A stretch of DNA of 64,000 bases, taken from the NCBI GenBank assembly GCA_035536915.1, contig DATLNE010000047.1, positions 1-64,000 of the forward strand. Direction: 5' to 3'. The translations under genes and the position numbers were made by a program. Numbering within the stretch: the first letter of the stretch is position 1; every line of letters starts with the position of its first letter. Origin of the DNA: Acidimicrobiales bacterium (lineage in GTDB: Bacteria > Actinomycetota > Acidimicrobiia > Acidimicrobiales > JAHWLA01). Shown here one piece after another: positions 1 to 64,000 of this stretch. The notes beneath the pieces were generated by a model. It was not told where the DNA came from and searched no databases. It saw only the letters and a list, made by a program, of their open reading frames with translations.

Positions 1-2
1 CG

Positions 3-3000
3 TGGGCCGCGGTGGCGGGCAACACCGTCACCGGCGCCTATGCCGACGGGGTCGAGTTCGACGCCTGGTTCAACCAGCCCAAGGGCATCGCGTCGGACGG
101 CACCGCCCTGTTCGTGACCGACGAAAACCGCCGCCTGCGCAAGCTGGTCCCGGCGGCGCCGCCGGCGCGCACGCTGCCCACAGGCACGACGACGGTCGAG
201 CTCAACCCGGCGGCCACGACCACGGTGGCCGGCAACAGCACTTCGGCCAACACCGACGGCACCGGCACCGGGGCGTCGTTCCACGGCTACATGGGCGGCG
301 TGGCCATCCACGGCGGCAACGCCTACGTGGCCACCACCGGCCACCTGCGCAAGGTCGAGCTGGCCACGGGGGCCACCACCACCGTGGCGGGCTCGACGAC
401 CACGGGCTGCTCCGACGGCGCCACGGGCGCCGCCTCGCGCTTCGCGCTGTCCCCCGGCCAGATCGCCACCGACGGCGTGCACATCTACAGCATCTGCTAC
501 GAATCGTCGGTCAACACATACCTCCGGCGGACCTCGATCGCCACCGGGGCGACGGCGACGCTGCCGGGCGCCGGCACCGGCCTGGTGCTGGCCTCTGACG
601 GCTTCCTCTACACCACAAGGAACGCCGTGGTGTACCGGGTCAGCCCCCAGACCGGTGCAGTAACCACCTTCGCCACCGCACCGAGCGGCCTCGGCTTGGG
701 GAACCTGGCCGCCGACGATCAGGCCCTCTACATCGTCGCCGGAGCATCATCCAACCATGATCAAGTGCTGCGGGTGTCGCTGGCCGACGGCACGGTTGAC
801 ACGCTCCTCCCGAGCTCGGCCGGGATCACCAACATCAACGAGATCACGTCGGCGGGCGCCTTCGTCTACGTGACCGCGTCGAACCAGCACCGAGTGGTGC
901 GCATCGCCAAGGCCAACGGCGCGTGGGCGGCGGTGGCAGGCAACACCTCCAACGGCGCCTATGCCGACGGCGTGGAGTTCGACGCCTGGTTCAACCAGCC
1001 CAAGGGCATCGCGTCGGACGGGACTGCCTTGTTCGTGATGGACGAGAACCGCCGCCTGCGCAAGCTGGTCCCGGCGGCGGCGCCGACCCGCACGCTGCCC
1101 ACAGGCACGACGACGGTCGAGCTCAACCCGGCGGCGACGACGACGGTGGCGGGCAACAGCGGGTCGACGAACACCGACGGCACCGGTACTGCCGCGTCGT
1201 TCCACGGTTACATGGGCGGCGTCGCCGTCCACAGCGGCAACGCCTACGTGGCCACCACCGGCCACCTGCGCAAGGTCGAGCTGGCCACGGGCGCCACCAC
1301 CACCGTGGCGGGTTCGCCGACCACCGGGTGCAACGACGGGGCGACGGGCGCCACCTCGCGCTTCGCGCTGTCCCCCGGCCAGATCGCTACCGACGGCGTG
1401 CACATCTACAGCATCTGCTACGAATCGGCGGTCAACACATACCTCCGGCGGACCTCGATCGCCACCGGCGCGACGGCGACCCTGCCGGGTGCGGGCACGG
1501 GCCTCGTGCTGGCCTCTGACGGCTTCCTCTACACCACAAGGAACGCCGTGGTGTACCGGGTCAGCCCCCAGACCGGTGCGGTGACGACGTTCGCCACCGT
1601 GCCGTCGGCCGAGGCGTCGTCGATTTCGAGCCTCGCCGCCGACGACCAGGCCCTCTACCTCGTCGCCGGCGCGTCGTCGAACAACGATCGAGTGTTGCGC
1701 ATGTCGCTGGCCGACGGCACCGTCAACACGCTCCTCCCGAGCTCGGCCGGGATCACCAACATCAACCACGTCGCGTCAGCCGGCGCCTTCGTCTACGTGA
1801 CGACGTCCACCCAGCACGGAGTCGTCCGCCTGTCCAAGGCCACCGGCGCCTGGGGCGTGGTGGCGGGCAACACGTGGCAAGGCGCCTACGCCGACGGGGT
1901 CGAGTTCGAGGCCTGGTTCAACCAGCCCAAGGGCATCGCGTCGGACGGCAGCGCCCTGTTCGTCATCGACGAGAACCGGCGCCTGCGCAAGCTGACCCCG
2001 GCCCCGCCCGTTACCCGCACACTGCCGATTTCGTCACTTGTCGACCTCAACGTCGACACCGGCTACGTGCTCACGTACGCCGGCAACGGGGACTCCACTC
2101 ATGTCGACGGCAACACAATCGACTCGTCGTTCCACGGCTACATCAACGGCATCACCATGGCGGGCACGTCGTTGTACGTGGCGGAGACGGGGTACCTCCG
2201 TCACGTCGACCTGCTTTCCGGGGCGGTGACGACGCTGGCGGGCTCGACAAACTACGGCTGCAACGACGGTTCCGCCTCGAATGCGAGGTTCGGGCTGTCG
2301 CCTGGGCAGCTCGCCAACGACGGTGCGTACATCTACAGCACCTGTCAGGCGGACACGTGGACGTCATACATCCGGCGCACCTCGCGCGCCACCGGCGCCA
2401 CCATAACGTTGTCGGGCGGCGGCGGTGCCGGGCTGGTGCTCGCGCCCGACGGTTACCTCTACAGCAGCGGGCGCACGACAGTGCAGCGCATCGACCCGCA
2501 CACCGGTGCGACCACGGCCTTCGCCACCTTGCCTACTGAACTGGGGTCGTCGTTCGGCGTGCTGGCCGCGGACATCGACGCCCTTTGGGTCATTGCCTCG
2601 GGAGCGACCAACGGAGACCGCGTGCTGCGAATCTCACTCGCCGACGGTTCCATCTCCACGCTGTTGGTGGCGGGGGCCGGCGGGTGGCCGACAATGCAGG
2701 GGATCACCTCGGCCGGTGCGTTCCTCTACGCCACCACGGGGAGCGAGCCCCACGGCGTGCTGCGAATCGACAAGGCGACAGGTGGAGTGACGCACATCGC
2801 CGGTTCATCGCCGCCGCCCGACATGCCGAGCTACCGCTACAGCGACGGCCATGTGGACGCCGCCAAGTTCTATTCGCCGACCGGCATCCTGTCGGACGGT
2901 GCGAACCTCTGGATCGCCGACCAACAGAACCGTCGTCTGCGTGTGCTCACCTCCGACGGCTCCATCGTCGGTGGCGTGAACTACGCAGCCCCCGATGCCT

Positions 3001-6000
3001 ACGCCGGCTCCGACGGCGACGTGAACACCGGGGCAGGCGCATTCACCACCACCCATGACGATCTGAAAGTCGCCGGCGCCGGCCCCGACCTGGACCTGAC
3101 ACGCTCGTACGGCAGCAGGGATACCCGTACCGGGCCGTTCGGTGTCGGGTGGCATCACACGTTCGGCGGTAGTTGGCGAAAGGTCGGCGACACGGCGATC
3201 TCCGTCACCTACGGGAACGGACGCACCGAGGTCCACAGCCGCCGAGCGGACGGCACGTACGCCACGGCGAACGGGTACCACTCGACATTGACGGCCGTCG
3301 GCCAAGGGTTCGTCCTCGAGACCCGGGACCGGGCCCGGTACCACTACGCGGGCGACGGCAAGCTCACTGCGATCACCGACCCGAACAACAGGCAGTTGAC
3401 GCTCACCTACAACGGGTCCGGCCGGCTCGTGACAGTCGCCGCAGCCGGCGGGCGAGCGCTGACGTTCGCATGGGAGGGCTCGCACATTGTGTCTGCCTCG
3501 ACCAATGCCGTCAGCGCCCATGGGGGACCGCTCACGTGGCGGTACTACTACGCCGGTGACAACCTCGTGAAAGCGTGCGATCCGCGGGACAACGCCGCCA
3601 CCGGTTCGTGCATCGTCTACACGTACACCGGCGGCAAGATCACCAAGGTGGCTCGGCCGAAGGGCAACGTCGAGGCCGAGGCCGGCTATCGAGCCGACGG
3701 CCGCATCGACTGGCGACAGGACGGCGTGGGTGACCGGACGCGCTACGAGTATCCGTCGCCGCAGGTCACCCGGGTCGTCGACGCTCGCACCAACGTCACC
3801 GTCCAGGAGTTCGACGTCTTCTACCGGCTGGTCAAGGAGACCGACCCAGCAGGCAAGGTCACCACGTACAGCTACGACGGCGGAGGCAACCAGTCGCACG
3901 TCGTGAAGCCGAACGGCGCAACGACGGTCATGGGCTACGACAGCGCCGGCAACCCGACGTCGGTCAGCGACGGCCTCGGGAACACGACATACAGCAGCTA
4001 CGACGCGGCCGGGAACCTGCTCGCCCGTCGTGACGCGCGGTCGACCAGCAGCGGCGACGACCGGTACAAGACCGCCTACACCTACGACAGCGCCGGCAAC
4101 CGCTTGACGGAAACCGGGCCTCCGACCGCCGACTTCCCGGCGGGCGTCGGCCGCCGGTGGACGTACACCACCGCGGGCGAACCCGCGGTGGGCGGGGGCA
4201 CGACCCCGGCCGGCCTCCTTCGCACGGAGACCGACGCACGCGGCAAGACGACGTCCTACCGCTACAACTCGGTCGGAGACGTCGTCGAAAAAGTCCAGCC
4301 TGAAGGACTTCGGACGACGTGGTCCTACGACGAGCTCGGTCGACGGACGGCCGAGACGGTGTTCAGCGACGCCGTCCCCTCGGGAGCGGCCACGACGTTC
4401 GCCTACGACCGGATGGGCAGCCTGGTCGAGCGGCTGGAGCCCTCGACCACGAACCCGGTGATTGGGACAGCGGCGCAGCGTCGCACCCGGGTGGAGTACG
4501 ACGCCAACGGCAACCAGGTGAAGGTGACGGTCGACGACACCCAGCAACCCGGATCGGAACGGGTCACTACCCATGCCTACGACAACGCCGATCGCGAGCT
4601 GTCGGCCACCGATGCTCAGGGCGGCACCGTTTCCCGCACCTACGACCCGGCCGGGAACGTCGCCACCGTCACCGACCAGGAAGGCAGGGTCGTCCAGGCG
4701 ACGTACGACAACCGCAACCTGCGGACGGCGATGGTCCTCAAGAACTTCGTCGACGACCCGGACGTCCCCACTGCGCCCCGCGACGTCACGCTGGCCACGT
4801 TCGCCTACGACGAGAACAAGCGTCGGGTCGACGAGACGGACGCGCTCGGTCGTACGACTCGAACCCAGTTCGACAAGGCCGACCGGGTCCTCTCGCGCAC
4901 GCTCCTCGACTTCGACGACAGGACGGGAGGCACGAGCAACATCACGCTGGAGACGTACGGCTACGACGGGATTGGAGGCGTTGTCAACGAGACCCGGCCC
5001 GGTCGGTCGACGACACACACGTACGACCAGGCAGGGCGCAGGACGCTGACCGTGGTGGACCCGGCTGGTGTGAACCGACGGACCACGTTCAACTACGACG
5101 AGGCAGGAAACCTGGTCCGGGCGGTGTTGTCGGAAGGTTCTCGGGTGGAGGAGCGCCGCTTCTCCTACGACAACGAGAACCACCGCACGTCGGAGACGGT
5201 AGAGAACGGTACGACAGACCTTACGACGACGACCGCGTTCGACGAGCGCGGTTTCGAGGTGCGCCGGACAAGCCCGCGAGGCAACCTCGCAGGAGCCGAC
5301 GCAGCGCGGTTCACGACCGAGGTCTCCCGTGACGCCTTCGGGCGGGTGACCCAAACCGTCGCCCCCCTCGCCGAGCTCAGTGAGGACGGGACCTCGACGA
5401 CGACTGGTCGTCCTACGACGGTGCGCGGCTACGACGCCTTCGGCAACGCTACGCACGACAGGGATGCCCGAAACGCGCTCGTTGTCACGTCGTACGACAA
5501 GCTCGATCGGCGAACCACGGTGCAGCACCCGTCGTACACCCGAGCCGACGGCGGCACACTGTCGCCCGCCGAGCACTTCACCTACGACAAGGTGGGCAAC
5601 CTGCTCACCTCCACCGATCGTCGCGGCAGCACGACGACGTACCGCTTCGACAAGCGCAACCGCTCGTACCTGAAGCTGGACCCGCTACTCCCCGGAGAGG
5701 CGGCCCAGGGCACCACGCGCACCGAGTTCGACGCGGTGGGAAACCCCACGAAGGTCACAGACCCTCGCGGTGCCACCGTCGAGCGGACGTTCGACGATCG
5801 CAACCAACTGCGCACGGAAACCGAGGTCGTCCGTCAAGCAGGCGGAGCGACGGCCCGGCACACCACCACGTTCGACTACGACGACCGCGGCAACCCGACG
5901 TACGTGCGCTCGCCGCTCGGCCACGAGCGCCGGAGTGAGTTCTCGCCGCTCGACGAGCTCGTCAAGGCGATCGACGCGCTGGGTAAGGAGACGCACAGCC

Positions 6001-8750
6001 GCTACGTCGCCGGGCGAGTTGTCGAGGTGACGGACCCCCTGGGCCATCGGGTCGTTCGTGACTACGACCTTGCCGGTCGGCCGACCAGCGAGAGCCGGTT
6101 CGCCGCCGGGTCCTCGACGCCGTTGGTGACGGCAGGGACCTCGTACGACGCGGACGGCAACGTGGCCTCCACGTCCAGCGCCGAAGGTCGCACGACGACG
6201 CTGTCGCACGACGGGCTCGGACGTCTGAGCAGCGTGACCGAGACAGGTGCGGCCGGCGTTCCCATGACGACCGCCTACACGTACGACGCCAACGGGAACC
6301 CGACGCGCACGACCAACGGCCGCGGCGCGGTGACCACGGCGCACTACAGCGCCTGGAACCAGATCGAGCACTACACCGAGCCCGCCACGTCGGCCCATCC
6401 CGATGTCGCCGACCGCCGCTACACCACGCTGTACGACAATGGCGGGCTGCCCGTCGAGCAGCGGCAACCGGGCGGCATCTCGATCGCCCGTTCCTACGAC
6501 GTGCTCGGCCTGCTGCGCACGGAGACGGGCACGGGCCCCGGCACTCCTTCGGCCGTGCGCACCTTCGGCTACGACCGAGGGGGCCTGCGGACGACGGCGA
6601 GCCATCCCAACGGGACGATCACCCTGGCATGGGACGACCGCCGGCTGCTCCAGTCGGTGGGTGGGCCTGCCGGTTCGAGCTCGTATGTCTACGACGCCGA
6701 CGAACGCTTGGTGCACCGCGACGACCCCGCCGGCGGCCACGACTTCACCTGGACGTCTCGCAGCGAGCTGTCCACGGCGACCGACCCGCTGACGGGGACC
6801 ACGAGGTCCTACCAGTGGGACGACGCGGGCCGCCTCGCTGCGGTCGCCTACGGGCCCGACGGTGCGCCGCGCCCGCAGCGGACCCTGGCCTGGGACGCCC
6901 TCAACCGGCTCACGGCCGACACGCTCGTCGACGTCGGCGGAGCGCAGCAGGCCCGGCATGCCTATACCTACGACGACGACGGCAACGTGCTCACGCAGTC
7001 GGTGGACTTCGCCGCCGGCGCCGCCAATGCCGAGGAGGGCACGCACCAGTACCGCTACGACGGTGCGGGCCGCCTGGCCGGATGGACGCGGCCCAACGGC
7101 GCCGATGTCGCCTACGGCTACGACGCCGCGGGCAACCGCACCTCGGCGGGAGCCGACACGTTCGCCTACGACGAACGCAACCGGTTGGTGAGCGGGCCCC
7201 AGGGCGCCTACACGTGGACGCCGCGTGGCACCCTCGCCTCGGTCACCAGCGGCACGACCACGACGACACACACGTTCGACGCTCTCAACCGGGCCGTCGC
7301 CGCAGGGTCGACGGCCTACGAATACGACGCGCTCGACCGCATCGCCAGTCGCGACGGCCTGGCCTTCGGCTATGCAGGCCTCGACCTCGACCCGACCCAC
7401 GACGGCTCGCAGACCTACAGCCACGCTCCCTCGGGTGATCTGCTGGCGTGGTCGGACGGCTCGGCCGCCCGGCTCGTGGGGGAGAACCGCCACGGCGACC
7501 TGGCGTACCTGTTCGGCACGACGGGCACCGTCGAGGCCAGTCGGGTCTTCGAGCCCTACGGCAAGGTCGTCGGCGAGGCCGGGACGCTGGAGCCGTCGCG
7601 TGCCTTCCAGTCCGACTGGACCGACCCCGCCAGCGGCGAGGTGTGGATGGGGGCGCGCTGGTACGACCCCGACGACGCCGTGTTCACCGCCCGTGACACC
7701 TACGCCGGCGCGGCGCGCACCCCGGTCTCGCTCAATCGCTACACCTACGCCAACGGCGACCCCATGGAGTACTTCGACCCGGACGGCCGCAAGTCGAAGA
7801 AGAAGCAGCAGGGCGACATCTCCGACGCCGAGGCCGACTATTGGCTGTCCATGTCGCCCGAACAACGCGACGCCGAGGCACGCCTTGCCAACGTGACACT
7901 GCTCAAGGGCGTCGGCCTCCCCAAGCCGCCGCAGTGGGACGGGTGGTCCTCCAACGAGCGCAAGCGGTGGATGGACAGGAACTGGGCCGAGCGTGCCGTC
8001 CCCATCCAGGACTGCTCCTACGCCTGCGAGTTCAAGAAGAACACCGTCAAGACGTTCAAGACGGTGGCCAAGGTGGGGCTGTCCGTAGCGGCGGGGGCCG
8101 CCTGCACCGCGGTCGCGGGCGTGGCCGCCGGGGCGGTGTGCGCGGGCATGGCCTACCGGGCGGCCGACAACGCCATGAACGGCAGGCCGATTATGCAGGG
8201 CGTCTTCAGCGCCAAGGCCATCGTCCGCGACGCCGTGATCGGCATCGGCACGGCAGGGCTCGGCCGCCTGGCGGCACCTGCGTTCGCTCGCCTCGGCGCC
8301 CGCCTCGGCATCGGCAAGGGCGGTACGATCGGCCATGCAGGAGGTTCCCGACTCCGTGCCGGTTCGTCCCCGAAGGGCGGGGCAAGTACGACTCACCGGT
8401 CAACGCCAGCCCCAAACACGGCACGGGGGCCGGACTTCGTGGCAGGCCCGATCGGGAGCGCGCCTCCGGTCCCGATCAGCCAGAGCCGTATGGCGGCGGG
8501 CCTCGACGACGCGGGCTTCCCCCGGCAGCCGACCACCTCGCCCGGGATGGACTACACGCTTCCGGACGGTTCCCACGTGCGCTTGATGGATCCGGCGGGC
8601 ACGGCAGGAAGGCGTGCGTCGTTCACTAACGCCAACGGGCAGCCGATCAACCCGTTCACTGGCAAGCCGGTCCAACCCCCACCCGGGCTGACTCCGGCCG
8701 AGCGGCTCGAGTACGTCCGTGTCCGAACCCACGTGGAGCAGGGTCTGTGA
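3..8750 (+). CDS. Giant propeller + RHS/YD-repeat polymorphic toxin (5' partial)
   Basis: Partial: the frame is open to the left edge and the first visible residues (WAAVAGNT) match the middle of an internal repeat, so the real start lies outside. About 2915 residues are visible. Residues ~1-1000 are propeller-like repeats (VAGNT..GAYADGVEF, FNQPKGIASDG, DENRRLRKL). Near 2992-3190 there is a DUF6531-like entry to the RHS part, then many YD repeats (YDxxGN) and the RHS core ending NRYTYANGDPMEYFDPDG near 7788. The last ~320 residues are the variable part: a linker with a Gly/Ala-rich hydrophobic stretch (near 8080-8180) and a C-terminal domain with DYTLPDGSHVRLMDP and NPFTGKPVQPP. In the family such proteins form a shell around a toxic C-terminus delivered to neighbours. 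I cannot name the activity. A candidate immunity gene follows directly. Confidence 0.9.
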   Translation, partial: WAAVAGNTVTGAYADGVEFDAWFNQPKGIASDGTALFVTDENRRLRKLVPAAPPARTLPTGTTTVELNPAATTTVAGNSTSANTDGTGTGASFHGYMGGVAIHGGNAYVATTGHLRKVELATGATTTVAGSTTTGCSDGATGAASRFALSPGQIATDGVHIYSICYESSVNTYLRRTSIATGATATLPGAGTGLVLASDGFLYTTRNAVVYRVSPQTGAVTTFATAPSGLGLGNLAADDQALYIVAGASSNHDQVLRVSLADGTVDTLLPSSAGITNINEITSAGAFVYVTASNQHRVVRIAKANGAWAAVAGNTSNGAYADGVEFDAWFNQPKGIASDGTALFVMDENRRLRKLVPAAAPTRTLPTGTTTVELNPAATTTVAGNSGSTNTDGTGTAASFHGYMGGVAVHSGNAYVATTGHLRKVELATGATTTVAGSPTTGCNDGATGATSRFALSPGQIATDGVHIYSICYESAVNTYLRRTSIATGATATLPGAGTGLVLASDGFLYTTRNAVVYRVSPQTGAVTTFATVPSAEASSISSLAADDQALYLVAGASSNNDRVLRMSLADGTVNTLLPSSAGITNINHVASAGAFVYVTTSTQHGVVRLSKATGAWGVVAGNTWQGAYADGVEFEAWFNQPKGIASDGSALFVIDENRRLRKLTPAPPVTRTLPISSLVDLNVDTGYVLTYAGNGDSTHVDGNTIDSSFHGYINGITMAGTSLYVAETGYLRHVDLLSGAVTTLAGSTNYGCNDGSASNARFGLSPGQLANDGAYIYSTCQADTWTSYIRRTSRATGATITLSGGGGAGLVLAPDGYLYSSGRTTVQRIDPHTGATTAFATLPTELGSSFGVLAADIDALWVIASGATNGDRVLRISLADGSISTLLVAGAGGWPTMQGITSAGAFLYATTGSEPHGVLRIDKATGGVTHIAGSSPPPDMPSYRYSDGHVDAAKFYSPTGILSDGANLWIADQQNRRLRVLTSDGSIVGGVNYAAPDAYAGSDGDVNTGAGAFTTTHDDLKVAGAGPDLDLTRSYGSRDTRTGPFGVGWHHTFGGSWRKVGDTAISVTYGNGRTEVHSRRADGTYATANGYHSTLTAVGQGFVLETRDRARYHYAGDGKLTAITDPNNRQLTLTYNGSGRLVTVAAAGGRALTFAWEGSHIVSASTNAVSAHGGPLTWRYYYAGDNLVKACDPRDNAATGSCIVYTYTGGKITKVARPKGNVEAEAGYRADGRIDWRQDGVGDRTRYEYPSPQVTRVVDARTNVTVQEFDVFYRLVKETDPAGKVTTYSYDGGGNQSHVVKPNGATTVMGYDSAGNPTSVSDGLGNTTYSSYDAAGNLLARRDARSTSSGDDRYKTAYTYDSAGNRLTETGPPTADFPAGVGRRWTYTTAGEPAVGGGTTPAGLLRTETDARGKTTSYRYNSVGDVVEKVQPEGLRTTWSYDELGRRTAETVFSDAVPSGAATTFAYDRMGSLVERLEPSTTNPVIGTAAQRRTRVEYDANGNQVKVTVDDTQQPGSERVTTHAYDNADRELSATDAQGGTVSRTYDPAGNVATVTDQEGRVVQATYDNRNLRTAMVLKNFVDDPDVPTAPRDVTLATFAYDENKRRVDETDALGRTTRTQFDKADRVLSRTLLDFDDRTGGTSNITLETYGYDGIGGVVNETRPGRSTTHTYDQAGRRTLTVVDPAGVNRRTTFNYDEAGNLVRAVLSEGSRVEERRFSYDNENHRTSETVENGTTDLTTTTAFDERGFEVRRTSPRGNLAGADAARFTTEVSRDAFGRVTQTVAPLAELSEDGTSTTTGRPTTVRGYDAFGNATHDRDARNALVVTSYDKLDRRTTVQHPSYTRADGGTLSPAEHFTYDKVGNLLTSTDRRGSTTTYRFDKRNRSYLKLDPLLPGEAAQGTTRTEFDAVGNPTKVTDPRGATVERTFDDRNQLRTETEVVRQAGGATARHTTTFDYDDRGNPTYVRSPLGHERRSEFSPLDELVKAIDALGKETHSRYVAGRVVEVTDPLGHRVVRDYDLAGRPTSESRFAAGSSTPLVTAGTSYDADGNVASTSSAEGRTTTLSHDGLGRLSSVTETGAAGVPMTTAYTYDANGNPTRTTNGRGAVTTAHYSAWNQIEHYTEPATSAHPDVADRRYTTLYDNGGLPVEQRQPGGISIARSYDVLGLLRTETGTGPGTPSAVRTFGYDRGGLRTTASHPNGTITLAWDDRRLLQSVGGPAGSSSYVYDADERLVHRDDPAGGHDFTWTSRSELSTATDPLTGTTRSYQWDDAGRLAAVAYGPDGAPRPQRTLAWDALNRLTADTLVDVGGAQQARHAYTYDDDGNVLTQSVDFAAGAANAEEGTHQYRYDGAGRLAGWTRPNGADVAYGYDAAGNRTSAGADTFAYDERNRLVSGPQGAYTWTPRGTLASVTSGTTTTTHTFDALNRAVAAGSTAYEYDALDRIASRDGLAFGYAGLDLDPTHDGSQTYSHAPSGDLLAWSDGSAARLVGENRHGDLAYLFGTTGTVEASRVFEPYGKVVGEAGTLEPSRAFQSDWTDPASGEVWMGARWYDPDDAVFTARDTYAGAARTPVSLNRYTYANGDPMEYFDPDGRKSKKKQQGDISDAEADYWLSMSPEQRDAEARLANVTLLKGVGLPKPPQWDGWSSNERKRWMDRNWAERAVPIQDCSYACEFKKNTVKTFKTVAKVGLSVAAGAACTAVAGVAAGAVCAGMAYRAADNAMNGRPIMQGVFSAKAIVRDAVIGIGTAGLGRLAAPAFARLGARLGIGKGGTIGHAGGSRLRAGSSPKGGASTTHRSTPAPNTARGPDFVAGPIGSAPPVPISQSRMAAGLDDAGFPRQPTTSPGMDYTLPDGSHVRLMDPAGTAGRRASFTNANGQPINPFTGKPVQPPPGLTPAERLEYVRVRTHVEQGL
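12..2790 (+). repeat. Three near-identical ~921/927-bp coding repeats
   Basis: Inside the RHS protein, the segment beginning around GAYADGVEFDAWFNQPKG recurs at nucleotides 36, 957 and 1884, giving periods of 921 and 927 bases (307 and 309 residues). The first two copies are nearly identical over long stretches of DNA; the third is more diverged, and a weak fourth start is seen around 2780-2960 (YSDGHVDAAKF, QQNRRLRVL). The high DNA identity indicates recent duplication or ongoing homogenisation. Each unit is likely one propeller or a large part of one. Confidence 0.85.
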
Positions 8751-8758
8751 GGAGCTCG

Positions 8759-9118
8759 ATGGCTACACAGATCGCTTCACGGCTGCCGTTGCACATCGAC
8801 GAGGCCGAGTTCAGCGATCCCACGCTGGTGGTGAGCGGAGAGAACTGGGCACTGGCAGTTACGTGCCCCTGGCGCATCACGAGCAGATCCGTCGTTGAGG
8901 TGTCGTGGACATCGAAGGACGCCGTCGACCGAGTTTGGGACCTCATCGGGCAGACGATCGTGGCGATCCGGGACGAGGGCCGCGATCCCATATTCGACCT
9001 GTCCGGGGGCGCGCAGCTCGAGATCTTCAGTGACACCGACACCGACCCTTGGGTGTTGCGCTTCGAGGGCCAGACGTTCGTGGGTCCATTGCGAGTGCGA
9101 GACGACGAGCAGTCGTGA
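8759..9118 (+). CDS. Probable immunity protein for the RHS toxin (DUF6188-like)
   Basis: Small soluble protein of 119 residues right after the RHS gene. The ATG at 8759 has a GAGGAG Shine-Dalgarno just upstream; a GTG at 8747 that overlaps the toxin stop (GTGA) is an equally possible start and would suggest translational coupling. The pattern WDLIGQTIVAIRD...FDLSGGAQLEIFSDTDTDPWVL looks like the DUF6188 family of small actinobacterial proteins often found beside polymorphic toxins; this is from memory, not a search. No signal peptide or membrane segment, as expected of a cytoplasmic antidote. Position is the strongest argument for an immunity role. Confidence 0.7.
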   Translation: MATQIASRLPLHIDEAEFSDPTLVVSGENWALAVTCPWRITSRSVVEVSWTSKDAVDRVWDLIGQTIVAIRDEGRDPIFDLSGGAQLEIFSDTDTDPWVLRFEGQTFVGPLRVRDDEQS

Positions 9119-9129
9119 GTAGCCCTATG

Positions 9130-9860
9130 TCAAGCGGTGCCCGCCAACAGCCGCTGGGAAGCGCCGTGCCGGGCGGGGTCGTAGGGCACGCCGTCCTGCC
9201 AGCAGCGCCAGATCACGTGGAGCCAGGCGCGGGCCAGGACCCGCTCGGCGTGCGGGTGGCGCTTGCCCTCGGCGCGCAGCCGCCGGTAGCGCTCGGCGGC
9301 CCACTCGCTGCCCCTCATGCTGTCGCCGGCGAAGTCCATCACCGCATCGCGCAGCTTCTTGTCGCAGGCCCAGCGGAAGGTCACGACGCGGTGTCTCCCC
9401 GACTCACGCGTCGAGGGCGTGGCCCCGGCCAGGCAGGCGAGGGACTCGGGCGTGGGGAAGCGGGCGCGGCAGTCGCCGATCTCTGCCAGGAGCGTGGCGG
9501 CTCGCACCGTGCCCGAGCGCGGCAGCGACCGGAAGACCGGCCCGTCGGGGTGGGCGTCGAGCAGCTCGGCGATGCGGGCGTCGAGCTCGTCGATCTGGGC
9601 GCGCACCGACTCCAGCACGGCGACGAAGGCGACGGTGACCGAGCCCATGGCGTCGCCGCCGTCGCCGAGGAGGCCCCGAGGTGCGCCGTCGAGGCGCGCC
9701 CACATCTCGGCGGGGGTGCGACGGCCGCAGTAGCCGTTGGCCCGCAGCCACGACCCGAGCCGGCGCTCCGAGAGCCAGGCGGCGCGCGCCGCGGACGGGA
9801 AGCGGCGCAGGAACCGCAGGCTGACCGGGCTGTCACCCTCGCTGTCTCCGCACGCTCGAC
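9130..9860 (-). mobile_element. Truncated IS110-family transposase (C-terminal half)
   Basis: The minus strand encodes the C-terminal part of an IS110-type transposase: an arginine/tryptophan-rich segment (LRFLRRFPSAARAAWLSERR), then the Transposase_20 domain with LPRSGTVRAATLLAEIGD, GATPSTRESGRH and ARAWLHVIWRCWQDG, ending at the stop at 9130. The N-terminal DEDD (RuvC-like) half is absent: the homology stops near 9851-9860 and switches directly to a fragment of an RHS linker. An internal ATG at 9705 opens a frame of 191 residues, but without the DEDD half the product cannot be an active transposase. It is a remnant of an insertion into a former RHS cassette. Confidence 0.85.
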
Positions 9861-10031
9861 ATGATCGGCCTGCCGTTCATGGCGTTGTCGGCCGCCCGGT
9901 AGGCCATGCCCGCACACGCGGCCCCGCCGGCCACGCCTGCGACCATCGTGCAGGCGGCCCCTGCCACGAAGGACGCCCCCACCTTGACCACCGTCTTCAA
10001 CGTCCTGTTCTTCCCGAGCTCGCAGGCGTAG
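9861..10031 (-). pseudogene. Inverted RHS linker fragment
   Basis: Read on the minus strand, this stretch gives SYACELGKNRTLKTVVKVG through AYRAADNAMNGRPIM, a clear second copy of the linker of the RHS protein at about 8018-8196 (SYACEFKKNTVKTFKTVAKVG...AYRAADNAMNGRPIM). It lies in the opposite orientation to that gene and is cut on both sides: at the end of GRPIM it meets the IS110 remnant, and before SYACE it meets a plus-strand toxin tail. It is debris of another RHS C-terminal cassette that was inverted and broken. Confidence 0.85.
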
Positions 10032-10176
10032 GATCTCGATGCAGGAGACGACGTGGCGGGCGAGGACGATCTCGACCGCCCGAGTGCGTGGAACAAACTC
10101 GCCTGCCCATGGCACGTCGACCCCACCATGCGCGTCGTGCCAGCACGTACTGGACAAGTTCGGGGTGGACTGGTGA
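10030..10176 (+). pseudogene. C-terminal tail of a deaminase-like toxin
   Basis: In the plus frame ending at the TGA at 10174-10176 the sequence reads RARTISTARVRGTNSPAH, then GTSTPPCASCQHVLDKFGVDW and stop. PCxxC near the end of a protein is the second zinc-binding motif of the cytidine-deaminase-like fold used by many RHS/WapA toxins. The first zinc motif (HxE or CxE) and the rest of the domain are missing because the frame runs into the inverted RHS linker. The stop overlaps the GTG start of the SUKH-3-like gene as GTGA, which supports an original toxin-immunity couple. Family name inferred from motif only. Confidence 0.65.
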
Positions 10177-10637
10177 GCCTCATCTCACTCGCAGCGGAGC
10201 ATCCGGTCGTTCGGGCCACGCTCGTGGAGGCGGGATGGAGCGCCGTCCGCCGGCGTGACGCCTCAAGCTGGGATCGAGTGCTTCGCCAGGAAGGGTTCTC
10301 GGTCACCGAGCCCGCCATTGAGGTCCTCGAGGAGCTTGGTGGTTTGACCTTGAGCCCGCCCCGGTGGGCCGCTGCGGCCTTCGGGTCGGGTCCCATTGTC
10401 ATGGACCCGATTATGGCGGCATCCGGAGAGGCGGCCCGGATCAAACAACGTGAGAGAGAACTCGGTCTTGTGCTCTGCCCCGTGGGCGAATGGATCGTTG
10501 AGTACGTACTCCTCGTCGCTGATGACAGCAGCGTGTTTGCTGAGACCACGTTCCAAGTTCTTCGTGTCGGCAGGAATTTCGGCGAGGCGTTGCGAGTCAT
10601 GATCGTGGCCGACCCAGCGCCTGAGCCGATCGCGTAG
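10173..10637 (+). CDS. SUKH-3-type immunity protein
   Basis: 154 residues from GTG 10173, chosen because it overlaps the stop of the toxin remnant (GTGA) and follows GGGGTGG. The frame is open further upstream (an ATG-like start near 10053), but that part does not look like protein. The pattern fits SUKH-3 immunity proteins: W near the start (EAGWSAVRRRDASSWDRVLR), EGFSVTEPAIEVLEELGGL, then CPVGEWIVEYVLLVADDSSVFAETTFQVLRVGRNFGEAL. In the family these cytoplasmic proteins bind and neutralise nuclease or deaminase toxins. Here the cognate toxin is only a tail, so this is an orphan immunity gene. Confidence 0.8.
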   Translation: MSLISLAAEHPVVRATLVEAGWSAVRRRDASSWDRVLRQEGFSVTEPAIEVLEELGGLTLSPPRWAAAAFGSGPIVMDPIMAASGEAARIKQRERELGLVLCPVGEWIVEYVLLVADDSSVFAETTFQVLRVGRNFGEALRVMIVADPAPEPIA

Positions 10638-11064
10638 CGGTGGTGGGGACCATCAGCACGCGGGGCACGGCACGAGGATCCAGCCCGGCGAACCGCAGCG
10701 ACTTGTGATCGCGGCCGAGTTTCGGCGGAATGGCGGATCGGGAGCAGCAAACACGGCAGAGTGGATCCGTCGAGTCAGCTCGCTCGACGCAGACTCTGTC
10801 AATTGCGAATTCGCAACTGAGGCGACCCCCTCGGCAATCGGGATCACCGGACCCGACGAGACGACAACCCTGACGAGAGCGGCATTCCGGAACGAGGAGC
10901 AACTCGCTCGCGCGTTGCCGCATGAGCGCTTCCGCGTCGTGAACCAACTGCGGCAGGGATGCCATATCCCTCGTCCGTACGGAATGCGCGGGACTACGAG
11001 CGGGCGCGCAAGGGTTCGAAGACCAATGGTGGGCGAGCCATCCCCTCCACAACTAGGAGCGACG
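10638..11064 (+). other. 427-base stretch without a convincing gene
   Basis: Composition is somewhat less GC-rich than the flanking housekeeping DNA. Several open frames cross it on both strands but none has a good ribosome site plus protein-like composition. A plus-strand frame after the stop at 10923 reads SVRNARDYERARKGSKTNGG, which could be a scrap of another toxin tail; that is a guess. The stretch is best seen as degraded cassette DNA. Confidence 0.5.
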
Positions 11065-11352
11065 ATGTCGACGTCACTACACGGATGCGGAGGCCACGAA
11101 GAATGGCTGGACGCCCTTCGGCATGCGCTTGATTCGGGCGACGGAGCGAACCAAGAGTGCCCTTGTTGCCGCCAGCGAGGCCTTCAGTTGCGTGTCACCG
11201 TCGATTCCGTCGACTCAGAACGGGGGACGATCTATTTCTGGTGTGACCGATGCCTCTGGGGCATGATGCCCAATGCTGGTCCTGTGGGATCCGCCACTCC
11301 TGTCGTCGAGGAGCAGTTCGACCCGCCGGACTATCGGATTGCGCAACCCTGA
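11065..11352 (+). CDS. Small zinc-ribbon protein of a toxin/immunity locus
   Basis: 95 residues from ATG 11065, preceded by AGGAGCGACG. Two CxxC pairs, CPCC near residue 33 and CDRC near residue 60, separated by a beta-rich segment (LQLRVTVDSVDSERGTIYFWC), form a zinc ribbon; the C-terminal tail is acidic and proline-containing (FDPPDYRI). Small proteins with this layout are common hypothetical neighbours of RHS and SUKH genes in actinobacteria, perhaps as immunity or accessory proteins. Function unknown. It converges on glgP with 42 bases between stops. Confidence 0.65.
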   Translation: MSTSLHGCGGHEEWLDALRHALDSGDGANQECPCCRQRGLQLRVTVDSVDSERGTIYFWCDRCLWGMMPNAGPVGSATPVVEEQFDPPDYRIAQP

Positions 11353-11394
11353 GAGCCCGCCAAGACGAGCAGGAGTCGTTGACCAGAAGCCGGT

Positions 11395-13929
11395 TCAGGC
11401 CCAGGCGACGAAGCCGAGTTCGGCGGGCGACGACAGGTCGGGGTGGGCCGGCACCACCCGCACGGTGAAGCCGTAGCGGCCGGCTTCTTCGCAGGCGAAC
11501 CGGCCCACGTAGCGGTACTGGCCTGCCACGTCGTCGGGGCCGGCCAGGTCCATGGTCGTGATGGTGGGCTCGGCGATCTCGTCGTTGGGCCCCACCGGCC
11601 CGTGCACCAACTGCAGCGCCACGTCGTCGGCCGTCAACGACCCCAACGACACGCAGGCGTCGACCGTGCGCTCGGTGCCGAGGTCGGCCACGGCGGCGTC
11701 GCTGTCGACCGAGACCAGGCGCACGTCGCCCCAGCCCGCGCTGACCCGTTCCTTCCACGCCGCCAACGCACGAGCCCGGGCATGGCCGCCGGCCGTCAGC
11801 GCGTCGGCCTGGGCGGCGACGGGCTCGTACAGCTGCGTCACGTAGTCGCTCACCATGCGCGACGCCACCACCTGTGGGCCCAAGGTGATCAAGTTGTGCT
11901 TCACCTTGCGCACCCAGCGCCGCGGCACCGGCCCCTCGACCCGCTCGTAGAACAGAGGCACCACTTGGCGCTCGAGGATCTCGTAGAGCGAGTCGGCTTC
12001 CACGGCGTCGCGCCGTTCGAGGTCGTCGTAGGTCTCGGCCGAGGAGATGGCCCAGCCGTTGTCGCCGTCGAACATCTCGTCCCACCAGCCGTCGAGGATC
12101 GAGCAGTTGAGCCCCCCGTTCAGCGCCGCCTTCTCGCCGCTGGTGCCGCACGCCTCCTGCGGCCGGCGCGGGTTGTTCAGCCACACGTCGGAGCCCTGGT
12201 AGAGCATGCGGGCCACGGCGATGTCGTAGTCCTCCACGAACACGATGCGATGGCGCACCGCCGGGTCGCGGGAGAACTGCACGATCTGGCGGATGATCTC
12301 CTTGCCGATGTCGTCGGCGGGGTGCGCCTTGCCCGCGAAGACCAACTGCACGGGGCGGTCCGACGACAACAGCAGCGCATGCAGCCGCTCGGGCTGCGAC
12401 AGCAACAGCGTGGCCCGCTTGTAGGAGGCGAAGCGCCGGGCGAACCCGATGGTCAGCGCCCGAGGGTCGAGCACCTCGTCGGCCCAGGCGGCGTCGGTCT
12501 CCGACGCGCCCCGCGACAGCAACGACTGCTTGAGCCGTGAGCGCACGAAGGCCACCAGCCGTTCCCGGCCCTGCTCGCGCACCCGCCACAGCTCGTCGTC
12601 GCGGCACTTCTCCAACCGCTGCCACGCGCCGGGCTCGGCCTCGCTCCACGACGGCAGCACGTAGCGGGTCAGCAGGTCGTCCATCTCGGGCGAGACCCAC
12701 GTGTAGGCATGCACGCCGTTGGTCACCGACGTGATGGGCGCTTCCTCAGGGGGCACGCCCGGCCACAGCGGGTTGAACATGGCCCGGCTGACGGCGCCGT
12801 GCAGCTTCGACACGCCATTGGCCATGCCGGCCAGCCGCAGCCCCATCACCGCCATGTTGAACGGGGCGTCGGCCGCCTCGCCGGGGAAGTGGCCCAGGGC
12901 CATGAGATCGTCGAAGGGCACGCCACACTCGTCGGCCCAGCCCTTGAAGTACCGCTCCATCAGCTCGTGGGGGAAGCGGTCGATGCCCGCGGGCACCGGC
13001 GTGTGGGTGGTGAAGATCGTGCCCGCCCGCACGGCCTCGACGGCCTCGCCGAACGACAGCCCCTCGTCGAGGATGAGCCGGCGGATGCGCTCCAAGCCGA
13101 GGAACCCGGCGTGGCCCTCGTTGGTGTGGAAGACCTGCGTTTCCTCGCCCACCGCGTCGAGCGCCCGCACCCCGCCCATGCCGAGCAGGATCTCCTGGCG
13201 GATGCGGTGCTCGGTGGCGCCGCCGTAGAGGCGGTCGGTGACGAGCCTGCCTTCCTCGCTGTTCTCGTCGATGTCGCTGTCGAGCATGTAGAGCCGCACC
13301 CGGCCCACGTCGGCCCGCCACACCTGGGCAGCCAGCGGCACGCCCGCCAGCTCCACCTCGATGCGGGCGCCCTCCACCAGGGTGAGCGCCATGGCGTGCG
13401 GGTCGAGGACGGGGTAGCGCTCCTGCTGCCAGCCGTCGGCGTTGAGCTCTTGGCGGAAGTAGCCCTGGCGGTACAGCAGGCCCACGCCCACCAGCGGCAC
13501 GCCCAGGCTGGACGCCGCCTTGAGGTGGTCGCCCGCCAGCACGCCGAGGCCGCCTGAGTACTGGGGCAGCGCTTCGGCGATGCCGAACTCGGGCGAGAAA
13601 TAGGCGATGGCCCGCAACGGCCCCGAGCCCCGCGTCGACTGGAACCACTGCGGCTGCGCCAGGTAGCGCTGGAGGTCGCCGTGCACCTCGTCAAGGAACG
13701 ACATGAACGCGGCGTCGGACGCCAACTGCTCGAGCCGCTCCCGCCCGACCATGCCCAGCAGGCGGACGGGGTCGTGGCCGGTGACCTCCCACGTGGCCGG
13801 GTCGACCCAGCGGAACAAGTCGCGGGTGCGCTCGTCCCACGACCAGCGCAGGTTCATGGCCAGCGTGTGGAGGGGGGCGAGGGGCTCGGGGAGCTTTGCT
13901 CGGACGGTGAAGCTGCGGAGTGCCTTCAT
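11395..13929 (-). CDS. glgP: Alpha-glucan phosphorylase
   Basis: 844 residues, GT35-type phosphorylase of the actinobacterial class with an N-terminal DUF3417-like domain (LAMNLRWSWDERTRDLFRW, residues ~25-45). It releases glucose 1-phosphate from glycogen or maltodextrin using pyridoxal phosphate. Diagnostic stretches are FSPEFGIAEALPQYSGGLG, HTNEGHAGFLGLERIRRL and HTPVPAGIDRFP. The C-terminal half has RRFASYKRATLLL and FAGKAHPADDIGKEIIRQI, and GTSGEKAALNGGLN, whose Lys600 is the expected PLP lysine. The start ATG at 13929 gives the usual length for this class. It stands alone on the minus strand opposite the treS-mak-glgB cluster. Confidence 0.93.
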   Translation of the reverse strand: MKALRSFTVRAKLPEPLAPLHTLAMNLRWSWDERTRDLFRWVDPATWEVTGHDPVRLLGMVGRERLEQLASDAAFMSFLDEVHGDLQRYLAQPQWFQSTRGSGPLRAIAYFSPEFGIAEALPQYSGGLGVLAGDHLKAASSLGVPLVGVGLLYRQGYFRQELNADGWQQERYPVLDPHAMALTLVEGARIEVELAGVPLAAQVWRADVGRVRLYMLDSDIDENSEEGRLVTDRLYGGATEHRIRQEILLGMGGVRALDAVGEETQVFHTNEGHAGFLGLERIRRLILDEGLSFGEAVEAVRAGTIFTTHTPVPAGIDRFPHELMERYFKGWADECGVPFDDLMALGHFPGEAADAPFNMAVMGLRLAGMANGVSKLHGAVSRAMFNPLWPGVPPEEAPITSVTNGVHAYTWVSPEMDDLLTRYVLPSWSEAEPGAWQRLEKCRDDELWRVREQGRERLVAFVRSRLKQSLLSRGASETDAAWADEVLDPRALTIGFARRFASYKRATLLLSQPERLHALLLSSDRPVQLVFAGKAHPADDIGKEIIRQIVQFSRDPAVRHRIVFVEDYDIAVARMLYQGSDVWLNNPRRPQEACGTSGEKAALNGGLNCSILDGWWDEMFDGDNGWAISSAETYDDLERRDAVEADSLYEILERQVVPLFYERVEGPVPRRWVRKVKHNLITLGPQVVASRMVSDYVTQLYEPVAAQADALTAGGHARARALAAWKERVSAGWGDVRLVSVDSDAAVADLGTERTVDACVSLGSLTADDVALQLVHGPVGPNDEIAEPTITTMDLAGPDDVAGQYRYVGRFACEEAGRYGFTVRVVPAHPDLSSPAELGFVAWA

Positions 13930-13948
13930 CGGGCGACGACGCTAGTGG

Positions 13949-14515
13949 TCAGGGTGTGAGCTTCGGGTACGTCACCGTGAGGTCGCCGACGAGTGGGAAC
14001 GTGGTGGCCGTGCCCGCTGCGCATTCGGCGGGGGGCGGCACCACGGTGAGGGCGCCGAAGACATCGCCCACCTCGCCCGTGGCGTGCCGACGGGCGTTGC
14101 CCCGAACCACCCACTCGGTCCCGACCGCCGTGAATGTGAACTCCAGCAGGTGCGCCTCGCCGACGGCGTCGAGCAGGCCGCCTGACCCTCGCCCCGTGGC
14201 CAAGCCGCAGTAGCCCCGGTATGCCAGCGAAAGGACGACCGAACACGGCGACGGCAGGCACGTCGCCTGGCTGAACGAGCCCATGCGCAGGGCGCCGCCT
14301 TCCACGCTGAACGGGGGGCCGAGCTTGCCGAGAAAGGGCGGCGGGCTGGGGATGATCGGCGGGGGGCAGGAGGCGGCGCCCGTGCACGGCGCCTGCACCG
14401 GCCCGTTCAAGGTGAGCGTGCCCGTCACCACCACCGTTGTGGCGCCCACGGCCTGCGCAGGCGGCGCCCACGCCAGTGCCGCCGCACATGCCGTCGCTGC
14501 CCAGCGAAGTCGCAT
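13949..14515 (-). CDS. Secreted protein of unknown function
   Basis: 188 residues from ATG 14515; an upstream in-frame start is rejected because the N-terminus from 14515 is a clean signal peptide (MRLRWAATACAAALAWAPPAQA). The mature part is beta-rich, with four cysteines and a proline loop (PPPIIPSPPPFLGKLG). It ends in a segment starting VVPPPAECAAG. No family recognised. It lies 19 bases upstream of glgP on the same strand, so the two may share a transcript, and is divergent from the glycosylase gene with 95 bases between starts. Confidence 0.75.
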   Translation of the reverse strand: MRLRWAATACAAALAWAPPAQAVGATTVVVTGTLTLNGPVQAPCTGAASCPPPIIPSPPPFLGKLGPPFSVEGGALRMGSFSQATCLPSPCSVVLSLAYRGYCGLATGRGSGGLLDAVGEAHLLEFTFTAVGTEWVVRGNARRHATGEVGDVFGALTVVPPPAECAAGTATTFPLVGDLTVTYPKLTP

Positions 14516-14610
14516 CGCCCGCACCCCCCGTTTGCCTACAAGGGTACGCGGCCGGCGCGCCTTCCGCCTCCCGTGCACCGCTCGCCGGAACGCGCCATGC
14601 TCGCCCCGCC

Positions 14611-15228
14611 ATGGACGACCCCGCCGCCCACATCGCCGCTGCCGACCCGGCGATGGCCGCCCTCGTCGACGAGGTCGGCCCGTGCACGATGACGTTGCGC
14701 CGGCAGGCGGGCGGCTACTTCGCTGCCTTGGCCCGGGCGATCCTCTACCAACAGCTCGCAGGCAAGACAGCAGCAGCCATCCACGGCCGCTTCCTTGCCC
14801 TGTTCCCGGGAAAGCGCCCCACCCCCGAGGGCGTGCTCGCCTTGGCCGACGAAGCGCTGCGGGGGGCGGGCCTGTCGAACGCCAAGATGCTGTCGATCCA
14901 AGACCTGGCCGCCAAGGTGCTCGACGGCACCGTCCGCCTCGACGGCATCAGCCGCCGGTCCGACGACGAGGTCGTGGCCCAGTTGTCGCAGGTGCGGGGC
15001 ATCGGGCGGTGGACGGCCGAGATGTTCCTCATGTTCCAACTGGGCCGCCCCGACGTGTGGCCCACCGGCGACTACGGCGTGCGCAAGGGCTGGGCAATCG
15101 TGCACGGCAGGACCGACGCCCTGCCCACGCCCGTCGAGTTGGAGGCGGCCGGCGAGGCCTACCGCCCCTACCGTTCGGTGGCCGCGTGGTACTGCTGGCG
15201 GGCGGTCGACGTTTCACCTCCGGCGTAG
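14611..15228 (+). CDS. DNA-3-methyladenine glycosylase II (AlkA-like, HhH-GPD)
   Basis: 205 residues. Base-excision repair enzyme that removes alkylated purines. The helix-hairpin-helix is at residues ~126-136 (LSQVRGIGRWTAE) followed by the catalytic aspartate Asp154 in WPTGDYGVRKG, both at the standard spacing. ARAILYQQLAGKTAAAIHGR (residues 41-60) is the conserved first helix region. It lacks the N-terminal AlkA_N domain of the E. coli enzyme, as is usual for the short actinobacterial form. ATG 14611 gives a family-like N-terminus. Confidence 0.9.
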   Translation: MDDPAAHIAAADPAMAALVDEVGPCTMTLRRQAGGYFAALARAILYQQLAGKTAAAIHGRFLALFPGKRPTPEGVLALADEALRGAGLSNAKMLSIQDLAAKVLDGTVRLDGISRRSDDEVVAQLSQVRGIGRWTAEMFLMFQLGRPDVWPTGDYGVRKGWAIVHGRTDALPTPVELEAAGEAYRPYRSVAAWYCWRAVDVSPPA

Positions 15229-15273
15229 GCGTGGTAGGCCAGTGGGAGTGATCCGTCTTCAGCGCGTTTGCCC

Positions 15274-16928
<1,655 letters not shown>

Positions 16929-16932
<4 letters not shown>

Positions 16933-18212
16933 ACTTCGACGCACTCCTGCCCGCCTACCTCGGACGCCAGCGCTGGTTCGCGGGCGAGGAGCCCGAGAAG
17001 GTCGTGGTGCAGGAGGACGAGGAGCTCGTCCCCGGGCTGCACTGGCTGCTGGTGGAGGCCGACGGCGCCCGCTACCAACTGGTGATCGGCCTGCGATCTG
17101 CGGACGACCCGCCCGAGTACCTGCACGGGCACGAGCCCGCCATCCTCGGCGCCGTCGACGGCCAAGTGGCCTTCGATGCCACCATCGACCCCGAGTACGC
17201 CAAGGCGCTGCTCACTCAGGTGGCCCCCGACCAAGAGGTAACCCACATCCGGCCCATGAACGTGGAGCAGTCGAACTCCTCGTTGATCGCCGACGACCGC
17301 CTGGTGCTCAAGCTGTTCCGCCGCTTGCAGCACGGCCCCAACCCCGACATCGAGGTCACCGAGGGGCTGGCCCGCGCCGGCTTCCTCCACGTCGCCGCGC
17401 CCTTGGCCATGTGGGAGTTCGAGGGGTCGCACCTCGCCGTTGTGCAGCCCTACCTGTCGAGCGGCTCGGAGGGATGGGCACTGGCGCTCGGCAGCTTGCG
17501 CGACCTCTACGCCCGCGCCGAGGAGGGCCACACCGACCCGGCCGAGGCCGGCGGCGACTTCGCAGGCGAGGCGCGTCGGCTGGGCGAGGTGACGGCCCGC
17601 ATGCACGTGGCGCTGGCCGAAGCGTTCGGCACCTCGCCGGGCCACCCGACGGGCTGGGCGGCCATGGCACGGGCGCAGTTGGACCGCTTGCGGCCGGGCG
17701 ACATCGACGCGGGCGCGGCGGGGGCCTTCCTCGACCGCCTGGCGTCGATCACGGACGCGGGCGCCGCCATCCGGGTGCACGGCGACTACCACCTGGCCCA
17801 GGTGCTGCGTACCGACGCGGGCTGGTTCGTCCTCGACTTCGAAGGTGAACCCGCTCGGCCGCTGGAGGAGCGCACGCTGCCCAGCTCGCCGTTCAAGGAC
17901 GTGGCCGGGATGCTGCGGTCCTTTCACTACGCCGCCCAGGTCACGCTGACCGAGCGGGAGCCGCTCCAGATGGAAGCGGTCGCCGGACTCGACGAGGCAT
18001 GGGAGCAGCGCAACCGCCACGCCTTCTGCGAGGGCTATTTCGGCGTCGACGGAATCGAGCGGCTGCTGCCTGCCGACGAGGAGTCGCGGGCCGTGCTCTG
18101 CGCCGCCTTCGAGCTCGACAAGGCGGTCTACGAGGTCTTGTACGAGCGGGCCCATAGACCCGACTGGGTCGACATCCCGCTGCACGCCATCCGGCGCCTG
18201 CTCGCCGGTTAG
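16929..18212 (+). CDS. mak: Maltokinase
   Basis: 427 residues from ATG 16929, overlapping the treS stop by four bases. It phosphorylates maltose to maltose 1-phosphate with ATP. The fold is kinase-like: [21 protein letters not shown] in the N-lobe, then [11 protein letters not shown] with catalytic Asp286 and [12 protein letters not shown] with Asp303. The N-terminal cap ([12 protein letters not shown]) is typical of Mak/Pep2. In many actinobacteria it is fused to TreS; here the two are separate. Maltose 1-phosphate is normally the substrate of GlgE, which is not present in this window. Confidence 0.93.
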
Positions 18213-18226
18213 AGGAGGTCCAGCAC

Positions 18227-20410
18227 ATGGCTGCCCAACGGGCGCGCAAGGTCGACCCGGTGGCCGAGGCCATCGGGCGGCTGGTGGAAGGGACGCACGG
18301 CGACCCGCACTCGGTGCTCGGCGTGCACGACGGCATGGTGCGGGCCTGGCGGCCGGGAGCCACTTCCATGCGCGTGCTGGTCGGTGGCGCCGTGCCAGTC
18401 GACATGGAGCGGGTGCACGAGGCAGGCGTCTTCGAGGCCAAGGTGCCCGACGGCACGACCGAGTACGTGCTCGAAGCCACCTACGGCAGCGAGACGCATA
18501 CCTACGAGGATCCCTACCGTTTCTGGCCGACGTTGGGCGAACTCGACCTCTACCTGCTGGGCGAAGGCCGTCACCGCGACATGTGGCGGGTGATGGGGGC
18601 GCATGTGCGCGAGCACCAAGGCGTGCGGGGCACGTCGTTCGCGGTGTGGGCGCCGAACGCCCGGGCCGTGCGCGTCGTCGGCGATTTCAACATGTGGGAC
18701 GGGCGTCTCATGCCGCTGCGCACCATGGGGTCGTCGGGGGTGTGGGAGGTGTTCGTCCCCGGCGTGGAGGCGGGCAGCCGCTACAAGTTCGAGATCCTCA
18801 CCGCCGACGGCGACGTGAACCTGAAGGCCGACCCGTTGGCCTTCGCCGCCGAGCAGTCACCGGGCACGGCCAGCGTGGTGTGCGAGTCGTCGTACTCGTG
18901 GGGCGACGACGAGTGGATGGCCCGGCGCGACGCGGCCGACCACCTGGCCGAGCCCATGTCGGTGTACGAGTTGCACCTGGGCTCGTGGCGCCGGGTGCCC
19001 GACGACGGCGACCGCTCGTTGACGTATCGCGAGCTGGCCGAGCAACTGCCCGACTACGTGGCCGACCTCGGCTTCACCCACGTCGAGCTCATGCCCGTGG
19101 CCGAGCATCCCTTCGGCGGCTCGTGGGGCTACCAGGTGTCGTCGTACTTCGCCCCGACGTCGCGGTTCGGCAGCCCCGACGACTTCCGAGCGCTGGTCGA
19201 CGCGCTGCACGCCCGAGGCATCGGCGTCATCGTCGACTGGGTGCCGGCGCACTTCCCCCGAGACGAGTGGGCGCTGGCCTGTTTCGACGGCACCGCCTTG
19301 TACGAGCACGAGGACCCCCGCAAGGGAGCGCACCCCGACTGGGGCACCCTGGTGTTCAACTTCGGGCGCAACGAGGTGCGCAACTTCCTCATCGCCAACG
19401 CCCTGTACTGGGTGGAGGAAATGCACATCGACGGGCTGCGGGTCGACGCCGTGGCGTCGATGCTCTACCTCGACTACTCCCGCAAAGAAGGGGAGTGGGT
19501 GCCCAACGAGTTCGGCGGGCGCGAGAACCTCGAAGCGGTGTCGTTCCTCAAGGAGATGAACGAAGAGGTCTACGGCCGCCACCCCGGCGTGATGACGATC
19601 GCCGAGGAATCAACCGCCTGGCCCGCGGTGTCGCGGCCGACATACCTGGGCGGGCTCGGCTTCGGGTTCAAGTGGAACATGGGGTGGATGCACGACACCT
19701 TGGAATACTTCTCCAAGGACCCCGTCCACCGGCGGTTCCACCACAACAACCTCACCTTCGGGTTGCTGTACGCCTTCACCGAGAACTTCGTGCTGCCGCT
19801 GTCGCACGACGAAGTGGTGCATGGCAAGGGCTCGTTGATCAACAAGATGCCCGGCGACGAGTGGCAGAAGCGGGCCAACCTGCGGTCGTTGTACGCCTGG
19901 ATGTGGGCGCACCCCGGCAAGCAACTTCTGTTCATGGGTGCAGAGATGGGGCAGGTGCGGGAGTGGTCGCACGACCGCTCGCTCGACTGGCACCTGCTCG
20001 ACGACCCCGGCCACCGCGGCATCTACGACCTGTTGCGGTGCCTCAACCGCGTCTACCGCAACGAGCCCGAGCTGTGGGAACGCGACTTCCAGCCCGACGG
20101 CTTCCGCTGGATCGACGCGGGCGACGTGGAGAACAACGTGCTGTCGTTCCTGCGTTACTCGGCTGACGGCTCACGGGTGTTGGCCTGCGTGGCCAACCTG
20201 TCGCCGGTGCCGCGCGACCGCTACCGCATCGGCCTGCCCTCCGGCGGCACGTGGCGGGAGGCCCTCAACACCGACGCCGTCGAGTTCGGCGGCAGCGGCG
20301 TGGGCAACGGCGGCGAGGTGTGGGCAGGCGACAGCTCCTGGCACGGCCAGCCCTTCTCCACCGAGATGACGCTGCCCCCGCTGGCCGTCGTCTGGCTCAC
20401 CCCCGCCTGA
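18227..20410 (+). CDS. glgB: 1,4-alpha-glucan branching enzyme
   Basis: 727 residues; strong ribosome site AGAGGAGG upstream of ATG 18227. Two N-terminal carbohydrate-binding beta-sandwich regions ([31 protein letters not shown]) precede the GH13 barrel. Catalytic residues are Asp407 in [15 protein letters not shown], Glu460 in [11 protein letters not shown] and Asp528 in [15 protein letters not shown]. It cuts alpha-1,4 chains and re-attaches them as alpha-1,6 branches. Placed 14 bases after maltokinase, it is the third gene of the treS-mak-glgB unit. Confidence 0.96.
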
Positions 20411-20500
20411 CCGCGGCCCGCCGAACTTGTGTAGCGATCGCGCCGTTTTCCGCGTCGTTCTGTCCGCAGCTTCGGGCGGGAGCCCGGTACCGTCGGGAGG

Positions 20501-22786
20501 GTGAGCAGTCCCACCCTCGTCGTCCACGGCCACTTCTACCAACCTCCGCGGGAGAACCCGTGGACGGAAGAGGTGGCTCGCGAGGTGTCGGCGGCGCCGT
20601 ACCACGACTGGAACGCCCGCATCACCGCCGAGTGCTACCGCCCCAACGGCGTGGCTCGCATCGTCGACGACGCCGGGCGGGTGGTGGCCATCGTCGACAA
20701 CTACGAGCACCTCTCGTTCAACATGGGGCCGACGCTGCTGGCGTGGCTGGAGCGCCACGCCCCTGACGCCTATGCCCGCATCCTGGCCGCCGACGCCAAG
20801 ACGGGCGGCGCCATGGCGCAGGCCTTCGGCCACACCATCCTCCCGCTGTCGAACGAGCGCGACCTGCGCACCCAGGTGCGATGGGGGCTGGCCGACTTCG
20901 AGCACCGCTTCGGACGCCGCGCCGAAGGCATGTGGCTGCCTGAGGCGGCGGTCAACGACGAGGTGCTGTGCGTGCTGGTCGAAGAGGGCGTGCGTTTCAC
21001 CGTGCTCGCCCCGGGCCAAGCCGCGCCGGCATTCCAACCGGTCGACACCTCGATCGTGCATCGCTGGGCGCACCCGGGGGGCAAGGGCGAACTGGCGATC
21101 GTCTTCTACGACGGAGACCTTTCACATGACGTCGCCTTCGGCCTGAGCACGCTCGCCCCGCAAGCCTTCCTCGACCGCATGGGCGGCGGCCTGGTGACGG
21201 TGGCCACCGACGGGGAGACGTTCGGGCACCACCACCGATGGGGCGAGCGCTTCCTTGCCTATGCGCTGTCGGTGGAGGCCCCTCGTCGCGGGGTCGAGGT
21301 GCAGAGCCTGGTGACGGTGGTCGCCTCCCGCCCGGCCACGCACGACGTGCAGGTGGCCGAGAGCGCGTGGTCGTGCGCCCACGGCGTGGGCCGCTGGCGC
21401 GACGACTGCGGTTGCTCGACGGGGGGCGAGCCCGGGTGGAACCAGCGCTGGCGGGCGCCGTTGCGGTCCGCCCTCGACTGGCTGCGCGACGAGGCGGCGG
21501 CTGTTTTCGAACGGCGAGGCGGCAGCGTCCTCAAAGACCCTTGGGCCGCTCGCGACGACTACGTGCGCGTGCTGGTCGGCGCCGAGTCGCGGAACGACTT
21601 TGCCGCGCGTCATGTGGTGGGCGACCCGGTGGAAGCGTTCACGTTGCTTGAGTCCCAGCGCCACGCCATGGCCATGTACACGTCGTGCGGCTGGTTCTTC
21701 AACGACGTGGCGGGCTTGGAAACCGTGCAAGTCCTGCGGTACGCCGCTCGGGTCGTCGACCTGCTCGTCGAGCTCGGAGAGCCCTCGCCGGAGCAGGCTT
21801 TCGTCGATCGGTTGGCGGCAGCGGAGAGCAACCGGCTGGAGGAGGGCAACGGGCGCGACATCTGGAGTCGACACGTCGTGCCCGCCCGGGTCGACGCCGC
21901 CCGAGTGGTCGCTCACCTCGCCCTGCTCGAACTGCTGGAGCGGCGGTCGCCCGCGTCGCGCATCGGTGCCTACGACATCGAGGTGCTCCACCACGACCAC
22001 GCCGACCGCGGGCCGCTCGCCCTCTGCACCGGCGCCGTCCGCCTCACCCACATGCGAACCGGCCGCACCGCAGAGCACGTGTACGGGGCGCTGCACCTCG
22101 GCGGCCTGGAAGTGCTCGGCGCCACCCGCCCCGTCGACAGCCGGCTCGACGACGACGCCGCCACGTTGCTGCGCCAGGCCTTCGAACAAGGGGCGCCGGT
22201 GACGACTCTCCTGCGCATGGTCAGTTCGGGGTACGGGCCACACGAGTTCGGGCTGGAGGACGCCCTGCCCGACGCGGCCGACGAGATCCTGCGCAGCGCG
22301 GCGCGGGAGTTGGCCGACCGGTTCGCCGGGGCCTACGAGCGCCTGTTCGCCGACCACCACGGCCGCCTCGCCGCGCTGGCCGCCGCCGGCTACCAGCTCC
22401 CACCCGAACTACGGGCGCCCGCAGAACTGTCGTTGGCCCGCCGTTTCGAAGCCGAGGTGGCCGCCGCCGGCGGGTCGAGCGACCCGGCCGCCTACCAGGG
22501 AGCCGTCGCCATCGCCCGCCAAGCCCGCCGCGAGGGCTACCGCATCGACACCCCTGAAGCGCTCCAGACCATCGAACGCATCCTCACCGAGGCCGTCGAA
22601 CGAGCGGTCGCCGACGGCGACGTCGATGCCCCGTTGGCGCTCCTGGCGCTGGCTGCCGACCTCGACCTGCGCCCCAACATCGAACCGGCCCAAGAGATCG
22701 TCTACGAAGCGGTGCAGCACGACGGTCTCACCGAGCACCTCGCCGCCCTCGCCCCCGCGCTCAGCCTCGCCGTCCCGAGTACATAG
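20501..22786 (+). CDS. GH57-like glycoside hydrolase with DUF3536 domain
   Basis: 761 residues from GTG 20501 (upstream GGGAGG). The N-terminus LVVHGHFYQPPRENPW is the GH57 first motif (HGHFYQP), and GMWLPEAAVNDEV carries the expected nucleophile Glu148. The C-terminal half is the DUF3536 domain found with this family. GH57 enzymes act on alpha-glucans as amylases or branching enzymes; the precise reaction is not known to me. Its position 90 bases after glgB argues for a role in glycogen trimming. The protein ends P-S-T with the stop codon inside a long palindrome. Confidence 0.85.
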   Translation: MSSPTLVVHGHFYQPPRENPWTEEVAREVSAAPYHDWNARITAECYRPNGVARIVDDAGRVVAIVDNYEHLSFNMGPTLLAWLERHAPDAYARILAADAKTGGAMAQAFGHTILPLSNERDLRTQVRWGLADFEHRFGRRAEGMWLPEAAVNDEVLCVLVEEGVRFTVLAPGQAAPAFQPVDTSIVHRWAHPGGKGELAIVFYDGDLSHDVAFGLSTLAPQAFLDRMGGGLVTVATDGETFGHHHRWGERFLAYALSVEAPRRGVEVQSLVTVVASRPATHDVQVAESAWSCAHGVGRWRDDCGCSTGGEPGWNQRWRAPLRSALDWLRDEAAAVFERRGGSVLKDPWAARDDYVRVLVGAESRNDFAARHVVGDPVEAFTLLESQRHAMAMYTSCGWFFNDVAGLETVQVLRYAARVVDLLVELGEPSPEQAFVDRLAAAESNRLEEGNGRDIWSRHVVPARVDAARVVAHLALLELLERRSPASRIGAYDIEVLHHDHADRGPLALCTGAVRLTHMRTGRTAEHVYGALHLGGLEVLGATRPVDSRLDDDAATLLRQAFEQGAPVTTLLRMVSSGYGPHEFGLEDALPDAADEILRSAARELADRFAGAYERLFADHHGRLAALAAAGYQLPPELRAPAELSLARRFEAEVAAAGGSSDPAAYQGAVAIARQARREGYRIDTPEALQTIERILTEAVERAVADGDVDAPLALLALAADLDLRPNIEPAQEIVYEAVQHDGLTEHLAALAPALSLAVPST

Positions 22787-22818
22787 GTCACCGAAACGGT
22801 AACCTATGTACTCGGGAC
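22772..22818. terminator. Palindrome between convergent GH57 and SRPBCC genes (copy 1)
   Basis: Perfect 17-base arms (22772-22788 and 22802-22818) enclose a 13-base centre that itself has a 4-bp ACCG/CGGT stem with an AAA loop. It carries the GH57 stop codon in its left arm and the end of the SRPBCC reading frame on the other strand. It can fold in both directions and probably ends both transcripts, though there is no U-tract. A closely similar element lies at 59077-59119. Confidence 0.75.
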
Positions 22819-23207
22819 TGCAGCGTCCGCAGGTTGCGGCGCCAGACCCACACCAGCACCAACCGGGCCACCGGCGGCACCATCCACCACGGGAACTCCA
22901 GCGTCTCGTCCCACTCGAAGCGACAGCGCGACGGCCCCAGCGGCGTCAAGGTGAAACGGCCGGTGCCCTGCACGAGCCCCACATGGCGGATACCGATGGC
23001 CGAGCCCTCGACCCACTCCACGATCTCCATGCGGTCGACGGTCCGGAACGGGCCGACCACGGTGAGGCACTCGAAGGTCCGCTCCGAGGTGAAGGTGATG
23101 GAGCGGGCGTCGTGCATCCACTCGACGTGCGACGGGATGTCGGCCACGTAGTCCCACACCACCGAGGCGGGCGCGTCGAGATCGATGCCGACCCGCAGCC
23201 GCTGCAC
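22788..23207 (-). CDS. SRPBCC-family protein (polyketide cyclase/START-like)
   Basis: 139 residues from GTG 23207, which shares one base with the galT stop (TAGTG), so it is the second gene of a galT operon. The hydrophobic-pocket fold is indicated by VGIDLDAPASVVWDYVADI, a central segment with VGPFRTVDRMEIVEW and GTGRFTLTPLGPSRCRFEW, and a C-terminal amphipathic helix. Such proteins bind small hydrophobic ligands; ligand unknown. The last codons run through the palindrome at 22772-22818, so the C-terminus may have been altered by that element. Confidence 0.8.
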   Translation of the reverse strand: MQRLRVGIDLDAPASVVWDYVADIPSHVEWMHDARSITFTSERTFECLTVVGPFRTVDRMEIVEWVEGSAIGIRHVGLVQGTGRFTLTPLGPSRCRFEWDETLEFPWWMVPPVARLVLVWVWRRNLRTLQSRVHRLPFR

Positions 23208-24190
23208 TACTGGATGGCGACTTCGGCCCGCAGGTCCGACGCCGCCTGCTCGGGCGGCACCACGTTGATGAGCACGCCGGTGCCGAGCTCGAAGCCGGCC
23301 GTCGTCGTCAGCTTGGGCGCGATGTGCACGTGCCAGTGGAACGTGCTCGACGTGCGGTACGGCGCCGAGTGGAACACCAGGTTGTACGACAGGTCACCGA
23401 AGCGCCGCCGCAGCAGCGCCAGCACGTTGCGCATAGCCCGCCCCACTGCGGCCAGGTCGGCGGGCTCGGCGTGGTGCAGGTGCGGGTCGTGGCGCCGGGG
23501 CACCACCAGCATCTCGTAGGGGGTACCGCTCCAAAAGGGGCAGATGACGAGGCACCGGTCGTCGGCGTAGACGACGCGGTGGCCCACCTCCTCTTCGGCC
23601 TCGGCCGCCGTGCAGATGAGGCACGACCCTTCGAAGCGGGCGAAGCCCCCCAGCTCGTCGGAGATCTCCCGGGGCACGAACGGCATGCCCATGAGCTGGC
23701 CGTGGGGGTGGTCGAGCGACGCCCCCGCCTCCCGCCCGAAGTTCACGATGGCCTGGCTGTACCGCAGCCCCGGTTGGGCGGCATGTTCTTCAATGCGGTC
23801 ACGGATGGCCGCCATCACCAGGCCCGCCTGCGGGTCGGACAACTCGCTCCACGACAGGTCGTGGTCAGGCGAGATGACCAGCACCTCGTGGATGCCGCTG
23901 GCGGGCGCCTGCGTGAAGACCGGGCCGAGGTGGCTCACCACCATGGGGACCTTGCCCTCGAAGGCGGGGTAGAGGTTGGGCACCACCCGCACCAGCCACT
24001 GGCCGGTCGGCCCGTAGGTCTCCAGTGCAGGCGGCGTGGCCTCTTCGTTGCCCGGACAGAACGGGCAAGGCCGATCGGGGTCGCCGTGCACCGGCACCCA
24101 GCGGCTCTGGAAGGCCTGCGGCCGCCCCGCCCGCTCGTCGCTCATGACGACCCACCGACCGGTCAGCGGGTCAAGCCGCAGCTGGCTCAT
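23207..24190 (-). CDS. galT: Galactose-1-phosphate uridylyltransferase
   Basis: 327 residues from ATG 24190 (MSQLRLDPLTGRWVVMSDER), the conserved N-terminus; longer in-frame starts are rejected. Leloir-type enzyme moving UMP between UDP-glucose and galactose 1-phosphate. Zinc ligands are in CPFCPGNE, and the catalytic motif is His161-Pro162-His163 in ASLDHPHGQLMG, with further FHWHVHIAPK near the C-terminus. It heads a two-gene unit with the SRPBCC gene and is divergent from the PucR-type regulator with ~156 bases between starts. Confidence 0.92.
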   Translation of the reverse strand: MSQLRLDPLTGRWVVMSDERAGRPQAFQSRWVPVHGDPDRPCPFCPGNEEATPPALETYGPTGQWLVRVVPNLYPAFEGKVPMVVSHLGPVFTQAPASGIHEVLVISPDHDLSWSELSDPQAGLVMAAIRDRIEEHAAQPGLRYSQAIVNFGREAGASLDHPHGQLMGMPFVPREISDELGGFARFEGSCLICTAAEAEEEVGHRVVYADDRCLVICPFWSGTPYEMLVVPRRHDPHLHHAEPADLAAVGRAMRNVLALLRRRFGDLSYNLVFHSAPYRTSSTFHWHVHIAPKLTTTAGFELGTGVLINVVPPEQAASDLRAEVAIQ

Positions 24191-24346
24191 GCAGGGCGAG
24201 TCGTGGTCGGCACCGCTCCCCAACGTAGCGCTCTGCGTGGTCGTCGTTCTGCACCCTCGCCACCGCCCCTTGCGCGACCCCTGCCCGCAATGCCACCTTT
24301 TGTGCAGTTCCCGTGCATCGCCTGACGCGCACGAAGTGGGGGGCCA

Positions 24347-25669
24347 GTGCCCAACAGCAGTACGACAGCCGCACCGCCCGCCGATGTCGATGCCTTTCGG
24401 CTCGAAGTACTGCATCGGTTGCAGGGCACGTTCGAGGGACTCGTCGAGTCCATGTTCGACGACATCGTCGGCCATGTACCCGCCTATCAGGACGTCATCA
24501 CGCCCGCCGAGATGCACGACGTACGCAGCGCCCTGCGCCGCGCCGGCGGCTTCTTCCTGCGCACGTTGCAGGAAAACCGACCGCTCGATTCAGGCGAGGT
24601 CGTGGCCTTGCAGGTCATCGGCGCCCAACGAGCCCGCCACGGCCTGCCTCCTGAAGGGCTGACAGCGGCGATCCAGGCGGCCATGCGCACCGGCTATCGC
24701 CGCCTGTTGGAGTGCGCGCTGGAGGTCGAAGCGCCCACCGATGTGGCCGTGCGGGCCATGGGCGCCTTGTCGATGCGCCTCTTCGAGTTCGTGCAGGACG
24801 CCACAGGGGCACTGGTAGCCGGCTACATGGGCGAGGAGTCGCAGCGCCTCAGTTCCCGCCTCCGCGAACAAGCGGCGCTCGTCGACCGGCTGCTCGAGGC
24901 CAGTTGGACGGACGAAGACGAGATCCGCGGCCACGCCAAAGAACTCGGGTTCAGCGTCGAGGCGCCGCTCACCTTGCTCCTCGTCGCCAACGGTCGTTTC
25001 CAAGAGACGACGCCGTTGCGCTCCGCAGCCACACGGCTCGCCGAGCGCCTGCCCGGCGCCATCGAAGGCCCGGCCCGCCCGTCGCCGGTGCCCCACGTCA
25101 TCGTGGTCGTACCGGAAGCGGCCGCCCACCCGTGGGCGACGTTGTTGGCGACATGCGACGAAGTCGCCGCCGGCGAAGCCGTCTACGTGGGGTGTGCCAC
25201 GCCGGTGGGGCAACTCCTGTCGCTGTCCAGCGCCTACCGACGGGCGCAGGGCGACCTCCTCTACCTGTCGGCGGCGCGCACCGGCCACGGTGCCGTCGCC
25301 ATGAAAGACGTGAAGGCCTATCGCATCCTGGCCTGCGCGCCCTTGGAAGACCGCCTCGACTTCGTGCGCCAGACGCTCGGGCCCATCTTCGACCTCTCCG
25401 AAACAAAGGCGGTCGAGCTGCTCGACACGCTCGAATCGCTCTACGACAACCAGGGCCATTGTGCGGCTGTGGCGGGCGAATTGGCCGTCCACGAGAAGAC
25501 CGTCCGCTACCGGCTGCGCCGCGTGCAGGATCTCACCGGCCTGGCCATCGACGTGCCCGCCGACCGCCTGCAGCTAGACATGGCGGTGCGGCTTCGCAGG
25601 CTGGCCATGACGGAGGTGTCACCGTTCGACGATCCGGCGTGGGGCCCATCGTCGAGACGGCGCCGTTAA
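24347..25669 (+). CDS. PucR-type transcriptional regulator
   Basis: 440 residues from GTG 24347. The C-terminus (residues ~362-420) is the HTH_30 domain of the PucR/CdaR class: LYDNQGHCAAVAGELAVHEK and RYRLRRVQDLTGL. The N-terminal ~170 residues are a helical sensor-like domain, and the middle resembles the GGDEF-like linker of this class. Ligand unknown. It is divergent from galT and may control it, or act on the downstream unknown gene; the sequence does not decide. Confidence 0.82.
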   Translation: MPNSSTTAAPPADVDAFRLEVLHRLQGTFEGLVESMFDDIVGHVPAYQDVITPAEMHDVRSALRRAGGFFLRTLQENRPLDSGEVVALQVIGAQRARHGLPPEGLTAAIQAAMRTGYRRLLECALEVEAPTDVAVRAMGALSMRLFEFVQDATGALVAGYMGEESQRLSSRLREQAALVDRLLEASWTDEDEIRGHAKELGFSVEAPLTLLLVANGRFQETTPLRSAATRLAERLPGAIEGPARPSPVPHVIVVVPEAAAHPWATLLATCDEVAAGEAVYVGCATPVGQLLSLSSAYRRAQGDLLYLSAARTGHGAVAMKDVKAYRILACAPLEDRLDFVRQTLGPIFDLSETKAVELLDTLESLYDNQGHCAAVAGELAVHEKTVRYRLRRVQDLTGLAIDVPADRLQLDMAVRLRRLAMTEVSPFDDPAWGPSSRRRR

Positions 25670-25699
25670 ACGGGTAAAACACCCCCCTAAGCGTGCGGA

Positions 25700-25723
25700 A
25701 GTTTGTCCGAATGGACAGAAACT
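25700..25723. promoter_or_regulatory. Inverted repeat upstream of the DUF2325-like gene
   Basis: AGTTTGTCC and GGACagAAACT form an inverted repeat with a GAAT loop and a 2-base bulge, in an AT-richer patch between the PucR gene and the next gene. Candidate operator or transcript hairpin; no direct evidence. Confidence 0.3.
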
Positions 25724-25806
25724 GGATGTTCAATCCTGACGGGACGAAACGTTTTCGCTGACGGCAATTGCCACTTCCGGGGCGACGTCTAGCGTCCTCG
25801 TCACCC

Positions 25807-28416
25807 ATGCCGAAGCCCTCCGGCCACCGGGGTTGTCGTACCCGCGAACTCTTGCTCGCGTGTTCGGTCGACGACCTCCGGCATGTGTTCGAGCACGCCT
25901 CGGGCGACGAACTGGCGCCCGTGCTCTCGGCCCTGGGTGTGCAGAGCCGCTCGGCCGGTCGCAAGGCACCGCAACTGCTGCGTTCCCGGCTGCGCACGTT
26001 CGGCCACGAGGCGTGCCACGACGTCGCGTGCGTGCTGACGCAGCCCGTGATGCGGGCGCTGGAGGCCCTCGTCCCCGACGCCGACGGCGACCTGGAGCCG
26101 CAGCTGCAGGCGGGCGCCTTCGACCAGCTCCGGCGCGCATGGCCTGCCCCGCTCGTGCGCTTGACGGTGGAGACGCTCTGGCACCTCGACGACCTCGACC
26201 TGGCCCAACGCGACCGCTTCCTGGCGCTCGTCGAACAGCCACCGGCGGCGCCCCCCGCCGACGCCCCCGCCGACGTCCCTACCGGCGTGGTCGACGAGCC
26301 CGTCGTGGCGCCCCCGGCCCGAGAGCCCGACGCCCTTGACGCCGCCACCACTGCGCTCGACACCCTGCTCGCCGCCGCCATCGCCCGAGCCCGGGCGGGC
26401 TCGGCCGCCCTCGGCCACCTGGCGTCGTTGCGCATCGCCTTGGAGGAGCTGATCGCCCTCGACCCGGCGCGGCCCGCCGCTTGGTACCACTACGGCCTGA
26501 TCTCCGCCGTGATCGGTGACGAAGCAGGGGAGGTGTTGCAGCCGCTCCCCGGCCCGGCCCGCCTCTCGTTCGTACTCGGCCAGCTGCGAGGGCTGGTCGA
26601 CACCGACGCCACCGACCGTCTCGTGCGCATCGTGCGGCGCGAGCAGTCGGTGGTCGACGAGTTGCTTCGTCGACCCGAAGGCAGCGCGGTGGCCGGGCGG
26701 GTGGTCGTCGCCCACTTGGACGACATCCGTGCCGCCGCCCGTTTCCTGGGACTGGCGGCTGCGCCCTTCGACGGGTGGCAGGACGCCGCTCGCGAGGTCC
26801 ATCGTCGCGTCGACGCCTTGGTCAGCGCGGGGTCGGTGGTCGACGCCGAGCTGTTGTTGCGAGCGCTCGAAGAAGCGTTGTGGCAATGGGCCGCGGCCGG
26901 CGACGGACGGGGCCGCGGCTTCGAGGAAGCGGCCACCACCGCCCTGCTGCGGCGCGTGGTGTGCCGTCGTCGTCGCAGCGACTTCGTCGGCGCCTCGCGG
27001 CTCCTCGACACTGTCGAGGACGCCTTCTTGGCTCCTGACGCGCGCGCCGCGGCCGCGTGCGAACGAGCCCTCATCGGCGCTGAGATCCCCGGGTTGGAAA
27101 CGGTTCGTTTTCCACGCGGCGACGCCGAGCGAGCCCGCTTCGTCGAACGGCTCCGGCCGGTGGCGTCGCACCTGGCCGCGGCAGTCGACGCCGACCCCAC
27201 GCTGGTGACCGCCAACGTGTTGCTCGGCATGCTCCTCCACGCCGAGGGCGACGTCTCTGCTGCTCCCGCGCTGGCCACGGCGGCCGCCGGGTTGGCCGAG
27301 GCGCCCGAGCCGTTGCCCTTGGCCACAGAGGTCGACTTCCACGCCGCCCTCGCCCGCCTGCGCCTGCTGGAACCGGGTACCGACGAGGCCGCCTACCGCG
27401 ACATGGCTCGTGCCCTGGACGCCGGTTACGTGCCCGGCGCCGAAGACCTGGCCTCGGCGGTCGTGGCCTTGGAGGCGCACGGCTCGCCGCACGCGGGCGC
27501 CTTGTTGGCCGCTGCGCTGCGGGTGGCGCCTGCCGCGCCTGCGCTGGTGGAGTTGGTCGTCGGCCGCGCCCGCACCGGCGACGAGGCCGCCTGCTCCACG
27601 GCCGAGGTGGTGGCGGCCGACTCGGGCATGGCCCTGTCCACCCGCGTCGACCTGCTCGACGCCGCCCTGGTCGGCGCCGGCCTGCGCCGCGACACCGAAG
27701 CCGCCGAACGACTGGCGGGCTCGCTCGACGACGTGCTCGTGCGGGCGGGCGACGCCGCCCTCGACGCCCGCTTCGCTGCCCTCCTGGGCGCCGACGAAAC
27801 CCTGCGCGCCGCGCTCGACCCCGCCGCCGCCGACGCCTTGCGTCTGGAGGTGCTGCGGCGCATCGGGCGCATCGAAGAGGCGCGGGCCATCGCTTTGGCC
27901 ATGTTCTACCGAGCCGCGGGCGGGGGGTTGCGGGGCTTCGACGCCGCCGACCTCTTCCACGTCCTCGTCGAGCTGGGCCTTGCCCCGGCCGAGCTCGACG
28001 ACCTGGCCCGGCTCCTCCCCTCGCCCCCCGACGGGGGGGAGCCGGCCACTGGGCTCGACCGCCCCGTGCACGTGCTGTTCGTCGGCGGCAACGAGACCCA
28101 GGACCGTTACCGCACAGCCATCGACGCCTCGGTCGCCCTGCGTTACGACGGCAAGGTCCGCATCACGTGGTTCTTGTCGGGCTGGCGGTCGAACTGGCAC
28201 ACCGATGCGGCCCGCATCGAGGCGGCCTACGGGCAAGCCGACGCCGTGGTGCTCATGACGTTCATCCGCACCCACCTGGGCCAGCGCGTGCGGCGCAGCG
28301 CCGGTGATGCCGGGCTCCCGTGGGTGGCGTGCACCGGCCATGGCCGCGAGGCCATCGAGCGCGCCGTCGACCGTGCCGTCGCCATCGTGGGCGACCAGGT
28401 GCCCTCGGCCGGGTAG
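25807..28416 (+). CDS. Large protein of unknown function with DUF2325-like C-terminus
   Basis: 869 residues from ATG 25807 (MPKPSGHRGCRTRELLLACS). No signal peptide or membrane segment. The N-terminal ~130 residues form a helical domain (LACSVDDLRHVFEHAS, LLRSRLRTFG, LTQPVMRALEALVP). A proline/alanine linker follows near residues 145-180, then a very long alanine-rich helical region resembling TPR-like solenoid. Residues ~753-860 look like DUF2325: VHVLFVGGNETQDRY, then ADAVVLMTFIRTHLGQRV and GLPWVACTGHG, a Rossmann-like fold with a glycine-rich first turn. I do not recognise the full architecture. A hairpin follows the stop. Confidence 0.75.
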   Translation: MPKPSGHRGCRTRELLLACSVDDLRHVFEHASGDELAPVLSALGVQSRSAGRKAPQLLRSRLRTFGHEACHDVACVLTQPVMRALEALVPDADGDLEPQLQAGAFDQLRRAWPAPLVRLTVETLWHLDDLDLAQRDRFLALVEQPPAAPPADAPADVPTGVVDEPVVAPPAREPDALDAATTALDTLLAAAIARARAGSAALGHLASLRIALEELIALDPARPAAWYHYGLISAVIGDEAGEVLQPLPGPARLSFVLGQLRGLVDTDATDRLVRIVRREQSVVDELLRRPEGSAVAGRVVVAHLDDIRAAARFLGLAAAPFDGWQDAAREVHRRVDALVSAGSVVDAELLLRALEEALWQWAAAGDGRGRGFEEAATTALLRRVVCRRRRSDFVGASRLLDTVEDAFLAPDARAAAACERALIGAEIPGLETVRFPRGDAERARFVERLRPVASHLAAAVDADPTLVTANVLLGMLLHAEGDVSAAPALATAAAGLAEAPEPLPLATEVDFHAALARLRLLEPGTDEAAYRDMARALDAGYVPGAEDLASAVVALEAHGSPHAGALLAAALRVAPAAPALVELVVGRARTGDEAACSTAEVVAADSGMALSTRVDLLDAALVGAGLRRDTEAAERLAGSLDDVLVRAGDAALDARFAALLGADETLRAALDPAAADALRLEVLRRIGRIEEARAIALAMFYRAAGGGLRGFDAADLFHVLVELGLAPAELDDLARLLPSPPDGGEPATGLDRPVHVLFVGGNETQDRYRTAIDASVALRYDGKVRITWFLSGWRSNWHTDAARIEAAYGQADAVVLMTFIRTHLGQRVRRSAGDAGLPWVACTGHGREAIERAVDRAVAIVGDQVPSAG

Positions 28417-28426
28417 CCCCGGTCGA

Positions 28427-28463
28427 GGCGGGTGAGCCCAGCCCCCACGGGGCTCACCCCGCC
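28427..28463 (+). terminator. Hairpin after the DUF2325-like gene
   Basis: GGCGGGTGAGCCC pairs with GGGCTCACCCCGCC (one bulged C) 11 bases after the stop; no U-tract. A likely terminator for the upstream gene. Confidence 0.55.
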
Positions 28464-28642
28464 ACGAAGTCACCGCGCCGCCGGGCGTGCGGACGTCCCC
28501 CCGTTCGTCCGCACAACCCGGCCCCCCGCACTGCACGCAGTGCTCGGCGCGGTTCCCGGAGCGGGTGGGCCACCCCCCGACGGCCCGACCCGCTCCGGTT
28601 CCGTTTGGCACCGATCCCCCCGGCCGGTGCCCGTCGGAAACC

Positions 28643-29095
28643 TCAGCTCCCGCCAGGGGCCGCTCGCACGGTTCCTGCCGAGAGTTCCTCTGCCACCAAT
28701 GCCCGCAGCCGAAGGTATTCGGCTGCCTCCGTCGTCGATATGTGGAGGGTGAGGATGCCTTCGAAGGTGGCGTCCATCATCGTTATGTCTCCCGCCAGGA
28801 ACCGGCCGACGTCGCCAGGAGGGCCGTGGATCTCCATGTGCGGGTTGAACTCCGGTCCCGAGCGGGTCATGACGTGGCCCTCTCGGGTGAAGGTGATGCG
28901 GTACGACAACGGCGGGTTGCCCAGGTCGATCGCCACGCGAAGCGAGCGGCCACCCAGGGCATCGGCAATGGCGTCGCGTCGGAGGCGCAGGCGGTCGAGG
29001 CAGGCACGGACGACGGCATCCGGCGACGAACAGTCCCGGAATTGGTTCGTCTCGCCTGCATCGTCCATCCGCTCTCCCACACGCATAGGTTTCAT
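28643..29095 (-). CDS. SCP2/sterol-carrier-like small protein
   Basis: 150 residues. The middle has the SCP2-like pattern of a hydrophobic-ligand carrier: LRVAIDLGNPPLSYRITFTR, then NPHMEIHGPPGDVGRFLAGD and MMDATFEGILTL. ATG codons at residues 1, 4 and 10 are all possible starts; the longest is given. Ligand unknown. It is divergent from the small secreted gene, with 183 bases between starts. Confidence 0.6.
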   Translation of the reverse strand: MKPMRVGERMDDAGETNQFRDCSSPDAVVRACLDRLRLRRDAIADALGGRSLRVAIDLGNPPLSYRITFTREGHVMTRSGPEFNPHMEIHGPPGDVGRFLAGDITMMDATFEGILTLHISTTEAAEYLRLRALVAEELSAGTVRAAPGGS

Positions 29096-29134
29096 CTAGT
29101 ACTTCGCAAATCGTCCGAAAAAGTGTCGGTCACC

Positions 29135-29166
29135 CACGAAATAATCCTGTGACCAGGACTTTCGTG
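29135..29166 (+). promoter_or_regulatory. Hairpin in the divergent promoter region of the small secreted gene
   Basis: CACGAAA + TCCTG pairs with CAGGA + TTTCGTG around a TGAC loop, with small bulges. It lies 113 bases upstream of the GTG at 29279 and 40 bases from the divergent SCP2-like start. It may be an operator or a leader-RNA structure. Confidence 0.4.
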
Positions 29167-29278
29167 CGTGAGCGTCGAAGTTTTGAGGAGTCGGGTCGCC
29201 TGGCGAGCCTCGACGCGAACCCCCTGAAACCAGCGCAGTGCTCCCCTGGAGCCTGCGCGTACAGAGAGGAACCCCCTC

Positions 29279-29578
29279 GTGTCTCGCAGCCCTCTTCGAC
29301 GGTCGCGGCTTCTTGTCGTCGCCGCGCTGTCCCTGACCGGCGCTCTGCTCGCAGTTGCCGCGCCGCCCGCACAAGCGGACTGCGCTCGGGCGTCGGTGTG
29401 GATCTACAAGTCGAGGCAGGGCCGTGAGTACAAGTACGGCCCCTACCAGTGCGTGGGTCCGAACAACGGGCATCCGAACACCGGCTATGCAGGCTGGGGG
29501 ACGGGCGACAACACATACCCATATGGGGTGCCGTCCGGAGGCGGCGCCGAAGTTTGGGTGCCCTTGCCGCTGCCCTAG
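29279..29578 (+). CDS. Small secreted two-cysteine protein
   Basis: 99 residues from GTG 29279, preceded by GAGAGGAA. Signal peptide LLVVAALSLTGALLAVAAPPAQA, then a mature part of ~65 residues with Cys35 and Cys58, rich in Gly, Tyr and Asn (YKYGPYQCVGPNNGHPNTGY). No family recognised; the layout is like small actinobacterial secreted peptides stabilised by one disulfide. It converges with the ECF sigma gene so tightly that both stop codons share the bases CTAG. Confidence 0.7.
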   Translation: MSRSPLRRSRLLVVAALSLTGALLAVAAPPAQADCARASVWIYKSRQGREYKYGPYQCVGPNNGHPNTGYAGWGTGDNTYPYGVPSGGGAEVWVPLPLP

Positions 29579-30639
29579 TCGATGGGCGGCGGCGTCCCAA
29601 TCTCGTCGACGGCAGCGCAGCCGGTCGTCCGGACTGCGCTGCCGTTGCACTCGATTGTGACGATTCCCCAGGTCCAACGGTCCGTGCCTGGGGTTGTGAC
29701 CTGCGAGTCGAACTGCGCGCCAGCCTGATTGCCTGTACGGCCGATGCTTGCCGATGTCGTGACACCGGTCCGGTCTGGCTGCGGGTCCGTTGACGTGACT
29801 CCATCGCTTCCCGCTGTGGCCGTAACGGGAGCCACGGGGCGCGGTTCGTCGGTGAGGTTCGTCTGGGAACTCGGTTGCGCAGTGCTCGTTTGCACGCGCT
29901 CCGTCGCGCTCGTGGGGGCCGTGCGCACCGCGGGGACAGCGGCGATGGCAACGACAGCCACGGTGGTCGCCGCCGCGCCAACGCCTGCCATGTGGCCGCC
30001 GACAAACGCCTGGTAGCGCTGCAGCCGCTTCCGCATGCGGTTGAGCAGGCCGAGAACCATGAAGCCGCCGAACAGCCCTGATTCCCGCTCGAAGCCCATG
30101 TAGCTTGTCTTGAAGTTCGTGCGGGCACGAGCGAGCGCCGACTTCACGGCGTCGGGCGTCATCTGCTCGGCATTGGCCACGCCCTCGTAGCTCATGCCCT
30201 CGATCGTCACCAGTTGGAGCAACCGCCGCTGGCGCGTGTTGAGGCTGGCGAAGGCGTGCTTGATGCCGACCCGTCGGGCTCGGTTGAGCAGTTCTTCCTC
30301 CACCGAGTCGAGCGACGCCACGTCGATGTCGTCGACGGTCTCGTCGGCCGTCTCCAAGGTGCGGAACTGCAGGCGCTGCAGGTCGGCTGCGGTGCGCAGC
30401 GCGATCGTGATCAGCCACGGCTCGATGGGCCGACTCGGATCGATCGAGGCCCGGTTCTTGAACGCCCGCAGGAAGGTCTCCTGCAGGACGTCGTCGGCCA
30501 GTGCGGTACCGACCCTGCGCTCGACGACGCGGCGCAGCTTCGGCGCGTGCATGTCGTAAAGAAGCTCCCAGTCGAGTTCGGGCGCCACCTCGCCCGCTAC
30601 GACGTGCACTGCATTCCCCGACGGTGCGAACTTGGCCAT
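29575..30639 (-). CDS. ECF sigma factor with membrane segment and exported tail (1)
   Basis: 354 residues from ATG 30639, preceded by GGAGG at 7-base spacing. Region 2 is at residues ~25-90 (LYDMHAPKLRRVVERRVG, DDVLQETFLRAFKN), region 4 at ~128-178 (ASLNTRQRRLLQLVTIEG, AVKSALARARTNF). Unlike ordinary ECF factors it continues through a membrane segment (~216-238) into a Thr/Pro-rich tail ending with Cys331 and Cys341 (C-X9-C). So the factor may be membrane-tethered and sense an external signal itself, without a separate anti-sigma protein; that is inference. A paralogue lies just upstream. Confidence 0.88.
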   Translation of the reverse strand: MAKFAPSGNAVHVVAGEVAPELDWELLYDMHAPKLRRVVERRVGTALADDVLQETFLRAFKNRASIDPSRPIEPWLITIALRTAADLQRLQFRTLETADETVDDIDVASLDSVEEELLNRARRVGIKHAFASLNTRQRRLLQLVTIEGMSYEGVANAEQMTPDAVKSALARARTNFKTSYMGFERESGLFGGFMVLGLLNRMRKRLQRYQAFVGGHMAGVGAAATTVAVVAIAAVPAVRTAPTSATERVQTSTAQPSSQTNLTDEPRPVAPVTATAGSDGVTSTDPQPDRTGVTTSASIGRTGNQAGAQFDSQVTTPGTDRWTWGIVTIECNGSAVRTTGCAAVDEIGTPPPID

Positions 30640-30771
30640 GCGGCCACCTCCCCGAGCCCCCGCCACCGTATGGCTCGTCACCCGGTTGGTTCAAGCCGGA
30701 ATCGCCGTATTCCTCCTATCTGTCGGTTCGTAGGCGACGATCCGTCTCACTCTGATGGCTATGCATGGCGG

Positions 30772-31818
30772 TCAGGGGGCGAGCCCTCCTGGCGCTCTGA
30801 CGCTCTCCGGCGGACGTGCCGCAAAGCAGGCCGTCCGACTGACCGTGCCGCTTTGGCAATGCACTGTGGACTCGCTTGTATCCCGAGTGTCGTGGGTGCC
30901 GCCTGCTGTCCGCAGCTTCGTCGACACCGAGAACTCCTCGTCGTCGTTGACGGTCGTGACGTCTGCCTCGGTCGTGTACCCCGCTGTTGTAACCGGGCGA
31001 AATGCCTCGGGGGAGGCCGCGCCGTCGACTGCGGGGCCGTCACCTGGCCGTGCGGCCGACCCGCGGTTCGACGCCTGGGGCACCAACGCCTTTGCCTGAT
31101 TCCCTTCGGCCGGCGATGACGACCGAGCGACTGCCGGCAGCGCAGCCTCGGGTGACGCGACTGGCGGGCGTGCGAACGAGGCAGCCCCGCCGCCGCTCAT
31201 CAGGACCGACAGGCCGAGCGCCCCAGCACATGCGGCGGGCACCAGACCGACCTGGTCTGCCAGTGCCTGCAGGCGGGCGAGCCCCGCTCGCAATCGGCCG
31301 GTCAACGAATAAGCGAGCCCGCCCGTTCCGAAAACCCCGGTCTCACGGGAGACGGCCAGATAGCGGGTGCGAAACGCTCGCCGCCCGCGGGCGAGGGCGG
31401 ACTTCGTCGCAACCGACGAAGAGACCGCGCCCGGTTCCATAAAGGCGGCGATCAGGGCTTGGCGCTGCCGCACGGTCAACTCGCCGAGGACGTCGGAGAT
31501 CGCCTCACGGCGGATGCCGTTGATGACGGCGTCCTCGACGCCCTCGTGGCGCGCGTCGAGGTCGACGACCTTGTGCAGCAGGCGCGTGCGGGCGTCCTCG
31601 TTGCGGACCGCGTCGATCGCTGCGCGGCGGGCGACGGTGGTCAACAACGACCGCAGCGGCCTTCCGGGCTCGATCGTGTCGCGACGGCGGTAGACGCGGA
31701 AAAACGTCTCTTGGACGACATCGTCGGCAACCGCCTCACCGGCGAGCCGCCGCGCGAGCCGGCGAAGCCGCGGGGCCTCGGCAATGAAGACAGCTGTCCA
31801 ATCAGGTTCTTCGGCCAT
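30772..31818 (-). CDS. ECF sigma factor with membrane segment and exported tail (2)
   Basis: 348 residues from ATG 31818 (upstream GGAGGGGAG). Region 2 is at residues ~12-75 (DDVVQETFFRVYRRRD), region 4 at ~108-155 (GELTVRQRQALIAAF). It is paralogous to the next gene on the strand: both share E-[ST]-G-[LV]-F-G after region 4, an RLxAGLxRLQA-like helix, a hydrophobic segment (~188-214) and an exported tail with C-X9-C (Cys321, Cys331). 132 bases separate the two genes. No anti-sigma gene is seen nearby. Confidence 0.87.
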   Translation of the reverse strand: MAEEPDWTAVFIAEAPRLRRLARRLAGEAVADDVVQETFFRVYRRRDTIEPGRPLRSLLTTVARRAAIDAVRNEDARTRLLHKVVDLDARHEGVEDAVINGIRREAISDVLGELTVRQRQALIAAFMEPGAVSSSVATKSALARGRRAFRTRYLAVSRETGVFGTGGLAYSLTGRLRAGLARLQALADQVGLVPAACAGALGLSVLMSGGGAASFARPPVASPEAALPAVARSSSPAEGNQAKALVPQASNRGSAARPGDGPAVDGAASPEAFRPVTTAGYTTEADVTTVNDDEEFSVSTKLRTAGGTHDTRDTSESTVHCQSGTVSRTACFAARPPESVRAPGGLAP

Positions 31819-32030
31819 CTCCCCTCCGTTCGGCGCCGTCCCCGAGGCAGGGTGGGTTCCACGTGCCGATGCGGATGTCCTCCTGTGGTGGGCGTTCCGA
31901 AAGAGATTGGAGAAATGCCGACCCTTTTCGCCCTCCTCGTACGAACAGGAGGCACGCGGGAGCGAAGGTCCGCGAGGTAGTTCGACTCGCGGGCCGCGCT
32001 CCCGTCGCGGCCCGCCGTAGCCTGGGGGCG

Positions 32031-33107
32031 ATGCCTGCCTACCTCGATCACGCGGCGACGACGCCGTTGCGGCCGGAAGCCGCCGAGGCGATGCGTCCGT
32101 TCCTCGACGGCCGCTTCGGGAACCCGTCGGGGTCGCACGCCGTCGCCCGAGCGGCCAAGGCCGCCATCGAGGAGGCCCGCGACGTGGTGGCCGACTGCCT
32201 GGGTTGCCGTCCCCACGAGGTCGTCTTCACCGGTGGCGGCACCGAAGCCGACAACCTGGCCGTCCTCGGCGCGGCGGGTGCGGGCGAGGTCGCGTGCAGC
32301 GCCGTCGAGCACCACGCCGTCCTCCACGCCGTGCAGTCGCTCGGCGGCCGCATCGCCCCGGTCGGCGCCGATGGGATCGTGCAACTCGACGGCGTGCTCG
32401 ACGAGAGCGTGAGCCTGCTCAGCGTCATGCTCGCCAACAACGAGACGGGGACGGTCCAGCCCCTCGACGAGCTGCGCATCGGCGCCGCTCTGCTCCACAC
32501 CGACGCCGTCCACGCCTTCCCGTGGATCGACGTGCGTGGCACAGCGGCCGACCTTGTCTCCGTGAGCGCCCACAAGTTCGGCGGGCCGCAAGGTGTCGGC
32601 GCTCTCGTGGTGCGCGACCACGTGAAGCTGCAGCCGACCACCCACGGCGGGGGACAGGAGCGCGACCTGCGCAGCGGCACCCACAACGTCGTAGGCATCG
32701 TCGGCATGGTCGCCGCCATGCAGGCCACCGTCGAGCAGCGAGCGGCAACCAACGACCGGGTCGGCCGCCTGCGCGACCGGTTGGCCGACGGCTTGCTCGC
32801 CGCCGTCCCCGGCGCCGTCGAGACCGGCGACCGCGCCCGCAAGACGCCGGGCAACTGCCACATCCGCTTCGAGGGCGTGGAGAGCGAGGCGCTGCTCGTC
32901 CTCCTCGACGACGCCGGCGTCTACGCCAGCGCGGGCTCGGCGTGTGCCAGCGGCGCCATCGAGCCGTCGCACGTGCTCACCGCCATGGGCCTCAGCCGCG
33001 ACGAGGCGCTCAGCGCCGTGCGCTTCTCTCTCGGGTGGAACACCACCGACGCCGATGTCGACCTGGCGCTGGCCGCCGTCCCTGAAGCCGTCGGACGGCT
33101 GCGATGA
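32031..33107 (+). CDS. Cysteine desulfurase
   Basis: 358 residues from ATG 32031 (MPAYLDHAATTPL, the standard N-terminus; the longer open frame is rejected). PLP enzyme that takes sulfur from cysteine. PLP lysine is Lys182 in SVSAHKFGGPQG; the persulfide-carrying Cys305 lies in SAGSACASGAIEPSHVL. It overlaps mnmA by four bases (ATGA), so it most likely supplies sulfur for tRNA 2-thiouridine. It belongs to the IscS/NifS class; a specific symbol is not assigned. Confidence 0.93.
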   Translation: MPAYLDHAATTPLRPEAAEAMRPFLDGRFGNPSGSHAVARAAKAAIEEARDVVADCLGCRPHEVVFTGGGTEADNLAVLGAAGAGEVACSAVEHHAVLHAVQSLGGRIAPVGADGIVQLDGVLDESVSLLSVMLANNETGTVQPLDELRIGAALLHTDAVHAFPWIDVRGTAADLVSVSAHKFGGPQGVGALVVRDHVKLQPTTHGGGQERDLRSGTHNVVGIVGMVAAMQATVEQRAATNDRVGRLRDRLADGLLAAVPGAVETGDRARKTPGNCHIRFEGVESEALLVLLDDAGVYASAGSACASGAIEPSHVLTAMGLSRDEALSAVRFSLGWNTTDADVDLALAAVPEAVGRLR

Positions 33108-34138
33108 AGGTGCTCATGGCCATGTCGGGCGGGGTCGACTCGTCGGTGGCCGCCGCGCTGTTGGCCCAGCAGGGCCACGAGGTGGTCGGTGCGACCATGA
33201 AGCTCTGGGGCGGGGCGTCCGACTCGGGTTGCTGTTCGGTGGCCGACGTGGAAGACGCCCGACGGGTGGCCCAGCAGCTCGGCATCACCCACCACGTCTT
33301 CAACTTCACCGACGACTTCGACGCCCATGTGGTCGACCCGTACGTCGAAGCGCACGCAGCGGGCCGCACGCCGAACCCGTGCATCGAGTGCAACCGGCAC
33401 CTGAAGTTCGACCGCTTCCTGCGGCGGGCCACGCAACTCGGCTTCGACGCAGTGGCCACCGGGCACCACGCCCGAGTGGTCGACCGGCCCGACGGGAGCC
33501 GGCGCATCGCCCGCGGCGCCGATGCCAAGAAGGACCAGTCGTACGTCCTCTACATGCTCGGTCAGGACCAGTTGGCGCGCACCCTGCTGCCGCTCGGCGC
33601 GATGACCAAGGCCGACGTACGGCGCATCGCCGACGAGCTCCACCTGCGCACGGCGGCCAAGCCCGACAGCCAGGACGTGTGCTTCATCACCTCGACCGGC
33701 GGCCGCCAGGCGTTCCTCGGCACCCGGATCCCACTGCGCCCCGGCCGCCTCGTCGACAAGGACAGCGGCCAAGAGGTCGGCAGCGTCGACGCGGTGGAGC
33801 TGGTGACCGTAGGGCAGCGCCGCGGCATGGCGACCGGTGGCAGCCCCAGTCGGCGCTACGCCGTCGACGTCGACCTGGCCACGGCGACGGTCACTGTCGG
33901 CCCGCTTTCCGACGTCATGACGGAGCGGCTCGACCTCACCGGCGCTGTGTGGGCCGACGGCCCGCCCTCGCCGGGCACCGACGTGCACGTGCAGGCCAGC
34001 GCCCACGGACGGCCCACCCGAGCGACCTGGGACGGCGCCGGGTTGCGGCTCCACGAGGCGCAGCGCCGGGTGGCGCCGGGGCAGAGCGTCGTGCTCTATG
34101 ACGGCGACGAAGTGCTCGGCGGAGGGATCGCCGCGTGA
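33104..34138 (+). CDS. mnmA: tRNA-specific 2-thiouridylase
   Basis: 344 residues. Thiolates U34 of Lys, Glu and Gln tRNAs. The ATP-binding P-loop is SGGVDSSVAAALL (residues 8-20). The two catalytic cysteines are Cys93 in TPNPCIECNRHLKF and Cys193 in DSQDVCFITS, both at the expected places. The C-terminal beta-barrel is present. It is coupled to the desulfurase before it and to the tiny membrane ORF after it by four-base overlaps (ATGA, GTGA). Confidence 0.95.
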   Translation: MKVLMAMSGGVDSSVAAALLAQQGHEVVGATMKLWGGASDSGCCSVADVEDARRVAQQLGITHHVFNFTDDFDAHVVDPYVEAHAAGRTPNPCIECNRHLKFDRFLRRATQLGFDAVATGHHARVVDRPDGSRRIARGADAKKDQSYVLYMLGQDQLARTLLPLGAMTKADVRRIADELHLRTAAKPDSQDVCFITSTGGRQAFLGTRIPLRPGRLVDKDSGQEVGSVDAVELVTVGQRRGMATGGSPSRRYAVDVDLATATVTVGPLSDVMTERLDLTGAVWADGPPSPGTDVHVQASAHGRPTRATWDGAGLRLHEAQRRVAPGQSVVLYDGDEVLGGGIAA

Positions 34139-34245
34139 GCGACCGCACCCCGCGCGAGGCCACGCCAGGCATGGCCCTCATGGCAATCGCCTTGGTGTTC
34201 GTGGTCGGCCTCGTGCTCGGCTTCGTCCTCGGCCGCACGCTGTAG
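34135..34245 (+). CDS. 36-residue single-pass membrane peptide
   Basis: GTG 34135 overlaps the mnmA stop (GTGA). The translation is a short polar head (MSDRTPREATPG) followed by one hydrophobic helix (MALMAIALVFVVGLVLGFVL) and GRTL. The coupling to mnmA and the clean membrane helix make it a likely real gene, though too short to recognise. Function unknown. Confidence 0.55.
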   Translation: MSDRTPREATPGMALMAIALVFVVGLVLGFVLGRTL

Positions 34246-34263
34246 CCTGCGCCCCCGGCCGTC

Positions 34264-34306
34264 GATTTCGCGTAGTTACACGCCCCCTTGTAACTACTGC
34301 GAAATC
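34264..34306. terminator. Bidirectional hairpin terminator
   Basis: GATTTCGCGTAGTTAC pairs with GTAACTACTGCGAAATC (one bulged base) around a 10-base loop. It sits between the mnmA unit and the convergent membrane gene and can serve both strands. Confidence 0.7.
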
Positions 34307-34324
34307 AACGGTGGGACTCGACGG

Positions 34325-35164
34325 CTAACGCACCAGTCGCCGGCGCGCCGCCTCGGCCAGCACCGCACCCGGCCGGGTCGGTGAGAACAGCAGGCGGGCC
34401 GACGACCCCGGCTCGCCCCCGCGGTTGCCCGGCGTCGTCAGCACCATGGGCACCTTCTCCCGCAGGAGCAGTTCCACCGCAGGTCCCAGCGCGCCCTTGG
34501 TCAGGTCGAGCGAGTCGGTGTCGGCGGGAGCCAGCCGCACGGCCTCGACCACCTTGCGTTGGAACAGCACGGGGTCGGCCAGCGCCATGCCGTCGTGCAG
34601 CACCAGCCCGGCGGGCACGAAGACGACCCACCGACGCGACAGCCCGTGCAGTGACCGCACCAGCACCACGGCGACCGCCACGGCCACCACCAGCACCGCC
34701 GCCCCCGCCGCCCCCCGACCCGCGCCGATCAACAACACGCCTGCCACCGGCCCGCCCACGGCCAGTGCCCACGCCAACTCGACGGTGCCGAACAACAGGA
34801 AACCCGGTGGCCGCAACGGGAACCGCCGCTCGTTCGGGTAGGCCGAGCCGTTCACGAACTCGACGCCCGTCTCCGCCGCGAAGGCAAGGCCCACCGTCAC
34901 CAAGCCGGCCACTGCCCCCAACGGCGACCCCGACCACAACGCAACCCCCACCACGGCAGGAGCGGCCACACGCAGCGCCGTCAAGCTGACCGGGTGCGGG
35001 ACCAGCGTCGCCACCAACACGAGCGCCCACACCCCCCAGCCCAGCGCCGAGCCCGCCACCTGCACCCCGCGCACCCGCTCGTCGAGCGCCGCGGCGAGGC
35101 CGCCGCCGACGGTGAACGGGAGCAGCGCCCATGTTGCGCGGAGGGCAAGGAGGAGCAGGCGCAT
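34325..35164 (-). CDS. Multi-pass membrane protein of unknown function
   Basis: 279 residues from ATG 35164 (MRLLLLALRATWALLPFTVGGG). A long open frame continues upstream on this strand but is antisense to the MetE-like and ligA genes and is not protein-like. About five or six hydrophobic helices fill residues ~1-170, then a soluble C-terminal part (GLVLHDGMALADPVLFQRKV, LLREKVPMVLTTPGNRGG). No family recognised. It is divergent from the MetE-like gene. Confidence 0.7.
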   Translation of the reverse strand: MRLLLLALRATWALLPFTVGGGLAAALDERVRGVQVAGSALGWGVWALVLVATLVPHPVSLTALRVAAPAVVGVALWSGSPLGAVAGLVTVGLAFAAETGVEFVNGSAYPNERRFPLRPPGFLLFGTVELAWALAVGGPVAGVLLIGAGRGAAGAAVLVVAVAVAVVLVRSLHGLSRRWVVFVPAGLVLHDGMALADPVLFQRKVVEAVRLAPADTDSLDLTKGALGPAVELLLREKVPMVLTTPGNRGGEPGSSARLLFSPTRPGAVLAEAARRRLVR

Positions 35165-35257
35165 GGCCGCAGGACTGTGGCAGGGGCGCCCGCCGATTTG
35201 CCACTCCGCCCGCTCGGTCGGTACGAAGGAGTGACGCCGATTGGGGGGCGCTGTTTC

Positions 35258-36295
35258 GTGACGACCCAGGAGACGACCAGGCAGGCCACCGGGCGACCGG
35301 TGCTGCCGACTGCGGCAGCGACCGCCGTCGGAAGCTTGCCTCACGTCGACCCGGCGGCCGCGGTCGACGCCATGCTCGCCCTGCTGCCCGACCTGCCCGC
35401 CGCACCCCAACTGCCCAAACGGCACGGACGCGAGTCGATGCTGGCCCAGGCGGTCGACGGCATGGTGGGCATCGACGTCGACGAGGAACACGGCACCATC
35501 GCCGTCGACCTCGGCCGCTTCGACCCCGACGCCCCGGTCGACACCTCGTTCGCGGGCGAAGCGTGGACGACGCTGCGTGCCTTCTTCGACGCCACGCGCA
35601 CCCGCCGCGGCCCGGTGAAGCTGCAACTCACCGGCCCGCTCACCCTCGGCATCGCCTTGGCCGACGCAGGTGTCCCCGCCGCCGCCGCCTTCCGGGCCGC
35701 GGGCAATGCGGTCACTGCCCGCGCCCGCGCCCTCGTCTCCTACGCCCGCGAAACTCTCGTCGCTGCCGGCCTCGTCGTCGTGCTCGACGAGCCGGGCCTG
35801 GCCGCGTGGGGCACCGACCGCCTCCCCCTCAAGGGCGACGACGTGGTCGACGTGTTGTCGAGCGGCTTGGCCTCGCTCGGCCCCACAGTGCTGACCGGCG
35901 TGCACTGCTGCGGCGAGATCGACTGGAAGCTCGCCACTGCCGCGGGCCCCGACCTCCTGTCGATGCCGGTCGGCCGCAACCTGGCCGCCGCGGCGCCGAC
36001 CCTGGCACCGTTCCTCGAACGGGGTGGCCTCATCGCCTGGGGCGTGGTGCCGACCGATGGTCCCGTGGGCGACGACCCCGACCCGCTGTGGCGGCGGCTG
36101 GCCGACCTGTGGTGCGACATGACCCGGGGCGGCTGCGACCCCGTGCGCCTCCGCCAGCAGGCGCTGCTCACCCCTGCGTGCGGCCTCGCCAACCACGATC
36201 CCCACCAGGCCGCCCACATCCTCGACCTCACCATGGGCGTGGCCGAGCGGGTGCACAGCCAGGCCGTGGCGATCCGTATGTCGGTGGGCGCCTGA
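35258..36295 (+). CDS. MetE-like (cobalamin-independent methionine synthase family) protein
   Basis: 345 residues from GTG 35258 (upstream GGGGGG); another GTG at 35231 is possible. The fold is the C-terminal barrel of MetE: AVGSLPHVDPAAAVDAML at the start, QLTGPLTLGIAL, and zinc ligands in TGVHCCGEIDW (H-x-C) and TPACGLANH. It is half the length of true MetE and lacks its N-terminal folate-binding half, so the substrate is not clear. Mycobacteria carry a similar gene next to ligA, as here. Confidence 0.8.
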   Translation: MTTQETTRQATGRPVLPTAAATAVGSLPHVDPAAAVDAMLALLPDLPAAPQLPKRHGRESMLAQAVDGMVGIDVDEEHGTIAVDLGRFDPDAPVDTSFAGEAWTTLRAFFDATRTRRGPVKLQLTGPLTLGIALADAGVPAAAAFRAAGNAVTARARALVSYARETLVAAGLVVVLDEPGLAAWGTDRLPLKGDDVVDVLSSGLASLGPTVLTGVHCCGEIDWKLATAAGPDLLSMPVGRNLAAAAPTLAPFLERGGLIAWGVVPTDGPVGDDPDPLWRRLADLWCDMTRGGCDPVRLRQQALLTPACGLANHDPHQAAHILDLTMGVAERVHSQAVAIRMSVGA

Positions 36296-38329
<2,034 letters not shown>

Positions 38330-38335
38330 CGACCG

Positions 38336-38767
38336 TCAGTGCTGCACCACGAAGCACCAACTGAACTCCTGCAGCGCGGCGTCGACCCGCGTGGTGTCGG
38401 CGAACTCCACGATGGCGCAGCGCCGTCCGGCGTCGAGCCGCTTGACCTGCTTGCCCTCGCCGGGCGTGTAGCTGTAGCGGTTGAGCCCTGTGATCACGTC
38501 GAGGTCCTGGGCACCGATCTGTTCGCCGGCATCGAAGCGCATGGTGCGCAGGACGAAGCCGGGCTGGAGCTCGATGAACACTGTCGAGCGCTGTGTGGCG
38601 TGCTCGCCCTGTTCCGGTGCGACCGCCCGCACGGCCGAGTTGGTGTAGACGACGGGGCGGGGTTCCTCGTGCATGGTGAAGGCCACGATCATCCCGCCCA
38701 CGGCCGCGGCCAGGAGCACGGAGAGGACGGCCCGGCGAAGGGTGAACAGCGGCGCCTTAGGAGTCAT
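38336..38767 (-). CDS. Membrane-anchored protein of unknown function
   Basis: 143 residues: a short basic head, one membrane helix (residues ~12-32, AVLSVLLAAAVGGMIVAF), and an outside domain of ~105 residues with Cys113 and Cys138 (RRCAIVEF, EFSWCFVV). It is the last gene of a three-gene minus-strand unit; its start overlaps the previous gene by 11 bases. No family recognised. It converges on ligA with six bases between stops. Confidence 0.7.
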   Translation of the reverse strand: MTPKAPLFTLRRAVLSVLLAAAVGGMIVAFTMHEEPRPVVYTNSAVRAVAPEQGEHATQRSTVFIELQPGFVLRTMRFDAGEQIGAQDLDVITGLNRYSYTPGEGKQVKRLDAGRRCAIVEFADTTRVDAALQEFSWCFVVQH

Positions 38768-39107
38768 GGGGAGTCAGCCTCACGGTGGGGAAGAGCGACG
38801 AGGCGGCGGCCAGCAGGCCCACGACCGTGCCCGCCACAGCCAGCTCCACGAGCCGGAGGGGGAGCGGGGTCGAAGGCGCCGTCACAGCAGCCAGCATTCC
38901 GGCGATCTCCCACAACAGCAAACCGAACCAGGCGGTGGGCGAGCGCCGCACCACCAGCACGCAGAACGGGAACTTGGCCGCCATCATGGGGATGAGCAAC
39001 GGAGCAGCCGATCGCCCGCGCACGGCGAGCACCGCGATGATCGTGGCCGCCTCCAGTGCGGCCAGCACGGCGGCTGCGATCAGCGCCCACGGCCGACCTC
39101 CGTTCAC
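38757..39107 (-). CDS. Small integral membrane protein
   Basis: 116 residues with four predicted membrane helices (ALIAAAVLAALEAATIIAVLA; LLIPMMAAKFPFCVLVV; FGLLLWEIAGMLAAV; LVELAVAGTVVGLLAAASSL). It overlaps the genes before and after it (4 and 11 bases), so the three are translated together. Function unknown. Confidence 0.7.
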   Translation of the reverse strand: MNGGRPWALIAAAVLAALEAATIIAVLAVRGRSAAPLLIPMMAAKFPFCVLVVRRSPTAWFGLLLWEIAGMLAAVTAPSTPLPLRLVELAVAGTVVGLLAAASSLFPTVRLTPHDS

Positions 39108-39451
39108 CCCGGGCGCTCTTCGACCAACCGGCGCGACAAGCGTCGGTTGAGCACCTCGATGCGGGTGCGCATCTCGCCGTCGGGCAGCCCGTCGCGAGCC
39201 GCCTCCATCACCTTCCAGATGCGCGGGTAGAGGATGCCTTCCACGTCGTTCGCCATGCGGGTCGGCACCTCGCCCATGCTCAGCCGCACCAACAGGGCGC
39301 GCAACGGGTGGGCCAGCAAGGTGGGGATGGGGTCGTCGGCCTCGGCCTCAAGCCGTTCGACCAAGGCTTCGAGCTCGGGCCGGTCCCACAGCGCGCCTCG
39401 CCGGATGAACTCCTCCAGCTCGTCGACCAAGGCGGCTCGCATTCCCGCCAT
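39104..39451 (-). CDS. Small soluble helical protein
   Basis: 115 residues, acidic and helical (VDELEEFIRRGALWDRPELE; LLVRLSMGEVPTRMANDVEG; MRTRIEVLNRRLSRRLVEE). No family recognised. First gene of a three-gene overlapping unit with two membrane proteins, divergent from the Xre/ParS gene (53 bases between starts). Confidence 0.6.
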   Translation of the reverse strand: MAGMRAALVDELEEFIRRGALWDRPELEALVERLEAEADDPIPTLLAHPLRALLVRLSMGEVPTRMANDVEGILYPRIWKVMEAARDGLPDGEMRTRIEVLNRRLSRRLVEERPG

Positions 39452-39504
39452 TGTGGACTGCCACCTGCTGGACGGCAGACTGCCCGACAGTTATTGTTGG
39501 GTGC

Positions 39505-39909
39505 ATGGCAAAGGCGGCGCGGAAGCTCAACGAGCAGCAGCCCCGGCTACGGGTGTTGAAAATCGACGACGACGCCACCGCCCTCTTCGACGTGCCCGGC
39601 GAGGTCGAGCGGGTCGTGGCCGCCCTCGGGTCCAACACGGTGGCCGAGTTGCTCGGCGTCTCGCGCTCGCAACCCTCGCGCTGGCGCACCGGCGCCGAGG
39701 GCATCTCGCCCGCCAACCGGGCCCGGCTGGCCGACCTCGACTACGTGCTCAACCGCCTGCTCCAGGTGCTGTGGCCGCAGCAGGCAGGCGCCTGGCTCAC
39801 CGCACCCAACCCCCACCTCGGCGGTCGCCCGGTCGACGTGCTCGCCGTGCGGGGGGCGGCACCAGTGGTGGCCGCCATCGACGCACTGACGCAGGGGGCG
39901 TACGCCTGA
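39505..39909 (+). CDS. Xre/MbcA/ParS-type antitoxin
   Basis: 134 residues from ATG 39505 (MAKAARKLNEQQPRLRVLKI). The N-terminal part holds a helix-turn-helix (ELLGVSRSQPSRWRTGAEGI), the C-terminal part the ParS/DUF2384 toxin-binding domain (WLTAPNPHLGGRPVDVLAVR). It sits immediately before a RES-domain gene, the standard order of this toxin-antitoxin class (MbcA-MbcT in mycobacteria). It would bind the toxin and repress its own promoter in the 53-base divergent region. Confidence 0.88.
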   Translation: MAKAARKLNEQQPRLRVLKIDDDATALFDVPGEVERVVAALGSNTVAELLGVSRSQPSRWRTGAEGISPANRARLADLDYVLNRLLQVLWPQQAGAWLTAPNPHLGGRPVDVLAVRGAAPVVAAIDALTQGAYA

Positions 39910-40472
39910 GCATCACGTTGTACCGGGTCTTCCCCTGGTTGGCGAAGGCCCGACCCGGACAACCCGGCCATCCGCTGTTCGTGCCTCGCGGCGCCGCAGG
40001 CCGGGTCGACAACCCCGAGCAGTACGACGTGCTCTACCTGTCCGACGGCCCGGGCGGCGCGTGCGCCGAGACGTTCGCCTACCTCTCGGTGTGGAACGAC
40101 CTGTTGCTGCTCGGCTCGCCGCTCCTGCCCGACAGCGTGGCCGCCATCGCCACCTACGCCCTCGACGCCGCCGTGTGCGACCTCGACGACGCCGCCCGCC
40201 TGGTGGCGCTCGGCCTGCGCCCCTCCTCCGTGGTGACCCGGGAGCGGCCCGTCACCCAGGCGTGGGCGCTGCGGCTGTTCGCCGAGGGGCGGTGGGCGGG
40301 CGTGCGCTGGTGGTCGTACCACGACCCCCGATGGGGGAGCCACGGCATCTGGGACATCGGCGCGCTCCGGCTGGAGGGCGTCGAGCCCGTGACCCTCGAC
40401 CACCCCGGCGTGGGCGAGGCGGCCGAGGTGCTGGCCCGCCCGGTCCACGGCCGCAAGGGCGGCGGACGGTAG
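39906..40472 (+). CDS. RES-domain toxin (NAD+-consuming)
   Basis: 188 residues. The RES fold is shown by TLYRVFPWL with the first Arg, YLSDGPGGACAETFAYL with Glu, and WWSYHDPRWGSHGIWD with Ser. In the family these toxins degrade NAD+ when freed of the antitoxin. No ATG or GTG lies near the natural N-terminus; a CTG at 39906 overlaps the antitoxin stop (CTGA) and lies six bases after an AGGGGG site, so it is the best start. TTG 39918 is the alternative but would be too far from that site. Confidence 0.85.
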   Translation: MSITLYRVFPWLAKARPGQPGHPLFVPRGAAGRVDNPEQYDVLYLSDGPGGACAETFAYLSVWNDLLLLGSPLLPDSVAAIATYALDAAVCDLDDAARLVALGLRPSSVVTRERPVTQAWALRLFAEGRWAGVRWWSYHDPRWGSHGIWDIGALRLEGVEPVTLDHPGVGEAAEVLARPVHGRKGGGR

Positions 40473-40481
40473 CCTCGGAAC

Positions 40482-42341
40482 GTGGCCACGTCGCGCATCG
40501 TCGACCACGTGGGACGCGTCCTCGGCGACCGCTACCGACTCGTCGCCCCCGTCGGCACAGGAGCATCGGCGCACGTCTTCCTGGCGGACGACGTGTCGTT
40601 GCGCCGTCGCGTCGCCGTCAAGGTGCTGCACGCCGCGCTGGCCGACGACGAGTCCTTCCTGCGCCGCTTCCGGGCCGAGGCCCAGGCGGCGGCGGCCCTC
40701 AACCACCCGCACATCATGCGGGTGTTCGACTGGGGCGAGGCCGACGACGGGCCGTACGTCGTGCTCGAGCACCTGGCGGGCGGCAGCCTGCGCGACCTGC
40801 TCGACCGCGGCGTGCTGCTGAGCCCGGAGCAAGCGGTGCACGTCGGCCTCCAGGCGGCGCGGGGGCTGGAGTACGCGCACCGCCGCGGCCTTGTACACCG
40901 CGACATCAAGCCCGCCAACCTCCTGTTCGACGACGAAGGCAGGCTGTGCATCGCCGACTTCGGCCTGGCCCGGGCGCTGGCGGAAGCGGCATGGACCGAG
41001 CCTGGCGGCGCCGTGCTCGGCACCGCCAGGTACGCCTCGCCCGAGCAGGCCCAGGGCTCCTCGGTCGACGGCAAGGCCGACGTCTATTCGCTCGCCCTCG
41101 TGCTGGTCGAACTGGTCACCGGGCGGGTTCCCTTCGCCGCCGACACCACCATCGCCACCCTCATGGCCCGGGTGGGCGCCACCCTCGACCCGCCTGCGGA
41201 ACTGGGGCCGCTCGGTCCCGTCGTGCAGCAGGCGGCCGCACCGGAGACAGCCGAGCGCCTCGACGCCGCCGGGTTGGTGACAGCCCTCGAACGGGTGGCC
41301 GCCGAGCTCCCCGCACCCGAGCTGATCCCCGTGGCCGTGGCAGGCGACGAGTTGACCGTGCCCGTCGCCGTGCCCAAGGACCTCACCGAGCACGGCACCA
41401 CCCGCGCCCGTCTCTACGACCACGAAGCCGACGCCGCCCCGGCGCTGTCGCCCGAGGCCGTCCGTCGCCGTCGCCGGTGGCCGTGGGTCGCCCTGCTCAC
41501 GGTTGTCGCCCTGCTGGTCGCTGCGGGCGCCGCCTTTGCCGTCATCGAAGCAACCAAGCCCACCCACGCCGTGCCGTCGCTCCGGGGCAAGACCGTCGAG
41601 GCGGCGCGCGCCGAGGTGGCCGACGAGAAGTTCAAGGTGCGAGTCGCCCGCCAGGAGTTCCACGAGACGGCACCGGCAGGCGAGATCCTCGACCAGGACC
41701 CGTCCTCGGGGAAGCTCAAGGAAGGCGACACCATCAAGGTGGTGGTCTCGCAGGGCCCGTCGCCGCGGCAGGTGCCCGAACTGGCGGGCCTCGACGAAGC
41801 GGGCGCTACCGCGCGACTCACCGCCGAAGGCTTCGCCCCCAAGGTGGCCCGTCGTTACGACGAGACGGCGGCCAAGGGCGCCGTGCTCGACTGGCAGCCG
41901 CGGGGCATGCAGGCCAAGGGCACCGAGATCCTGGTGACGGTGTCGGATGGCCCGACGCCCAAGCCGCTGGCGGAGCTGACAGGCAAGGCCTACGACGAGG
42001 CAGCCAAGGCGCTCACCGACGCCGGCCTGGTGCCCGTGCGCAAGGACGTCTTCTCCGACGAGGTCGAGACGGGCAAGGTGGTGTCGACCACGCCGCCGGG
42101 CGGCACGCCCGTCACCAAGGGCAGCCGCATCACCGTCAACGTGTCGAAGGGCCCCGAGACCGTCGCCGTGCCCAACGTCATCGGCCAGACCATCGACCAG
42201 GCTCGCGCCGCCTTGGAAGCTGCAGGCCTGCAGGTGGCCGGGGTGTTCGGGCCGCCCAAGGCCACACGGGTGTTCCAGAGCGACCCCGGTCCCGGCGTGA
42301 AGGTGAAGAAGGGCACGGCCGTCGCCCTGTACGTGCGCTGA
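40482..42341 (+). CDS. PASTA-domain serine/threonine kinase
   Basis: 619 residues from GTG 40482. Kinase domain at residues ~17-270: glycine loop GTGASAHVFL, Lys47 in VAVKVLH, catalytic Asp141 in VHRDIKPANLLF, DFGLA, and ASPEQAQGSSVDGKADVYSL. One membrane helix at ~333-356 (PWVALLTVVALLVAAGAAFA), then four PASTA repeats outside (AVPSLRGKTVEAARAEV; VPELAGLDEAGATARL; PLAELTGKAYDEAAKAL; VPNVIGQTIDQARAAL). In the family PASTA binds muropeptides and the kinase controls growth and division. It starts ten bases after the RES toxin. Confidence 0.93.
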   Translation: MATSRIVDHVGRVLGDRYRLVAPVGTGASAHVFLADDVSLRRRVAVKVLHAALADDESFLRRFRAEAQAAAALNHPHIMRVFDWGEADDGPYVVLEHLAGGSLRDLLDRGVLLSPEQAVHVGLQAARGLEYAHRRGLVHRDIKPANLLFDDEGRLCIADFGLARALAEAAWTEPGGAVLGTARYASPEQAQGSSVDGKADVYSLALVLVELVTGRVPFAADTTIATLMARVGATLDPPAELGPLGPVVQQAAAPETAERLDAAGLVTALERVAAELPAPELIPVAVAGDELTVPVAVPKDLTEHGTTRARLYDHEADAAPALSPEAVRRRRRWPWVALLTVVALLVAAGAAFAVIEATKPTHAVPSLRGKTVEAARAEVADEKFKVRVARQEFHETAPAGEILDQDPSSGKLKEGDTIKVVVSQGPSPRQVPELAGLDEAGATARLTAEGFAPKVARRYDETAAKGAVLDWQPRGMQAKGTEILVTVSDGPTPKPLAELTGKAYDEAAKALTDAGLVPVRKDVFSDEVETGKVVSTTPPGGTPVTKGSRITVNVSKGPETVAVPNVIGQTIDQARAALEAAGLQVAGVFGPPKATRVFQSDPGPGVKVKKGTAVALYVR

Positions 42342-42357
42342 CCGCTAAGTTCCCCGG

Positions 42358-43266
42358 ATGGCTACGAGCAATGGGAACGCGGGCGCCCTCGACGGGCGCG
42401 TTGCCATCATCACCGGCGCCGGTCGCGGCCTGGGGCGGGAGTACGCACTGCTCTTCGCCGCCGAGGGAGCGCGTGTGGTGGTCAACGACCTCGGTGGCGC
42501 CATCGACGGCTCCGGCGACGACCGCACGCCGGCCCAGCAGGTGGTCGACGAGATCGAGGCGGCGGGTGGCCAGGCCGTGGCCAACGCCGACAACGTGGCC
42601 GATTGGGACGGCGCCGAGCGCCTGATCGAGGCCGCCGTCGAGGCCTTCGGCGACCTCCACGTCCTCGTCAACAACGCAGGCATCCTGCGCGACCGCACGC
42701 TCGTCAACATGAGCGAAGCCGAGTGGGACGACGTCATCGAGGTACACCTCAAGGGCCACTTCGCCCCGACCCGTCACGCCGCCACCTACTGGCGTGCCCA
42801 ATGCAAGGCGGGCAACGACGTGCGGGCGTCGGTGATCAACACCTCGTCGACGTCGGGGCTCGTGGGCAACCCGGGCCAGTCCAACTACGGCGCCGCCAAG
42901 GCGGGCATCGCCGCCTTCACCCAGATCACAGCGCAGGAGTTGGCCCGCTACGGCGTGCGGTGCAACGCCATCGCACCGGCCGCTCGCACCCGCCTCACCG
43001 AGGCCACGCCCGGCCTGAGCGACGTGGTGCGACCCCCCGACGACCCCGACCACTTCGACGTGTGGGACCCTGCCAACATCGCCCCCTTGGTGGCGTGGCT
43101 GGCCAAAGAGGACTGCCCGGCCACAGGGCGCGTCTTCTTCGCCCAGGGGGGCAAGGTGCAGCTCTTCCAGCCCTGGACGCTGGCCGACACCGTGGAGCGC
43201 AACCACCGCTGGACGGTGGCCGAGCTCGACGGCGAGCTCACCCGCCTGCTCGGTAGCAGGCACTAG
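42358..43266 (+). CDS. Short-chain dehydrogenase/reductase
   Basis: 302 residues. NAD(P)-binding TGAGRGLGREYALLFA (residues ~19-34) and NNAG; catalytic Tyr177 and Lys181 in QSNYGAAKAGIAAF, preceded by the serine in INTSSTSGL. The long loop NDLGGAIDGSGDDRTPAQ and the C-terminal extension resemble the dehydrogenase part of 17-beta-HSD type 4 / MFE-2 proteins, so the substrate may be a 3-hydroxyacyl-CoA. Substrate not determined by sequence. Starts 16 bases after the kinase. Confidence 0.88.
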   Translation: MATSNGNAGALDGRVAIITGAGRGLGREYALLFAAEGARVVVNDLGGAIDGSGDDRTPAQQVVDEIEAAGGQAVANADNVADWDGAERLIEAAVEAFGDLHVLVNNAGILRDRTLVNMSEAEWDDVIEVHLKGHFAPTRHAATYWRAQCKAGNDVRASVINTSSTSGLVGNPGQSNYGAAKAGIAAFTQITAQELARYGVRCNAIAPAARTRLTEATPGLSDVVRPPDDPDHFDVWDPANIAPLVAWLAKEDCPATGRVFFAQGGKVQLFQPWTLADTVERNHRWTVAELDGELTRLLGSRH

Positions 43267-43441
43267 TCCGTTCGGGTCATTCGCGATTTGGTGCTGTCCG
43301 TTTGCAGACCTCTTGTCGTATCGTCAGGAATGTCAGCAGGGCCCAAGAGGGCGGTGTTGCTGAGGCAGCGTTCCCCAGCCGCTGCCGGTGCCGCCGCCCC
43401 CTTGGGCCCTGCGGCGCGCCTGCGCGGCGATTGAGCCGCTG

Positions 43442-44971
43442 ATGGCGCCCGACCGCGACGACGCCTTGAACATCGGCCCCGTCGGGGGCGAGGAGATCGT
43501 CGTCGTCCCCTGGCCGCTGCTGCTGCGGCGGCGAGTGGCTCGGCGCATCCGCAGCGGCGACCGCTTCCGGTGGTGGGTGCTGTGGTCGGTGTTGGCCGGG
43601 CTGTTCTCGGTCTATGCCGTGTTCACCCTCATGGCCGTCGCCCTGCCTCGCATCGCAGGCGAGTTCGACACCACCACCAGCACCATGACGTGGGTGGTGA
43701 CGGGGCCGCTGTTGGTCTTCGGCGTGGCTGCCCCGTTGTTGGGCAAGTCGGGCGACGTGTTCGGGCACCGCCGCCTTTACCTGATCGGCATGGCCGTGGC
43801 CTTCGTGTGCGCGGGGCTCACGGCAGTGGCACCCTCGGCCGCCACGTTGATCGCCGTCCGCATGGTGGCTGCCTTGGGCAGTGGTGCCGTGGGCTCCGCC
43901 TCGATGGCATTGATCTTCACCGTGTTCGAGCCGCACGACCGGGTGAAGGCCATGGGCTTCTGGTCGCTGGTCGGCGCGGGCGCCCCGGTCATCGGGGTGG
44001 CCGCGGGCGGCCCCCTCGTGGAAGCGGTGGGGTGGCGGTGGGTGTTCGCCGCCCAAGCGCCGCTGGTGGCGCTGGCCGCTTTGTTGTGCCTGGCCGTGTT
44101 GCCCGAGACCACTCGCTCGGCGTCGCGGGCGCTCGACTGGCGCGGGGTGCTCACGCTGTCGGTTGCGGTGACGAGCCTGCTGCTCGCCCTCAACCGGGGG
44201 CCGGCGCTGGGGTGGACGAGCCCGTTCGTGCTCGGCGGCTTCGCCTTGGCGCCGCTGGCCGCCGCCGCCTTCGTCTACGTCGAGCGCCGTGCCGTCGACC
44301 CGTTGGTGCCGTTGCAGTACTTCCGGCGCCGCAACTTCGTGTTCCCGGCGGGGGCTCTGGCGTTCTCGCAGTTCGCCTACATGGGCGGGTTCATCCTGTC
44401 GCCGCTGCTGCTGGGCGGGCCGATGTTCGGCTACGGCGAGTCGCGCATCGGCTTCATCGTGTTGTCGCGGCCGTTGTCGTTCTCGATCATCGCTCCCATC
44501 GCCGGCTACGTCGCCGTGCGCGTGGGGGAGCGCTCGGCTGCGGTGGTCGGGACGGCGGCGATCGCCGTGTCGATGGCCGTGTTCGCCGTGGTCGGCCCGG
44601 GCGACGTGGGGATCGTGGTGGCCGCCTTGTTGTTGTCGGGCTTGGGCAACGGCATCGCCTCGCCGTCGCTGGCCTCCAGCGTGGCCAACACCGTCAGCGA
44701 CGAGCACCTCGGGGTGGCGGGCGCCGCCCAACAGCTGCTCGTCCAGGTCGGCGTGGTGGCCGGCATCCAGGTCATGCAGACGGTGCAGGCCTCGCGTGAG
44801 GCGGCTGTGGGGGTCGAGCAGTCGTTCGGCGACGCCTACGTGGTGGGTGGCGTGGCCGCCCTGCTGGCCGTGGCCTGCGCGGTGTTCGTGCGCAGCGCCG
44901 TGCGCGACGAGGGCGCCCCTGCGGGCGCCCTCGAAACTGCTCCAGCCTGTGGCGAATCGCTCAGGCGGTGA
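43442..44971 (+). CDS. MFS transporter (DHA2-like)
   Basis: 509 residues from ATG 43442; the open frame extends 54 bases further upstream without a better start. Major-facilitator exporter with 12-14 helices: FSVYAVFTLMAVALPRIAGEF, VVTGPLLVFGVAAPLLGKSGD and FGHRRLYLIGMAVAFV (motif A region), and the drug-antiporter-like GFWSLVGAGAPVIGVAAGGP. Substrate unknown. It ends by overlapping the convergent SCP2-like gene by 11 bases. Confidence 0.88.
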   Translation: MAPDRDDALNIGPVGGEEIVVVPWPLLLRRRVARRIRSGDRFRWWVLWSVLAGLFSVYAVFTLMAVALPRIAGEFDTTTSTMTWVVTGPLLVFGVAAPLLGKSGDVFGHRRLYLIGMAVAFVCAGLTAVAPSAATLIAVRMVAALGSGAVGSASMALIFTVFEPHDRVKAMGFWSLVGAGAPVIGVAAGGPLVEAVGWRWVFAAQAPLVALAALLCLAVLPETTRSASRALDWRGVLTLSVAVTSLLLALNRGPALGWTSPFVLGGFALAPLAAAAFVYVERRAVDPLVPLQYFRRRNFVFPAGALAFSQFAYMGGFILSPLLLGGPMFGYGESRIGFIVLSRPLSFSIIAPIAGYVAVRVGERSAAVVGTAAIAVSMAVFAVVGPGDVGIVVAALLLSGLGNGIASPSLASSVANTVSDEHLGVAGAAQQLLVQVGVVAGIQVMQTVQASREAAVGVEQSFGDAYVVGGVAALLAVACAVFVRSAVRDEGAPAGALETAPACGESLRR

Positions 44972-45371
44972 TGTCCTTGATGCGGCCTGCGATCTCCAAG
45001 GTGGTGGGGTCGGGCGAGGTCTGCTGCATGGCCATGAGCTTGGTCATGTCGCCCTGCACCTTGATCTTGCCTGCCATGAAGGCCTGCATCCCGGCCTGCG
45101 GGTTGCCGTCGACGAAGATGGCCTTGGCCGTCTCGTAGTCGAGGGTGACGGTCACATCTGCTGTATCGAGGTGCCCGGTGTCCATCTCCATCTCGCCGCC
45201 CGAGGTGTCCATGTGGGCGTTGACGGTGCCTTCGCCGAAGGGGACGTCGGTGATGATCTGGTTCATCTTGACGGCGTGGGTCGGCGCCGCTGCCTTGCCG
45301 CGAAATTCTTCGCGGATTTCTTTGGCAGCGTTCATCCACTCGTCACTCAGGAAAGGGTGCTTGTCGGCCAT
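44961..45371 (-). CDS. SCP2 sterol-binding domain protein
   Basis: 136 residues from ATG 45371 (MADKHPFLSDEWMNAA). The SCP2 fold is shown by VTVTLDYETAKAIFVDGNP, MQAFMAGKIKVQGDMTKLMA and the IAGRIKDITA end. Binds lipid-like ligands or acyl-CoA; ligand unknown. The related small protein at 28643-29095 is more diverged. Confidence 0.85.
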   Translation of the reverse strand: MADKHPFLSDEWMNAAKEIREEFRGKAAAPTHAVKMNQIITDVPFGEGTVNAHMDTSGGEMEMDTGHLDTADVTVTLDYETAKAIFVDGNPQAGMQAFMAGKIKVQGDMTKLMAMQQTSPDPTTLEIAGRIKDITA

Positions 45372-45381
45372 GCCGCGGACC

Positions 45382-45930
45382 TTACCCGGTTGGTGCACTG
45401 TTCGTGCTGGTTGGCTGGCGGTCGATGAGGAAGATCGACCCCCCGGTCAGGACGATGCTCAAGGCGAAGGCGATCAGCCAGTGCGTGGCGTTGGCCCGGG
45501 CGGGCCGGTCGCCACCTTCGGACGGGACGGCCTCGCCTTCGATGCGGGGGACGACGTCGACCACCCGCCAGTCGCCGTCGTGTTTCACGAGCACGGCGAC
45601 CGCGGAGCGCTCCCGCCGCTCGCCACCCTTGATGCGGGCGGTGACCCGGAAAGGCACTCGGGCTTGGTCGACGTCGACGGCGGCCTTGCCCACTTCGAGG
45701 TCGCTGAACATGCGCTCGTCCGGCTCGGCGTCGGGGGGCTTGACGTTGGCGGTGGCGGCGGGCTCGGCCAGTTCGTCGGCCCGCTTGGCGCCTTCTTCAC
45801 GAAGGCCGTCGCGGCCTTGTTCGCTGACAGCCTGGAGCCATCGTTCGGTCACGCCCGACGGGCGGGCCTCGCTGCGGCCGCAGGCCGAGGTGGCCAGGAG
45901 CAGCGCGGCGATCACCAGCAGGCGCTTCAT
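45382..45930 (-). CDS. Lipoprotein with C-terminal membrane helix
   Basis: 182 residues from ATG 45930, overlapping the MFS gene before it (ATGA). Lipobox LLLATSAC with lipidated Cys17. The domain that follows (VTERWLQAVSEQGRDGL, FRVTARIKGGERRERSAVAV, HDGDWRVVDVVPR) is like the NTF2-like or DUF4878 fold seen in lipoproteins. A second hydrophobic helix lies near the C-terminus (LIAFALSIVLTGGSIFLI), which is unusual for a lipoprotein and would tether both ends. Function unknown. Confidence 0.75.
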   Translation of the reverse strand: MKRLLVIAALLLATSACGRSEARPSGVTERWLQAVSEQGRDGLREEGAKRADELAEPAATANVKPPDAEPDERMFSDLEVGKAAVDVDQARVPFRVTARIKGGERRERSAVAVLVKHDGDWRVVDVVPRIEGEAVPSEGGDRPARANATHWLIAFALSIVLTGGSIFLIDRQPTSTNSAPTG

Positions 45931-47351
45931 GCGTGCACCCCCGTGATGTCCTCCAGCTCCATGCCTTTGGTCTCGGGGATGTAGCGCCAGACCACGTAGA
46001 TGCCTGGCAGCCACAGGACCATGAGCAGGCTGACGGAGTCGCCGATGCTGCCGATGGCGCCGGTGGAGTGGTCGCCCAGGACGCCGACGATCACCGGGCC
46101 GAACACGTAGCCCGCGATCTCGAAGATGTTGCGCACCCACGCCGCCGACTGGGCCCGGATGTCGGTCGGAAAGAGTTCGCTGGCGAAGGCGCCGAGCACG
46201 GGCGCCGCGCCCAGGCCGAAGAACACGGCGAGGATCAGCGCCGGGAAGGCCAGCGTCTTGCTCTCGACCTGGAACAGGACGATGGCCCAGAAGGCGCCCA
46301 TGGCGAAGTAGATGGTGGCGGTGGGACGGCGGCCGATGCGCTCCATGAGCCGTCCGCACACCACGTAGCCGATCACGCCGAGGCCGTAGGCGAAGATGAT
46401 GTAGAAGCCGATCTCGGCCGAGGTGAAGCCCCGTTCTCGTTCGGCGTAGAAGGCCCACCACGCTGTCGAGGCGATGAGGGGGAGCGACCGGCCCAGGTGG
46501 ATGAGGCCGACGGCCATGAGCATCTTGCGGTTCGAGGGCCGCCACGACTCCCACATCGACTGGCGTTGCGGAAGTTGGCCCGCGGCGCGGCGCTGTTGCT
46601 CCTCCTCGAAGCGGCGGGTCTCCTTGATGCGGGTGCGGAACACCGACAGGAGGGCCAGCGGCACCAGCCCGACGAGGTAGAGCGTGCGCCATTCGAGGGG
46701 GCCGTCCTGCACGCCGAGTTGGAGCAGGACGCCGATGACGATGACACCGAGGGCGGCGCATGCCAGCAAGGTGCCGAGGGCGCGGCCCCGGCGTTCGGCG
46801 GGGAACTCCTCGACGACCATGGTGACGGCCGCCGCGTACTCGGCCCCGAGGAAGATGCGGGCGATGAGCTGGAAGGCGGTGAACGACCAGATGTCCCAAC
46901 TGAGGGCGGTGAGCGCGGTGAAGACGGTGTAGCCGACGACGCTGTAGAGCAGCAGCTTGCGCCTGCCCAGGCGGTCGCCGATGCGGGTGAAGAAGAAGGC
47001 GCTGGCCGTGCCCAGTTCGATGACGCCCCGGGCCCAGCCCAGCGTCGACTCGGGCACGCGGAAGGTGTTCTGGATGTCGCCCAGCAGCAGGCTGAGGATG
47101 GAGTTGTCGTAGCCCTCGAAGAACGTGGCGCTGACGAGCAGGATCAGCAGCGTCTTGAGGTATGTCGGCGTGCGGGGGCTGCCGGGCGGGTGGACCTCGC
47201 CGATGGGCGGCTCGCCGTAGGCGCCCTCCCCGGGCTCGATCCACGTGGCCTTGTCGTCGGCCGTGTCGACCACGCGGTCGACGGCCGCCGCGGCGGCCGC
47301 GTCTGCGTCTGTGGGCCGACGTGTGCGTCTGGGCCTCTGTCCTGCTTCCAA
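45927..47351 (-). CDS. MFS transporter, sugar-porter/metabolite-H+ symporter type
   Basis: 474 residues from ATG 47351. After a ~55-residue polar N-terminus there are twelve membrane helices. Sugar-porter marks are GDRLGRRKLLLYS, FPAERRGRALGTLLACAAL, RLMERIGRRPTATIY and the end PETKGMELEDITG. It probably imports a sugar or organic acid with protons; substrate unknown. Coupled to the downstream lipoprotein gene by a four-base overlap, which suggests the lipoprotein works with it. Confidence 0.88.
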   Translation of the reverse strand: MEAGQRPRRTRRPTDADAAAAAAVDRVVDTADDKATWIEPGEGAYGEPPIGEVHPPGSPRTPTYLKTLLILLVSATFFEGYDNSILSLLLGDIQNTFRVPESTLGWARGVIELGTASAFFFTRIGDRLGRRKLLLYSVVGYTVFTALTALSWDIWSFTAFQLIARIFLGAEYAAAVTMVVEEFPAERRGRALGTLLACAALGVIVIGVLLQLGVQDGPLEWRTLYLVGLVPLALLSVFRTRIKETRRFEEEQQRRAAGQLPQRQSMWESWRPSNRKMLMAVGLIHLGRSLPLIASTAWWAFYAERERGFTSAEIGFYIIFAYGLGVIGYVVCGRLMERIGRRPTATIYFAMGAFWAIVLFQVESKTLAFPALILAVFFGLGAAPVLGAFASELFPTDIRAQSAAWVRNIFEIAGYVFGPVIVGVLGDHSTGAIGSIGDSVSLLMVLWLPGIYVVWRYIPETKGMELEDITGVHA

Positions 47352-47419
47352 CGACCCCTCCCCAACCCCCGTGACATCGCTGTCAGAAGTTTCCGCAGGC
47401 TACCGGGTACAGTCCGTCC

Positions 47420-47731
47420 ATGGTCGCCGCCACGCGGGGGGAGCGGATCGCCGCCCGCACTCGCAACCCGAAGTGGCAGCACGCGCCGCTGCGCATCGAG
47501 ATGTCGGAGTGCATCAACTGCGACACCTGCTTGCGCCATTGCCCGCCCCAGTTCGGGGCGATCTTCAACCACGGGATCGACGTGATCATCGTGCCCGAGC
47601 TGTGCTCGGGGTGCGGGAAGTGCCTCCCGCCCGTGTGCCCTGTCGACTGCATCTACGAGGACCCGAGCTGGTCGCCTGCCCCCGCCGACTGGTGGGAGGA
47701 GCCGCTCGGGCCGGAGGACCCCTATGTCTGA
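47420..47731 (+). CDS. 4Fe-4S ferredoxin
   Basis: 103 residues. Two cluster motifs: Cys31-x2-Cys34-x2-Cys37-x3-Cys41-Pro, and Cys62-x2-Cys65-x2-Cys68-x4-Cys73-Pro with Cys77 after it. The second has one extra residue before its CP, so it may be a 4Fe-4S site with altered geometry. N-terminal basic extension. Small electron carrier; partner unknown. Its stop lies within the start of the esterase gene (8-base overlap). Confidence 0.85.
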   Translation: MVAATRGERIAARTRNPKWQHAPLRIEMSECINCDTCLRHCPPQFGAIFNHGIDVIIVPELCSGCGKCLPPVCPVDCIYEDPSWSPAPADWWEEPLGPEDPYV

Positions 47732-48488
47732 GCCTGAGATCGCTGTCTTGCCGGGCGCCGAGCCGTGGTCGTTCACCGGGTCCGACGACGGGGTGCTGGT
47801 GCTGCACGGGTTCACCGGCAACCCCAATTCCATGCGGGGGCTGGCCGAGGCGTTCGCCGCCGCGGGCTTCTCGGTGGAGATGCCGCTGCTGCCGGGGCAC
47901 GGCACCACGGTCGACGACATGAAGGCAACGGGGTGGGCCGACTGGGTTGGCGCCGCCCTGGCGGCCTACGACCGCTTGGCCGCCCGGTGTTCCCGTGTGC
48001 TCGTGGCGGCGCTGTCGATGGGCGGCGGGTTGGCGTGCCGGGTGACGCTCGACCGGCCCGAGGTCCTGGGCCTGGTGTTGGTGAACCCGATCGCCGAGCC
48101 GCCGGGAGAGGCGCTGTTCGACATCCTGCGGCTGTCGTTGGAACAGGGGGTCGAGGTGACGCCCGGGATCGGGTCCGACATCGCCCGGCCGGGGGTCACA
48201 GAGTCGGCCTACGACGGGTCGCCGCTGGCGCCCGCGCTGTCGATGTACGAAGGGGTCCGGGAGATGGCACCCCGGCTCGGGGAGATCCGCTGCCCCGTGC
48301 TGCTGTTCACCTCGCCCCAGGACCACGTGGTGCCGCCCTCGAACTCCGACTACCTCGCCTCGGTCGTCGCCGGGCCGGTGGAACGGGTCACGTGCGAGCG
48401 GTCGTACCACGTCGCCACGCTCGACTGGGACCGCGACGACATCGAGCAACGCGCCGTCGACTTCGCCCGCAAGCTCACCGCCTCGTAG
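47724..48488 (+). CDS. Carboxylesterase / monoacylglycerol lipase-like hydrolase
   Basis: 254 residues. Alpha/beta hydrolase: VLVLHGFTGNPNSM oxyanion region (residues ~24-37), nucleophile Ser98 in VAALSMGGGLACR, acid in FTSPQDHVVPP, and His in YHVATLDWDRD. The HGFTGNP motif and length match the Est30-type carboxylesterases. It overlaps the ferredoxin gene and is followed by a strong terminator. Confidence 0.9.
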   Translation: MSEPEIAVLPGAEPWSFTGSDDGVLVLHGFTGNPNSMRGLAEAFAAAGFSVEMPLLPGHGTTVDDMKATGWADWVGAALAAYDRLAARCSRVLVAALSMGGGLACRVTLDRPEVLGLVLVNPIAEPPGEALFDILRLSLEQGVEVTPGIGSDIARPGVTESAYDGSPLAPALSMYEGVREMAPRLGEIRCPVLLFTSPQDHVVPPSNSDYLASVVAGPVERVTCERSYHVATLDWDRDDIEQRAVDFARKLTAS

Positions 48489-48491
48489 GTC

Positions 48492-48526
48492 GTGCAAAAA
48501 GGGTCGCCAGGCGACCCTTTTTGCAC
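48492..48526. terminator. Strong bidirectional terminator
   Basis: Perfect 16-base arms, GTGCAAAAAGGGTCGC and its complement, with a CAG loop, four bases after the esterase stop. It gives A- and T-runs on both sides, so it can end transcription in either direction. Confidence 0.9.
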
Positions 48527-48570
48527 ATGGAACCCGATCGCTGTCACACCCCGTCTGTTGACTGGTCGGC

Positions 48571-49509
48571 ATGGAATCCGAGTTCTCCCGCCACGCGCGG
48601 CGCCAGCACGGCCTCGTCACCCGTGCCCAGGCCATGGCCGCCGGGTTGTCGCCGTCCGGAGTCGCCCGCCGTACACGTGACGGGACGTGGCGGCGCGTCG
48701 CCGCGGGCGTCTATGCCGTTGCCTCCTCTCCGGCGACTTGGCGGCAACGGGTGCTCGCCGCCTGCCTCGCCCTCGGCGCAGTCGCGTCACACCGCACCGC
48801 CGCTGCACTGTGGGGACTCTCGGGCTTTCGCCCCGGGCCGGTCCACGTACTCGTCGCGGCGCCTCGTAGCGCACGAAGCACGCTCGCCATCGTCCACCGG
48901 ACGGTCGAGCTCCCGCGGGCCGACGTCACCACCATCGACGGGATCCCGGTCACGCGGTTGGCCCGCACGCTGATCGACCTGGCGGGCACGGTGCCCGCTC
49001 GCGCCTTGGAGGAAGCCGTCGACGACGCCCTGTGCCGTCGCCTCGTCACGCTCCCGCGCCTCGACCGCCGGGCCACGGCGCTGCTCGGCAAAGGGCGGGC
49101 GGGCTCGGCCGCCTTCGCCGACGTCCTCGGATCGTGGCGCGGCGACCAGCCGTTGCCGCAGGAGGTGGCCGAAGCGCGCCTCCTGCGCCGGCTCGTCCAC
49201 GCCGGGCTGCCGCCGCCGATCCCGCAGCACGAGGTCTATACGCCCGACGGCCGGTTTGTGGGCAGGCTCGACCTGGCGTGGCCCGACGTACGAGTGGGCT
49301 TCGAGCTCGACGGCTTCCGGTGGCACGGCTCGCCCCGCGCCTCCCAGCGCGACCTGGCCCGCCACAACCGGCTCAAAGCCCTGAGCTGGACGGTCCTGCA
49401 AGCCATGCCCGCCGACTTGGCCGCCGACGGCGCCCACCTGGCGGAGCTGGCCCGGCCCTTGCTCGCCTCCCAGCGTGACCCACCGATGGACGAGCGGCGC
49501 CCCGCCTAG
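48571..49509 (+). CDS. AbiEi-like antitoxin domain + DUF559 protein
   Basis: 312 residues. The N-terminal ~60 residues resemble the AbiEi_4 winged-helix domain (HGLVTRAQAMAAGLSPSGVA, RVAAGVYAV), and VTRLARTLIDLAG is a typical middle piece. The C-terminal part is DUF559-like (Vsr-type nuclease fold): GRLDLAWPDVRVGFELDGF then RDLARHNRLKALSWTVLQ. This fusion is widespread in actinobacteria as an orphan without the AbiEii toxin. Function unproven; possibly DNA-binding or nuclease-like. Confidence 0.75.
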   Translation: MESEFSRHARRQHGLVTRAQAMAAGLSPSGVARRTRDGTWRRVAAGVYAVASSPATWRQRVLAACLALGAVASHRTAAALWGLSGFRPGPVHVLVAAPRSARSTLAIVHRTVELPRADVTTIDGIPVTRLARTLIDLAGTVPARALEEAVDDALCRRLVTLPRLDRRATALLGKGRAGSAAFADVLGSWRGDQPLPQEVAEARLLRRLVHAGLPPPIPQHEVYTPDGRFVGRLDLAWPDVRVGFELDGFRWHGSPRASQRDLARHNRLKALSWTVLQAMPADLAADGAHLAELARPLLASQRDPPMDERRPA

Positions 49510-49520
49510 CATCGGCGGGC

Positions 49521-49826
49521 ATGCCGCCGGAACGCTTGACGGCCGCCGACGTCGCCCACGTGGCGAAGCTGGCCCGTCTCGACATAACCGAGGAGGAGAC
49601 CGACCTGTTCGCCGAACAGCTCGCCGCCGTCCTCGACCACGCCGCTGACGTGGCTGCCCTCGACACCGCCGGGGTACCGCCGACGGCCCACCCCTTGCCG
49701 CTTCAGAACGTGCTGCGGCCCGACCAGCCGCGGCCCGGGCTCGACCGCGACGAGGTGTTGGCCCAGGCGCCCGACGCCGAGGACAACCGCTTCAAAGTGC
49801 CGCGCATCCTCGGGGAGTCCCCGTGA
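49521..49826 (+). CDS. gatC: Asp/Glu-tRNA(Asn/Gln) amidotransferase subunit C
   Basis: 101 residues. Standard Gat[21 protein letters not shown], then [21 protein letters not shown] and NRFKVPRIL at the end. It stabilises the GatA-GatB complex that amidates Asp-tRNA(Asn)/Glu-tRNA(Gln). Four-base overlap with gatA (GTGA). Confidence 0.95.
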
Positions 49827-51238
49827 CGACGGCCCGCGAGATCGCTGCGGGCGTCCGCACCGGCGGCCTGACGGCGCGCGAGGTCGTGGAGCAGGCGCTG
49901 GCGGCAATCGCCGAACGTGAGCCGGAGCTGCACGCCTTCAACCACGTCATGGCCGAAGAGGCGCGCGCCGCCGCCGCCGTCGTCGACCAGAAGATCGCCA
50001 CCGGCGAGGACCCCGGCCCGTTGGCGGGCGTCCCTGTCGCGCTCAAAGACAACCTGTGCACCCGGGGCGTCCCCACGACGTGCAGCAGCCGCATCCTCGA
50101 CGGCTGGCTGCCGCCGTACGACGCCACGGTGGTCGAGCGCGTGCGCAACGCGGGCGGCATCGTGGTGGGCAAGACGAACCTCGACGAGTTCGCCATGGGC
50201 TCGTCGACCGAGAACTCGGCTTTCGGCCCCACCCGCAACCCGCACGACCCCGGCCGAGTGCCCGGCGGGTCGAGCGGCGGGAGCGCGGCGGCGGTGGCCG
50301 CCGACTTCGTCCCCCTCGCCCTCGGCTCCGACACCGGCGGTTCGATCCGTCAGCCCGCCGCCTTCTGTGGCGTCGTCGGGGTGAAGCCGACCTACGGCGC
50401 CGTCTCCCGCTACGGCCTCATCGCCTTCGCCAGTTCACTCGACCAGATCGGCCCGTTCGCCAAGAACGTGGGCGACGCCGCCCTCCTGCTCGAGGTCGTC
50501 GGCGGCCACGACCCGTGCGACAGCACCTCGATCGACGCGCCGCCGATGCCGCTGGCCGACCACCTGAGCCGTGGCGTCGACGGGCTGCGCATCGGCCTGG
50601 TCACCGAGTTGATGAACGGCATCGAACCCGATGTCGAGGCCAAGGTCAGGGAAGCGGCCGACAAGCTCACCGCCGCGGGCGCCAAGGTCGAGGAGGTGAG
50701 CGTTCCCGCGGCCATCCACGGCCTGTCGGCCTACTACCTCATCGCCCCGGCCGAGGCGTCGAGCAACCTGGCCCGCTACGACGGCGTCCGTTACGGCCTG
50801 CGCAAGCCCGCCCCCGACATCACGACCATGTACGGCGCCACCCGGGCCGCCGGCTTCGGCCCCGAGGTCAAGCGCCGCATCATGCTCGGCACCTACGCCC
50901 TCAGCGCCGGCTACTACGACGCCTACTACGGCCAGGCCCAGCGGGTGCGCACGCTGATCATCCGCGACTTCGAGGCGGCCTACGCCGACCACGACGTCCT
51001 CATCTCCCCGACCACGCCGAGCACGGCCTTCGCCTTCGGCGCCAAGAAGGACCCGCTGTCGATGTACATGAGCGACGTGTGCACCATCCCGTCGAACCTG
51101 GCCGGCCACCCCGCCATGAGCGTCCCCTTCGGCGCGGGCGACGACGGCATGCCCGTCGGCGTCCAGGTCATGGCGCCCGCGCTGGGCGAGCAACTCATGT
51201 TCCGAGTGGCCCAGGCACTGGAGGACGCAGCCCGATGA
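49823..51238 (+). CDS. gatA: Asp/Glu-tRNA(Asn/Gln) amidotransferase subunit A
   Basis: 471 residues from GTG 49823. Amidase-signature glutaminase/amidotransferase: Lys75 in VALKDN, the cis-serine in [13 protein letters not shown] and nucleophile Ser174 in [13 protein letters not shown] make the catalytic triad. The tail [20 protein letters not shown] is typical. Frees ammonia from glutamine for GatB. Confidence 0.96.
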
Positions 51239-52650
51239 CGGCGTGGGAGATGGTGATCGGCCTCGAAGTCCACTGCGAACTCAAGACGCAGACCAAGCTC
51301 TTCTGCGGTTGCCGCAACGCCTTCGGCGACGAGCCCAACACCAACGTGTGCCCCGTCTGCCTCGGCCTGCCCGGGTCGCTGCCCGTCCTCAACGAGCAGG
51401 CCGTCGAGCTCGCCATGCGCATCGGCGAAGCGCTGGAGTGCACGATCAAGCCGAGCATCTTCCACCGGAAGAACTACTTCTATCCGGACATGCCCAAGGA
51501 CTACCAGATCAGCCAGTACGACGAGCCCATCAACGTCGACGGCCGCCTGGAGCTGCCCGACGGCAGCGTCGTGGGCATCGAGCGGGCGCACCTGGAAGAG
51601 GACACCGGCAAGACGACGCACCTGGGCGCCACCGGCCGCATCCAGGGCGCCGACGAGTCGTTGGTCGACTACAACCGGGCCGGCATTCCACTCGTAGAGA
51701 TCGTCAGCCGCCCCGACATCCGCGGAGCCGAGCAGGCCCGCGCCTACGTCAGCGAACTGCGCTCGATCCTCGTCGCCACCGGCGCCTCCGACGGCAAGAT
51801 GGAAGAAGGCAGCCTGCGCGTCGACGCCAATGTGTCCGTGCGCCCCGACGGCACAGCCCCCTACGGCACCCGCTGCGAGATCAAGAACCTCAACTCCCTG
51901 CGCAGCCTGGGCCGGGCCATCGAGTACGAGGCCGCCCGCCAGATCCAGCTCCTCGAAGCAGGGGAGCGGGTGGTGCAGGAGACCCGTCACTGGAACGAAG
52001 GCGAGGGACGCACGGTCGGCGGCCGCTCCAAAGAAGAGGCCTACGACTACCGCTACTTCCCCGAGCCCGACCTCGTCCCCGTGGCGCCGGCGGCCGAATG
52101 GATCGACCAGGTGCGCAAGGCGCTGCCCGTGCTCCCCGCCGCCCGTCGCAAGCGGCTGGCCGAAGCGGCCGGCACCACGCCCGCCGACGTCGCCGTCGTG
52201 GTCGAGCTCGACCTCGACACGCTCGTGTTCGGCGCCATCAGCGCAGGCGCCGACGCCAAGCTCGCCATCAACCGGGCCGCCAACGAAGTAGCCGCCAACC
52301 TCGACGGCATCACGCACCTCAGCCCCGACGCCTTCACCCGGGTGCTCAAGATGGAGGGCAACGGCGACCTGACCGCGACCCAGTCGAAGCAGGTACTGGC
52401 CGCCCTCCTGGCCGGCGAAGGCGACGACCCCGAGGCCATCGCCAAGGAGCGGGGCTTCGAGGCCATGGCGGGCGACGCTCTCGCCACCGCGGTCGACGAG
52501 ATCATCGCCGCCAGCCCCGCCGAGTGGCAGCGCTTCAAGGACGGCGATCAGAAGGTCACGGGCTTTTTCGTGGGCCAGGTCATGAAGGCCACCGGCGGCA
52601 AGGCCGACGGCAAAGCCGTCACCGCCCTGCTCCGCCAACGAGCCACCTAG
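51235..52650 (+). CDS. gatB: Asp/Glu-tRNA(Asn/Gln) amidotransferase subunit B
   Basis: 471 residues from ATG 51235, overlapping the gatA stop (ATGA); the frame is open upstream but that is antiphase gatA sequence. Motifs: [37 protein letters not shown], the kinase-like core [16 protein letters not shown] and the YqeY-like tail ([14 protein letters not shown]). Binds tRNA and activates the carboxylate with ATP. Last gene of gatCAB. Confidence 0.96.
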
Positions 52651-52652
52651 CA

Positions 52653-52670
52653 CTCGTTCGTTCGAACGAG
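52653..52670 (+). terminator. Short hairpin after gatB
   Basis: CTCGTTCG and CGAACGAG around a TT loop, two bases after the gatB stop; no U-tract. Possible terminator for gatCAB. Confidence 0.45.
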
Positions 52671-52781
52671 CCCCCGGCGCCGCTAGCCTGGACTGCGCAG
52701 TCCATACCAACGGCTCCGGCAGGCGGCGGAACGGGGTCGGTCGCAGCGCTGCGATCGGGGCCATGGCACATGGGAGCCTTC

Positions 52782-55700
52782 ATGCCGCTGTCCCTGTCGT
52801 CCCGCCTGAACAGGCTGACGATCGCCCTGCTCGCCACCGCCCTGGTGCTGGTGGCCCCAGCATCCCGGGCCAACGCCCCCCAAGCGGTGGAACGGGCCAC
52901 CACACACGTGGCCAGCGGGTGGGACCTCGTGAAGTACATCGTGCCCCAACCGGCCTGCAACGGCGGCGGCTTCCGTTCGTCGCCGTACTTCGACGAGCTC
53001 GACTGCGGGTGGGTCGATTTCAACGTGGCAGGCACCACCGCGGACTCCGACGTCGAGGTCGGCTTGTTCGCCGAGGACGGCACAGAGTTCGAGCGCGTCA
53101 CCGCCACCTGGCGCACCACGGCGCCGACATGGCGGGTGATCTTCCGCCCCGAGAGCAACTGGCCTGCGGGCACCGTCACCATGCGGGCCTTCACCGACGG
53201 CGAGGACGAGCCCGGCGGCGAGGTCAAGTTCCACCTCAACCGCCTGGGCGCCACCATCCAGGCCACCCCCAAGAGCGACGGCACGCCGTACCAGCCAGGT
53301 GAGGACATCCCCGTCACCGGCACCCTCTTCGAGCAGGACTCCAATGCCGGCCAAGTGACCAAGACCGACGTGGCGGGCACCTTCAAGCTCCGCGTCGGCG
53401 AGACCGTGCTCGGCCCCTTCACCGCCGACAAGGGCGGTGCCGGGCAGATCAGCGAGACCATCCCGGGCGCAGCAACCGCGGGCCTCACCGCCGGGCCCGA
53501 GACCGACTTCCGCCGCACCATCGCCGTCGAGGTGATCGACGCCGCCTACACCGACCCCACCACCGGCGAGTGGGGAGCCGCCCGCGCCGGGGCAGGCTCC
53601 GTTCGCCTGCGCACCGTGCCCGACGCCCTCGTCCTGCAGAACAGCTTCACCTCGGCCGTGGGCTGGGTGAAGCCGGGCGACGCCTATCCCTTCCGCATCC
53701 TGGTCAAGAACCCCACCGACGAATCGGCCGCCGGCATCACGGTGACGGTGCCGCCGGTCGAGGGCACCACCTTCACGGCCGTGGCCCCGAGCACGGGCTC
53801 GGCCGTCATCAGCGGCGGCACCGTCACCTGGTCGATCCCGAGCCTGGCCGCGGCCACCGGTGACGCCAGCACCACGGCCACCCTCGTCGTGCAGGCCCGT
53901 GCCGACACCACCGAGCAAGACCCGCAGATCGTATGGAAGGACCTGTCCACCACCGCCACGCTGGCCACGCCCGGCGACGACCCGGCCACCGCCACCAGCC
54001 ACGGCCCCAAGGTCATCCCGCCCGGCGGCACATACGACACCGCCCGGTACGGCGACCGCCCGTTCCCGGTGGTGCCCGTCGACTACCAGGACTTCCAGCA
54101 CAGCGACGACCACACCGGCGAGCGCCTCGACGAGGTCATCAACTCGCCCGACTACCCGGGCTCGACCTTCAACCTGTTCCAGGAGATGTCGTACGGCCAG
54201 CTCCATCCGAACGGCACCGTCCCCTCGGCGTCCATCGCCACGGCGGACTGGGACCCGGCCCTCTACAACGGCGGCTACCGCTTCACCGAGCTCCAGCCCC
54301 AGGGCACCTGCCACGGCGTCACTTTCAGCGACTCGCCGGGCACGCTCGGGCGCCCCCGCATCGACGGCGGTTGGTACCAGCTGCCCGGCACCCGCGACTA
54401 CTACGGCGACGACAGCGTGGGCAGCGGCCTCACACCGTTGAGCGACATCGACGACGCCTGCGGTCCCACAGCCAAGGCCGTGTGGGACGCCGCCCACATC
54501 GCCGACCCGGAGATCGACTACTCCGACTACGACACCGACAAGGACGGCGTCGTCGACTTCTTCATGATGGTGTTCCAAGGGGAGGGCGGCAACGGCGTCT
54601 CGCAGACCAGCGCGCCGCCCTACGACAACATCTGGCCCCACAGCTCCAGCCTCGAGTTCACCTACAGCGACGAGGCCACCGGCCTGAAGGGTTACATCTC
54701 CGACGACCCGCTCAAGGACCACGAGGGCAGGCGCCTCTACTACACCGACGAAAGCCGCCTGGCCACCACGACCACCGCCACCGAGTGGCCGGTGTTCGTG
54801 CGGGTCGGCCCCTACAACGTGAACCCCGAGTCGGCCATCGACTTCGCCAGCGTGATTTCGCACGAGTACGGCCACTCCCTCGGCCTGCCCGACTTCTATT
54901 ACAACGACGGCATCCCCGTGGCCGACGAGCACGACGCGTACGGCACGTGGAACCTGATGGCCAGCGACTACTCGCAGCACATGGACGTCTACGGCCGCCA
55001 GGAGATGGGTTGGGTGGTGCCCCGCGTCCTCGCGCCCGGCGAGACGGTGGTCGACAACTGGGCCGGGTCGAAGATCGACACCGACCGCATCGACTGGGTG
55101 CAACCCGACGGCACCCCCTACACGCTGAGCGGCCCCGGGGTCGCCAACGGCGAGGCGTACGTGGCGCGCCTCCCGGGCCGCACCATCGTCACCCAGGAGC
55201 ACCTCGACACCGCCGAGGAAGGCAACAAGAAGGCGTGGTGGTCGGGTTCGGGCAACGACTACGGCTGCCCGCCCACCGGCGGCCACAACTTCGACATCCA
55301 CCTGCCCGAGCTGGCCGACCTGCCCGCCGACACGCCGGTCAAGGTGACGATGAAGTCGGGCTGGGACATCGAGTGGGACTTCGACTACGGCTACGTCATG
55401 ACGACGACCGACGGCGGCCGCACCTTCACATCGCACCCGTCCGACAACGGCACCACCTCGACGTCGAACCCCCACGGCAACTCGTGCCAGGGCGACTACA
55501 GCAACGGCATCACCGGCTCCAGCGGGTCGTACAAGGCGGGCACCGAGGAGATCGACCGCGGCTCGGCGACCACGGCGTACCCCTCGATGGAGTTCATCGA
55601 CGACTCGTTCACGCTGAGCGACGTGGCAGGCAAGGACACCGTCCTGCGCTTCTCCTACACAACCGACGCGGGCTTGGCCCGTCCCGGCTGGTTCGTCGAC

Positions 55701-57392
55701 AACGTCACCGTCACGGCGGGCGACACCGTGCTCTACGAGAACGACTTCGACACCACCGCCGACGACCCGGCTGTCTACAACGGCGGATGCGAAGACGACT
55801 TCCGCGTCGTCATCCGCTGTACCCCCGGGTGGACGACAGTGGCGGCGGGCGCGGCCAGCCAGGCCGACCACGCCTACTACTTGGAGATGCGCGACCGCAG
55901 CGGCTTCGACTTCGACGCCCGCGGCCAAGCCGACCGGGGCGAGATCACCTGGCTCCCCGGCTTGTCGCTGGCCTACACCGACGAGGCCCGGGGCTACGGC
56001 AACGCGGGCTATCCCGACCCGCCGCGCCAATCGGTGCTCGACGCCAACCCCGACCCCCAGAACCGGGCCCCCGACCTCGACGACGCGGCGTTCCGCTTCA
56101 ACGACGTCAAGGCGTACTCCGACTCCGGCGAGGGCCACGTCGACAACTACCCCGACGACTCCCGCGACGACGGCAACTGGCGCTTCGACTACGACTGCTT
56201 GACCTTCGAGATCCTTTCGATGACAGGCGACGACGTCGGCCCGTCGGAGCCTGCGGGCAACCTCACCGGCGACGTTCGCCTCACCAACGGGGAGGGGTGC
56301 GGTTCGTTCGACTACGGCTACGGCACGGCGGCGGCCAACACGGCGCCGACGGCCGACGCCCAGGCTCGTCCCACCACCATCGTCGAGGGCGACACGGTCA
56401 CCCTCGACGCCAGCGGTTCGAGCGACGACAACCAGGCGAGCGAGGAGCTCACCTACCGCTGGGACGTCGACGGCGACGGCACCTACGACGTGAACGGCCG
56501 AGAAACACTGCATCGTTACGACGTGGCGGGCACCTACCAGGCAACGGTCGAGGTGCGAGACGCCGAAGGCCTCACCGACACCGACTCGGTGACCATCACG
56601 GTGACACCGAGAGGCGACGGCATTCCCGATTGCGCCGAGTGCGACGGGTACTGGCTGGGCGCGGCCGACGGCGGCGTGTTCAGCTTCGGCGACGCCACCT
56701 TCTACGGCTCCATGGGCGGCATGGCCCTCAACCAGCCCATCGCCGACATGGTGGCGACGCCCGACGGCGAGGGCTACTGGTTGCTCGGCCAGGACGGCGG
56801 CGTGTTCACCTTCGGCAATGCCGGCTTCTTCGGCTCGGGCGCCGGCGAGGAGTTGGCCGGCGGCGCTGTGGGCATCACGCCGACGTCGACGGGGGAGGGC
56901 TACTGGATCGCCACCGCGGCCGGTGAAGTGCTCGCCTTCGGCGACGCCGAGTTGCTCGGCTCGTTGGAGGACGTGCCGCTCAACGCCCCGATCACCGGAC
57001 TCACCGCTACCGCGGACGACGACGGCTATTGGCTCGTGGGCCAGGACGGCGGCGTGTTCACCTTCGGTGAAGCGGGCTTCTACGGCTCGGCAGCAGGCAC
57101 GCCGCTGGCCCGGCCGGTGCGCGATCTGGCGGCGACCACCGGCGACGGCGGCTACTGGCTCACCGCCGAGGACGGTGGCGTGTTCGCCTACGGCGACGCG
57201 CCGTACCGGGGCGGCATGGCAGGGCGCCCGCTCAACGGTCCGGTCGTCTCGCTCGACGGCACCCCGACCGACAACGGGTACTGGCTGGCGGCCACCGACG
57301 GCGGCGTGTTCGCCATAGGAGACGCGGGCTTCCGAGGCTCCGCCGCCGGGCTGCCGCTCAACGCTCCCGTCGTAGCCGTCACGGCGCCGTAA
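52782..57392 (+). CDS. Secreted M6-like metalloprotease (immune inhibitor A type) with PKD and surface repeats
   Basis: 1536 residues from ATG 52782 (upstream GGGAG); signal peptide LTIALLATALVLVAPASRA. Residues ~30-400 are beta-sandwich modules. The catalytic domain has the zinc motif His694-Glu-Tyr-Gly-His698 (VISHEYGHSLGLPDFY) followed by GTWNLMASDYSQ, as in peptidase family M6, and carries an Asp-rich loop DTDKDGVVDFF. A PKD domain lies near residues 1190-1280 (LTYRWDVDGDGTYDV). The last ~250 residues are six tandem GYWL..DGGVF.FGDA units. Likely an extracellular protease held at the surface or bound to glycan by the repeats. Confidence 0.88.
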   Translation: MPLSLSSRLNRLTIALLATALVLVAPASRANAPQAVERATTHVASGWDLVKYIVPQPACNGGGFRSSPYFDELDCGWVDFNVAGTTADSDVEVGLFAEDGTEFERVTATWRTTAPTWRVIFRPESNWPAGTVTMRAFTDGEDEPGGEVKFHLNRLGATIQATPKSDGTPYQPGEDIPVTGTLFEQDSNAGQVTKTDVAGTFKLRVGETVLGPFTADKGGAGQISETIPGAATAGLTAGPETDFRRTIAVEVIDAAYTDPTTGEWGAARAGAGSVRLRTVPDALVLQNSFTSAVGWVKPGDAYPFRILVKNPTDESAAGITVTVPPVEGTTFTAVAPSTGSAVISGGTVTWSIPSLAAATGDASTTATLVVQARADTTEQDPQIVWKDLSTTATLATPGDDPATATSHGPKVIPPGGTYDTARYGDRPFPVVPVDYQDFQHSDDHTGERLDEVINSPDYPGSTFNLFQEMSYGQLHPNGTVPSASIATADWDPALYNGGYRFTELQPQGTCHGVTFSDSPGTLGRPRIDGGWYQLPGTRDYYGDDSVGSGLTPLSDIDDACGPTAKAVWDAAHIADPEIDYSDYDTDKDGVVDFFMMVFQGEGGNGVSQTSAPPYDNIWPHSSSLEFTYSDEATGLKGYISDDPLKDHEGRRLYYTDESRLATTTTATEWPVFVRVGPYNVNPESAIDFASVISHEYGHSLGLPDFYYNDGIPVADEHDAYGTWNLMASDYSQHMDVYGRQEMGWVVPRVLAPGETVVDNWAGSKIDTDRIDWVQPDGTPYTLSGPGVANGEAYVARLPGRTIVTQEHLDTAEEGNKKAWWSGSGNDYGCPPTGGHNFDIHLPELADLPADTPVKVTMKSGWDIEWDFDYGYVMTTTDGGRTFTSHPSDNGTTSTSNPHGNSCQGDYSNGITGSSGSYKAGTEEIDRGSATTAYPSMEFIDDSFTLSDVAGKDTVLRFSYTTDAGLARPGWFVDNVTVTAGDTVLYENDFDTTADDPAVYNGGCEDDFRVVIRCTPGWTTVAAGAASQADHAYYLEMRDRSGFDFDARGQADRGEITWLPGLSLAYTDEARGYGNAGYPDPPRQSVLDANPDPQNRAPDLDDAAFRFNDVKAYSDSGEGHVDNYPDDSRDDGNWRFDYDCLTFEILSMTGDDVGPSEPAGNLTGDVRLTNGEGCGSFDYGYGTAAANTAPTADAQARPTTIVEGDTVTLDASGSSDDNQASEELTYRWDVDGDGTYDVNGRETLHRYDVAGTYQATVEVRDAEGLTDTDSVTITVTPRGDGIPDCAECDGYWLGAADGGVFSFGDATFYGSMGGMALNQPIADMVATPDGEGYWLLGQDGGVFTFGNAGFFGSGAGEELAGGAVGITPTSTGEGYWIATAAGEVLAFGDAELLGSLEDVPLNAPITGLTATADDDGYWLVGQDGGVFTFGEAGFYGSAAGTPLARPVRDLAATTGDGGYWLTAEDGGVFAYGDAPYRGGMAGRPLNGPVVSLDGTPTDNGYWLAATDGGVFAIGDAGFRGSAAGLPLNAPVVAVTAP
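56646..57392 (+). repeat. Six tandem 42-residue (126-base) surface repeats
   Basis: GYW starts recur at 56646, 56772, 56898, 57024, 57150 and 57276, exactly 126 bases each time. The unit reads GYWL..DGGVFxFGDAxFxGS..G.xLxxPI..... The third copy is diverged (ATAAGEVLAFGDAELLGS). DNA identity is modest, so the copies are old and held to length by structure, as expected for propeller or solenoid blades. Confidence 0.92.
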
Positions 57393-57402
57393 CATCGCCT
57401 CC

Positions 57403-58245
57403 ATGGGGAGGAAACTGATCGCGCTGCTGGCCGCTGTGTCCTTGAGCACGGCGGCCTGCGGTGGCGGCGACAAGAAGGAATCCGGCGCTACCGACACCAC
57501 CGTTGCGCCCGGTGACACCACCACGACCACGGCCGCCGGGACCGGCGACCCGCTGACCGCAGGTGGCAACCCCGCGGGCGGGCAATCGGGCGGCACCGCC
57601 TCACCGTCATCGCCCGGTGCGGGCGCGGCCGGTGCCACCACCACCACGGCCAAGCCTGCCAACACCACGTCGACCACCCGCACGGCGGCGCCCGGTCGCT
57701 ACACCTACCAGCGCACCGGCACAGCGTCAGGATTTGGCGGCGACCGCTCCCTCGACGGCGAAGGCACCCTCACCGTCGACCCGGCGAACGGCAACGAGCA
57801 GCACAGCGTCACCGATTTCGTCGGCGACACAATCGAGCAGACGTTGCGCCATCGGCCGGGCGGTATCGACCTTCTTCACCTCCGGCAGACGACGAGCGGC
57901 GTGACCTTCGAGTTCCGCCCGTCGCCGCCTGCGCTCTTCGCACCCGACCCGGCGAATGTCGGGGCTACATGGTCGTGGCGCATGACATCGACCGACGGCG
58001 GGCTCACCATCGACGGCTCGTTCAAGGTGGTGCGCAACGAGACGGTCGCAGTCGGCAGCGAGGCCGTGCCCACCACGGTGGTCGAAGGCGACCTCCGTTT
58101 CAGCGGCACCTTCACCGGCACGTCGAAACAGACACTGTGGGGTTCCGACCGCTACCGCCTCGTGGTCCGCACTGAAGAGGCGACCGACCTTGGCTTCGCC
58201 AAGCGCCAGTCGCGGAGTGTCCTCGTTTCGACCAAGCCCGCCTAG
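57403..58245 (+). CDS. Lipoprotein with Thr-rich linker
   Basis: 280 residues from ATG 57403, 10 bases after the protease stop. Lipobox LSTAAC with Cys19. Then a long Thr/Ala/Gly linker (residues ~30-100) and a C-terminal beta domain of ~180 residues (YTYQRTGTASGFGGDRSLDG; SRSVLVSTKPA). The linker would lift the domain away from the membrane. No family recognised. Tight spacing suggests co-transcription with the protease gene. Confidence 0.75.
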   Translation: MGRKLIALLAAVSLSTAACGGGDKKESGATDTTVAPGDTTTTTAAGTGDPLTAGGNPAGGQSGGTASPSSPGAGAAGATTTTAKPANTTSTTRTAAPGRYTYQRTGTASGFGGDRSLDGEGTLTVDPANGNEQHSVTDFVGDTIEQTLRHRPGGIDLLHLRQTTSGVTFEFRPSPPALFAPDPANVGATWSWRMTSTDGGLTIDGSFKVVRNETVAVGSEAVPTTVVEGDLRFSGTFTGTSKQTLWGSDRYRLVVRTEEATDLGFAKRQSRSVLVSTKPA

Positions 58246-58345
58246 TTTGCGCGCTTTGCGCCTCGGGAAAAGATCGCTCATCGCAATTTCCGTTTGATTG
58301 CAAGGGCTTTTGGCCCAGCAGTCACTGAGATGAAGGAGCGGTCCT

Positions 58346-59089
58346 GTGAGCATTAGGCCTGGCGCGTCGCGCCTGGGGGGCGTCGCAGCACTGACCATGG
58401 GGTTGGCGCTCGGACTCACCGGAGCAGTGCCAGGCGCGCTGGCCGGCCCTGACAAGGAGCCGGACCGCACGCCCAACGACCACCCGTCCGGCAAGGACAG
58501 GTCGGAGGAGAAGGGCGGCAAGACGCAAGGCAAGTCGACGTCGGACCCCGACGGCATGAGCAACGGCGGTCCCGACAAGCCCGGCGGCAGCGGCGGCTTC
58601 GATGCCGACAAGGACGGCAACAACGGCTGCGGCAACGACGACGATTTCGAAGACGACAACAACGGCAACTGCGGCGGCCGCCGGGTGCGTGGCACCGCCG
58701 CTGCCGGTGGCGCCAAGGCCGGCTCCACCGCCGTGAAGAACGTGTCGCTCACCCGCCTCAACGCCCAAGGCAGCGTGCGAGCCCTCGATTCCGTGACCGA
58801 GGTCATGGGCAGGCAGTTCGTGCGAGCCCAGGGCACCACGGCTGCCGTCGGCACCGCCGGTGCCGAGACCGCGGTGCTCGGCACCAGCACCGTGCGAGGC
58901 ACGACGAGCAGTGGCCTGGCCGCCACCGGCATCCCGGCCCTCAGCCTGGTGGCTTTGGGGATGCTGCTGATCAACACCGGCGGCGTGCTCGCCGTCCGGG
59001 GTCGTCGTTCCGACGCCCTGAGCGGAGACGTGCGAGTGGGAGCGACGACGGACGCGCCCGCTCGTTCGAGTCCACACCCGAGTACATAG
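58346..59089 (+). CDS. LAxTG cell-wall-anchored protein
   Basis: 247 residues from GTG 58346, preceded by AAGGAGCGG. Signal peptide ([21 protein letters not shown]), then a highly charged, Asp/Gly/Asn-rich low-complexity segment (residues ~33-115, e.g. [20 protein letters not shown]). At the C-terminus LAATG (residues 191-195), a hydrophobic helix and VRGRR form a class E sortase sorting signal. A ~40-residue tail follows the basic residues, which is longer than usual. The protein ends P-S-T with its stop inside the palindrome at 59077-59119. Function unknown. Confidence 0.75.
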
Positions 59090-59119
59090 CTCACCGAACC
59101 GGTGAGCTATGTACTCGGG
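59077..59119. terminator. Palindrome between the LAxTG gene and ilvD (copy 2)
   Basis: Perfect 19-base arms (59077-59095 and 59101-59119) around GAACC. The core CCGAGTACATAG / CTATGTACTCGG and the CACCGAA centre are the same as in the element at 22772-22818. As there, the left arm carries the upstream stop codon (reading P-S-T-stop). It lies 20 bases before the ilvD start. Likely a terminator, or a dispersed palindromic repeat. Confidence 0.75.
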
Positions 59120-59139
59120 GTGCGACGTATCCTCGCTTC

Positions 59140-60831
59140 ATGGGTAGCGACATGAAGCCGCGCAGCCGCGACGTCACCGACGGGTTCGAACGAGCGCCCG
59201 CTCGGGCCATGCTCCGGGCCATCGGGATGGGCGACGACGACTGGGGCAAGGCGCAGGTGGGCGTGGCGTCGTCGTGGAACGAAGTGACGCCCTGCAACAT
59301 GCCGCTCGACCGCTTGGCCAAGAAGGCCAAGGAAGGCGTGATTGCTGCGGGTGCCTTCCCCATCGAGTTCGTGACGATCGCCGTGAGCGACGGCATCTCC
59401 ATGGGCCACGAGGGCATGCGGGCTTCACTGGTCAGCCGTGAGGTCATCGCCGACTCCGTCGAGACCGTCATGCACGCCGAGCGCTTCGACGCCTTGGTCA
59501 CCTTCGCCGGTTGCGACAAGTCGTTGCCCGGCATGCTCATGGCCGCCGCCCGGCTCAACCTCCCGTCGGTGTTCCTCTACGGCGGCTCCATCCTCCCCGG
59601 CCGCATCCCCGACGACCCCCAGGACCGCGCCCTCGACATCGTCAGCGTCTTCGAGGCAGTGGGCGCTCGGGCCACCGGTGCCCTGAGCGAGGAAGAGCTG
59701 TCGCTCATCGAGCGCCATGCCTGCCCCACCATCGGCAGCTGCGCAGGCATGTTCACGGCCAACACCATGGCGGCGGTCAGCGAAGCGCTCGGCATGGCGC
59801 TGCCCGGCAGCGCCTCGCCGGCGGCCGTCGACGAGCGCCGCGACGAGTTCGCCTATCGCAGCGGCGAGACCGTCGTGCGCCTGTTGGAGTTGGGCATCCG
59901 CCCCCGGCAGATCCTCACCAAGGAAGCGTTCGAGAACGCCATCGCCGTGGTCATGGCGTTGGGCGGTTCCACCAACGCCGTGCTCCACCTCTTGGCCATC
60001 GCCAACGAGGCGCAGGTCGACCTCACCCTCGACGACTTCAACCGGGTGGGCGCCCGCACCCCGCACATCGCCGACACCAAGCCGCACGGCAAGTACCACA
60101 TGGTCGACATCGACCGCATCGGCGGCGTGCCCGTGGTGCTCAAGGCCCTGCTCGACGCGGGCCTGCTGCACGGCGACGTGCTCACCGTCACCGGCAAGAC
60201 CATGGCCGAGAACTTGGCCGAGCTCGACCCGCCTGCCCCCGACGGCTCAGTCGTGCGCGGCCTCGACAACCCCATCCACGCCGACGGCGGCATCGCCATC
60301 CTCACCGGTTCGCTGGCCCCCAAGGGCTCGGTGGTGAAGGTGGCGGGCATCGACCACGAGCGCTTCGAGGGAACCGCCCGCGTGTTCGACGGCGAAGACG
60401 GCGCCATGGAGGCCATCCTGGCCGGCGCCATCGAGCCGGGAACCGTGGTGGTCATCCGCTACGAAGGCCCCAAGGGCGGGCCTGGCATGCGCGAGATGCT
60501 GGCCGTCACCGGTGCCATGAAGGGCGCGGGCCGCGGCGGCGACTGCGCGCTGCTCACCGATGGGCGCTTCTCCGGCGGCACCCACGGGTTCTGCATCGGC
60601 CACGTCGCCCCCGAGGCCGTCGACGGCGGCCCCATCGCCTTCGTGGCCGACGGCGACCGCATCGTCATCGACGTCACCAACCGGTCGATCGACCTGTTGG
60701 TCGACGAGGCCGAGCTGGCCCGGCGGCGCACGCAGTGGAAGCTGCCCGAGCCGCGGTACACCTCCGGCGTGCTGGCCAAGTTCGCCCGACTGGTCACCGG
60801 CGCCGAGCGCGGCGCGGTGACGGAGGCATGA
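59140..60831 (+). CDS. ilvD: Dihydroxy-acid dehydratase
   Basis: 563 residues from ATG 59140. Iron-sulfur enzyme of valine, isoleucine and leucine synthesis. Cluster ligands in [14 protein letters not shown] and [16 protein letters not shown], other marks [36 protein letters not shown]. Length is normal for the family. It overlaps the hydrolase gene by four bases (ATGA). Confidence 0.96.
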
Positions 60832-61553
60832 CGACAGTGCGCCGAGTGGGCGACGCCGTCGTCGCCAAGGGAGTGGTCGAAGAAGCCTTCCTGGTGGGCG
60901 ACGTGCCCGGCCTGCTGTGGACGCCTGAGGGCAGCGAAGGCCCGCGGCCGCTGGTGCTCATGGGCCACGGCGCCACCCTCGACAAGCGGGTCGGGTACTT
61001 GGCGAGCCTGGCCCGCCGGCTGGTGCGCCACCACGGCATCTCGGCGGCGGCCATCGACCTGCCGGGCCACGGCGAGCGCATGGTCGGCGGCATGCCCGAC
61101 GTGGTGAGCATGTGGACAAAGTCCGAAGTCACCGAGCAGGCGGTGGGCGAGTGGCAGGCGGTGCTCTCGGCCCTCGACGCCGAAGGGCTGGGACAAGCGG
61201 GGCTCGGCTACTGGGGCCTGTCGATGGGCACGCTGTTGGGCCTGCCGTTTGTGGCGGCCGAGCCGCGTATCCAAGTAGCGGTGCTCGGCCTGGCCGGCGT
61301 CGTCGGCCCGCCCGCGGCGCGACTCACCGCCGATGCGCCGCGCATCACGTGCCCGGTGCTGTTCCTCCAGCAGTGGGAAGACGAACTGTTCCCGCGGGAA
61401 TCGGTGCTCGCCTTGTTCGACCTACTCGGCTCGCTCGACAAGCGCTTGCACGTGCACCCCGGCCTGCACAGCGCGGTGCCGCTGGAGGAGATCGACGCCT
61501 CGGAGTCGTTCCTCGCCCTTCACCTGCTGGCGACGGCGGCTGTCGCCCGGTAG
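60828..61553 (+). CDS. Alpha/beta hydrolase
   Basis: 241 residues from ATG 60828, coupled to ilv[30 protein letters not shown], nucleophile Ser132 in [13 protein letters not shown], a [12 protein letters not shown] acid region and HPGLHSAVP. No lid domain. Substrate unknown. Its end overlaps the convergent SGNH gene by 34 bases, an unusually long antisense overlap of two coding 3' ends. Confidence 0.85.
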
Positions 61554-62224
61554 GCAGCGGCGAACTCGGCGGCCGCCGCCTCGTGGCCCGCGGCGCTGGG
61601 GTGGAAGCCGTCGGGGCCGACGTAGCTCGCTTCCTTGCCTTCGGCCCGCGCCCGGAGCGACGCGCTGTGCAAGTCGACGAGCACCGCGCGTTCGGCATCG
61701 ACCACCCGCTTGATCACGACGTTGTAGCGGTCGACGGTGGTGTTGACCAGCGACGCCGGCAGGCGGAAGCGGGCGAGTGCGGGCAACTTGTCGAGCGCCG
61801 GCGTGTTGGCCACGAGCACGGTCGCCTCGCCGTTGCGGCGCAGCCGGCGCACGAGGTCGCGCAGCTGTTGCTCGTAGGTCTCCACGGCGACGAAGCCGGC
61901 GATGTCGTTGACGTTGAGCCACACGGTGACCAGCGTCGGCTGCGCATCGACGGCCGGGCCGGCTTGTTGTTGCAACGCAGTGGCCACCTTGGCGCCGGAC
62001 ACGCCCACGCTGGTGAAGCGAGTGTCGTCGGGCAGTGTGCGCAGGAAGAGACGGGGCCACGCCTGTTCCTCGGGCTCGGCCAGGCCGTGGCCCACCGTCT
62101 CGCTGGCGCCGACGGCCACGTAGACGATCGGCTCGCGCTCGGGCGCGGTGACGTCGGGCGGGCCGTCGTCGGTACAGGCCGGAAGCAGGACAAGCGTCAT
62201 GGCGATCAGGAGGGCGCGCCGCAC
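61520..62224 (-). CDS. SGNH/GDSL-type lipoprotein hydrolase
   Basis: 234 residues from GTG 62224. Lipobox LVLLPAC with Cys17. SGNH blocks: VAVGASETVGHGL with Ser41 in place of the GDSL serine; SGAKVATALQ (G block); VWLNVNDIAG (N block); and DGFHPSAAGH with the catalytic Asp/His. Outer-surface esterase or lipase; substrate unknown. Starts five bases after the deacetylase stop, so the two are co-transcribed. Confidence 0.85.
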   Translation of the reverse strand: MRRALLIAMTLVLLPACTDDGPPDVTAPEREPIVYVAVGASETVGHGLAEPEEQAWPRLFLRTLPDDTRFTSVGVSGAKVATALQQQAGPAVDAQPTLVTVWLNVNDIAGFVAVETYEQQLRDLVRRLRRNGEATVLVANTPALDKLPALARFRLPASLVNTTVDRYNVVIKRVVDAERAVLVDLHSASLRARAEGKEASYVGPDGFHPSAAGHEAAAAEFAAAYRATAAVASR

Positions 62225-62228
62225 CCCG

Positions 62229-62993
62229 TCATCTTGCGTCGCGCAGCAGTTCTGTAACCGTCACGACCTCGAAACCCTTCCCCTGCAGGCCCCGAAGGAG
62301 GGCGGGGAGTGCTTCGACGGTGCGCTCCCGGTCGGGGATGCCACCGTCGTGGGCCAACACGATGGAGCCCGGCTTCACCCGGGCCAAGGTGGCGGCCACC
62401 GCCGTGTCGTTGTCGTCGTGGCGGGCCAGGTACTTCTCCAGGCAGACGTCCCACCCGACGGTGAGGTGCCCCGTGGAGCGCACGGCGTCGGCGGCCTCGC
62501 GGTCGAACATGCCGCGAGGCGGGCGGAACAGCGGCACTTCGCTCACGCCCGCGGCACGAATGGCATCCGACGCCCGCTCGACCTCGTCCACCACCTGGTC
62601 GTAGTCGAGGGGTGGGAGGTCGGGGTGGCTAAAGGTGTGGTTGGCCACCTCGTGGCCTTCTTCCACCATGCGGCGCACCAGGTCGGGACGGCCGAGGGCG
62701 GCGTCGCCTTCCACGAAGAAGGTGGCCTTGGCCCCGGTGGCGCGCAGCAGGTCGAGCACGCGGGGCGTGTCCTCGGGGCCGGGACCGTCGTCGAACGACA
62801 GCGCCACCACGGGGCGAGTGGTGCGCACCGAACGGATGAAGTCGGGGCGCGTGCGGCTCCAACGGACCTTGTGGGGGTCGACGGTGGTGCGGGCGGCGTC
62901 GGCCGGAGGCGGCGTGTCGGCGGCGACGAAGGAGACGACGACGACTGCCGCGGCGAGCAGCGCTCGCGTCCGCCTCCTCGTCGTCGTCTGCAT
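62229..62993 (-). CDS. Secreted polysaccharide deacetylase
   Basis: 254 residues. Signal peptide (ALLAAAVVVVSFVAADTPPPADA). NodB domain: ALSFDDGPGPEDT with Asp68-Asp69, His119-x3-His123 in ANHTFSHPDLPP, RPPRGMFD, and IVLAHDGG near the C-terminus. Deacetylates N-acetylated cell-wall or extracellular glycans with a metal ion. First gene of the unit with the SGNH lipoprotein, and divergent from the ilvB leader. Confidence 0.9.
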   Translation of the reverse strand: MQTTTRRRTRALLAAAVVVVSFVAADTPPPADAARTTVDPHKVRWSRTRPDFIRSVRTTRPVVALSFDDGPGPEDTPRVLDLLRATGAKATFFVEGDAALGRPDLVRRMVEEGHEVANHTFSHPDLPPLDYDQVVDEVERASDAIRAAGVSEVPLFRPPRGMFDREAADAVRSTGHLTVGWDVCLEKYLARHDDNDTAVAATLARVKPGSIVLAHDGGIPDRERTVEALPALLRGLQGKGFEVVTVTELLRDAR

Positions 62994-63130
62994 GCCCGCC
63001 CCCGGGGTGTGTGCCGATGTGTGCCTCTCATCGGCGCGTGCGTGCGTCCCCGAGAGCGTTGTGCGAGGAAATCCTGTCGCCCGCGCATCGGCCTTGCCAA
63101 CTTCGCCCGACGATGCGAGGATGGACGGCG

Positions 63131-63169
63131 ATGTCCTGCCGCCGCACCCTCCTCGTAGTTATCACCTAG
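63131..63169 (+). CDS. ilvB leader peptide ([12 protein letters not shown])
   Basis: A 12-codon reading frame, ATG 63131 to TAG 63167-63169, with the run Leu-Leu-Val-Val-Ile, all three branched-chain amino acids. A hairpin starts at its stop codon and a U-tract terminator follows before ilvB. This is the arrangement of ribosome-mediated attenuation: ribosomes that stall at these codons when Leu/Val/Ile-tRNAs are scarce would let transcription pass into ilvB. Known for ilv operons in general; the mechanism here is inferred. Confidence 0.8.
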
Positions 63170-63195
63170 ACGCACGCCCACCCCGCGCGTGCGTC
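63169..63195 (+). promoter_or_regulatory. Attenuator hairpin 1 after leader peptide
   Basis: GACGCACGC (63169-63177) pairs with GCGTGCGTC (63187-63195), a perfect 9-bp stem right at the leader stop codon. In the attenuation model it is the pause hairpin that keeps the terminator free to form when the leader is fully translated. Confidence 0.65.
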
Positions 63196-63198
63196 CTC

Positions 63199-63229
63199 AC
63201 GACCTCCCAGACGGGAGGTCGTTTCTTTT
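63199..63229 (+). terminator. ilvB attenuator terminator
   Basis: ACGACCTCCC (63199-63208) pairs with GGGAGGTCGT (63213-63222) around an AGAC loop, followed at once by TTCTTTT. A textbook intrinsic terminator only 20 bases before the ilvB start, so it must be regulated to let ilvB be made. Confidence 0.85.
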
Positions 63230-63248
63230 CCCGGGAGAAAGCCGACCA

Positions 63249-64000
63249 ATGAAACTGACTGGGGCGCAAGCCCTCATCAAGAGCCTGGAGATGGAGGCCG
63301 TGGAGGTCATGTTCGGCCTCCCGGGCGGGGCCATCCTGCCCGTCTACGACCCCATCATCGACTCCACCATCCGCCACATCCTCGTGCGCCACGAGCAAGG
63401 CGCGGGCCACATGGCCGAGGGCTACGCGCACGCCACCGGGCGGCCCGGCGTCGCCATGGTCACCAGCGGCCCGGCGGCCACCAACATCGTCACGCCGTTG
63501 TGCGACGCCTACATGGACTCCGTGCCCATGGTCTGCATCACCGGCCAGGTGCCCTACAGCGCCATCGGCACCGATGCCTTCCAGGAGTGCGACACCACCG
63601 GCATCACCATGTCGGTGACGAAGCACAACTGGCTCGTCACCAACGCGCAGGACATTCCCCGCATCGTGCGCGAGGCGTTCCACATCGCCACCACGGGCCG
63701 GCCCGGCCCCGTGCTCATCGACGTGCCCAAGGACATCAGCAACCAGATGATGGACTGGTACTGGCCGTCCGACGCCGACGTGTCGACCGGCCTTCCCGGC
63801 TACAAGCCGACCACCAAGGGCCACCCCCGCATGATCAAGGAGGCCGCCCGGCTCATCAGCGAGTCGCGGCGCCCGGTCATCTATGCGGGCGGCGGCATCC
63901 TCAAGGCCCGTGCGGCTGAGGCGCTGCGGGAGCTGGCCGAGCTCACCGGCATCCCCGTCGTCACCACCTTGATGGCGCGAGGCGCGTTCCCCGACTCGCA
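63249..64000 (+). CDS. ilvB: Acetolactate synthase large subunit (3' partial)
   Basis: The first ~250 residues are present; the gene runs out of the window. ATG 63249, preceded by GGGAGAAAG. ThDP enzyme joining two pyruvates (or pyruvate and 2-ketobutyrate) in branched-chain amino acid synthesis. Marks: [37 protein letters not shown] with the catalytic Glu, [20 protein letters not shown] and [19 protein letters not shown] leader peptide and terminator precede it. Confidence 0.96.

Follow-up and report, generated by a model that had tools for sequence, protein, structure and literature searches.

REP-like palindromes at gene 3′ ends in Acidimicrobiales: a possible RNA stem-loop role and possible concerted overwriting in place

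The genome of an Acidimicrobiales bacterium (G000; 3.23 Mb in 54 contigs) carries dozens of copies of a short palindrome that sit mostly at gene 3′ ends and share sites with a sister species, usually with the central sequences exchanged. From sequence comparison we infer both a role and a copying process: with moderate, roughly even confidence, we propose that these are REP-like palindromes that mark gene 3′ ends, act as stem-loops in RNA, and are overwritten in place in a concerted manner.

Two copies lie in the window, the whole 64,000-nucleotide stretch of DNA analyzed here, at the places where a sequence-only reading had put them. Copy A (22772-22818, neither strand assigned) has the sequence GTCCCGAGTACATAG-GTCACCG-AAA-CGGTAAC-CTATGTACTCGGGAC and forms 21 of 22 pairs around a 3-nt loop, or 22 of 22 once a G-U pair on the minus strand is counted. 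Copy B (59075-59121, likewise without strand) contains a perfect 20-bp stem at 59077-59119. The exact-arm pattern was matched twice in the window and never in 100 shuffles. RNA folding gave one hairpin for each copy, with free energies from -36.5 to -40.7 kcal/mol and a z of about -10. An Rfam search of the whole window returned 0 matches at the gathering score, and copy A was absent from the output of a consensus terminator scan of 14000-33000. We note a perfect hairpin of a different kind at 48492-48526, 3 nt past an ORF end at 48488. Its stem includes A- and T-tracts, and it looks like an ordinary bidirectional terminator of the same genome.

Both copies overlap the ends of genes. The left arm reads CCG-AGT-ACA-TAG and encodes the P-S-T-stop end of both upstream ORFs, as the sequence-only reading had recognized: in copy A, the TAG at 22784-22786 terminates the plus-strand DUF3536/GH57-like ORF 20501-22786, and in copy B, the TAG at 59087-59089 terminates the plus-strand ORF 58427-59089, which has no Pfam match. 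Copy A also contains the end of a convergent minus-strand frame, the SRPBCC-like ORF 22788-23207 (Pfam Polyketide_cyc2), the last residues and stop codon (22788-22790) of which are encoded by the element. Downstream of copy B, ilvD (dihydroxy-acid dehydratase; 59140-60831, plus strand) starts after 18 nt, and a −10-like hexamer of the TANNNT form, TATCCT (59128-59133, plus strand), lies 12 nt ahead of its start. TANNNT is given as a form of the sigA −10 element in a passage of PMC3526491, and a leaderless promoter may lie just behind copy B.

The two copies belong to a large family. In G000, the arms GAGTACATAG..CTATGTACTC were matched exactly 24 times, always with a 17-nt spacer although spacers of 10 to 30 nt were allowed, and 36 times when up to 3 mismatches were accepted at 17-nt spacing, compared to 0 times for a reversed-pattern control. 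A covariance model, R1, found 39 places in G000, one of them 48 nt long, and G001, a genome of the same genus, has 48 places; nearly all of these copies are 47 nt long. Elsewhere there were 53 places in G008, about 22 in G010, and 9 in G006. The sequence-only reading, which would have been refuted had the genome held these two copies only and relatives none at the same genes, was right that the palindrome is dispersed and repeated at gene 3′ ends. When 84,980 species genomes were scanned for the exact arms, a search that may leave out G000 itself, the metagenome-assembled Actinomycetota bacterium 0813_bin7 was the one other genome hit (26 contigs). With a multi-lineage model, R2, matches were obtained in 19 of the 397 genomes of the order and in 3 of 396 genomes in a sample of the phylum, namely, G000 and two genomes with one weak place each; neither of the two fetched loci contains the family-type GAG..CTC palindrome. 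At the gathering score, Rfam matched nothing in five loci, and its sub-threshold matches were chance-like and mostly microRNA-like. Membership in a known RNA family was therefore rejected for the window and the five loci at that score.

The unit consists of 15 outer pairs, about 6 to 7 tip pairs, and a 3- to 5-nt loop that is mostly A/T, such that up to 22 pairs are formed. In an alignment of 36 G000 copies, 92.3% of cells were paired and two-sided changes numbered 107, compared to 36.6 after shuffling. In an alignment of 33 copies from 7 genomes, 93.3% of cells were paired, two-sided cells numbered 150 compared to 44.8 after shuffling, and GAG/CTC was invariant. Slid controls paired at 27 to 46%, and in both alignments one-sided (G-U) pairs were almost absent beside the many two-sided changes. 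The center is variable yet self-complementary, and a double-stranded protein site would not require such pairing; the earlier suggestion of a plain protein-bound site leaves this property unexplained. The CACCGAA center shared by copies A and B is one among many tip types and does not characterize the family. Tip subfamilies are present in each genome, and loops differ inside one tip type, indicating that the copies are not recent identical clones. Related dialects keep a GAG-NNN-AT..-CTC frame and the unit length while the letters change, with GAGTAAATAG and GAGGAAATAG in G010, GAGGACATGG in G008, GAGGCAATAG in G006, and further dialects in four other members of the order (G002, G134, G161, and G219). 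A CGTC start, symmetric with GACG, is found in many copies of the source genus and is missing in the other dialects (CTCCC, TTCTGG, and AACTCG).

Placement relative to genes was determined with a home-made codon-bias caller in place of standard annotation, and the counts took in 38 or 39 of the 39 places in G000, 43 or 45 of 48 in G001, 25 of 53 in G008, 19 of about 22 in G010, and all 9 in G006. A gene 3′ end lay inside the element or within 20 nt of it at 34 of 39 places in G000 and 40 of 45 in G001, and the same was true of 14 of 25, 17 of 19, and 5 of 9 places in G008, G010, and G006, respectively. Of 54 genes facing an element in G000, 29 stopped 0 to 10 nt before the unit and 15 stopped inside it. 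The TAG of the arm (the −15 class, frame 1) ended 11 of the 54 (9 with P-S-T and 2 with R-S-T) and 11 of 57 facing genes in G001. Thus, the claim that the palindrome carries the stop codon is true of frame-1 genes, but most genes stop 0 to 10 nt ahead of the element.

Convergent junctions are preferred. Convergent, codirectional, and divergent gaps accounted for 17, 19, and 2 elements in G000 (n = 38), against 10, 76, and 14% of background junctions, and for 15, 27, and 3 elements in G001 (n = 45), against 18, 64, and 18%. Convergent gaps were therefore enriched about 4-fold in G000, and divergent gaps were rarely occupied. Many codirectional gaps leave merely 13 to 26 nt to the next start. 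Flanking pairs named by Pfam include SOR_SNZ/SNO (pdxS-pdxT), CbtB/CbtA, Lhr/Fapy glycosylase, and TruB/riboflavin kinase, and gene pairs of these kinds are usually cotranscribed. At the pdxS-pdxT, cbtB-cbtA, and lhr-fpg copies, the next start is no more than 17 nt away and a −10-like hexamer is absent; for pdxT, the sole nearby start seems to be an ATG in the right arm of the element, in both G000 and G001. Other codirectional gaps, including that of ilvD behind copy B, have a −10-like hexamer 9 to 15 nt ahead of the start. Placement both at convergent ends and in operon-type gaps indicates that the family marks transcript borders and cistron borders alike.

Elements at matching junctions of two species were compared. 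As most loci of G001, G008, G010, G006, and G066 were chosen because they surround an element, sites common to two genomes are over-represented, and pair counts show the sharing of sites and give no retention rate. Matches of 110 nt or less or below 74% identity were left out of the locus BLAST, and matches of 150 nt or less were left out of another comparison. On this basis, 13 of the 39 G000 places were matched by an element at the corresponding site of G001, 1 (L012/L047) was bracketed without it, and the rest either had no usable match among the fetched loci or were matched elsewhere. In the 13 pairs, the inner 19 nt were 0.640 identical, compared to 0.637 for nonorthologous pairs (permutation P = 0.49), whereas the outermost 5 + 5 nt were 0.854 identical, compared to 0.791 (P = 0.0007). 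Only two of the pairs had identical tips (L003/L135 and L032/L126). The same was seen in a second genus, where 14 pairs between G010 and G066 gave a tip identity of 0.466 compared to 0.444 (P = 0.18) and an outer-base identity of 0.779 compared to 0.622 (P = 0.0003). Moreover, the tip had switched nearly genome-wide, with CTCGCC in 16 of 20 G010 copies and GGTGTC in 27 of 33 G066 copies.

Between these genomes, 5 of 6 tip positions differ, and on both sides, such that compensated point mutations arising separately at so many sites are not a credible cause. Independent compensatory mutation was rejected as the main cause, as orthologous tips were unlike at most positions and yet of recurrent types. 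The simplest account of the exchange would be copying between units. Single-position compensation was also found (CGTNCG variants in G001), and some copies have unlike halves, such as CGTGCC|GGTGCG in G000, which is what partial conversion would leave and what mutation could produce too. Some junctions were also common to members of different families, whose dialects differ: lhr|fpg carried four tips in its four genomes, ilvC|DUF559 was likewise occupied in four genomes, and topA|MFS and one convergent pair were each occupied in two. In these cases, separate insertions into the same hot junctions may be an alternative. One G008 copy, L083, has G000-type arms on both sides and a neighboring gene with 80% protein identity to that of L012 in G000, above the identity of other cross-family pairs to G008; joint horizontal transfer of gene and hairpin is possible.

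The sequence-only reading had suggested that the palindrome may be mobile, a suggestion that sites common to species do not bear out. The only fully bracketed absence, L012/L047, was a difference of about 480 bp that included a small ORF and was not a clean 47-bp insertion. The L027/L051 alignment was one-sided, and L006/L060 and L010/L056 had a difference of about 1.1 kb beside the element. We note that gene-sized differences of 0.5 to 1.1 kb between G000 and G001 adjoin or separate elements (L010 1496-1842 versus L056, L006 versus L060, and L012 versus L047), so genes may have been gained or lost with the repeats as borders.

Many sites recur at the same genes in relatives, with the exception of copy A's own site. 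The G001 assembly had no match to the genes of the copy A junction, and the G001 contig ends short of the copy B site. The orthologous convergent gap of G008 contains, in place of copy A, a different hairpin with A/T-tracts. This hairpin, ACTTTTCCACAGC...GCTGTGGAAAAGT, lies in L183 near 1156-1214 and is repeated at L180:2091-2123 and L157:2420-2450 among the fetched G008 loci. In G010, the gap is about 65 nt and contains no long hairpin. The upstream protein ends at about the same place in G000, G008, and G010, indicating that the gene upstream of copy A was not truncated by the element.

In the account that we propose, a transcribed copy would fold into a stem-loop of about -37 to -41 kcal/mol at the end of a cistron. 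The stem-loop would be a 3′-end or intercistronic structure acting as a barrier to 3′-to-5′ decay, a pause, or a partial terminator. Between convergent genes it would be of use to transcripts from either side, and within operons it could be tolerated. What would matter is the structure of the stem rather than the sequence of the tip. Copies would be overwritten in place from other copies by short-tract conversion within the arms, a process that would homogenize each lineage while the sites stay put, although the homology shared by copies is short. More tentatively, the family could represent a system independent of a REP transposase that rewrites dozens of hairpins in place, in which a new inner palindrome spreads to nearly all sites of a genome, each lineage acquires its dialect at inherited 3′-end positions, and units of 17 to 40 bp evolve in concert.

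One observation leaves room for a DNA-based function. In codirectional copies read on the sense strand, the pooled mismatches were 11 G-U and 9 A-C (6:1 in G000 and G001 together, 2:5 in G008, and 2:3 in G010). Selection on the RNA stem should make G-U commoner than A-C; as it was not in the pooled copies, stem maintenance could be at the DNA level. The elements might then be sites at which a cruciform or single-strand hairpin is bound by a nucleoid, repair, or replication protein, with their 3′-end position a side effect, and the scarcity of one-sided pairs is consistent with that idea. We consider it very unlikely, as the tight coupling to stop codons and the convergent enrichment point to transcription and as a bidirectional RNA role would forbid G-U as well, G-U being A-C on the other strand.

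A rather unlikely but more substantial alternative is that the hairpin, perhaps with a factor that reads the arms, works as an intrinsic terminator that lacks a U-tract and acts in both directions. It would end upstream transcription, on both strands where genes converge. Enrichment at convergent gaps, the rarity of divergent copies, the location of elements 0 to 10 nt behind stops, and the unrelated hairpin with A- and T-tracts at copy A's junction in G008 all suit a terminator, as do the codirectional gaps with −10-like hexamers, where a new transcript might begin. The stable hairpin of an intrinsic (Rho-independent) terminator is present, but a T-rich tract was not found behind the stem, copy A escaped the consensus scan, and the same genome has an A/T-tract hairpin at 48492-48526. 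Moreover, the copies of the pdxS-pdxT, cbtB-cbtA, and lhr-fpg gaps are too close to the next start, and too devoid of −10-like hexamers, to sit easily with termination. The earlier suggestion of a terminator is thus plausible at convergent junctions, but the operon-internal copies and the missing T-tract weaken a strict terminator, and obligatory termination appears weakened as a role of the family. Less probable still, and in our judgment quite unlikely, is a selfish mobile palindrome of the MITE or REP type that uses gene 3′ ends as safe insertion places and has no host function. Numerous scattered copies that share a sharp core, the patchy spread within the order, and the subfamilies in every genome could be so explained, but the same sites are occupied in different species and some in different families, and the single bracketed absence is not a clean 47-bp insertion. 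In addition, the REP-associated tyrosine transposase (RAYT; Y1_Tnp, PF01797) had 0 matches in six carrier genomes (G000, G001, G006, G008, G010, and G025), which weakens RAYT mobility and rules it out as far as Y1_Tnp goes. The domain was present in 13 of 59 relatives, including G027, which has one element place.

REP-like repeats were recognized decades ago, and the present family bears on how those that lack a RAYT stay uniform. In the broad sense found in a passage of PMC12306157, a REP is extragenic, palindromic, short, highly similar, and multicopy, with a length of 14 to 40 nt in Escherichia coli. The family agrees with this definition: it has 39 and 48 places in the two genomes, is 92% paired, and lies for the most part outside ORFs, often overlapping their last codons. 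Its unit of 47 nt is slightly longer than the E. coli REP. According to passages of PMC3733652, REPs lie mostly between convergent or unidirectional genes, no more than 20 bp from 3′ ends. No transposase is dedicated to CGTC REPs, and there are also untagged REP-like families, including in Mycobacterium tuberculosis (PMC3733652). Like the GTAG and CGTC REPs described there, the present elements are short multicopy palindromes of convergent and codirectional gaps near 3′ ends; unlike those tagged REPs, with an 8- to 9-bp stem, a 4- to 5-nt loop, and a CCA tail, they are 47-nt near-perfect hairpins. The GTAG end is absent from every aligned copy, which sets the family apart from GTAG REPs, and it differs from CGTC REPs in that CGTC is confined to the dialect of the source genus, the stem is 20 to 22 bp, and there is no CCA tail. 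By its sequence features, the family fits a REP in the broad sense, outside the tagged classes.

REPINs, as portrayed in passages of PMC3116915, have conserved ends and a fixed-length folding spacer with compensatory changes, and they accompany RAYTs. The family resembles them in all but the last point, and unlike RAYT-linked REPINs, its many-copy carrier genomes are without a Y1_Tnp match; it also differs in being a single hairpin with fixed sites and replaced tips rather than a doublet of two REPs (PMC3116915). Intrinsic terminators of Bacillus cereus, described in passages of PMC5381666, share stem covariation and, where genes converge, use in both directions. In B. cereus, 89.5% of AU-GC switches went via G-U (68 versus 8 via A-C), unlike the 11 versus 9 mismatches found here. 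A Fisher test of the two ratios gave P = 0.001, which is no proof of a difference, as the data are of different types, namely, standing mismatches here and inferred intermediates there. Block replacement of the stem, family-wide arms, and the lack of a U-tract further distinguish the family from the B. cereus terminators (PMC5381666). Titles and abstracts found in literature searches, and passages of selected papers, contained no description of the family or of in-place tip replacement.

The TRIT motif of M. tuberculosis is reportedly a repeated hairpin without the usual tail near gene 3′ ends, and the family may be like TRIT as a repeated 3′-end hairpin in an actinobacterium. A "TRIT model" is in use in a passage of PMC3526491. 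Sister species with common sites but different inner palindromes allow movement and sequence replacement to be distinguished, so that conversion, transposition, and selection as modes of copying can each be tested on its own. Should the hairpins define 3′ ends, they would also offer a clue to how these uncultured actinobacteria end or protect messages without U-tracts.

A second palindrome family, CGTTCTGGTCC...GGACCAGAACG, was also observed. It is about 52 nt long with a 4-nt loop, constant outer arms, and variable self-complementary tips, and it too lies mostly at gene 3′ ends. Its sites in G001 are L036:1789-1840, L042:522-585, L048:6841-6892, L050:3046-3097, L053:5591-5644, L054:629-680, L059:1512-1563, and L060:3-54, and one site was seen in G000, at L005:37-86.

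Follow-up and report, generated by a model that had tools for sequence, protein, structure and literature searches.

The usual ECF sigma factor is held by a membrane-bound anti-sigma factor that is a distinct protein. In the actinobacterial groups ECF48, ECF52 (SCO4117 of Streptomyces coelicolor) and ECF53, the sigma factor itself carries a C-terminal membrane helix and an exported region, there is no separate anti-sigma factor, and release is thought to occur by proteolysis (PMC8999054, PMC5826349). Proteolytic release of a membrane-fused ECF sigma factor has been shown for IutY and proposed for ECF52 (PMC8999054, PMC5826349). IutY (ECF243) of Pseudomonas putida combines the sigma factor and a membrane regulator in one polypeptide, and its extension is a fused anti-sigma factor of iron-uptake cell-surface signalling (PMC8999054).

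The window, a stretch of 64,000 nucleotides from an Acidimicrobiales bacterium (contig DATLNE010000047.1), encodes two ECF sigma factors of this general build, here called sigma A and sigma B. ECF48, ECF52 and ECF53 have a cytoplasmic zinc-finger anti-sigma domain, whereas sigma A and sigma B have none between the sigma domain and the helix (PMC8999054, PMC5826349). Sigma A, like IutY, is sigma factor and membrane protein in one, but it has a short tail and a small exported partner instead of a fused anti-sigma factor (PMC8999054). The architecture is of a known kind, close to ECF48/52/53 and IutY, and the elements that appear new are the absence of the anti-sigma domain and the coupling to exported mini-proteins. 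No description of a coupled exported cysteine mini-protein was found in the searchable literature including PMC8999054 and PMC5826349, a scope outside which the main ECF reclassification paper falls.

Two membrane-anchored sigma factors in tandem

The features of the sigma pair are as follows.

29578..30639, minus strand: sigma A, an ECF sigma factor of 354 aa from ATG (Pfam, hydropathy, alignment of six homologues)
29926..30000, minus strand: membrane helix predicted at about residues 214-238 of sigma A (highest Kyte-Doolittle mean over 19 residues 2.14, basic stretch towards the sigma domain)
29617..29649, minus strand: tail cysteine pair of sigma A, C331-X9-C341 (invariant in six homologues)
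30775..31818, minus strand: sigma B, 348 aa, with region 2, membrane helix and tail and no recognisable region 4 (Pfam, alignment, tree)
31195..31251, minus strand: predicted membrane helix of sigma B, residues 190-208 (Kyte-Doolittle mean 1.84)
30826..30858, minus strand: tail cysteine pair of sigma B, C321-X9-C331 (invariant in six homologues)

An alternative GTG start of sigma A at 30681 would give 368 aa. Sigma A matched Sigma70_r2 (E 4.7e-12) and region 4 (PF08281, E 4.4e-8) in Pfam. Sigma B matched Sigma70_r2 above the Pfam cut-off as sigma A did (E 1.3e-13), and its region 4 gave no Pfam match even at E<=1. The alignment shows an in-frame loss of 8 residues in the helix-turn-helix of sigma B, by which most of one helix is gone. 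The sequence-only reading had assigned regions 2 and 4 to both proteins; this holds for both regions of sigma A and for region 2 of sigma B, and fails for region 4 of sigma B. The segment E-[ST]-G-[LV]-F-G that it reported in both is present as ESGLFG and ETGVFG.

In the sigma-core tree, sigma A and sigma B are sisters (98/93), with a branch length of 1.18 for sigma B and 0.51 for sigma A. Due to the loss of region 4 and the sister placement on a far longer branch, sigma B is, on sequence grounds, a diverged tandem copy of sigma A without a full region 4. The two should not be taken as two equal receptors. Sigma B is perhaps a modulator or a decaying copy.

Each sigma factor has one strongly hydrophobic segment, C-terminal to the sigma domain and preceded by an Arg/Lys-rich stretch. 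The tail after the helix comprises 116 or 140 residues in the pair, and is predicted to lie outside because the Arg/Lys-rich stretch is on the sigma side (positive-inside rule). Helices and signal peptides here and below were called by hydropathy and simple rules, not by a dedicated topology predictor. The membrane helix and outer tail proposed earlier for both proteins agree with the hydropathy values and the basic flank, and the sigma factors are very probably their own membrane-spanning receptors. Neither sigma A nor sigma B matched a zinc-finger or anti-sigma domain in Pfam or NCBIfam, and a scan of the nearest genes around them revealed no anti-sigma domain, as had been claimed. A zinc-finger anti-sigma fusion was considered as a reading and was ruled out by the domain scan of the two proteins.

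The tail cysteines are exactly at the positions reported from the sequence, nine residues apart. Beyond the pair, sigma A has no cysteine and sigma B has one, at residue 197. In the alignment of six sigma tails, both cysteines are invariant with a spacing of X8 or X9. The identity among the six homologues is ~0.4 in the sigma core and on average only 0.20 in the linker from helix to tail. Given these low identities, the tail cysteines appear to be conserved more than expected by chance.

The small exported protein and its relatives in the genus

A small gene converges on sigma A.

29279..29578, plus strand: small exported two-cysteine protein, 99 aa (translation; homologues in the same position at four more loci)
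29575..29578, no strand: CTAG in which the stop codon of sigma A overlaps that of the small gene (sequence)

The product starts with a signal-peptide-like sequence ending AQA|DC and contains the cysteines Cys35 and Cys58. It belongs to no Pfam family, and its AlphaFold2 model is poor (pLDDT 52) and too weak for use. A class-wide search for the small protein (395 genomes) matched only the genome of the window.

Searches with sigma A and the small protein covered the genome of the window (G000) and one genome of the same genus (G001). Four further modules were found, on contigs C31 (L032) and C10 (L033) of G000 and C89 (L036) and C201 (L037) of G001. In total there are five modules, three in the genome of the window and two in the other, each composed of a sigma gene and a convergent gene for an exported relative. 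The exported proteins of the four further modules are about 92-99 aa long and have two cysteines, and their stop codons and those of the sigma genes are no more than about 25 bases apart. The five small proteins have both cysteines without exception, and several prolines near the C-terminus are likewise invariant. The tiny secreted protein and the CTAG overlap of the sequence-only reading are both seen in the sequence, and the survey of homologues that it proposed came out in its favour for the cysteine pair (invariant in all six sigma factors) and for the secreted neighbour. Because of the five modules, the invariant cysteines and the convergent overlap or near-overlap, comparison of the sequences indicates that the partnership of the small exported protein with sigma is real and inherited.

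A seventh sigma factor of the genus, at L016 (G001, contig C78; 558-893 and 841-2256), has a C-X8-C end and a convergent exported cysteine-rich ORF overlapping the 3' end of the sigma gene by ~50 bases. By eye, this exported protein is unlike the other partner families.

An order-wide search with a tail profile (298 genomes) detected only the two genomes of the genus; three weaker matches were inspected and are unrelated genes. The C-X8/9-C tail was found only in this genus, and elsewhere a comparable pair is usually on a separate mini-protein.

PucR-type (HTH_30) regulators adjoin two of the modules (L032:2703-4052 and L036:1593-2909), and a PucR-like protein without Pfam match adjoins a third (L033:6103-7257). 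No PucR-type regulator was seen beside the module of the window.

Partner genes across the order

Membrane-anchored ECF sigma factors are common in the order. Sigma A has matches at E<=1e-15 in 23 of 248 genomes of the order, with a membrane helix and a long tail in most loci inspected. Most anchored sigma factors of the order have no tail cysteines at all. Eleven anchored sigma genes are followed by a gene for an exported mini-protein of 46-81 aa with C-X8-11-C, with an ATGA/GTGA start-stop overlap in all eleven. They are ten loci of the order (L080, L081, L085, L086, L090, L091, L093, L094, L097 and L098) and L057:1679-1885, which is on contig C31 of the window's own genome. All eleven mini-proteins are unannotated, and they are arguably the wider finding.

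In a second group, the sigma tail has BNR (Asp-box) repeats detected by Pfam, a pattern typical of beta-propellers, and ends with C-X11-C in most members. The nine loci (L034, L035, L038, L039 and L216-L220) encode a membrane helix and a large exported domain. Six of the nine, from three families of the order, adjoin a gene for an exported protein with four cysteines and about 160-210 aa, truncated by the contig end in one case. Pfam gave no convincing match for any of the three partner families. Comparison with hhalign gave no support for homology among them, or between the tail and the mini-protein. Because profile comparison gives no link, the partner families are treated as analogous. Two anchored sigma factors from other families of the order (L089 and L100) have long Gly/Ser/Thr-rich tails ending ~C-X16-C and no detected partner.

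Partners were also counted with a fixed rule: the protein had to begin like a signal peptide, carry two or more cysteines beyond that start and lack a second membrane segment, and its gene had to show third-position GC bias and lie no more than 60 bases from the sigma stop. A partner so defined is present at 20 of 40 membrane-anchored sigma genes and at 1 of the 83 others (Fisher p about 5e-11, which overstates the difference, since loci share ancestry, similarity to sigma A was the reason for including many of them, and some helped to shape the rule). All 20 partner-bearing anchored sigma factors are in this order, and none of the anchored sigma factors met outside it has a partner. The half without a detected partner includes at least seven from the order.

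In the tree, the six window-type sigma factors group with the propeller sigma factors L034 and L039 (96/90). Convergent partners belong to members of this group, and to L016 outside it. Co-directional partners belong to the remaining partner-bearing propeller sigma factors and to the coupled mini-protein group. Since partner orientation and type track the sigma tree, sigma and partner appear to have been inherited together, with partner size shifting with tail type.

The sigma factor as its own membrane protein, genetically coupled to a small exported cysteine protein, is seen in many lineages of one order. This recurrent pairing suggests a little-studied route from an outside signal to gene expression. 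Through it, a set of tiny exported proteins without annotation also gains a plausible role.

A candidate gate at the membrane and the third gene of the module

We tentatively favour a membrane-tethered one-component ECF sigma system in which a dedicated exported partner takes the place of the membrane anti-sigma factor in gating, and hold this to be nearly an even call. Beside the computed architecture, conserved cysteine pairs and recurrent gene coupling, we infer the tail-partner contact, the direction of the gate, the proteolysis and the signal. Sigma A would span the membrane, with its sigma domain on the inner side and its small tail, closed by a disulfide, on the outer side. The exported partner would fold outside around its own disulfide and bind or cap the tail. 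The contact between tail and partner, rather than a membrane anti-sigma factor, would decide whether the sigma domain is tethered or released. Regulated intramembrane proteolysis would then free the sigma domain, which would bind RNA polymerase. If the partner gates release, two proteins and one membrane crossing would form a minimal path by which an outside signal reaches RNA polymerase, and the loci would constitute a natural variant set for tests of co-evolution between tail and partner.

Several points count against the gate. The window-type partner has its own promoter and not the stoichiometric coupling of the other forms. No relationship among the partner families could be demonstrated, and half of the anchored sigma factors have no detected partner. 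The broader version is more doubtful: perhaps co-encoded exported disulfide mini-proteins act from outside as the gate for an entire branch of membrane-tethered sigma factors in one actinobacterial order, with no separate anti-sigma factor involved, and changes in the tail went hand in hand with changes in the partner (mini-protein, short hairpin tail, propeller).

The strongest rival, which we consider unlikely, makes the exported protein an output. Its gene, coding perhaps for a component of the cell envelope, would be a target of the sigma factor next to it and would have stayed adjacent on account of that regulation, and the sigma factor would sense by its tail alone. Target genes are common beside ECF genes. 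The arrangement upstream of the small gene also favours an output.

28643..29095, minus strand: SCP2-fold protein of 150 aa, transcribed away from the small gene and in the same direction as sigma (homologues at L032, L037 and, frameshifted, L033)
29096..29278, no strand: divergent promoter region common to the small and SCP2-fold genes (inverted repeat at 29127-29141/29160-29174)

The small gene of the window type has a promoter region of its own, shared with the SCP2-fold gene, and in each of the four other modules a conserved element, GTTSSTTCCGGT, precedes the small gene. Four of the five exact copies of GTTSSTTCCGGT in the two genomes fall in those intergenic regions. It occurs at chance level in the window and is absent from the intergenic region there, where the inverted repeat is found instead. 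The element is only suggestive, because it was chosen from these very sites, the reversed pattern used as a control gave a similar number of matches in G000, and the window lacks it. A scan for sigma-70 promoters and terminators detected nothing, and there was no match to Rfam or to defence-system models. Against an output, the ATGA/GTGA overlap at eleven loci is more in keeping with a partner made together with sigma than with a regulated target, and partner type changes together with tail type.

The third gene, which the earlier account left out, encodes 139-150 aa and is present in four of the five modules. It is intact in the window, L032 and L037 and frameshifted in L033; the contig of L036 ends at that point. 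In L033 the gene is split over two reading frames (about 5622-6043), either because it is broken or because of a misassembly. For the L032 homologue, the model (pLDDT 82) matched many SCP2 structures with a Foldseek probability of 1.00. The fold is that of sterol carrier protein 2, but the three module proteins have no match to the Pfam SCP2 profile. Elsewhere in the order, weakly related proteins are HxlR regulators that contain an SCP2-like domain. No signal peptide was seen in the protein of the window, and it is probably cytoplasmic. It may be a target gene or a lipid-linked accessory.

A redox sensor is a still less probable reading. Here the cysteines of tail and partner would switch among free thiols, internal disulfides and a mixed disulfide, and so control sigma release. 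The two invariant cysteines on each side are consistent with it, as is the near absence of other cysteines in sigma A and in the L032 and L036 sigma factors. However, invariant pairs in small exported domains are usually structural disulfides, which fit equally well, no redox genes are linked to the module, and anchored sigma factors in most of the order lack tail cysteines.

It is very improbable that the tails are unselected extensions, the small gene a chance neighbour, and membrane anchoring alone important: the low-complexity, poorly conserved linkers and the wide variation of tail types across the order would fit this, but the invariant cysteines, the homologous partners at five loci and the fixed-rule count stand against it.

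Third-position GC is 0.77-0.84 in the module genes (window 28646-31818) versus 0.92 in the neighbouring cysteine desulfurase and MnmA genes. The lower values may reflect faster evolution or a different history of the module genes.
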